In this document: positions 1 to 33,548 of the stretch, piece by piece
How the letters are laid out: the number at the start of each line of letters is the position of its first letter
Numbering within the stretch: position 1 is the stretch's first letter
Origin: Desulfuromusa sp.
GTDB taxonomy: Bacteria > Desulfobacterota > Desulfuromonadia > Desulfuromonadales > Geopsychrobacteraceae
Direction of reading: 5' to 3'
DNA: 33,548 nt
Assembly (NCBI GenBank): GCA_027858895.1
Contig: JAQIBX010000041.1
Span: 1-33,548, forward strand
Notes under the pieces: model-generated
Database searches by the model: none
The model's input: only the letters and a program-made list of their open reading frames with translations
What the model was told of the DNA's origin: nothing
Position numbers and translations under genes: made by a program

Positions 1-737
1 TCGGTGGTTGGTGTCACGCCAACTGCGACAAACATTCCCTGAATCTCAATTGTACGGGTTTCTCCGGTTTGGGTGTCCTTTAACACTGCACCAGTCAAAC
101 CAGTGTTGTCGGATTCAAAGCTGTCAACCACAGAATTCCAGGCCATTTCTATTTTCTCGTTGGCCAAAGCACGATCCTGGAGAATTTGCGTCGCACGTAG
201 CTGATCACGCCGATGGACCAGGATCACCTTGCTGGCAAAACGGGTCAGGAAAAGAGCCTCTTCGACGGCCGTATCACCCCCACCGATAACCGCAATGGGG
301 ACTTCACGGAAAAAAGCACCATCGCAGGTCGCACAATAGGAGACCCCCCTGCCAACGAGAGCTACTTCCCCTTCAATGCCTAATTTTCTTGGAATAGCTC
401 CCGTTGCAATAATAACCGTTTTGCAGGTCATCTCCTTGCCGTCAACGATCAGTGTTTTAGTGTCACCGTTATCAATGATTTGTTCGACCGTGCCGCTATC
501 GGTTTCCAGACCGAACTCAACACAATGCTCCTGAAAGCGCATCATCAGTTCTGGTCCACCAATTCCCCCCGGGTATCCGGGCCAGTTTTCAACCAGGGTG
601 GTTGTCATCATTTGTCCACCCATGATCATCTTTTCCAGCAGCAATGATTTCAGGCGTGCACGGGAGGCATAAAGGCCAGCCGTCATCCCTGCCGGGCCCC
701 CTCCAACAATGATGACATCGTAATCTACTGTACTCAT
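1..737 (-). CDS. trxB: Thioredoxin reductase (3' end truncated by window edge)
   Basis: Manual reverse-strand translation from ATG at 737: MSTVDYDVIIVGGGPAGMTAGLYASRARLKSLLLEKMIMGGQMMTTT...; FAD-binding GGGPAG, redox motif CATCDG, NADPH-binding GGGDTA. Confidence 0.95.
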   Translation of the reverse strand, partial: MSTVDYDVIIVGGGPAGMTAGLYASRARLKSLLLEKMIMGGQMMTTTLVENWPGYPGGIGGPELMMRFQEHCVEFGLETDSGTVEQIIDNGDTKTLIVDGKEMTCKTVIIATGAIPRKLGIEGEVALVGRGVSYCATCDGAFFREVPIAVIGGGDTAVEEALFLTRFASKVILVHRRDQLRATQILQDRALANEKIEMAWNSVVDSFESDNTGLTGAVLKDTQTGETRTIEIQGMFVAVGVTPTT

Positions 738-969
738 GTTCTGGACTCCTGTGTATAGGTAAGAAATTGGCTATAATTCTCGATTATAGATTTGTAGGGG
801 CATGCCCCTAATTTTGATTCATACAAACGTTTCAGTAAAATTTGCAGCCTTATTACTTACATCGAACTTATATATGAAGTCAAATCACATCCATTCGAAA
901 CACTTGATCGATTTCTTGAGTTTTAGCTGTAACGCAGGTAGTATGTCCGTGCCATTCTGAGGAGCTGTC

Positions 970-1320
970 ATGTTGAAATTGTTCAAATATTTTTTATGGG
1001 TCATAGTGATTCTTGCGTTGACGGGTGGGTTTGATCAACTGATGGTCAAACTGCCACTGCGCGCACCGGGACTGAAACAGACGCAACAATTCTACGTAGA
1101 TTTCCGCACCCGCCTGATTGAGATGGTCAGGGGTGATGTGAGTTCACAACCAGATGCCATCGAGGCCGTGATTGAAAAAACGGCAACAGCCCCAGCACAA
1201 ACAGCTAAAAAACCCAGCCGTTATCTTTATGTTGATAGTGCTGGAACCTTACAGTTTGCTGACAGCCTGCAGCAAGTCCCGAATCAATATCGTCAGGACG
1301 CCCAGCCTCTGGCTGAATAA
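970..1320 (+). CDS. Small membrane-anchored protein with DUF4124-like C-terminal motif
   Basis: 116 aa ORF with one N-terminal hydrophobic helix; C-terminal 'RYLYVDSAGTLQFADSLQQVPNQYRQDA' resembles the DUF4124-type Y-VD--G---F-D---VP--YR pattern. Confidence 0.6.
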   Translation: MLKLFKYFLWVIVILALTGGFDQLMVKLPLRAPGLKQTQQFYVDFRTRLIEMVRGDVSSQPDAIEAVIEKTATAPAQTAKKPSRYLYVDSAGTLQFADSLQQVPNQYRQDAQPLAE

Positions 1321-1324
1321 ACCC

Positions 1325-2644
1325 ATGATCGATCTAAAAAAATATCTTTCCGGTGTTATGGCAGAAGATGATGATTTAGATCGTGCCTGTCAGAGTATCC
1401 CGGTAGAATCCTGCAAAGAAACTCCTTGGAACTTCCGTATCAACGTTTGCAATGGCGCCGCATCCAAATTGGCAGAGCAGATTGCCGGGCCAAATCTGAT
1501 CCTGCCCTGGTTGTTTCAATTGCTTGGCACCCCCATCTGGATGTTCGGCTTCCTGATGCCGATCAAACAGACCTTTTCACTTCTTCCACAAATGGTGGTC
1601 GCAGGGAGGATCCGCCAACTGGCTAAGCGTAAGTGGGTCTGGGTCGGTTCGGGAATTATTCAGGCTCTTTGCTTGTTGTTGATGATTCCAGTCGCACTTT
1701 TGTTCCCACCCGCTGCTGCTGGCTTCTCCTTGCTTGCACTTTTAGTTGTTTTCAGTACCGCCAGCGGCACCGCATCCGTTGCATTTCAGGATGTGCTGGG
1801 GAAAACTATCGACAAAGGGCAACGTGGCAAACTGTTGGCCCGCAGAGCACTGGTCGGCGGTATCCTTACGACTGCGGCGGGTCTATTGTTAAACCGCTAC
1901 CGGGGAACCCAGCAAGATCTGACCCCGGTACTGATTCTGTTGCTGATTGCCGTAGTTCTCTGGGCCCTTGCTGCACTCTTTTTTACCCTGATTCGAGAGT
2001 TTCCTGGAGCCGTCCAGGGCGGACGTAATGCAATCTCTGAAGCGCGAGCGGGATTTCAGCTGTTTCGTCATCAGCGTGGCTTCAGACAGTTTTTGCTAGC
2101 CCGAAGTCTGTTGCTATCGGTTGAATTAGCAACCCCTTTTTTCGTTTTGCACGCGGGACAACTGTTGCAACTGAAAATTCAAAGCATCGGTTCGCTGGTG
2201 ATTGCTGTCGGGATTTCCCAAATGCTGAGCAGCCCCTTCTGGGGTCAGATGGCTGATCGTTCCAGCAAAGATGTCATGACCCTCAGTGCTCTGATCGCTT
2301 TCAGCTCAGTCGTTTTGGCCATTGTATTGACATTTCTGCCGGTTTATTCAATTCAATACGCTGGCTATATGCTGGTATTCGTGCTTATTGGTCTGGCTGA
2401 AGCAGGGGTGCGTCTGGGGCGCAAAACCTATCTGGTTGACGCAGCCCCGCACGAGGAAAGAGCTACTTATACAGCGTTCAGTAACAGTATGGTTGGAATT
2501 ATCGCCATCGTCAGCGGCATCACCGGCTTAATTGCTCAGTGGCTGGGGGCATCCGTCATGCTGCTGGCAATTGCAGTCTTCATGCTGTTTGGTTTTCTGG
2601 CCTGTCGGAAAATGCCGGAAGCGGATGCAATGCTTGATAAATAA
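1325..2644 (+). CDS. Major facilitator superfamily (MFS) transporter
   Basis: Start likely ATG at 1325 (MIDLKKYLSGVMAEDDD), in frame within ORF 1172-2644. Multiple TM helices and MFS-like loop 'GQMADRSSKDVMTLSALI'. Confidence 0.75.
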   Translation: MIDLKKYLSGVMAEDDDLDRACQSIPVESCKETPWNFRINVCNGAASKLAEQIAGPNLILPWLFQLLGTPIWMFGFLMPIKQTFSLLPQMVVAGRIRQLAKRKWVWVGSGIIQALCLLLMIPVALLFPPAAAGFSLLALLVVFSTASGTASVAFQDVLGKTIDKGQRGKLLARRALVGGILTTAAGLLLNRYRGTQQDLTPVLILLLIAVVLWALAALFFTLIREFPGAVQGGRNAISEARAGFQLFRHQRGFRQFLLARSLLLSVELATPFFVLHAGQLLQLKIQSIGSLVIAVGISQMLSSPFWGQMADRSSKDVMTLSALIAFSSVVLAIVLTFLPVYSIQYAGYMLVFVLIGLAEAGVRLGRKTYLVDAAPHEERATYTAFSNSMVGIIAIVSGITGLIAQWLGASVMLLAIAVFMLFGFLACRKMPEADAMLDK

Positions 2645-2650
2645 GGATAG

Positions 2651-3436
2651 TTAAGGCGTCCCATAGATATCTGCCCGCCGATCATTAAGAATATCAATTT
2701 TCTTACGATACTTTTCCATTTCGGAAAAATCAAACATTGCAACCAGTTCCGTATCTTCTTCCTCTGCCATTTGCAGAACATTGCCCAATGGAGAAATCAA
2801 TTGGCTTAAACCAAAAAAATCAAGCTTACCCTGAATACCGCAACAATTGGCGGCAATCACAAACAGTTGATTTTCTATCGCCCGAGCACGCAGAAGAGTT
2901 TTCCAATGCTCCTGGCGCGGCTTCGGCCATTCTGCGGGAATGCAGATAATTTCCGCTCCCTCCAGTGCCAACTTACGGAACAGCTCAGGAAAACGGAGAT
3001 CATAACAAATCGCCACACCTAATCGCCCAACTGAAGTATCTACGACCAAACTGTGATTTCCGGCGCCGAGGAACTGATCTTCGCGCATCGTTGAAAACAG
3101 ATGCAGCTTACGATAGCTACCAACGATCTCACCCTTATCAACTACATAAGCAGTATTGTAAATGGTTCCATCCTCTAATTCCGGCAAACTGCCAACGGTG
3201 ACCAGTTCAAGCTCGCGGCATTTGTTCTGCAGTTCTTGCAAAACGCGCGGAGTTTCTTTAGCCAGTTTTTCAAGGTTGCGGTAATCGTAACCACAGCTCC
3301 ACATTTCGGGTAATACGACCAGTTTTGCTCCCTGCTGTGCGACCCGGTTCAAAGCGGCGGTTATCTTATCGAGGTTGGCGTCAATAGACCCAAGAGCAAT
3401 ATTAAATTGGATTGAAGCGCACATCAATTGTTTCAT
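2651..3436 (-). CDS. Carbon-nitrogen hydrolase (nitrilase superfamily)
   Basis: 261 aa; catalytic-type motifs 'VVLPEMWSCGYD', 'YRKLHLF', 'GVAICYDLRFPELFRKLA' and 'IPAEWPKPRQEHWKTLLRARAIENQ'. Confidence 0.93.
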   Translation of the reverse strand: MKQLMCASIQFNIALGSIDANLDKITAALNRVAQQGAKLVVLPEMWSCGYDYRNLEKLAKETPRVLQELQNKCRELELVTVGSLPELEDGTIYNTAYVVDKGEIVGSYRKLHLFSTMREDQFLGAGNHSLVVDTSVGRLGVAICYDLRFPELFRKLALEGAEIICIPAEWPKPRQEHWKTLLRARAIENQLFVIAANCCGIQGKLDFFGLSQLISPLGNVLQMAEEEDTELVAMFDFSEMEKYRKKIDILNDRRADIYGTP

Positions 3437-3565
3437 TTTCTCTCCTCTTTTAAAAAAATATGGAATACTGTTTTACTCCATCAGGCTATATTTTAAGCCG
3501 ATCTTGGTGCACTTTTCTTTAACGGTAAGAAACTGTGAAAAGAAAAAAAAATGTCATGTTTTTTA

Positions 3566-3593
3566 TTGTTTTTCCCTGCTGCCCGTGTATACT
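3566..3593 (+). promoter_or_regulatory. Candidate sigma70-type promoter for nqr operon
   Basis: TTGTTT (3566-3571), 16 nt spacer, TATACT (3588-3593), about 270 nt upstream of nqrA ATG. Confidence 0.35.
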
Positions 3594-3669
3594 GTGTACG
3601 ATTTTTTTTAACAAATAGCACATTTATTCAAACAAGGCTAATCTTCCGTAGGGGGCATTTTATACTTGT

Positions 3670-3809
3670 TTGGCTGCTTTGTAAAATGGTGGCCTGGCTT
3701 TGAAATCGTACCAGGAGATACCAACTCCGGAGCGACCTCAAAAACAACGTGAAGTAAAAGTTTAGAGCTCTGTCCGCCAAGCAGCAACTCAAAGAATACT
3801 GACGGGCAG
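3670..3809 (+). ncRNA. Candidate structured 5' leader upstream of nqrA
   Basis: Long-range pair GCTGCTT (3673-3679)/AAGCAGC (3779-3785). It encloses hairpin GGTGGCCTGG (3688-3697)/CCAGG..ACC (3711-3722) and palindrome CTCCGGAG (3725-3732). CTGTCCG (3770-3776)/CGGGCAG (3803-3809) is a further or competing stem. Confidence 0.35.
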
Positions 3810-3862
3810 TGAAAAATTGACTCACGGATTGATTCACAACCCTTTATAGAAAGTGCACTAAC

Positions 3863-5200
3863 ATGATTAAAATCAGTAAGGGCTTGGATTTGCCAATAAC
3901 TGGCAGTCCCGAACAGACAATCTCTGATGGCGCAACGGTTAAAACAGTTGCAATACTCGGTCCAGATTATGTCGGCATGAGACCAAGCATGTCTGTAAAG
4001 GTTGGTGATCAGGTCAAACTTGGGCAGCAGCTATTTGCCGACAAAAAAACTGCCGGGGTCAAATATACAGCTCCAGGCTGTGGCGAGGTGGTGGCCATCA
4101 ATCGTGGCGAGCGGCGCTCATTACAATCGGTTGTTATTAAACTGAATGGCACTGATGCTGAAAGCTTCGACTCATTTTCTGCGGCAGAACTTGAAAGCCT
4201 GGATCGCGACAAGGTGGTGAATAACCTGGTTGATTCCGGCCTCTGGACGACATTGAGAACCCGACCATTCAGTAAAGTTCCTGAGATCGAGAGCATCCCG
4301 CGTTCAATTTTTGTCACAGCGATGGATACTAACCCGCTGGCAGCAAAAGCAGAGCTGATCGTTAAAGAGGAGGAGCAGGCTTTTACCAACGGCCTCAAAA
4401 TTCTGACCCGCCTGACAGAGGGAAAAGTTTATGTCTGTCAGAAGCCAGGCGTTACTCTTCCAGCGGTCAATGGAACCAGCAAAGAAGAATTTGATGGCCC
4501 CCATCCGGCGGGCCTGGCTGGCACTCATATCCATTTTCTGGATCCGGTCTGTGAAGGAAAAACAGTTTGGTCGATCAACTATCAGGATGTGATTGCTTTC
4601 GGCAAATTCTTTATCACCGGCCAATTGCCGACCGATCGTATTATTGCGCTTGGTGGTCCCGGCGTTAAAAAGCCACGCTTGGTACGCACCCGCGTCGGTG
4701 CATCTCTTGAAGAGTTGATGGCTGATGAGATTAACCCTGGTGAGCAGCGGACTGTTTCCGGTTCGGTTCTTGCTGGCACCACGGCTGTCGGCCCGATGGC
4801 CTTTCTGGGTCGCTATCATCTGCAGGTTTCTGTGTTGCCAGAAAAGCGGACCCGAGAGTTTATTGCCTCGATGACCGCTGGAGCAGATAGATATTCGATC
4901 CAGCGAGTATTCTTATCAGCATTCACCGGTGGACCATCGAAAGCGATGAACACCAGTCAATATGGAAGCAAAGAAAATATTCTGGCCATTGGCTCCTTTG
5001 AAAAAGTATTGCCACTGGATATGCTGCCAAACTACCTGCTGCGCAGTCTGGCTTCCGGAGATACGGATCAGGCTCAAGATCTTGGCTGTCTGGAACTGGC
5101 GGAAGAGGATCTGGCCTTATGCAACTATGTTTGTTCCGGTAAAAATGATTACGGCATGATGTTGCGTGACGCACTCACCACCATTGAGAAAGAGGGATAA
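3863..5200 (+). CDS. nqrA: Na+-translocating NADH:quinone reductase subunit A
   Basis: 445 aa; N-terminal 'MIKISKGLDLPITGSPEQTI' and overall NqrA pattern; first gene of complete nqrA-F order. Confidence 0.96.
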   Translation: MIKISKGLDLPITGSPEQTISDGATVKTVAILGPDYVGMRPSMSVKVGDQVKLGQQLFADKKTAGVKYTAPGCGEVVAINRGERRSLQSVVIKLNGTDAESFDSFSAAELESLDRDKVVNNLVDSGLWTTLRTRPFSKVPEIESIPRSIFVTAMDTNPLAAKAELIVKEEEQAFTNGLKILTRLTEGKVYVCQKPGVTLPAVNGTSKEEFDGPHPAGLAGTHIHFLDPVCEGKTVWSINYQDVIAFGKFFITGQLPTDRIIALGGPGVKKPRLVRTRVGASLEELMADEINPGEQRTVSGSVLAGTTAVGPMAFLGRYHLQVSVLPEKRTREFIASMTAGADRYSIQRVFLSAFTGGPSKAMNTSQYGSKENILAIGSFEKVLPLDMLPNYLLRSLASGDTDQAQDLGCLELAEEDLALCNYVCSGKNDYGMMLRDALTTIEKEG

Positions 5201-5205
5201 CGGCT

Positions 5206-6321
5206 GTGAAATTATTCGATACATTGAAGGAAGCGGTCAATGCTTCGCTCTACTCACCTGCTGATGTGACAACTGGTTCTGTTCACGTGCGTGACAGTAT
5301 CAATCACAAACGGGTCATGAGTATCATTATGCTGGCATTGTTGCCCTGCATCCTGATGGCTATGTGGAACAGTGGATACCAGGCAAACTTAACCCTGAAC
5401 CAGATGTTGGCGGCCGGGCAAATAGACGTTCTGCCGAGCCTCAGTGACAGTACCTCAATCTGTGCCAACATGACCAAAGGGCTGTGGATTTTTCTCCCCT
5501 TGCTGGTTGTCGTCATGTTGACCCAGGCTGTCTGGGTTGCTGTTTTTGCTTCGATGCGGAAAAAAAGGATCGGCTCTGGCTTTCTAGTGACGTCAGTCCT
5601 GATTGTGTTGCTGATGCCCCCAACGGCACCGCTGTGGCAAGTGGCTCTGGCAACATCTTTCGGGGTTGTTATCGGTCGTGAGATCTTTGGCGGAACTGGA
5701 ATGAACTTTTTGAACCCGGCTCTGGTTGCCTGGGCATTCATGACCTTGGCCTATTCGGGATCTATATCGGGCGATGCAGTTTGGACCGCGGTTGATGGCT
5801 ACACTGGCGCAACGCCATTAGCGATGGCTCTGAACGATGGAGTTTCCAGCTTGGCTGCTCAGGGAATATCCTGGCAGGCTGCATTTTTGGGAACCATTCC
5901 TGGTTCTATGGGTGAAACCTCGGCGCTGGCCTGTTTGTTCGGTGCGGTGATCCTGCTAGTCACCGGTATAGCTTCATGGCGCACCATCGCCTCAATCCTG
6001 ATTGGCGTGATCGCTTTTTCCTCAATTCTATTTATGTTTAATCCTGAGGCGATGAGTCCAGCCTGGCACTTGGTCCTTGGTGGTCTGGCATTCGGCACCG
6101 TATTCCTGGCAACAGATCATTCAGCTTCAGCAATGACCGTGAAAGGACAATGGATTTGCGGTTTGTTGATTGGATTTTTGATAGTTGCCGTTCGTGTTTA
6201 CAATCCGACGATGCCTGAAAGTGTCGGAATTATTCTCCTGTTCGGTAGCGTTTTGGCACCATTGGTTGATCGTCTGGTCGTGAACGCACACATCAAGAAA
6301 AGGAAGTTGCGCCATGTCTAA
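5206..6321 (+). CDS. nqrB: Na+-translocating NADH:quinone reductase subunit B
   Basis: 371 aa polytopic membrane protein; covalent-FMN motif 'DGYTGATPLAMAL'; position after nqrA. Confidence 0.96.
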   Translation: MKLFDTLKEAVNASLYSPADVTTGSVHVRDSINHKRVMSIIMLALLPCILMAMWNSGYQANLTLNQMLAAGQIDVLPSLSDSTSICANMTKGLWIFLPLLVVVMLTQAVWVAVFASMRKKRIGSGFLVTSVLIVLLMPPTAPLWQVALATSFGVVIGREIFGGTGMNFLNPALVAWAFMTLAYSGSISGDAVWTAVDGYTGATPLAMALNDGVSSLAAQGISWQAAFLGTIPGSMGETSALACLFGAVILLVTGIASWRTIASILIGVIAFSSILFMFNPEAMSPAWHLVLGGLAFGTVFLATDHSASAMTVKGQWICGLLIGFLIVAVRVYNPTMPESVGIILLFGSVLAPLVDRLVVNAHIKKRKLRHV

Positions 6322-7087
6322 TGATTCTATTTTTAAAACATTCCTGGTTGCCTTCCTGCTCTGTGTCGTCTGTTCAATTCTGGTCTGCCTGGCGGCAATT
6401 GTACGGATCGATAAGGAAGCCTATAACAAGCAGCTTGAAATACGTAAAACGGTTCTCTTTGCTGGTGGTTTTCAGCAACAGATCGACGACGGTGGTGATA
6501 TTGATGAGCTGTTCACCTCGAATATGGAGTTGAAGCTGGTTGATTTGTCGACTGGTGAGTATACCACCGCAGTTGATGCCGCTACTTACGATCAAAAAGA
6601 GGCTGTAGACAATCCAGAATTGTCGGAGAAAATCCCCGCTGATTTAGATTTAGCAGCTATCGGCTCCAGGGCTAAGTACGCTGCTGTTTACTTGGATAAA
6701 AGCGGCGCAGTTATCTTGCCAATTCGAGGTGCTGGAATGTGGGGCCCTATGTACGGTTACATCTCTATTGCTGCCGATGGAACGACAATCAATGGCTTTA
6801 CTTTCTATCAGCATGCTGAAACCCCGGGTCTTGGTGCTGAGGTTGACAACCCCAACTGGAAGAAACAATGGCCCGACAAGCAAGTGTTTAATAGCTCCGG
6901 CAAGCTCGCACTTAAGGTTGTTAAAAAGGGAAAATACAATCCAAGTGCTGCTGACGCTGTCAATACGATTGATGGTATTGCCGGGTCAACAGTTACCGGG
7001 AGCAAGGTTCATGGCATTATCCGCTACTGGTTTGGTGAGCACGGATTTGCCCCATATCTGGCCAAACTTAAAGCAGAGAGAGGTTAA
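6314..7087 (+). CDS. nqrC: Na+-translocating NADH:quinone reductase subunit C
   Basis: 257 aa; one N-terminal TM helix, FMN-binding domain, flavinylation-like motif '[13 protein letters not shown]'; overlaps nqrB by 8 nt. Confidence 0.95.
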
Positions 7088-7089
7088 TC

Positions 7090-7704
7090 ATGGCAAAAGC
7101 AAAAGACGCCCTGCTGGATCCATTATTTAATAACAACCCGATTGCCCTGCAAATTCTTGGTATCTGTTCAGCACTGGCTGTTACCAACAAAATGTCTACG
7201 GCATTAACCATGACTGTCGCCGTTATTTTTGTTACGGCTTGTTCCAATGCGGCAATCAGTGCCATCCGCAACCATATCCCCAACAGTATCCGGATCATCG
7301 TGCAAATGACCATTATTGCGACCCTGGTTATTATTATCGATCAGATGCTCAAAGCTTACCTCTATGAGATGAGCAAGGCGCTGTCGGTTTATGTTGGTCT
7401 GATTATCACAAACTGTATCGTTATGGGGCGTGCTGAAGCCTATGCGATGAAAAACCCAGTGGGTTTAAGTTTTCTCGATGGTGTTGGTAATGGCCTTGGC
7501 TACGGAATAGTTTTGCTGGCAGTTGGATTTGTCCGCGAACTTTTTGGTTCGGGAAAACTCTTCGGCGTCACCATCCTTAACACTGTCAACGATGGTGGTT
7601 GGTATGTCACTAACGGTTTGATGCTGCTTGCTCCCAGTGCCTTTTTCCTGATCGGCTTTATCATCTGGGGTTTGCGTACCTGGAAACCTGAACTCCAAGA
7701 ATAG
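7090..7704 (+). CDS. nqrD: Na+-translocating NADH:quinone reductase subunit D
   Basis: 204 aa membrane protein; '[26 protein letters not shown]' typical of NqrD. Confidence 0.96.
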
Positions 7705-7715
7705 GAATAGCTACA

Positions 7716-8324
7716 ATGTCACATTATTTCATGATTTTCTTTAATTCGGTTTTCATCGATAACATCGCACTTACCTTTTTCCTCGGCATGTGTACCTTCA
7801 TTGCTGTATCAAAGAAGGTCAGTACTGCGATTATGTTGAGTGCTGCTGTCATCGCCGTCGAAGTTATTACGGTTCCAGTCAATAATCTCCTTTACACTTT
7901 TCTCTTGAAAAAAGGGGCATTGGCATGGGCAGGTTATCCGAATCTGGATCTTAGCTTTCTGGGCCTTATCTGTTATATCGGTGTTATTGCCGCGATTGTA
8001 CAGATTCTCGAAATGGCTTTAGATAAGTACTTTCCAGTCCTCTATAACGCTTTAGGAATTTTCCTCCCACTGATCACAGTAAACTGTGCCATCCTCGGTG
8101 CTGTTCTGTTTATGGTTGAGCGCGATTACACTGTGGTAGAGAGTACAATTTATGGTGCGGGGGTTGGTGTTGGCTTTGGTTTAGCTATCTGTCTATTGGC
8201 CGGCATCCGCGAAAAATTAGTCTATAGCGATATCCCTAAGGGCCTACGCGGGGTAGGGGTTACGTTTATCATCGTTGGTTTGATGGCCATGTCGTTCAAG
8301 GCATTCTCCGGTCTGCAATTTTAA
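7716..8324 (+). CDS. nqrE: Na+-translocating NADH:quinone reductase subunit E
   Basis: 202 aa; '[28 protein letters not shown]' and '[12 protein letters not shown]' typical of NqrE. Confidence 0.96.
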
Positions 8325-8363
8325 CGGCAGTATAACCAAGAACAATAAGGATTGGATAATAGT

Positions 8364-9593
8364 ATGGACTTCACACTGATAATAGCCGGATCCACTATGT
8401 TCACGGGAGTTATTCTCGCTCTGGTTGCCATCATCCTGGTGGCACGAAAGAGCTTGGTACCCAGTGGCGAAATCAATTTTTTCATCAACGATGATCCGAA
8501 CAAAACTCTTATTTCTAAGCCTGGTGGAAAGTTATTAGGGGCGTTGGCTGACCAGGGGATTTTTATCCCATCAGCATGCGGTGGTGGTGGCACCTGCGGT
8601 CAGTGTCATGTTCATGTCTTTGACGGTGGTGGCGATATTCTGCCGACCGAAACGGGCTTTATCACGAAACGTCAGGCGAAAGAGGGGCTCCGCTTAGGTT
8701 GTCAGGTTGGCGTCAAGCAAGATATGAAACTCGGTATCCCGGCAGAAATTTTCGATATCAGAAAGTGGGAATGTACCGTTAGATCAAATGATGGCAAAGC
8801 CACCTTTATCAAAGAGTTGATCGTTAACCTTCCTGAAGGGGAAGATTGTGATTTCAGGGCAGGTGGTTATATCCAGATCGAAGCCCCGGCGCATGAAATT
8901 TCCTACTCCGAATTTGATATTGAAGATGAGTACAAGGAAGATTGGGATAAGTTTGATTTGTGGCGTTATAAATCGATCGTTAAAGAACCCATCATGCGCG
9001 CCTATTCGATGGCGAGTTTCCCCTTGGAAAAAGGGATGGTCATGCTAAACGTTCGGGTTTGTCCACCGCCTCCAAATGTGCCAGACGCTCCCCCAGGACA
9101 AATGTCATCGTTTATCTTTAATCTTAAGCCCGGCGATAAGGTCACTATTTCTGGTCCTTACGGTGAGTTCTTTGCCCGTGAAACCGACAACGAGATGGTC
9201 TTTATCGGTGGTGGTGCGGGTATGGCACCGATGCGCTCCCATATCCTTGATCAGCTACTGCGCTTAAACACGACGCGGAAGATGACTTACTGGTATGGAG
9301 CACGTAGCCTTAAAGAGATGTTCTATGTCGAGGAGTTGAACGAATTACAAGAGAAGTATCCAAACTTCAAGTGGTACTGCGCTCTGTCAGATCCAATCCC
9401 GGAAGATAACTGGACCGGCCCGGTTGGCTTTATTCATAATGTCCTTTACGAACTCTATATTAAAGACCACGAAGCGCCGGAAGATTGCGAATACTACATG
9501 TGTGGTCCTCAGCTGATGGCGAACGCAGTGACCAATATGCTGCTTGATCAGGGTGTAGAGCGTGAAAACATCATGTTTGACGATTTTGGCTAA
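8364..9593 (+). CDS. nqrF: Na+-translocating NADH:quinone reductase subunit F
   Basis: 2Fe-2S ligands '[10 protein letters not shown]...C', FAD-binding 'RAYSMAS', NADH domain '[12 protein letters not shown]'. ATG at 8364 preferred over the upstream start at 8352. Confidence 0.96.
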
Positions 9594-9641
9594 AAAAGCT
9601 GTGATGTGCACGCTTGATTTTATCAATAAAGGAGAGACCTG

Positions 9642-10097
9642 ATGTCTTACGGACAAGCAAAAGAGATAATTGATTCCGCCCGGGCGTTTCATCAACGAGC
9701 CAGTACATTTTACCAGCAACTTGCCGATAAAGCGGAAGGTGCCCGGGTTAAAATGTTGCTTGACTACTTGGTCCGCCATGAAGCGCACCTGGATCGTGCA
9801 TTAGCTGATTATACAGAAGAAATCAGATCAAAAGCCCTGAATGCCTGGTACCAATATGCTCAAGAGCAATGTCTGCTGCAACCATTCGATACCAGCCAAT
9901 ATTCGAAGGCTATGACGGTTGAAGAAGTCATGCAAATCGGCCTCAATATCGATAGCTGTCTCGTTGCATCGTACAAAGGGATGGCAGAGACTGCAAACAG
10001 TCCAAAAGTGCGTGAGATTTTTAATGATTTGTTGTTGATGGAAAAACAGCAAAAACATAAATTGGCCAGAATCGCACTTGAAATAAACAATATGTAA
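9642..10097 (+). CDS. Ferritin-like/rubrerythrin-like four-helix protein in nqr operon
   Basis: 151 aa, fully helical pattern: 'ARAFHQRASTFYQQLADKA', 'LVRHEAHLDRAL', 'LLLMEKQQKHKLARIA'. Confidence 0.6.
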   Translation: MSYGQAKEIIDSARAFHQRASTFYQQLADKAEGARVKMLLDYLVRHEAHLDRALADYTEEIRSKALNAWYQYAQEQCLLQPFDTSQYSKAMTVEEVMQIGLNIDSCLVASYKGMAETANSPKVREIFNDLLLMEKQQKHKLARIALEINNM

Positions 10098-10120
10098 GCT
10101 CATCCTGCTGACAGGATTAT

Positions 10121-10150
10121 AAAGCCGCATCAGTTGATGCGGCTTTTTTT
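10121..10150 (+). terminator. Rho-independent terminator
   Basis: AAAGCCGCATCA/TGATGCGGCTTT perfect inverted repeat followed by T run. Confidence 0.9.
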
Positions 10151-10160
10151 TGGAGAAATC

Positions 10161-11207
10161 ATGAAACGGCGATTGTTGATTATCATTGTTTTACTACTGG
10201 TCATAGGTGGTGTGATCTACCTGAACCAGAATAAAACGACCAATGATCAGCTGGTAAATATTAGCGGAACAATCATGGGCACCAGCTATCATATCAAGCT
10301 AGCGCCGACAGCTGAGCAAAAAATCAATCTTCCCGCCCTTAAACAGCAGATCAGTTCTCGCCTTGTTGACATTGACGGCAAGATGTCAACCTATAAAAAA
10401 GATTCAGAAGTTTCACGCTTCAATCGTCATTCAAACCAAAGTTGGATGTCAATCTCAGCTGAAACCATGTCTGTCTTCAATGCAGCTCAGAGGATCAGCC
10501 TGCTGAGCGATGGTGCTTTCGATATCACGATCGGAAAATTGGTTAATCTGTGGGGCTTCGGGCCAACCATCAATATTGATGCAATTCCGGAAGTTGATGC
10601 CATCCAGGCCTTGCTGTCACAGGTTGGATATCATAAACTGGAGTTACGCCAGACACCTCCAGCATTACGTACAAACAGCACAGAGATCTATATTGATCTA
10701 TCGGCAATCGCAAAAGGATACGCAGTCGATGCTATTGCCAGATTATTGTTAGAAAAGCAGATCGTCAACTTTTTGGTGGAAATCGGTGGCGAAATTATTA
10801 CCCATGGAACTAAACAACAACAGCAACCCTGGGTTATCGGCATTGAAAGCCCGCTAGCTGGAGAACGCAGCATCCGAAAACGATTACATCTTGCAGATGT
10901 TGCCATGGCAACATCTGGTGATTATCGTAACTATTTTGAAGACAAAGGAACCCGCTATTCGCACACTATTGACCCTGCGACCGGCTACCCGATAAAACAT
11001 CAGCTGGCATCAGTCACTGTCATCGATAGCTCGTGTATGCGTGCTGACGCTCTGGCCACTGCAATCATGGTCATGGGGCCGGAAAAAGGGTTAGAATTTG
11101 CCAGACAACACCAGTTTGCAATTTTTATGTTGGTAAAACAAGATGATCATTTTATTGAGCAACACAGTTTGGCTTTTGAGCCCTATCTCACATCAGAAGA
11201 GGATTAA
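10161..11207 (+). CDS. apbE: FAD:protein FMN transferase ApbE
   Basis: ATG at 10161 (MKRRLLIIIVLLLVIGGVIYLNQNK); 'GTIMGTSYHIKL', 'DLSAIAKGYAVDAIA', 'THGTKQQQQPWVIGIESP', 'YSHTIDPATGYP', 'CMRADALATAIMVMG' are ApbE signatures. Adjacent to nqr. Confidence 0.95.
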   Translation: MKRRLLIIIVLLLVIGGVIYLNQNKTTNDQLVNISGTIMGTSYHIKLAPTAEQKINLPALKQQISSRLVDIDGKMSTYKKDSEVSRFNRHSNQSWMSISAETMSVFNAAQRISLLSDGAFDITIGKLVNLWGFGPTINIDAIPEVDAIQALLSQVGYHKLELRQTPPALRTNSTEIYIDLSAIAKGYAVDAIARLLLEKQIVNFLVEIGGEIITHGTKQQQQPWVIGIESPLAGERSIRKRLHLADVAMATSGDYRNYFEDKGTRYSHTIDPATGYPIKHQLASVTVIDSSCMRADALATAIMVMGPEKGLEFARQHQFAIFMLVKQDDHFIEQHSLAFEPYLTSEED

Positions 11208-11209
11208 CT

Positions 11210-11497
11210 ATGGAACTGCTCCTTCCCGCATTAATTATCTTCCTGCTCGCCTTTACCGGGTTATCCATCGGCATTATCTTTGGTCGTAAAGGAATCTCTG
11301 GAAGCTGCAGCAGTAATGAAGCTAAGCTTCTCGACATTCAATGTTTCTGCGGCTCGGACACCAATTGTACGATAGATGCCTGCGAGAGCAACATATCCAT
11401 TAAAGCGGTTTGCGCGGACGGTGATGTCGAAAAATGCCGACAGATACAAGCCGAGTTCGAAGACCAGACCCGCAAATTATCTCGACCAAAAGAGTAA
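11210..11497 (+). CDS. nqrM: NqrM-like (DUF539) Na+-NQR maturation protein
   Basis: 95 aa; N-terminal TM, then 'GRKGISGSCSS' and Cys-rich segment 'CFCGSDTNCTIDAC'; located directly after apbE in the nqr locus. Confidence 0.8.
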   Translation: MELLLPALIIFLLAFTGLSIGIIFGRKGISGSCSSNEAKLLDIQCFCGSDTNCTIDACESNISIKAVCADGDVEKCRQIQAEFEDQTRKLSRPKE

Positions 11498-11556
11498 ATG
11501 TGTATTGACGTTGTTATTCAATTCACCCAGAAGTTGACCCTGCGGCCGAGCAACAG

Positions 11557-12690
11557 ATGAGCTCCCTCTACGTACATATTCCTTTTTGCGCTAGTAAGTG
11601 CCCTTATTGCGATTTTTTTTCTCAGGTTGGCTCTCAGCAACACATTGATGAATATGTTGAACTACTAAATCTTAATATCGAGATCCTGAAACGGAATAGT
11701 TCACCCTCCCCCCCATTCTCAACAATTTTTTTTGGCGGAGGGACGCCATCCCTCCTCTCCAGCAGGCAGATAGAATCCATACTCAATAGTCTCGAGCAAA
11801 ACTTCGGCATAGCGATGGACGCTGAAATCACGCTGGAAGCTAATCCCGGAACAGTGGACTTGGCAAAGCTACAAGGATATCGACAGGCTGGTGTCAATCG
11901 ACTCTCTCTTGGCATTCAATCACTCACCGAGAAAAATTTAAAACTTCTCGGCAGGATTCATAGTGTTAAACAGGCACGGGAAAGTATTTTCGCTGCACGT
12001 ACCGCCGGATTCGACAACCTAAGCCTTGATCTGATGTTTGCTCTTCCCAGTCAAGATCTGCGGTCACTGGAACAGGAAGTTTCTGCGCTGCTGAATTTGA
12101 ACCCGGAGCATATCTCCCTCTATGGCCTCTCTTTTGAGGAGGGCACCGAGTTTTCTCTGCGGCGACAATCAGGTGAGTTGGCATCCTGCGGAGATAATCT
12201 CTACGCCGATCAATATCAATTACTGCATGATCAGCTGGTCGCGGCGGACTATGAACATTATGAAATCTCCAATTTCGCCCAACCGGGGCAACGCTGTCGC
12301 CACAACCAAATCTACTGGCAACGCAGAAATTGCCTGGCAATCGGAGCCGGCGCCCACAGTTTTATTGAACAGGGGTGGGGTGAACGTTGGCATATACCCA
12401 CAAACCTGCAGAAATATAAGGAATCACTGTTACAGGGGGAAAACCCCGCTGAACTCCTGGAAACATACGACCACCAGGGAGCGATGAGAGAATTTGTCTA
12501 TCTTGCCTTACGTACCAGTGGCGGGGCTGATCTGCACGAATTTAAACGGAGATTTGAACGACCAATGGAAGAAGTCTTTTCCGTCGCACTCAAAAATACC
12601 GGCAAGTATCTGCATTCAAATAATGATCACTACTCTTTTGAACAGACCGGCTGGCTACTTTACGATCATTTGATTAGTCACTTCCTCTAG
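11557..12690 (+). CDS. hemW: Radical SAM family heme chaperone HemW
   Basis: 'SLYVHIPFCASKCPYCDFFS' (CxxxCxxC), 'TIFFGGGTPSLL', 'EANPG', 'GVNRLSLGIQSL', 'SLYGLSFEEGTEF', 'YEISNFAQPGQRCRHNQIYW'. Confidence 0.95.
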   Translation: MSSLYVHIPFCASKCPYCDFFSQVGSQQHIDEYVELLNLNIEILKRNSSPSPPFSTIFFGGGTPSLLSSRQIESILNSLEQNFGIAMDAEITLEANPGTVDLAKLQGYRQAGVNRLSLGIQSLTEKNLKLLGRIHSVKQARESIFAARTAGFDNLSLDLMFALPSQDLRSLEQEVSALLNLNPEHISLYGLSFEEGTEFSLRRQSGELASCGDNLYADQYQLLHDQLVAADYEHYEISNFAQPGQRCRHNQIYWQRRNCLAIGAGAHSFIEQGWGERWHIPTNLQKYKESLLQGENPAELLETYDHQGAMREFVYLALRTSGGADLHEFKRRFERPMEEVFSVALKNTGKYLHSNNDHYSFEQTGWLLYDHLISHFL

Positions 12691-12750
12691 AAACCACTCC
12701 CATCAACGACCGATACATGACAAATGGGTTAATCTCCGCCGCCATAAGTC

Positions 12751-12779
12751 TTGACAAAGGGGCACGGCATTGATAGTCT
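12751..12779 (+). promoter_or_regulatory. Candidate sigma70 promoter of hrcA operon
   Basis: TTGACA (12751-12756), 17 nt, TAGTCT (12774-12779), immediately upstream of the CIRCE operator. Confidence 0.5.
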
Positions 12780-12785
12780 CACCAA

Positions 12786-12812
12786 TTAGCACTCACCATC
12801 ATCGAGTGCTAA
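12786..12812. promoter_or_regulatory. CIRCE operator (HrcA binding site)
   Basis: TTAGCACTC-N9-GAGTGCTAA, perfect match to the CIRCE consensus, upstream of hrcA. Confidence 0.98.
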
Positions 12813-12874
12813 CACAAGTCGGGGAAATCAAAGTTTTATATATCGCTTGTGAACTTTCTGGAGCAACAATTTGT

Positions 12875-13921
12875 ATGGCTGACACATTAAACGAACGCAG
12901 CCAAAATATTCTTGAAGCGATTGTCGAAGACTATATCGCTTCCGCTGAGCCGGTTGGAAGTCGTGCGATCAGTCGCAAGCACAATCTCAATCTATCTCCC
13001 GCATCGGTTCGCAATGTGATGGCGGACCTGGAAGAGATGGGCCTGCTCTGTTCGCCACATACCTCTTCAGGCCGGATTCCGACCAGACAAGGTTTTCAGT
13101 ACTATATTGATACACTGCTTGAGGTCCGCAATCTCAACCGAAACGAAAAACAGAACCTGCGCAATAGCTACCGCTTCAAGAATATGCGAATGGAAGATAT
13201 TATGCAGGAAGTCGGCAGGGTTCTTTCGGGGCTTTCCCAATATACCGGGCTGGTCATGGCGCCCAAATTTATTTCGACGGTTTTTCGGCAGATTGAATTT
13301 ATTCGTTTATCACAGAGACGATTACTGGTGATATATGTCTCAGAAAGCGGACTGGTGCAAAACAAAGTTATCGAAGCTGATCCAACGCTCACAGCACAAG
13401 ACCTTGAGCAAGTCAGCAATTATCTGAACAGCGAGCTCAATGGTCTATCGATTCAAGAAGTCCGTATCAAACTGAAGCGCGAGTTACAAGAAGATCGGAT
13501 TCGTTATGATCAATTAAAAAAGCACGCGCTGAAACTTTCTTCAGCAGCGCTACAGGATGAAGTTGAAGATTTGCTTTATGTTTCTGGTGCATCCCTGATG
13601 CTGGGACAGCCTGAATTTTCCACCCCGGAGCAGATGCGGCGCCTGATCAAGACATTTGAGAGTAAAAAAATTCTCATTGAATTGTTGGATCGGGGGCAAT
13701 CAGCGCAGGGGGTACAGATCTTTATCGGCAGCGAAAGCAGTCACATAGATCTGGAAGGTTGCAGTTTGATTACCTCGAACTTTTCTAATCAAAAGGGGGC
13801 AATAGGCACCCTTGGCGTTATTGGTCCGGTTCGAATGAACTATTCACAGGTCGTTCCGATTGTTGATTTTACCGCCCAACTTATCAGTCGGGTGCTGGAT
13901 CGAGAAGTCGAAAAAAAATGA
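12875..13921 (+). CDS. hrcA: Heat-inducible transcriptional repressor HrcA
   Basis: MADTLNERSQNILEAIVEDYIASAEPVGSRAISRKHNLNLSPASVRNVMADLEEMGLL; start at 12875 lies downstream of CIRCE. Confidence 0.96.
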   Translation: MADTLNERSQNILEAIVEDYIASAEPVGSRAISRKHNLNLSPASVRNVMADLEEMGLLCSPHTSSGRIPTRQGFQYYIDTLLEVRNLNRNEKQNLRNSYRFKNMRMEDIMQEVGRVLSGLSQYTGLVMAPKFISTVFRQIEFIRLSQRRLLVIYVSESGLVQNKVIEADPTLTAQDLEQVSNYLNSELNGLSIQEVRIKLKRELQEDRIRYDQLKKHALKLSSAALQDEVEDLLYVSGASLMLGQPEFSTPEQMRRLIKTFESKKILIELLDRGQSAQGVQIFIGSESSHIDLEGCSLITSNFSNQKGAIGTLGVIGPVRMNYSQVVPIVDFTAQLISRVLDREVEKK

Positions 13922-13942
13922 TGGCGATAAGGAGCACAAAAG

Positions 13943-14560
13943 GTGGCAAAAAAAACTGAGCAACAGGAGCCGGACTCTGAACTGGAAACTCCAGCCAGCG
14001 GTGAGCTGAAAGGTGAAGCAGTAGAAGATGAAATTGACCAGCTACGTAACGAACTCGCCCAGGCTCTAGCTGATACCAAAACACATCAGGACCAATACCT
14101 GAGAACCTTGGCTGATATGGACAACCTGCGCAAGCGGACTCAAAGAGACAAGGAAGAAATGGCTAAATTTGCCAATGAGCATATCCTGCGTGAAATCCTG
14201 CCGGTGATCGACAATCTGGAAAGGGCAGTTGAACATGCAGAACAGGCCGAAAGTAATGATGGCCTTTTTGAAGGGGTGCAGATGACCCTGACCCAGTTTG
14301 GCCAGTTACTCAGTAAATTCGGAGTGAAACATGTGGACGCTGTCGGCCTGCCATTTGATCCAGCATACCATCAGGCGATGGGACAAATGGAATCGGAAGA
14401 CTATCCAATTAATACCGTTGTTCAGCAGATGCAAAAAGGCTATCAGCTCAACCAGCGGTTGTTGCGCCCAGCTTTTGTTCTGTTAGCCAAAGCTCCGGTA
14501 ACAATAAAAAATGAAGATAATGAAGGTATCGGCACAATAGAAGAAAAAGACGAAGATTAA
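13943..14560 (+). CDS. grpE: Nucleotide exchange factor GrpE
   Basis: 205 aa, GTG start; 'YLRTLADMDNLRKRTQRDKEE', 'REILPVIDNLERA', 'VDAVGLPFDPAYHQAM'; between hrcA and dnaK. Confidence 0.96.
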   Translation: MAKKTEQQEPDSELETPASGELKGEAVEDEIDQLRNELAQALADTKTHQDQYLRTLADMDNLRKRTQRDKEEMAKFANEHILREILPVIDNLERAVEHAEQAESNDGLFEGVQMTLTQFGQLLSKFGVKHVDAVGLPFDPAYHQAMGQMESEDYPINTVVQQMQKGYQLNQRLLRPAFVLLAKAPVTIKNEDNEGIGTIEEKDED

Positions 14561-14597
14561 AAAATCTCTGACAAATCTCTAAGGAGGATATGAAATT

Positions 14598-16499
14598 ATG
14601 GGTAAAGTTATTGGAATCGATCTAGGAACCACCAACTCCTGCGTGGCCATCATGGAGGGAGGCGAACCAGTTGTTATAGCCAACTCTGAAGGCTCACGCA
14701 CAACACCATCAATTGTTGCTTTTACTGAGAATGGAGAGCGTCTGGTCGGCCAGCAAGCAAAGCGTCAGGCGGTCACAAATCCAGAAAATACGCTCTTTGC
14801 AATCAAGCGTTTGATCGGCCGGAAGTTCACGTCCGAGGCGGTGCAAAAGGACATGAAGATCAGTCCTTTTAAAATTATTGAGGCTGATAATGGAGACGCC
14901 TGGGTCGAAGCTCGGGGTAAGAAATATAGTTCCCCTGAAATTTCAGCCATGGTACTGCAAAAAATGAAGCAGACCGCTGAAGACTACCTCGGCGAAAAAG
15001 TGACCGATGCTGTTATTACTGTTCCGGCCTACTTCAACGATTCTCAGCGCCAGGCAACCAAAGATGCAGGGAAAATTTCCGGACTGAATGTTCTGCGTAT
15101 TATCAACGAGCCAACCGCTGCATCCCTGGCCTATGGGCTGGATAAAAAACATGAAATGACCATCGCTGTTTTCGACCTGGGCGGTGGTACCTTCGACGTC
15201 TCTATCCTTGATCTCGGTGATGGGGTTTTCGAAGTTAAATCGACCAATGGTGACACATTTCTCGGTGGTGAAGACTTTGACCAACGGATCATTGATTATG
15301 TCGCCGACGAATTCAAAAAAGATCAGGGAATCGATCTGCGTGGCGACAAAATGGCACTGCAGCGGCTGAAGGAAGCTGCAGAAAAAGCCAAATGTGAGCT
15401 CTCCTCGTCGATGGAAACCGATATCAATCTGCCATTCATTACTGCTGATCAATCGGGACCGAAACACTTGAATCTCAAGCTGTCTCGCTCTAAGCTTGAA
15501 AGTATCTGCAGCGACTTGATTAATAAATTGACCGCTCCATGCCAAACCGCACTGAAAGATGCCGGCCTGTCTGCCAGTGAAATCACCGAAGTTGTTCTGG
15601 TTGGCGGCATGACCCGGATGCCTGCTGTGCAGGAGCGGGTTAAGGAGATCTTTGGTCGAACCCCGAGTCGAGGAGTTAACCCCGATGAGGTTGTTGCCAT
15701 TGGTGCAGCCATTCAGGCTGGTGTTCTGACCGGTGATGTTAAAGACGTTCTGCTGCTGGATGTCACCCCATTATCTCTGGGAATTGAAACTCTTGGCAGT
15801 GTAATGACCAAACTGATTGAGAAAAACACCACTGTTCCCTGTAAAAAAAGCCAGGTTTTCTCCACCGCAGCAGATAATCAACCAGCTGTTTCGGTGCATG
15901 TTCTGCAGGGTGAACGGGAAATGGCGACCGACAACAAAACCATCGGCAACTTTGAGCTGGTAGGGATTCCAACTGCACCGCGTGGAGTTCCACAAATCGA
16001 AGTCACTTTTGATCTTGATGCGAACGGAATTCTCCATGTTTGGGCTAAAGATCTTGGCTCTGGCAAAGAACAATCTATCGAGATTACTGCATCAAGCGGG
16101 TTATCCGAAGAAGAGATCAAAAAGATGGTTCAAGACGCTGAAGCTCACGCCAGTGATGATAAAAGCAAGCGTGAGTTGGTTGAAGCCCGTAACCAGGCCG
16201 ATGGACTGGCCTATACCACAGAAAAATCGTTAGCTGAGCATGGTGAAAAGCTGGATAGTGCGACCAAAAAGCAAATTGAAGATGCGTTGGAAGATCTGAA
16301 ACAAGCGATTACGGGCGATAATCCAGAAGATATCAAGAAGAAAAGTGAAACTCTTGCCCAGGCATCCCACAAACTGGCAGAAACGATGTATGCACAATCC
16401 AAGGATGATGGTGACATTGCCGAAGATTCTGATGGTGGTGCAAGTGCTGCCGATGATGTTGTTGACGCTGAATTCGAAGACGTTGACGAGAAAAAGTAA
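14598..16499 (+). CDS. dnaK: Molecular chaperone DnaK (Hsp70)
   Basis: [27 protein letters not shown]...; '[15 protein letters not shown]', '[14 protein letters not shown]'. Confidence 0.99.
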
Positions 16500-16512
16500 T
16501 ATTTCAAGACAC

Positions 16513-16544
16513 GAGACGCCGACTCGTTAGAGGGTCGGCGTCTC
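16513..16544 (+). terminator. Perfect 11-bp hairpin between dnaK and dnaJ (terminator/attenuator or processing element)
   Basis: GAGACGCCGAC-N10-GTCGGCGTCTC inverted repeat; weak T tract (tcttta) follows. Confidence 0.6.
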
Positions 16545-16568
16545 TCTTTATAGATCAGGATTGTTATT

Positions 16569-17681
16569 TTGTCTAAGCGCGATTACTACGAAATTCTGGA
16601 AGTTAATCAGAATGCCAGCAGCACGGAAATCAAAAAAGCCTACCGCCGATTAGCCATCCAGTACCACCCCGATAAAAATCCCGGCGATAGTGAATCAGAA
16701 AATAAATTTAAAGAACTTACTGAAGCCTACGCGGTTCTTTCTGATTCGCAAAAAAGAGCCACTTATGACCAGTTTGGACATGCGGCGGTCAACGGCGCGG
16801 GAGGGTTTTCGAGCAGTGGTTTTGGCGGGGCACCATTTGAAGATATTTTTGGCGATATCTTTGGTGATATTTTTGGCGGTGGGTCGCGCCGAGGATCGCG
16901 GGGACAACGTGGCGATGATCTGCGCTATAATCTGACCATCAGTTTTGAAGAAGCGGCATTCGGTACTGAAAAAAATCTACAATTACCACGCAAGCAAGCC
17001 TGTGAAACCTGTCATGGTTCCGGTGCCCGTCCGGGAACTGAAGCACAAACCTGTTCCACTTGTCGTGGTGCTGGTCAGGTTCGTTATCAACAGGGCTTCT
17101 TTACCATGACTCGCCCCTGTCCAGATTGTCACGGCAATGGGAAAATTATTGCCGATCCCTGTCCAGATTGTCGCGGGACAGGACAGGTCAAAAGCAAACG
17201 GACCGTCGCACTGAAAGTTCCTGCTGGAGTGGAAGATGGTATCCGCCTGAAATTGAACAGTGAAGGGGATGCCGGATCTCAAGGAGGTCCACCAGGGGAC
17301 CTTTATGTTGTCATCAGCGTTGAAGAACATCCGATATTTAAGCGTGATGGGCAGGATGTCATCTGTGAAATTCCGATTTCATTTGTCCAGGCCGCACTTG
17401 GCTGCGATCTTCAAGTTCCCACTCTGGAAGGAAAACTCAACCTGAAGGTTCCGGCTGGAACCCAGACGGGTAAAGTTTTCAAACTCTCGGGTAAAGGAAT
17501 TGTTGCCCTGCAGGGACATCATCGTCGCGGCGACCAGTTGGTCGTACTAAAAGTTGAAGTTCCCACCAAACTCAATGCTCGTCAGCGTGAACTGCTGGAA
17601 GATTTTGCCAAAGAAGGCGGTGAAGATATTCATCCCCTAGGGAAGGGGTTTTTTGATAAAGTCAAAGAATTGTTTGACTGA
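16569..17681 (+). CDS. dnaJ: Molecular chaperone DnaJ
   Basis: TTG start; J domain with HPD ('[11 protein letters not shown]'), G/F region, zinc-finger CxxCxGxG repeats. Confidence 0.98.
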
Positions 17682-17717
17682 TATTTCCTTTGCCTCATTG
17701 AAAATTACGGAGCACGC

Positions 17718-19592
17718 ATGAAGCGGATCTTTTGCCTGATTCTCGTCGGAACCCTGTCTGCGACCCTACTGTTAACTGCTTCTGCATCCACTGCTACTGC
17801 GGCTGAAGACGCCGAGCTGAAACAAGGACAGGAACTGTTTCAGGCCGGAAACCTGAATCAGGCGCTGGCCGTTCTGCGCAATTTTGTCCAACAATCTCCA
17901 GACTCCCCCGAAACGGCTCACGCTTCTGCTTTGATTGGGCGGATTTTTTTGCAGCAACATCGCTATGCCGATGCACTTCTCTATCTCCAGCGAATTTCAC
18001 CCGTTTATCGGAGTCCTGAAGTCGAATTGCTATTGGGCGATGGCCTGATCAAAACAGGTGAATTCAAAGCGGGGTTACAGCTATTGCAGCCTCTGCTCAG
18101 TGAGCCTCTAACTTCAGCTGACAAGACCACGCTATATCAGGCGCTGGTTATTGCCTCAACTGAAGAACAACAATTTCTCCTGACTCTGTTTTACCTGCAA
18201 CGACAACTCCCTTTTAGCTTAAATCCGGCAGAAATACTCGCTCAGTCCCATCAAATACTGCAAAGCCGCCTCAACGATGTTGATCTTGCGGAAGCGGCTT
18301 TTATGTGGCAGGAAACAGCCATCGGACAGGATGCACGCCTACAGTTGGCACGCCGGGCCCTGGTTCAACAACAACCAGATCAGGCTAGACAGCATTTACA
18401 GAAACTGTTTGCATCCTCTGTCACCTTCCCCTACTGGCAAGATGCTGAACAGCTGCTACAAAGAACCAGTGTCGATAACTGGCTCAGTCGCGACAGTATT
18501 GGAGTCCTTCTACCATTGAGTGGCGACTATGCTTCTTACGGTGAACTGGTCAAAAAGGGATTGGAATTGGCGCTGCGGGAACACAATAAAACCCGCCTTC
18601 CAGCCCGCTTTATTTATCAAGATACGGCCATTGCAGGGGTCACTTCTGCGCAGCTGGTTAGCCGCTTGACCGATGACGATAAAGTGATGGCTGTCATCGG
18701 TCCGTTGCTTGGCACAACTGCTGGAGAAGCAGCCCAGAGAGCCCAACAAGAAATGGTACCGATGGTCACCCTGGCACAAACTGAAGGTCTTCCTGAAATT
18801 GGCAATTTTATTTTTCGTGACACCCTGACAGCGACACAGCAAGTAAAAGCGCTGGCCGACTATGCCTTAGCAACCGAACATATCTCTTTTTCGATTCTAC
18901 GTCCGGAAAATCGGCTGGGCAAAAAAATGACCGAGCTGTTCGTTGCAGAAATGCAAAGAGCTGGTGGTGAAATTGTCGATATTATCAGCTACCCGGAAGA
19001 TAGTACCGACTTCAGGACACAAATTCAGCAATTACTTTGGGAAGATCGGAAAGTCGAAATTCCCAAAACATCAACTGAGATTGAAGATGAAAAAGGGATC
19101 CAGAAACTGGAATATCCACTGGCGCCCTTCCACGCTCTGTTCATTCCCGATTATGCCGACCGAATCAGCCAGATCGCTCCGCAGCTGATGTTTTATGGTA
19201 TCAAAGACGTCACCCTGCTTGGGATCAACGGCTGGAATTCCCCTGAATTAATCGGTGGAGCGGGACGTTTTCTTAAATCTGCGGTGTTTATTGACACGTT
19301 CTACCCCGACAGTAAAAAACCCGAAGTTCAGCGGTTCATGGAGCTTTATCGCCAGACATATAAGGAAGAACCAACCTTTCTCGAAGCCCAAGGTTTTGAT
19401 ATTGCAACACTGCTGTTACAAATAATCAATGATCCCGAAGTCGTAAATCGCGATGACCTGCGGAGAAAGCTGGTCGATTTGAACAATTATCTGGGGGTTA
19501 CCGGAACAACTGGATTTGATTTGTATGGTGAAGCCATCAAAAATCTTTATTTGTTAAAAATTAAGCGTGGTCGAGTCGTGGAATCTCAATAA
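17718..19592 (+). CDS. TPR plus periplasmic-binding-fold protein (LpoA/penicillin-binding protein activator-like)
   Basis: Signal peptide, TPR-like N-terminus ('ELFQAGNLNQALAVLRNFVQQSPDSPETAHA'), then type-I periplasmic-binding domain ('IGVLLPLSGDYASYGELVKKGLELAL', 'VMAVIGPLLGTTAGEAA'). Confidence 0.8.
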   Translation: MKRIFCLILVGTLSATLLLTASASTATAAEDAELKQGQELFQAGNLNQALAVLRNFVQQSPDSPETAHASALIGRIFLQQHRYADALLYLQRISPVYRSPEVELLLGDGLIKTGEFKAGLQLLQPLLSEPLTSADKTTLYQALVIASTEEQQFLLTLFYLQRQLPFSLNPAEILAQSHQILQSRLNDVDLAEAAFMWQETAIGQDARLQLARRALVQQQPDQARQHLQKLFASSVTFPYWQDAEQLLQRTSVDNWLSRDSIGVLLPLSGDYASYGELVKKGLELALREHNKTRLPARFIYQDTAIAGVTSAQLVSRLTDDDKVMAVIGPLLGTTAGEAAQRAQQEMVPMVTLAQTEGLPEIGNFIFRDTLTATQQVKALADYALATEHISFSILRPENRLGKKMTELFVAEMQRAGGEIVDIISYPEDSTDFRTQIQQLLWEDRKVEIPKTSTEIEDEKGIQKLEYPLAPFHALFIPDYADRISQIAPQLMFYGIKDVTLLGINGWNSPELIGGAGRFLKSAVFIDTFYPDSKKPEVQRFMELYRQTYKEEPTFLEAQGFDIATLLLQIINDPEVVNRDDLRRKLVDLNNYLGVTGTTGFDLYGEAIKNLYLLKIKRGRVVESQ

Positions 19593-19624
19593 ATCTGTTG
19601 ATAATGCATTGATAGCCTAAAAAA

Positions 19625-19649
19625 GGCTCATCTTGAGAAAAGGTGGGCC
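19625..19649 (-). terminator. Rho-independent terminator for the minus-strand OMP remnant
   Basis: GGCTCATCTT/AAGGTGGGCC stem (two GU pairs); on the minus strand it is followed by TTTTTT. Confidence 0.65.
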
Positions 19650-19674
19650 GTGACGATTTGATATTTAAAACAAC

Positions 19675-20478
19675 TTAAAAATAATAACGGACGCGTAATT
19701 CCAACTTACTTTCATTGAGCTTTTCCCCATGTTCAGTGAACCTTCCACCATCAATTCTCACATAGCGCAGCCGCAATTCCCAGTTGGTAAAACCACTATA
19801 AATGGCTTCTGGACTCAAGGAATAACTTTCATCCTCAAGATTGAGGATAGCGGTCAGGCCGGGGGTAAAATAGAGCAGGTCGAACGGTTCCTTCTTGGTG
19901 ATCTTGGCATAGATATAGTTCCGTCCAATCTGGGGCCTTGCATAACCTCTTTTACTCATTGAGGAAGCCTGTTCGAAGAGACTATCATTGCCAGTGGCGA
20001 TATATTGTGTGTTGGCAGCACTGACCAGCTGATAAAAGCGATCCATCTCTGTTGCAGAGTATCCGGCATCGTTATGGTAGAATTCGAGGATAGTGGTGAC
20101 GTCATTTTCCGTTAAGTAGCGCAGGCCCAGCAAGTAACTGGTCACTGCTATTTCATCACTTGCCAAAATTCCCGAGCTGTTGAGTAGTTGAATTCTCTGC
20201 TTGGGGGTGTGGGCAATCTCGCCATGAATTTCAAAATTGGTCGCCAGATTTTTTGAGAAATCAACCCCGTACCGGGTAGAGCGACTGTCTCCGGTGAAGA
20301 GAATAAAATCAATATCGGTATCCCGATAGAGAAGATAAAGCTTGGCAGCAACATTGACATGGTCCTGCTCGCCAAAATCATCATTGACATCTTCCCAAAC
20401 CGGTAGCAGTACTCCGGTTAATGCAATTGTCTGCAAGGTTCCAGGAAGGCTCTTTATCAGGTCGACGCGACGTAGGTT
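19675..20478 (-). pseudogene. 5'-truncated outer-membrane beta-barrel-like protein remnant
   Basis: Open frame from 20478 (no signal peptide; only TTG at 20436 as listed start) reads ...NLRRVDLIKSLPGTLQTIALTGVLLPVWEDVNDDFG... to C-terminal '...LELRVRYYF', with alternating beta-strand pattern and terminal Phe typical of OMPs. Confidence 0.6.
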
Positions 20479-20510
20479 TTAACCAACTGTTTTGCAACAA
20501 CTACGGACAT
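20457..20510 (-). pseudogene. N-terminal stub of an ABC transporter ATP-binding protein
   Basis: RBS-like GAGGA then ATG: MSVVVAKQLVKTYVAST*. 'VVAKQLVKTY' matches the usual start of FtsE/LolD-type ABC ATPases, then the frame ends. Confidence 0.5.
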
Positions 20511-20663
20511 GATCTGTCCTCACTTTCTCTAAAGTCCAAAACCACCTGTTTATTAAACGCACATTGGCAGTGAGGAATGGGTCGATGAAGTCTATCATAA
20601 ATATGTTTTTTGACATATATCGTCAACGAAATTCGTTTTCAGTTGATTGCCTGTTCATGACAG

Positions 20664-20713
20664 AATAAAAAAGACAACGAGCAGGCTTCAGTTATCAAAC
20701 CTGCTCGTTGTCT
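20664..20713 (-). terminator. Rho-independent terminator for Spy/CpxP-like gene
   Basis: AGACAACGAGCAGG (20672-20685)/CCTGCTCGTTGTCT (20700-20713), perfect 14-bp stem; minus-strand reading continues into TTTTTTATTC. Confidence 0.9.
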
Positions 20714-20736
20714 ATGTCTGATCCATACAGCTAGAT

Positions 20737-21249
20737 TTAGAGAGCAAATCCTTTACCACTACGACCTTTGCGATCGCTGCCATGTGTTGCCCAAATTTTC
20801 TCGGCCTTTTTTTGCTGTTCAGGGGTAAGGATTGCGTACAACTCTTTCCTCACTTGTGCCCGCTCCACAATTCGGTCAGCTTTAAACTCGGCCTGCTTGG
20901 CCAGGTTGCTGCGGAGAGCCGCTTCGTCCAGATCACCGCTACGCATTCCTGTACGGCGTTCGTCACGACCTTCACGCATTTCTGCACGCACAGCTTGTCT
21001 GCCCTGCCACTTGTTGCTGAACAGTGCTTTGATTTGCTTTTCTTGGCTATCGCTCAGATCAAGAATAACATCCATCCGCTCCAAGCGGTTCTCTGCACGC
21101 TGTTGATGCTGTTCTTCGGTCATCATGCCCTGCCCCTTGGAATTGTGCTTGCCATTGCAGGAGCCGGAACCGAAAGATTTTGCCATAGCAATACCGCCGG
21201 TCATTAATGTACCAATCAATACTGTCGAAATAATAATACGCTTTTTCAT
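20737..21249 (-). CDS. Spy/CpxP (LTXXQ)-family periplasmic protein
   Basis: 170 aa; signal peptide, then 'RMDVILDLSDSQEKQIKALFSNKWQGRQAVRAEMREGR' and 'LYAILTPEQQKKAEKI'. Confidence 0.8.
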   Translation of the reverse strand: MKKRIIISTVLIGTLMTGGIAMAKSFGSGSCNGKHNSKGQGMMTEEQHQQRAENRLERMDVILDLSDSQEKQIKALFSNKWQGRQAVRAEMREGRDERRTGMRSGDLDEAALRSNLAKQAEFKADRIVERAQVRKELYAILTPEQQKKAEKIWATHGSDRKGRSGKGFAL

Positions 21250-21501
21250 CTCTTTTCTCCTTTTCAGTGATGCGGGCTTTCTCCGCTTGTTTTTGATGAT
21301 TTGACTATAGAGAAAAGAATCTGAAGAGGGGGTTAAGAGGTGTGTGGATTATGTAAAGTTGTGTAAATATCTTGCAGTACAGTAATACCGATCGATCAGA
21401 ATACATCCTGATCCACAACGAATTTAATTTTTCCGATAAAACAGTGTCGAAACGACAGGTATCAGCAAGTCAGGAATGTCTACAAAAAAATAGCTGCTCC
21501 G

Positions 21502-22560
21502 TTAAAAACCAGCATATTCCAGAAAAGTGACTGGAGGTTTATAAATTGGTTGTTCTGCAAGCAAATTATAGATTTCTTGGGGGCCAAAATATCTCGCCTC
21601 CAAGGCCCGCCCATGTTCCATCCAGAAACCAAATTGCGGAATAATGGTATTATGGCGAATCGTGTGGTCTATCGTCAGCCCGGCCAGGACAAAAACATTA
21701 ATATCTCTGCCATCAAAACTATCAGTAATATAAGAGGCGATGCGGTGGAACTGTCGCCAGGTATTGATGTTTCCCAAACGGCGATGGGGGAAGGATGAAG
21801 CAACGACTTCGGGCATGAAGTCAAAAAGTGAAACTTCCAGCATAGTCTTGGGTTCATGACTTTCATGGTTCAGATTTTTTCTGAACGAAAACAATCCGGG
21901 TTTTAGTAAGTTTCCGATAGGTTGCGGACGTTCTTGCAGTGATTCCAGTAATTCCGATTCTTCGTTGGCAATTTTGAAGTGCGCCCGATAAATTTTGCCA
22001 AGGGTTCCTTCGCCAAGGGCGCTTCCATCAACCAAGCCATTGACGTTAATGACTATGCGGGCGGTGTCGCTTACAGGTTTCTCGAAAAGATATTTATAAG
22101 GGATTTCAATTTTGACAATATTTTCCTCCCGAAAAATTTTAATCAACTGGGTTGCGCGCCGGTAAATCTGTAAATATTCATCCAAAACTCTTCCCAACAT
22201 TCCGCAGCAGGGGACAAGATTGCCATTGATCCTTTCTATATAACCAATACCTGAAGATTCTTGGGCGCCGATATGGCTGCCACCGAGGATAACGACATCT
22301 TTTCCGTGATGAGAAGTCGTTGCAAGACGGGTCGGATCAAGCAATGCACCCACTCGCCCTAAATTGAAGGTAGGACAATTATAGACATAGCCAAAAAGGG
22401 CTTTTTTGATCGATTGGCTTTCATCCGAACACTGCCAAATGGCGGGAAGGGTTTTTTCAAAACCGGCCTTATCCGTCAAGCTGCGCATCCTCCCATAGAG
22501 TTCCATCAAATCCATTGGGGTTTGGTCAAGAAAGCTTTCAGCGGGAGGGGCAATCGGCAT
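21502..22560 (-). CDS. Uncharacterised protein; possible LCIB-like beta-CA fold domain
   Basis: 352 aa; segment 'NLGRVGALLDPTRLATTSHHGKDVVILGGSHIGAQESSGIGYIERINGNLVPCCGMLGRVLDEY' has a Cys/His/Cys-Gly arrangement reminiscent of LCIB-family proteins. Adjacent to and co-oriented with a beta-carbonic anhydrase. Confidence 0.4.
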   Translation of the reverse strand: MPIAPPAESFLDQTPMDLMELYGRMRSLTDKAGFEKTLPAIWQCSDESQSIKKALFGYVYNCPTFNLGRVGALLDPTRLATTSHHGKDVVILGGSHIGAQESSGIGYIERINGNLVPCCGMLGRVLDEYLQIYRRATQLIKIFREENIVKIEIPYKYLFEKPVSDTARIVINVNGLVDGSALGEGTLGKIYRAHFKIANEESELLESLQERPQPIGNLLKPGLFSFRKNLNHESHEPKTMLEVSLFDFMPEVVASSFPHRRLGNINTWRQFHRIASYITDSFDGRDINVFVLAGLTIDHTIRHNTIIPQFGFWMEHGRALEARYFGPQEIYNLLAEQPIYKPPVTFLEYAGF

Positions 22561-22598
22561 GAGATGCTCCTTTACGGTTTTAATTGGCGGTTATTTTT

Positions 22599-23282
22599 CT
22601 AAAGCGGGTTTTCTTGCACTTTAGGCGAGTAGCGTTTAACCAGTATTTCAAATGCTCCAGTCAGCTGATTGTAGTATTTCAGCTGTCCAGTCTCAATATT
22701 GTAGTACCAGCCGTGCAAGCTCAATTGCCCTTTAGAAACTCTTTCTTTGACCCAAGGGAAGGTCATCAGGTTCTTCAGCGAAACCAGGACTGCTTCTCTT
22801 TCGCAGGCTCGTGCTTGTTTTTCTGGCGACTCATCCGGCATTTCCTGCAAAACTTTATCACGAGCCGATGCTGCGATATTGACCCACTTACCAATAAATT
22901 CCCCCGCTTCTTTGCCATTGGCAGATGCCATCAGTGCTCCGATGCCGCTACATTTGGAATGACCCAGGATAATAATATCTGAAACTTCCAGATAGCAAAC
23001 CGCATATTCAAGAGAGGAACTAACGCCATGATAATCATCATTTTTCAGGTAAGGAGGAACAAGGTTCGCAATGTTCCTTAAAATAAACAGGTCCCCAAGA
23101 GAACAGTCCATCAACAAAGCCGGATCAACTCTGGAATCACAACAGCCGATCAAAAGTGCTTGAGGCTTCTGACCATCGACCAAAGTATTAGCTAGCTCCG
23201 AATTTTCACCAAAGTGCTGCTGCTGAAAAGTTTCAATTCCAGTGAGAAATTTAGTTACATCTGCCATCATTATTGCCTCCAT
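22599..23282 (-). CDS. Beta-class carbonic anhydrase
   Basis: 227 aa; 'LLIGCCDSRVDPALL' (Cys, Asp/Arg dyad), 'ILGHSKCSGIGAL' (HxxC zinc ligands). Start may be the internal Met of 'MADVTKF'. Confidence 0.95.
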   Translation of the reverse strand: MEAIMMADVTKFLTGIETFQQQHFGENSELANTLVDGQKPQALLIGCCDSRVDPALLMDCSLGDLFILRNIANLVPPYLKNDDYHGVSSSLEYAVCYLEVSDIIILGHSKCSGIGALMASANGKEAGEFIGKWVNIAASARDKVLQEMPDESPEKQARACEREAVLVSLKNLMTFPWVKERVSKGQLSLHGWYYNIETGQLKYYNQLTGAFEILVKRYSPKVQENPL

Positions 23283-23455
23283 TCTTCTGTGCGGTGAATT
23301 CTAGCACAAATCGTGATGAAAAAAAAGAACTAAGGTAGCCACCTATTATTGCACGGATCAAATCCAGAAATGGTCAATTTGGATCTTGACAATGGGCGTA
23401 CGTCGGGAGCAATGTCCATAAATGTCTACTAAAGAGATATTTTGTCACGAGTGGG

Positions 23456-24139
23456 GTGGAAATGAATCTTTCGGTTAAAGATGCTGCACAGTTGCTGTCA
23501 GTTTCGCAAAAATCTATCTATCGGTGGGTCAAACAGGACATCATCCCAGTTTACAAGATTAGCGGCAACTACCGTTTTAGCAGGGGCGAACTTCTGGACT
23601 GGGCTACCTCTAATCGGAAGGGCACTGTAGTTAAGGACTCCTGTGACTCAGAGTCCGCTGTTCTTCCGCTGCCGAACCTTGTTGAAGCGCTAGAGAGTGG
23701 TGGTGTGTTCTACCGCATTGAAGGTCTCACCCGTGAAGAGGTTCTGGCGACTGCGGTCACCCATCTGAGATTATCGGATAATGTCGACCGAGGCTATCTG
23801 CTGGAAGTGCTGCGCGCTCGTGAAGAGCTTACCTCAACCGCCATTGGCGATGGGATTGCCATCCCTCACCCACGCAACCCAGTTTTGTTGAATGCTCAAC
23901 GAGCAAAGGTGACGCTCTGCTTTTTGGACCAGGCGGTTGATTTTTACGCTTTAGATGGCAAGCCAGTCAAAATTCTACTCCTTATTATCGCCCCGAACCT
24001 TCGCTCGCATCTGCACCTGCTCTCTCGACTAGGTTTCGTGCTCCGAGATCCAGAGTTCCTTCAGGTTCTGCACGGCGAAGAAAGCCGAGAAAAAATCTTT
24101 GCCGCTTTGGCATGTGCCGAGGGGAAATTAAAAGCGTGA
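23456..24139 (+). CDS. HTH (excisionase/MerR-like)-PTS EIIA (PtsN/fructose-type) fusion regulator
   Basis: N-terminus 'MNLSVKDAAQLLSVSQKSIYRWVKQDIIPVYKISGNYRFSRGELLDWA' is an excisionase-type HTH. C-terminus contains EIIA motif 'REELTSTAIGDGIAIPHPRNP' with phosphorylatable His. Start GTG 23456 or ATG 23462. Confidence 0.88.
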   Translation: MEMNLSVKDAAQLLSVSQKSIYRWVKQDIIPVYKISGNYRFSRGELLDWATSNRKGTVVKDSCDSESAVLPLPNLVEALESGGVFYRIEGLTREEVLATAVTHLRLSDNVDRGYLLEVLRAREELTSTAIGDGIAIPHPRNPVLLNAQRAKVTLCFLDQAVDFYALDGKPVKILLLIIAPNLRSHLHLLSRLGFVLRDPEFLQVLHGEESREKIFAALACAEGKLKA

Positions 24140-24182
24140 TAACAATCACTGAGAATTTTCTTCAGGAAATAGGCTTGAGACA

Positions 24183-26174
24183 ATGAACCTATTTTTGTGC
24201 GCATTGATTCTGTTGTTTGGCGGCAGCCTCATTGTATTGCCAATCCGCAAATCCTCCTTAGCGGCGCTGCTGGGCACGTTGACCACCGTGTTGGCTACGC
24301 CCCTGACTGGTTACGTTGCGCTGAAAGTTCTGCTCTCTGGTCAGTCACTGTCTCTTTCTTTGCCTTGGTCTGTTCCTGGTGCAGAATTCAATCTCTTACT
24401 TGATCCGCTCGCAGCATTTTTCGTACTGCCAATATCGGCACTCTCGCTTTTCTGTGCACTTTATGCCGGAGCCTACTTGGAACATGATGGTCAAACTCGA
24501 CCATTAACACCGCACTGGTTTTTCTTCAATATTATGGTGCTTGCCATGCTGTTGGTGGTAACAGCATCCAATGCTGTGCTGTTTTTAGCAGTCTGGGAGA
24601 TCATGACCATTTCTTCCTTTTTCTTGGTCGCCTGGGATCATCATCTCGAAGATGTTCGTAAGGCTGCCTGGCTTTACCTCCTGGCTGCTCACGTCGGCAT
24701 GATGTTACTGATTGCTTTGTTTATTCTGGCTGGTCGCTACTGCGGAAGTCTCAACTTTAGTGACTTCGGTCTGCTGGCGAAGTTACCACTCAGCATCGCT
24801 TCACTCCTTTTTTTGCTCGCTCTGTTTGGTTTCGGGGTTAAGGCTGGACTTTTTCCTGTTCATATCTGGCTGCCGGATGCACACCCCGCGGCTCCCAGCC
24901 ATGTCTCTGCCTTGATGTCGGGCGTTTTGATCAAGACCGGTATCTACGGTATTCTGCGCATTCTAAGTTTTTTGCCACCAGCTCCAGCTTGGTGGGGCTG
25001 GCTGATGGCACTGCTTGGCGCAGGTGGTGCTGTCTACGGAATTTCCATGGCCGCACAACAGCGGGATATCAAACGCTGTCTGGCTTATTCAACCGTTGAA
25101 AACATCGGCATTATTTTTCTTGCCCTCGGTTTTGGCATGGTGGCTGTTACCGGGGGCCATCCGACAATAGCGCTTTTCACTTTTGCTGGAGGATTATTGC
25201 ATCTCTGGAATCATGCCCTGTTCAAGGGGGTGATGTTTCTCGGTGCCGGTGCTTTGCTGCATGCGACGGGGACCCGTGATATGAACCACATGGGAGGACT
25301 GCTACGGCGCATGCCTTTGACAGGGCTGCTTTGGATCGGTGGGAGTTTAGCGATTGGCGCTTTACCCCCGCTCAATGGGTTCATCAGCGAATGGTTGATC
25401 TACATTGGTTTGGCCCAAGCAGGTACGGCTCTGGAAGGCTACGCTGCTCTGGCGCCACTGTTGCTGTTTGGTCTTCTCGGTCTGGTTGGCGCTCTGGCCC
25501 TGGTTACTTTCTCCCGCTTGATCGGCATCTGCCTTCTTGGCCAACCGCGTAACTCAACAGTTGCCTGCGCCCAGGATACGCCACCAATTATGTTGATCTG
25601 TATTGGCTGTCTGTTAACGGGATGTTTAGCGATCGGGACCTTTCCACAAGGGGCTCTGAGGTTGCTAATGAAACCTCTCTCTCAAGTCACACGGTTGCCG
25701 ATTGGTGAAGAGTTGGTTCAAGCTGTTGCCCCTCTGGGACAGTGGAATTTAATGCTCTTAGCTAGCCTGGTTGTTCTTGCTGGATTACTTGTCTGGCTGC
25801 GTCATCTTCGACCTCTGGCGCAGGCAGCTACTTGGGGCTGCGGCTATCGTTTTCCAACAGCACGAATGTCTTACACCGGCGAGGGATATGCAGGATTCGC
25901 TTCGCAACATCTGTTGCCAGGAGTCATGCGCCCTGAAGTCAGTGGCGGCAAGGTGTGCGGGCTTTTCCCTCCCCCCACTGCACTGGCTCAGCATTCAACC
26001 GATCCGGTGCTAATGCGTTTTTTGCAGCCCATATTCGTAGCAATTGCCGAGCGTTGCCAATGGCTGCACTGGTTGCAGCAGGGAAAGATGCCGATCTATC
26101 TGGTTTATATTTTTGTTACCAGTGTGGTGCTAATGGCCTGGAGTATTTGGGCTGGTGGACATGGAGGAGGATGA
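24183..26174 (+). CDS. Hydrogenase-4 subunit B-like (NuoL/Mrp antiporter-type) membrane subunit, copy 1
   Basis: 663 aa polytopic; 'WEIMTISSFFLVAWDH', 'FGVKAGLFPVHIWLPDAHPAAPSHVSALMSGVLIKTGIYG', 'DIKRCLAYSTVENIGII', 'NHALFKGVMFLGAG'. Confidence 0.92.
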   Translation: MNLFLCALILLFGGSLIVLPIRKSSLAALLGTLTTVLATPLTGYVALKVLLSGQSLSLSLPWSVPGAEFNLLLDPLAAFFVLPISALSLFCALYAGAYLEHDGQTRPLTPHWFFFNIMVLAMLLVVTASNAVLFLAVWEIMTISSFFLVAWDHHLEDVRKAAWLYLLAAHVGMMLLIALFILAGRYCGSLNFSDFGLLAKLPLSIASLLFLLALFGFGVKAGLFPVHIWLPDAHPAAPSHVSALMSGVLIKTGIYGILRILSFLPPAPAWWGWLMALLGAGGAVYGISMAAQQRDIKRCLAYSTVENIGIIFLALGFGMVAVTGGHPTIALFTFAGGLLHLWNHALFKGVMFLGAGALLHATGTRDMNHMGGLLRRMPLTGLLWIGGSLAIGALPPLNGFISEWLIYIGLAQAGTALEGYAALAPLLLFGLLGLVGALALVTFSRLIGICLLGQPRNSTVACAQDTPPIMLICIGCLLTGCLAIGTFPQGALRLLMKPLSQVTRLPIGEELVQAVAPLGQWNLMLLASLVVLAGLLVWLRHLRPLAQAATWGCGYRFPTARMSYTGEGYAGFASQHLLPGVMRPEVSGGKVCGLFPPPTALAQHSTDPVLMRFLQPIFVAIAERCQWLHWLQQGKMPIYLVYIFVTSVVLMAWSIWAGGHGGG

Positions 26175-26175
26175 T

Positions 26176-28143
26176 ATGATGTGGCTGGTAGGAAGCATCT
26201 TGTTGACTTCGCTTGCAGGTGTCCCAGGGCTATTTTACCGTCGGGAAGGCTCTGGTGGAGAACGATTTGCCTGCGGGTTGATACTGGCCGGCTGCGGCAG
26301 TGGGCTGATTGCAGTGGCACTAACCCTGCTGTCGGATAACGTAATACAATTCGCTATCCCCTGGTCAATGCCCGGAGGCGTTCTGGCCTTACGCCTTGAT
26401 GCGATTACCGCCGCTTTTTTGTTGCCCCTTTTTCTCGTCGTTGCGACGGGGGCAGTTTATGGCCTCGGTTATTGGCCGCAACATAACAACCCCGGCAACG
26501 GCCGCAACTTACGCCTGTTTTACGGTTTGATTAGCGGAGCAATGATCCTCCTCCTGTCAGCTCGCAATGGGGTGCTGTTTTTGATGGCGTGGGAGATTAT
26601 GGCACTAGCCGGTTTTTTCCTCATTATCACCGAAGAGCATAAAGAGGAAGTTCGCCGAGCCGGATTTATCTATCTAATCGCCACCCATACGGGCACATTG
26701 GCCCTCTTTGCCCTTTTTGCCCTACTCGGTCACAATTCAGAATCTCTGTTATTTCCAGATATGGGAACCCTGCCGGCTGCCGGGAGCAGTCTGATATTTC
26801 TTCTCGGTTTATTTGGTTTCGGCATGAAGGCCGGGCTGATGCCAATGCACATCTGGTTGCCGGGGGCTCACGCCGCAGCCCCCAGTCATGCTTCGGCGCT
26901 ATTGTCTGGAATCATGATCAAGACTGGCATCTATGGCTTGGTGCGGATGACCTCTTTTTTTACTGAAATTCCTGCTTGGTGGGGATGGACTCTGCTGATT
27001 CTGGGCGCAATTTCGGGAATTTTTGGTGTGGCACTGGCAATCGCTCAACACGACATCAAGAGGTTGCTCGCCTACCATAGCGTTGAGAATATTGGCATCA
27101 TCACCCTGGGTCTGGGGCTTGCGTTGCTTGGGCGCAGCTATAATCAGCCAGCACTGGTGCTGCTCGGCCTTTCCGGTTGTTTGCTGCATGTGGTCAATCA
27201 CGCCCTATTTAAGTCGCTGCTATTTCTGAGTGCTGGTTCGGTCATTCATGCGGTCGGGAGTCGGGAAATCGACCATTTCGGCGGTCTACTTAAACGCCAG
27301 CGCTGGACCGGCCTCTACTTTCTCGGTGGTGCTGTTGCGATCAGTGGCCTGCCACCATTCAATGGTTTTGTCAGTGAGTGGCTCATCTATCTTGGCGCTT
27401 TTCAGCCGATCCATCACCCCGGCTCGAGCCTGTCCTTTGCCCTACTCACAGCCCCGGCATTGGCCGTGATTGGTGTCTTGGCTTTAGCTTGTTTCGTAAA
27501 AATCTTCGGCATCAGTTTTCTTGGTGAGCCACGTAGTTCCGGGGCTGCAAAGGCCCATGAAGCTCCGCGTACTATGCTCTGGCCGATGGGATTTTTGTTG
27601 CTTGCTTGCATCTGGATCGGCTTACTCCCGACCAGCCTACGGCCATTACTAGAAAGGGCCGCTACAGACTGGTCGGGGAATCTGACGCTGCCGAAACTGA
27701 CTGGCAATCTCGCCCCGTTAAGCGCTATTAGCGTTGCGGGCTGGTTGGTGCTTGGCCTGCTGCTGTTTATCGGCTGGCTGTTACACCGGCAAAGTGCCCA
27801 GGCTTCGCGTGATATTGGGACCTGGGGATGCGGTTATCAATTCCCGGCTATGCGCATGCAATACACTTCCAGCTCCTTTGCCGACAGTTTGGTGCGGTTG
27901 TTCCGTTTCGGTCTGTGGAGTAAACGCCACGGTGGGCAAGTCCGTGGACTCTTTCCAGGGCGGGAGGAATTTTCCAGCCACACCCCCGATCTGGTTCTTG
28001 ACCGAGCGCTGACCCCGGCTTTTACCGGCTTGGCCTGGCTGTTCCGCTGGCTGCGTAGCCTGATACAGAACGGTATTGCGGCAATCTATCTTCTTTATAT
28101 TGCACTGACCCTGATCGTACTTTTAACCTTGCTGCTCCGCTGA
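26176..28143 (+). CDS. Hydrogenase-4 subunit B-like membrane subunit, copy 2
   Basis: 'FGMKAGLMPMHIWLPGAHAAAPSHASALLSGIMIKTGIYG', 'DIKRLLAYHSVENIGII', 'NHALFKSLLFLSAG'. Co-linear with the preceding ORF; ATG at 26176 preferred. Confidence 0.92.
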   Translation: MMWLVGSILLTSLAGVPGLFYRREGSGGERFACGLILAGCGSGLIAVALTLLSDNVIQFAIPWSMPGGVLALRLDAITAAFLLPLFLVVATGAVYGLGYWPQHNNPGNGRNLRLFYGLISGAMILLLSARNGVLFLMAWEIMALAGFFLIITEEHKEEVRRAGFIYLIATHTGTLALFALFALLGHNSESLLFPDMGTLPAAGSSLIFLLGLFGFGMKAGLMPMHIWLPGAHAAAPSHASALLSGIMIKTGIYGLVRMTSFFTEIPAWWGWTLLILGAISGIFGVALAIAQHDIKRLLAYHSVENIGIITLGLGLALLGRSYNQPALVLLGLSGCLLHVVNHALFKSLLFLSAGSVIHAVGSREIDHFGGLLKRQRWTGLYFLGGAVAISGLPPFNGFVSEWLIYLGAFQPIHHPGSSLSFALLTAPALAVIGVLALACFVKIFGISFLGEPRSSGAAKAHEAPRTMLWPMGFLLLACIWIGLLPTSLRPLLERAATDWSGNLTLPKLTGNLAPLSAISVAGWLVLGLLLFIGWLLHRQSAQASRDIGTWGCGYQFPAMRMQYTSSSFADSLVRLFRFGLWSKRHGGQVRGLFPGREEFSSHTPDLVLDRALTPAFTGLAWLFRWLRSLIQNGIAAIYLLYIALTLIVLLTLLLR

Positions 28144-28157
28144 AAGGAAGATAACCA

Positions 28158-29072
28158 ATGATCGGCCGGATTGCATTGCAACTTACTGTCCTGCTCCTCT
28201 TCGCCCCGCTTCCATTGGGGGTGATCAATAAGACCAAGGCGCTTTTTGCCGGTCGTATCGGGCCGCCACTGCTGCAGCCTTATTACGATCTGGCCCGGCT
28301 CTGGCGAAAGGGGTTTGTCTTCAGTCGCACCACGACCTGGGTGTTTCTGACGGGACCGGTGGTAGGACTCGTTGTGCCGCTATTAGCCGTACAACTGCTC
28401 CCTTTTGGTGGGTTGCAAGCTCCGATCTCCTTTACCGGTGACCTGATCCTCTTTGTCTACCTCTTCGGACTCTCACGTTTTTTTACCGCTATTGCGGCAT
28501 TGGATACCGGATCAAGTTTCGAAGGGATGGGTGCTGCACGTGAAGTCACCTTCTCCTGCCTGGCCGAGCCGACCCTGTTGTTTTCGCTGCTGGTTCTGGC
28601 TCGCAGTGCCGACAGCCTCTCTCTGGGGGCTCTACTTGGCCCACAGCTAGCAAACCAATGGCTAACGGAGATCGGAGCTTCGCTTGGACTGATCGTGGTT
28701 TGTCTGTTTGTGGTGCTGCTGGTTGAAAATTCACGCATACCTTTCGACGACCCCAACACCCATCTGGAACTGACCATGATCCATGAAGTGATGGTGCTCG
28801 ATCACAGTGGTCCAGCCTTAGGCATGATTCTCTATGGTGCGGCCCTTAAGTTGATGGTGATGAGTGCACTGCTGGTGCGGATAGTTCTGCCGCTGCAAAC
28901 CGGGTCGCTGTTTCTTGATTTACTGGTCTTTTTGTTGGGACTAATGGGATTGGCTGTACTCATCGGCATGGTTGAGTCCACCATGGCTCGGCTGAGTCTG
29001 CCACGGGTACCGCAGGTTCTGGTCGGCACTATGCTGCTGTCGGTCTTTGCTCTGGTTTTGGTCTTGCGCTAG
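28158..29072 (+). CDS. Hydrogenase-4 subunit C-like (NuoH/HycD) membrane subunit
   Basis: 304 aa; 'KTKALFAGRIGPPLLQPYYDLARLWRKG', 'ENSRIPFDDPNTHLELTMIHEVMVLDHSGP' are HyfC/HycD signatures. Confidence 0.93.
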   Translation: MIGRIALQLTVLLLFAPLPLGVINKTKALFAGRIGPPLLQPYYDLARLWRKGFVFSRTTTWVFLTGPVVGLVVPLLAVQLLPFGGLQAPISFTGDLILFVYLFGLSRFFTAIAALDTGSSFEGMGAAREVTFSCLAEPTLLFSLLVLARSADSLSLGALLGPQLANQWLTEIGASLGLIVVCLFVVLLVENSRIPFDDPNTHLELTMIHEVMVLDHSGPALGMILYGAALKLMVMSALLVRIVLPLQTGSLFLDLLVFLLGLMGLAVLIGMVESTMARLSLPRVPQVLVGTMLLSVFALVLVLR

Positions 29073-29082
29073 GAGAATTTTG

Positions 29083-29712
29083 ATGGCTAATTTGCTTCTT
29101 ATTACCGTTATTCTTATTAATTTCTTTACCCTCGGTAGCGCCCGCCTGGTTGCCTGTATCCGCGCTGTTGCCGTACAGGGAGCCCTGCTTTCGTTGTTGC
29201 CCCTGGTAGCCCATGGGATGTCTGGGCACGCCCTGATCCTTGGCACCGGGGCTCTGATTTTCAAGGGTATTTTGATCCCTTGGCTGCTGCTGCGAGCAAT
29301 CCGAGAAGCCCGCATCCGCCGCGAAGTGGAACCTTACATCGGTTTCGTTGCAACCTTGGTGCTTGGTGCACTGGTCACCGCCGGGGCATTTATCTTCGCC
29401 GATTTTCTTCCGTTAGCTCAGGAACATCATGAAGGGCTGTTTGTGCCGGCAGCTCTAGCCACCATGTTCAGCGGCTTTCTATTGCTGATCACCCGACGTA
29501 AAGCGATTACTCAAGTACTAGGATACCTGATGCTGGAAAACGGAATCTTTATTTTTTCTGTCCTTCTTTCGGTGGCTATTCCGCTGATGGTTGAGGCCGG
29601 AATACTGCTTGATCTGTTGGTCAGCGTCTTCGTCATGGGGATCGTGCTTAACCAGATCAACCGTGAATTTTCCACCCTTAACACCGAACGTCTGACAGCA
29701 CTGAAGGAATAG
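29083..29712 (+). CDS. Hydrogenase-4 subunit E-like (NuoK-type) membrane subunit
   Basis: MANLLLITVILINFFTLGSARL...; 'TQVLGYLMLENGIFIFSVLLS' HyfE-like; between HyfC- and HyfF-like genes. Confidence 0.85.
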   Translation: MANLLLITVILINFFTLGSARLVACIRAVAVQGALLSLLPLVAHGMSGHALILGTGALIFKGILIPWLLLRAIREARIRREVEPYIGFVATLVLGALVTAGAFIFADFLPLAQEHHEGLFVPAALATMFSGFLLLITRRKAITQVLGYLMLENGIFIFSVLLSVAIPLMVEAGILLDLLVSVFVMGIVLNQINREFSTLNTERLTALKE

Positions 29713-29715
29713 GCC

Positions 29716-31143
29716 ATGTTGCTACTTTTAATTCTGTTTCCGCTGGCGATGGCCGGTTTAGCCATGCTGCTCCCTTGGTACCAAGGGCGTTCCTGGTTAC
29801 TGCCTATCAGCGGGGGACTGCATTTGCTGCTGTCTGCACTCTGCGTTACTGAATCTGGTGCTGTCCTCGGTATCTGGATTGGGCTTGATGCCCTTTCTAA
29901 ACTGGTCCTGATCGTTATTAGCTTGCTTTATTTTGGTTGTGCCATCTACGCCGTCGGCTATCTCAATCTGCGCCGAGACCGAGGTAACAAGGCCATTGTC
30001 CCCTATCTGCTGGTCTTTTTATCGACAATGACCCTGGCAATTTCTGCTCGACACTTCGGTCTGCTCTGGGTGGCAGTTGAAGCAACAACCATCGCCAGTG
30101 CACCGCTGATCTATTACAACTGCAACCGCTTGTCGATCGAGGCGACCTGGAAATACCTGTTGCTTTGCTCAGTTGGCATTGCGTTGGCAATGCTCGGTAT
30201 CCTGTTTATTGCATACGCAGCACTGGTCGGTGGCGCGGTGCCTGTCAACTTGCATATAGATTCCCTGCTTTCTGGCGCCACCAATTTATCTCGTCCCTGG
30301 CTGCATGCTGGCTTTGTCTTCCTGCTGGTCGGATTTGGCACCAAAATGGGCTTAGCTCCTCTGCATACATGGAAACCTGATGCCTATGGTGAAGCTCCGG
30401 GCATGGTTGGTGCCTTGCTTGCAGGGGGACTGACCAGTGTTGCCTTTCTTGCCATCTTACGTGTCATGCAACTCATGTCAGCCGCCGGAGATGGCGCTAT
30501 GGCACGTCAGGCGCTGCTCGGGATGGGATTGCTGTCGCTATTGATAGCAGCGATTTTTATGGTCCGCCAACCTGATATCAAGCGATTGTTGGCATATTCC
30601 TCGGTCGAGCACATGGGGATTCTCGCCATCGGGGTCGGCATCGGGGGTCTGGCGACCTTTGGGGCCATGCTCCATCTGGTTAACAATGCTTTGACCAAGG
30701 GCTGTTTGTTCCTCTCCGCTGGCAACATTCAGCGAGGCTATGACAGCAAACAGCTTTCCAAGGTGCATGGGGCAATCGCCACCCTGCCTATCTCTGGCAG
30801 TTTATTTCTGGCCGGATTCCTGGCAATTGCCGGGTCTCCTCCCTTTGGCCTTTTCATCAGTGAGTTTACCATCCTGCGGGGCATCTTCGGCAGCGGTCAG
30901 ATCTGGGTAGGCCTGTTGATGTTGGCGCTTTTGGCAATGATTTTTATCGGTATGGGAGCAACCGTACTGAGTGCGACACAAGGGGGACCGGTGAAAGTTG
31001 ATAACCAATTCAAAGACAGCTTTCTGCTGGTCGTTTCACCGATCATGTTTCTATTCTTGGTCCTCATGCTCGGAGTTTACCTTCCCGAATCGTTGCAAAC
31101 GGCTCTGCGTGAGGCTGCCGAGCTGTTGGAGGTGCACCCATGA
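29716..31143 (+). CDS. Hydrogenase-4 subunit F-like (NuoN/NuoL-type) membrane subunit
   Basis: 475 aa; 'FGTKMGLAPLHTWKPDAYGEAPGMVGALLAGGLTSVAFLAILR', 'DIKRLLAYSSVEHMGILAIGVG'. Confidence 0.92.
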   Translation: MLLLLILFPLAMAGLAMLLPWYQGRSWLLPISGGLHLLLSALCVTESGAVLGIWIGLDALSKLVLIVISLLYFGCAIYAVGYLNLRRDRGNKAIVPYLLVFLSTMTLAISARHFGLLWVAVEATTIASAPLIYYNCNRLSIEATWKYLLLCSVGIALAMLGILFIAYAALVGGAVPVNLHIDSLLSGATNLSRPWLHAGFVFLLVGFGTKMGLAPLHTWKPDAYGEAPGMVGALLAGGLTSVAFLAILRVMQLMSAAGDGAMARQALLGMGLLSLLIAAIFMVRQPDIKRLLAYSSVEHMGILAIGVGIGGLATFGAMLHLVNNALTKGCLFLSAGNIQRGYDSKQLSKVHGAIATLPISGSLFLAGFLAIAGSPPFGLFISEFTILRGIFGSGQIWVGLLMLALLAMIFIGMGATVLSATQGGPVKVDNQFKDSFLLVVSPIMFLFLVLMLGVYLPESLQTALREAAELLEVHP

Positions 31144-32660
31144 CTGCTTCGCAATTGGTTCGCTCCCGTAATGGTGGGGTTGTGTCACTGGATAAGCTGC
31201 CACAACTTGATTACACCCAGTTCAGCGAATCCTTGTTGGCAGAGGTGGCGACAGATGCCAGAGTTGCCAGTTATTTTGGCCGACCGGTTGAGAATGGACT
31301 GGAAATCTACGCCATCCTGGTTCGTGATTGGGAGGGGGAAGTCGAGTTACTGCGCACCTGTGTTAACGGGTCGTTTCCATCTCTGACACCTCAGTGCCCG
31401 CAACTGCACCTGTTCGAACGTGAATTGGCCGAACAGTACGGGGTGCGCCCTGAAGATCATCCCTGGCTGAAGCCGGTTCGTTTTCACGCCCCCTGGATTG
31501 ATGCTACTGATATCTGGGGCCGCCCGAAGGGGGTCCACCCGGTTCCCGGCGACATGGAGTTCTATCGGGTTGAGGGGGAGGAAGTCCATGAGGTGGCCGT
31601 CGGGCCGGTCCACGCAGGGGTGATTGAACCGGGGCATTTTCGCTTTCAGTGTCATGGCGAAGAGGTCATGCATCTGGAAATTTCTCTCGGTTACCAGCAC
31701 CGCAACATCGAACAGATGTTGATAGGGGGTCCACATCCAACCAGCATCTATCAGCTTGAAACTGTTGCCGGAGATACCACAATCGGCCACGTAACCGCCT
31801 ATTGCCAGCTGATAGAAAGCCTTGCAGGGACTGTAGCTCCATTGCGCGCTCAGGCTATCCGCGCTATTGCCCTCGAACTGGAACGATTAGCCAATCACGT
31901 CGGGGATATTGGTGCCCTTGCTGGAGATGTCGGTTTTCTGCCGACAGCTTCGTTTTGCGGCCGCTTACGTGGCGACTACCTGAACCTGATGGCGGAACTC
32001 TGCGGTAGCCGTTTTGGCCGTGGATTGGTGCGACCAGGAAATGTCCAGTTCGATTTGGACGCGTCTTTGGTGGAGGCGCTGATAAAACGCTTGGCCATTC
32101 TTGAGACCGAAACTCGCGGGGCTATCGAACTCTGTTTCGATTCTCCTTCAGTTTTAGCTCGATTCGAAGGGACCGGAACCATAGCGACAGATGACGCCGA
32201 GGCTCTAGGGTTGGTTGGCGTTGCAGCAAGGGCTTGTGGTCTGGTTCGTGATGCCAGACTCCACCACGCCTTCGGTAGCTGCGGAAACAACATCGACACG
32301 CCGATCATTGAGATCGATGGCGACGTTTTCGCCCGGGGCAATATCCGCAGGCGAGAGATCTATGCTTCGCATAAACTGATCCATCGTTCTCTCAAGCGGC
32401 TTGCTGCAGGAGAAATAGATTCCCCTCTGGGGGCACTCGCCCCCGATTCTCTCGTGGTTTCTCTCTGTGAAGGTTGGCGTGGTGAAGTGGTCCATGCAGC
32501 AATCACTAACGCTACCGGACAGATTGATCGATACAAGATTGTCGATCCATCATTTCACAACTGGAGTGGGCTTGCGTTGTCCCTACGTGGCCAGCAAATT
32601 TCTGACTTTCCACTGTGCAACAAGAGCTTTAACTTGTCGTATTGTGGTTTTGATCTTTAG
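31140..32660 (+). CDS. HyfG/HycE-like large subunit (NuoC-NuoD fusion) lacking NiFe-ligating CxxC motifs (Ehr-type)
   Basis: NuoC-like N-terminus ('LHLFERELAEQYGVRPEDHPWLKPVRFH') and NuoD/HycE-like body ('HLEISLGYQHRNIEQMLIGG'). 'ETVAGDTTIGHVTAYCQ' replaces the expected 'RVCGIC..H....CQ', and 'KSFNLSYCGFDL' replaces 'DPCxxC'. ATGA overlap with upstream gene. Confidence 0.9.
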   Translation: MTASQLVRSRNGGVVSLDKLPQLDYTQFSESLLAEVATDARVASYFGRPVENGLEIYAILVRDWEGEVELLRTCVNGSFPSLTPQCPQLHLFERELAEQYGVRPEDHPWLKPVRFHAPWIDATDIWGRPKGVHPVPGDMEFYRVEGEEVHEVAVGPVHAGVIEPGHFRFQCHGEEVMHLEISLGYQHRNIEQMLIGGPHPTSIYQLETVAGDTTIGHVTAYCQLIESLAGTVAPLRAQAIRAIALELERLANHVGDIGALAGDVGFLPTASFCGRLRGDYLNLMAELCGSRFGRGLVRPGNVQFDLDASLVEALIKRLAILETETRGAIELCFDSPSVLARFEGTGTIATDDAEALGLVGVAARACGLVRDARLHHAFGSCGNNIDTPIIEIDGDVFARGNIRRREIYASHKLIHRSLKRLAAGEIDSPLGALAPDSLVVSLCEGWRGEVVHAAITNATGQIDRYKIVDPSFHNWSGLALSLRGQQISDFPLCNKSFNLSYCGFDL

Positions 32661-32671
32661 GGAGCGCCCTT

Positions 32672-33427
32672 ATGTTGACAATTATCCGTGAACGCCTGCG
32701 CCAGGGGCACCGCACCGGAAAGTTCCCGAAAGTTGAACCTCAATTGCCAGAATGCTTTCGTGGCTTGCCCCAGATCGTCGAAAATCTTGCTCCGCAGATT
32801 TATGTCGCTGCCGCTGCTAGTTGCCCGTTCAACGCTCTTAGTTACGATAGTGAAAAATTAAACATCGATCTTGGTCGTTGCTTATTCTGTGCCGATTGCC
32901 CTGCGGCGACCGAACATGGCGCTTTAACTTTCAGTCGGGATTACCGATTAGCGGCAAGCCGGCGTGAAGATCTGTTATTGGGGGATGACGTTTATCGGCT
33001 GGCTGAAAAACTCAATAAGAGAATGCTCAAGCTGTTTGGCCGATCGCTAAAACTACGCCAAGTTTCAGCCGGGGGCTGCAATGCTTGCGAGGCAGATCTC
33101 AACGTGCTCAGTACCCTGGTCTTTGACCTCGGCAGGTTCGGTATTCAATTCGTTGCCTCACCTCGACATGCTGATGGCATTTTAGTTACTGGACCTGTCA
33201 CTGCAAACATGCAAAGTGCCCTGCTCGACACGTATGCCGCCATTCCCGAACCCAAGCTGGTCATTGCGTCTGGTGCTTGTGCTATCGGTGGCGGCCCTTT
33301 CTGCAACAGTCTGGAAACTCATCAAGGTGTTGGCGACTTGCTGCCAGTTGATCTCTATATCCCCGGTTGTCCTCCCCACCCCTACACCGCTCTAGATGGT
33401 CTGCTGCGGCTACTTGGTCGACGCTAA
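32672..33427 (+). CDS. HyfI/NuoB-like small subunit with N-terminal ferredoxin-type domain
   Basis: 251 aa; 'ASCPFNAL...DLGRCLFCADCPAATEHGALTF' ferredoxin-like, then NuoB-type ligands 'GGCNACEADL', 'GACAIGGGPF', 'IPGCPPHPYTALDGLLRLL'. Confidence 0.92.
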   Translation: MLTIIRERLRQGHRTGKFPKVEPQLPECFRGLPQIVENLAPQIYVAAAASCPFNALSYDSEKLNIDLGRCLFCADCPAATEHGALTFSRDYRLAASRREDLLLGDDVYRLAEKLNKRMLKLFGRSLKLRQVSAGGCNACEADLNVLSTLVFDLGRFGIQFVASPRHADGILVTGPVTANMQSALLDTYAAIPEPKLVIASGACAIGGGPFCNSLETHQGVGDLLPVDLYIPGCPPHPYTALDGLLRLLGRR

Positions 33428-33548
33428 AGAGTTAAGCGTGTATGAGAGCTGATAGGGTCAGCGACAATCTGTGTGTCTCTCAAGGATAAAGATCACTGAT
33501 CGAAATAGCGTCCCCAGCGGTTTTCTGCTATGCTCCGAATGGCGCTAG

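Follow-up and report, generated by a model that had tools for sequence, protein, structure and literature searches.

The ehr locus

The window, the whole stretch of 33,548 nt analysed here, is an entire contig of Desulfuromusa sp., and its 3' end lies 121 nt past the small-subunit gene of an operon (Table 1). The operon encodes, in this order, a regulator, two HyfB-like subunits, HycD-, HyfE- and HyfF-like subunits, and a large and a small subunit, and the same gene order is found in relatives, complete genomes among them. The last seven genes form, in a single cluster, the set of an energy-converting hydrogenase-related (Ehr) complex. The locus is a type-1 Ehr, with a membrane arm composed of EhrA1, EhrA2, EhrB, EhrC and EhrD and a peripheral arm composed of EhrL and EhrS. 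Complexes of this kind are already known, and the locus is a complete further copy. Ehr, a widespread complex I relative, has been reported in nitrifiers, ammonia-oxidising archaea, mycobacteria and CPR bacteria. Ehr complexes without CxxC motifs are described as having unknown function (PMC6349859, PMC10284858, PMC12342949, PMC10432482, PMC7304191, PMC6728331), and the statement of the first-pass annotation that the Ehr reaction is not established is consistent with the first three of these papers.

Table 1. Positions of the ehr operon features and the adjacent carbonic anhydrase gene in the window
Feature	Coordinates	Strand	Basis
beta-carbonic anhydrase (Pro_CA), CxDSR and HxxC zinc motifs intact	22599..23282	-	Pfam, motifs
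Putative regulator of the operon, HTH_17-PTS_EIIA_2 fusion with phosphorylatable-type His138	23456..24139	+	Pfam
ehrA-1, antiporter-type subunit resembling HyfB/NuoL, with retained key Glu/Lys	24183..26174	+	Residue comparison
ehrA-2, antiporter-type subunit resembling HyfB/NuoL, with retained key Glu/Lys	26155..28143	+	Residue comparison
ehrB, HycD/NuoH-like membrane subunit	28158..29072	+	Pfam, residue comparison
ehrC, HyfE-like (NuoK-like) membrane subunit	29047..29712	+	Pfam, homology
ehrD, HyfF/NuoN-like antiporter-type membrane subunit	29716..31143	+	Kept key residues
ehrL, large subunit, NuoC-like N-terminal and HycE/NuoD-like domains, 506 aa	31140..32660	+	Pfam, PDB match, AlphaFold
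AGDT, residues 210-213, in place of the first NiFe motif CGIC	31767..31778	+	HycE alignment
NKSFNLSYCGFDL, residues 494-506, C-terminus, in place of DPCxxC	32619..32657	+	HycE alignment
ehrS, small subunit, fused ferredoxin-like and NuoB/HycG-like domains	32672..33427	+	Pfam, cluster ligands

The Pfam and homology assignments bear out the earlier count of five membrane subunits, three of them antiporter-like. The TM5 Glu, TM7 Lys and TM12 Glu are present in all three antiporter-like subunits, in keeping with the expectation that the ion-translocating subunits are intact; the TM8 Lys is replaced in ehrD, likewise in HyfF. The window operon contains no gene for a partner oxidoreductase or a ferredoxin. 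Elsewhere in the window, positions 3863-11207 carry nqrA-F, a Na+-NQR operon, and after it genes for rubrerythrin-like and ApbE proteins, with hrcA-grpE-dnaK-dnaJ downstream. A 352 aa protein without a Pfam match is encoded at 21502-22560 on the reverse strand, and its gene is linked to the carbonic anhydrase gene in G003 and G012 as well.

The large subunit and its remodelled pocket

The EhrL reading frame starts with ATG and comprises Complex1_30kDa and Complex1_49kDa domains. Its best PDB match, both by sequence (E=1.4e-39) and by the fold of the AlphaFold model (pLDDT 85, TM 0.83), is HycE of the E. coli formate hydrogenlyase (7z0s_E). The alignment with HycE confirmed that both NiFe-binding CxxC motifs are lost, the ligands C241, C244, C531 and C534 being replaced by A210, T213, S500 and G503, respectively, and that no CxxC occurs anywhere in the 506 residues. 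The replacement motif TVAGDT was correctly identified in the first-pass annotation, except that its start was placed one codon late: residues 208-213 correspond to nt 31761-31778. The second motif, NLSYCG, lies where it had been placed, as residues 498-503 (nt 32631-32648). The C-terminus of EhrL aligns with R537, the end of mature HycE, and there is no C-terminal extension; since EhrL stops at the mature end, neither C-terminal cleavage nor a maturation protease is needed.

HypD is absent from the host genome, which is 98.7% complete and in which the positive controls were detected, and therefore the NiFe cofactor cannot be built. It is also absent from the Ehr carriers G001, G003, G012, G017 and G053, and was found in 39 of 60 relatives. 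A true NiFe hydrogenase with displaced ligands is ruled out by the lack of both CxxC and HypD, and the Ehr complex is not a hydrogenase.

In a maximum-likelihood tree (quick search, SH-aLRT support, long branches flagged, archaeal MBH, MBS and Fpo left out), the Ehr large subunits of types 1, 1b and 2 are monophyletic with a support of 97, and types 1 and 1b together with 99. Ehr forms its own clade, nested among CxxC-bearing group 4 sequences, and the branch uniting it with the HycE group has a support of only 80. The window EhrL groups with that of Desulfuromusa sp. (86% over the tree columns). The seven-gene set, the lost ligands and the placement in a monophyletic Ehr clade that includes Geobacteraceae thus uphold the assignment to the Ehr class. 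EhrL-like genes are present in 157 of 244 Desulfuromonadia genomes.

Two further groups of large subunits were encountered. L199 and L200 represent a third cysteine-less lineage (RFSGSSAFAH; ...GLSVAESDR), which the tree connects to Ehr through long branches. L174-L179, from the Desulfobacterota genomes G421, G293, G328, G400, G254 and G256, encode HycE homologues of 37-39% identity. In these proteins DPCFSC is intact, and the first NiFe motif is U-G-I-U by virtue of two in-frame TGA codons (a single one in L178, giving UGIC). These may be double-selenocysteine group 4 hydrogenases, a kind of enzyme that the passages covered in two selenoprotein reviews do not mention.

The replaced pocket is strongly conserved. 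The signature AGD(T/S) together with NKSxxxSYxG-x-DL at the C-terminal end is fixed in approximately 111 distinct homologues, which span over a dozen phyla. In the alignment of Ehr large subunits (135 rows, about 111 distinct sequences), practically every row has, far beyond chance, A/S, T/S, S and G at the four former Cys positions; the exceptions at position 210 are one G and one C. G211, D212, W446, R447, S496, S500, Y501, G503, D505 and L506 are constant, and position 213 accepts just T and S. Also invariant are N494, K495 and D469. The scan patterns by which the 80 genome loci were found contained neither of the pocket motifs, although one of them (VDPSFHNW) spans D469. As compared to its nearest relative, ehrL has a pN of 0.087 and a pS of 0.70, giving a dN/dS of about 0.05 with dS near saturation, and the gene is under strong purifying selection. 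Because the replaced positions are shared across the 135 aligned rows, a sequencing error is excluded, and the same change in about 111 distinct sequences, together with purifying selection, rules out a pseudogene. These observations agree with the earlier judgement that EhrL is a coherent protein and not a decayed one. Geobacter Ehr has been regarded as already non-functional (PMC13194489, for G. sulfurreducens), and the loss of the NiFe ligands and the absence of HypD from the host genome would suit a decayed remnant of a group 4 hydrogenase; however, the fixed pocket, the purifying selection and the conservation of the whole gene set across phyla argue against this view, which we find hardly credible. 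The fixed signature argues instead that Ehr acts on a substrate of its own, as an enzyme or as a pump.

The residues kept and lost in the pocket narrow the possible chemistry. The HycE proton-relay residues E193, H284, E437 and R478 are retained as E163, H253, E406 and R447, so that the Glu of the beta1-beta2 loop (E163), the canopy Arg (R447), H253 and E406 are all kept from hydrogenases. On the other hand, EhrL has N498 in place of the canopy Asp that hydrogenases and complex I strictly share (HycE D529), the position of the complex I quinone ligand Tyr87 is occupied by G211, and EhrL has no His at the beta1-beta2-loop position, where E163 stands. The roles of the HycE proton-relay, canopy and quinone-site residues have been described (PMC9474812). 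Since the Tyr/His quinone ligands and the canopy Asp are replaced, no known substrate site is recognisable, and given the pattern of kept and lost residues, neither hydrogenase nor canonical quinone chemistry is expected. The new invariants are D212, N494, K495, S500, W446 and D469. According to the HycE alignment, the former NiFe cavity would be lined by D212, T213, S500, Y501, N494, K495, R447 and W446, with low confidence in the last 16 residues of the single-chain model. The retention of the proton relay and of the N2 cluster speaks for redox chemistry on a different small molecule, with ion movement coupled to it.

One such substrate could be sulfane sulfur (polysulfide), as in archaeal MBS, another NiFe-less relative. 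MBS has the same general build, with an N2-type cluster beside a former NiFe cavity (the relation is cited in PMC9474812), but the Ehr pocket has many invariant polar residues of its own and no sulfur gene was recognised beside the window operon, making this reading very unlikely.

Iron-sulfur clusters, regulator and carbonic anhydrase genes

In EhrS, the ferredoxin-like domain binds one [4Fe-4S] cluster through C51, C70, C73 and C76, equivalent to N6b, and the NuoB/HycG-like domain carries the N2-type ligands C136, C139, C203 and C233. The N6a/N6b assignment is one that we take from general complex I ligand patterns. The proximal-cluster motif is CNAC, without the tandem Cys of NuoB. The window EhrS lacks the N6a-type ligand set; both N6a and N6b are kept in about 70 of 85 full-length EhrS sequences. 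Essentially every one of the 93 small subunits has the N2-type ligands, and all full-length ones have those of N6b, a conservation indicating that electron transfer is under selection. In type-2 Ehr, the EhrL is about 37% identical and the small subunit lacks the ferredoxin domain, leaving the N2 cluster only. A long electron wire is thus not essential to all Ehr complexes. At L118, L126 and L171, two subtypes occur in tandem. The series N6a, N6b and N2, then N6b and N2, then N2 only constitutes a natural experiment on the minimal wiring of a redox-driven pump.

The HTH_17 and PTS_EIIA_2 gene lies upstream in 39 of the 52 Ehr loci with upstream coverage, from at least 11 named phyla, and its phosphorylatable-type His is kept in 50 of 58 regulators. 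The gene is present in 141 of 244 Desulfuromonadia genomes. These observations point to probable control of the ehr operon by the phosphotransferase relay.

In the window, a beta-carbonic anhydrase (CA) gene lies 173 nt upstream of the regulator in divergent orientation. The same divergent pair is found in G001 and G003, which with G000 represent the genus of the window, and in G012 both genes are at contig ends. An alignment of the intergenic region from three genomes revealed no clear shared operator. Beyond this genus but within the class, a beta-CA gene adjoins the 3' end of ehrS in G166, lies downstream of or near ehrS in G080 and G068, and in G141 and G181 is flanked on either side by ehrA genes (Pro_CA, about 174 bits). 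In 13 Geobacterales genomes, a CsoSCA-type CA occupies the position between the two ehrA genes, mostly shown directly within the operon, although in fragmented assemblies some of these genes are seen with the regulator only, and in G232 on its own contig only. Thus, two different CA types use the same operon slot in Desulfuromonadia. The CsoSCA-type Pfam scores are 28.7-33.1 against a cut-off of 21.5, with an NCBIfam match far below the equivalog cut-off; the structure model has a pLDDT of 51, and the fold search with this low-confidence model gave four significant matches, all CsoSCA. The CsoSCA-like gene (L083:1933-3018 and homologues) occurs in 31 of 244 Desulfuromonadia genomes, and outside Geobacterales it sometimes adjoins a beta-CA of the window type (G017, G024, G028).

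Within 12.5 kb of ehrL, 8 Pro_CA genes were observed as compared to 0.56 expected by chance, in a test that treated related genomes (about five lineages) as independent and was chosen after the neighbour had been noticed. No Pro_CA was found near Ehr in the loci outside Desulfuromonadia, and CA linkage as a general Ehr feature is therefore rejected. We regard the linkage as a real but lineage-limited hint of function.

This hint invites the reading that Ehr is a CA-assisted CO2/bicarbonate machine, in which redox-driven proton movement through Ehr would make CO2 hydration by the partner CA vectorial, as in cyanobacterial NDH-1MS, or would manage cytosolic pH and bicarbonate. The beta-CA or CsoSCA-type genes in or beside the ehr operons of several Desulfuromonadia lineages speak for it, as does their excess over chance within the limits of that post hoc test. 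However, with no Pro_CA near Ehr beyond Desulfuromonadia, most ehr operons lacking CA and the CsoSCA-like gene located away from Ehr in 18 genomes, we judge it unlikely. In a narrower form that we rate a little lower still, the Desulfuromonadia Ehr would be the pump of a redox-powered CO2/bicarbonate system, its pocket and membrane arm working with the CA in or beside the operon to render CO2 hydration or dehydration vectorial. If true, vectorial CO2 hydration or dehydration would operate in bacteria without known CO2-concentrating machinery.

The pocket signature, the second Ehr subtype with the N2 cluster only, the N6a loss in the window lineage, the conserved HTH/PTS-EIIA regulator and the recurrence of CA genes within or next to Desulfuromonadia ehr operons are new findings. 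In the open-access literature, to which Coppi 2005 and Marreiros 2013 do not belong, no earlier report of a CA-Ehr or PTS-regulator-Ehr linkage was found. The two links are testable handles, through CO2 dependence and through regulation by nitrogen or carbon status, and among the leads to the substrate, the one to CO2/bicarbonate is the most novel.

Proposed function and comparison with known systems

The reading that we favour, with about as much doubt as confidence, is that Ehr is a redox-driven ion pump in which electrons pass from a low-potential donor via N6b and N2 to a substrate other than H2 in the remodelled pocket. A cytosolic donor, probably reduced ferredoxin, would feed electrons to EhrS, where the single retained N6b-type [4Fe-4S] cluster would pass them to the N2-type cluster, and these would reduce a small molecule other than H2, bound in what was once the NiFe cavity. 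The resulting protonation changes may be relayed by Glu163 of the beta1-beta2 loop and by acidic residues of EhrB, driving H+ or Na+ across the membrane through the three antiporter-like subunits in a direction that may be reversible. Besides the conserved ligands, relay and channel residues, the formate-linked abundance of G. sulfurreducens Ehr (PMC7894505) fits this reading; the lack of oxidoreductase and ferredoxin genes in the operon, the N2-only wiring of type 2, the missing match to any known substrate site and the non-functional view of Geobacter Ehr (PMC13194489) speak against it.

Alternatively, formate electrons might enter EhrS from a formate dehydrogenase (FDH) and pass to quinone or another acceptor, resulting in a pump that resembles formate hydrogenlyase but makes no H2. 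This FDH-Ehr hypothesis has already been put forward (PMC6349859), and it accords with the abundance of G. sulfurreducens Ehr on formate as compared to H2-containing conditions (PMC7894505), the sister-like tree position relative to HycE, and a molybdopterin oxidoreductase gene between ehrL and ehrS in one Geobacter locus, L081. Nevertheless, no FDH gene is found in the window operon or recognised in the conserved gene order of other Ehr loci, and the canonical quinone residues are absent; we therefore regard this reading as improbable. The stretch between the two subunit genes at L081 (11552-14291, a Geobacter MAG) also contains an IclR regulator gene, and this arrangement may be an FDH-Ehr one. 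In the same class, L167 carries genes for an NrfD-type membrane protein, a ferredoxin-type Fe-S protein and a cytochrome c antisense between the ehrA genes (5069-7565, reverse strand), and a GAPDH-like protein of 481-495 aa is encoded directly 3' of ehrS in several Geobacterales operons (L112:12315-13766, L205, L206 and others).

The closest known systems are the Geobacter Ehr complexes, GSU0739-0745 (PMC7894505, PMC6349859 and PMC13194489, citing Coppi 2005 and Marreiros 2013), for which the Geobacter loci L081, L087 and L095, MAGs among them, served in the comparison rather than GSU0739-0745 themselves. They have in common with the window locus the set of seven genes (in the papers, subunits A-1, A-2, B, C, L and S) and a group 4-like large subunit without NiFe ligands, the Geobacteraceae orthologues being 54-57% identical to EhrL. 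The window lineage differs by lacking the distal N6a-type cluster and by its divergent upstream beta-CA gene, whereas most other full-length EhrS sequences keep N6a and some Geobacterales have the CA inside the operon.

With HycE, HycG and HycD of E. coli (7z0s) and with Hyf, Ehr shares the EhrL fold, the HyfB/HyfE/HyfF-like membrane arm, the CxxC-type N2 cluster and the Glu, Arg and His proton-relay residues, but it lacks the NiFe site, the C-terminal extension, FdhF/HycB and the maturation genes, and the separate HycF and HycG of the E. coli hydrogenase correspond to a single fused EhrS. As compared to complex I (NuoB/C/D/H/L/M/N), the arms are homologous and the N6b and N2 chain and the antiporter Glu and Lys residues are shared, while the Ehr operon lacks the NADH module, EhrS the tandem Cys, and EhrL the Tyr/His quinone ligands, with Asn in place of the canopy Asp. 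Finally, NDH-1MS and DAB carry out vectorial CO2 hydration (PMC13144422). In Ehr, the CA is a separate gene that is missing from most ehr operons, and the link is known from the genes alone; nonetheless, in some Desulfuromonadia, Ehr has in common with these systems antiporter-like membrane subunits that are genetically linked with carbonic anhydrase.
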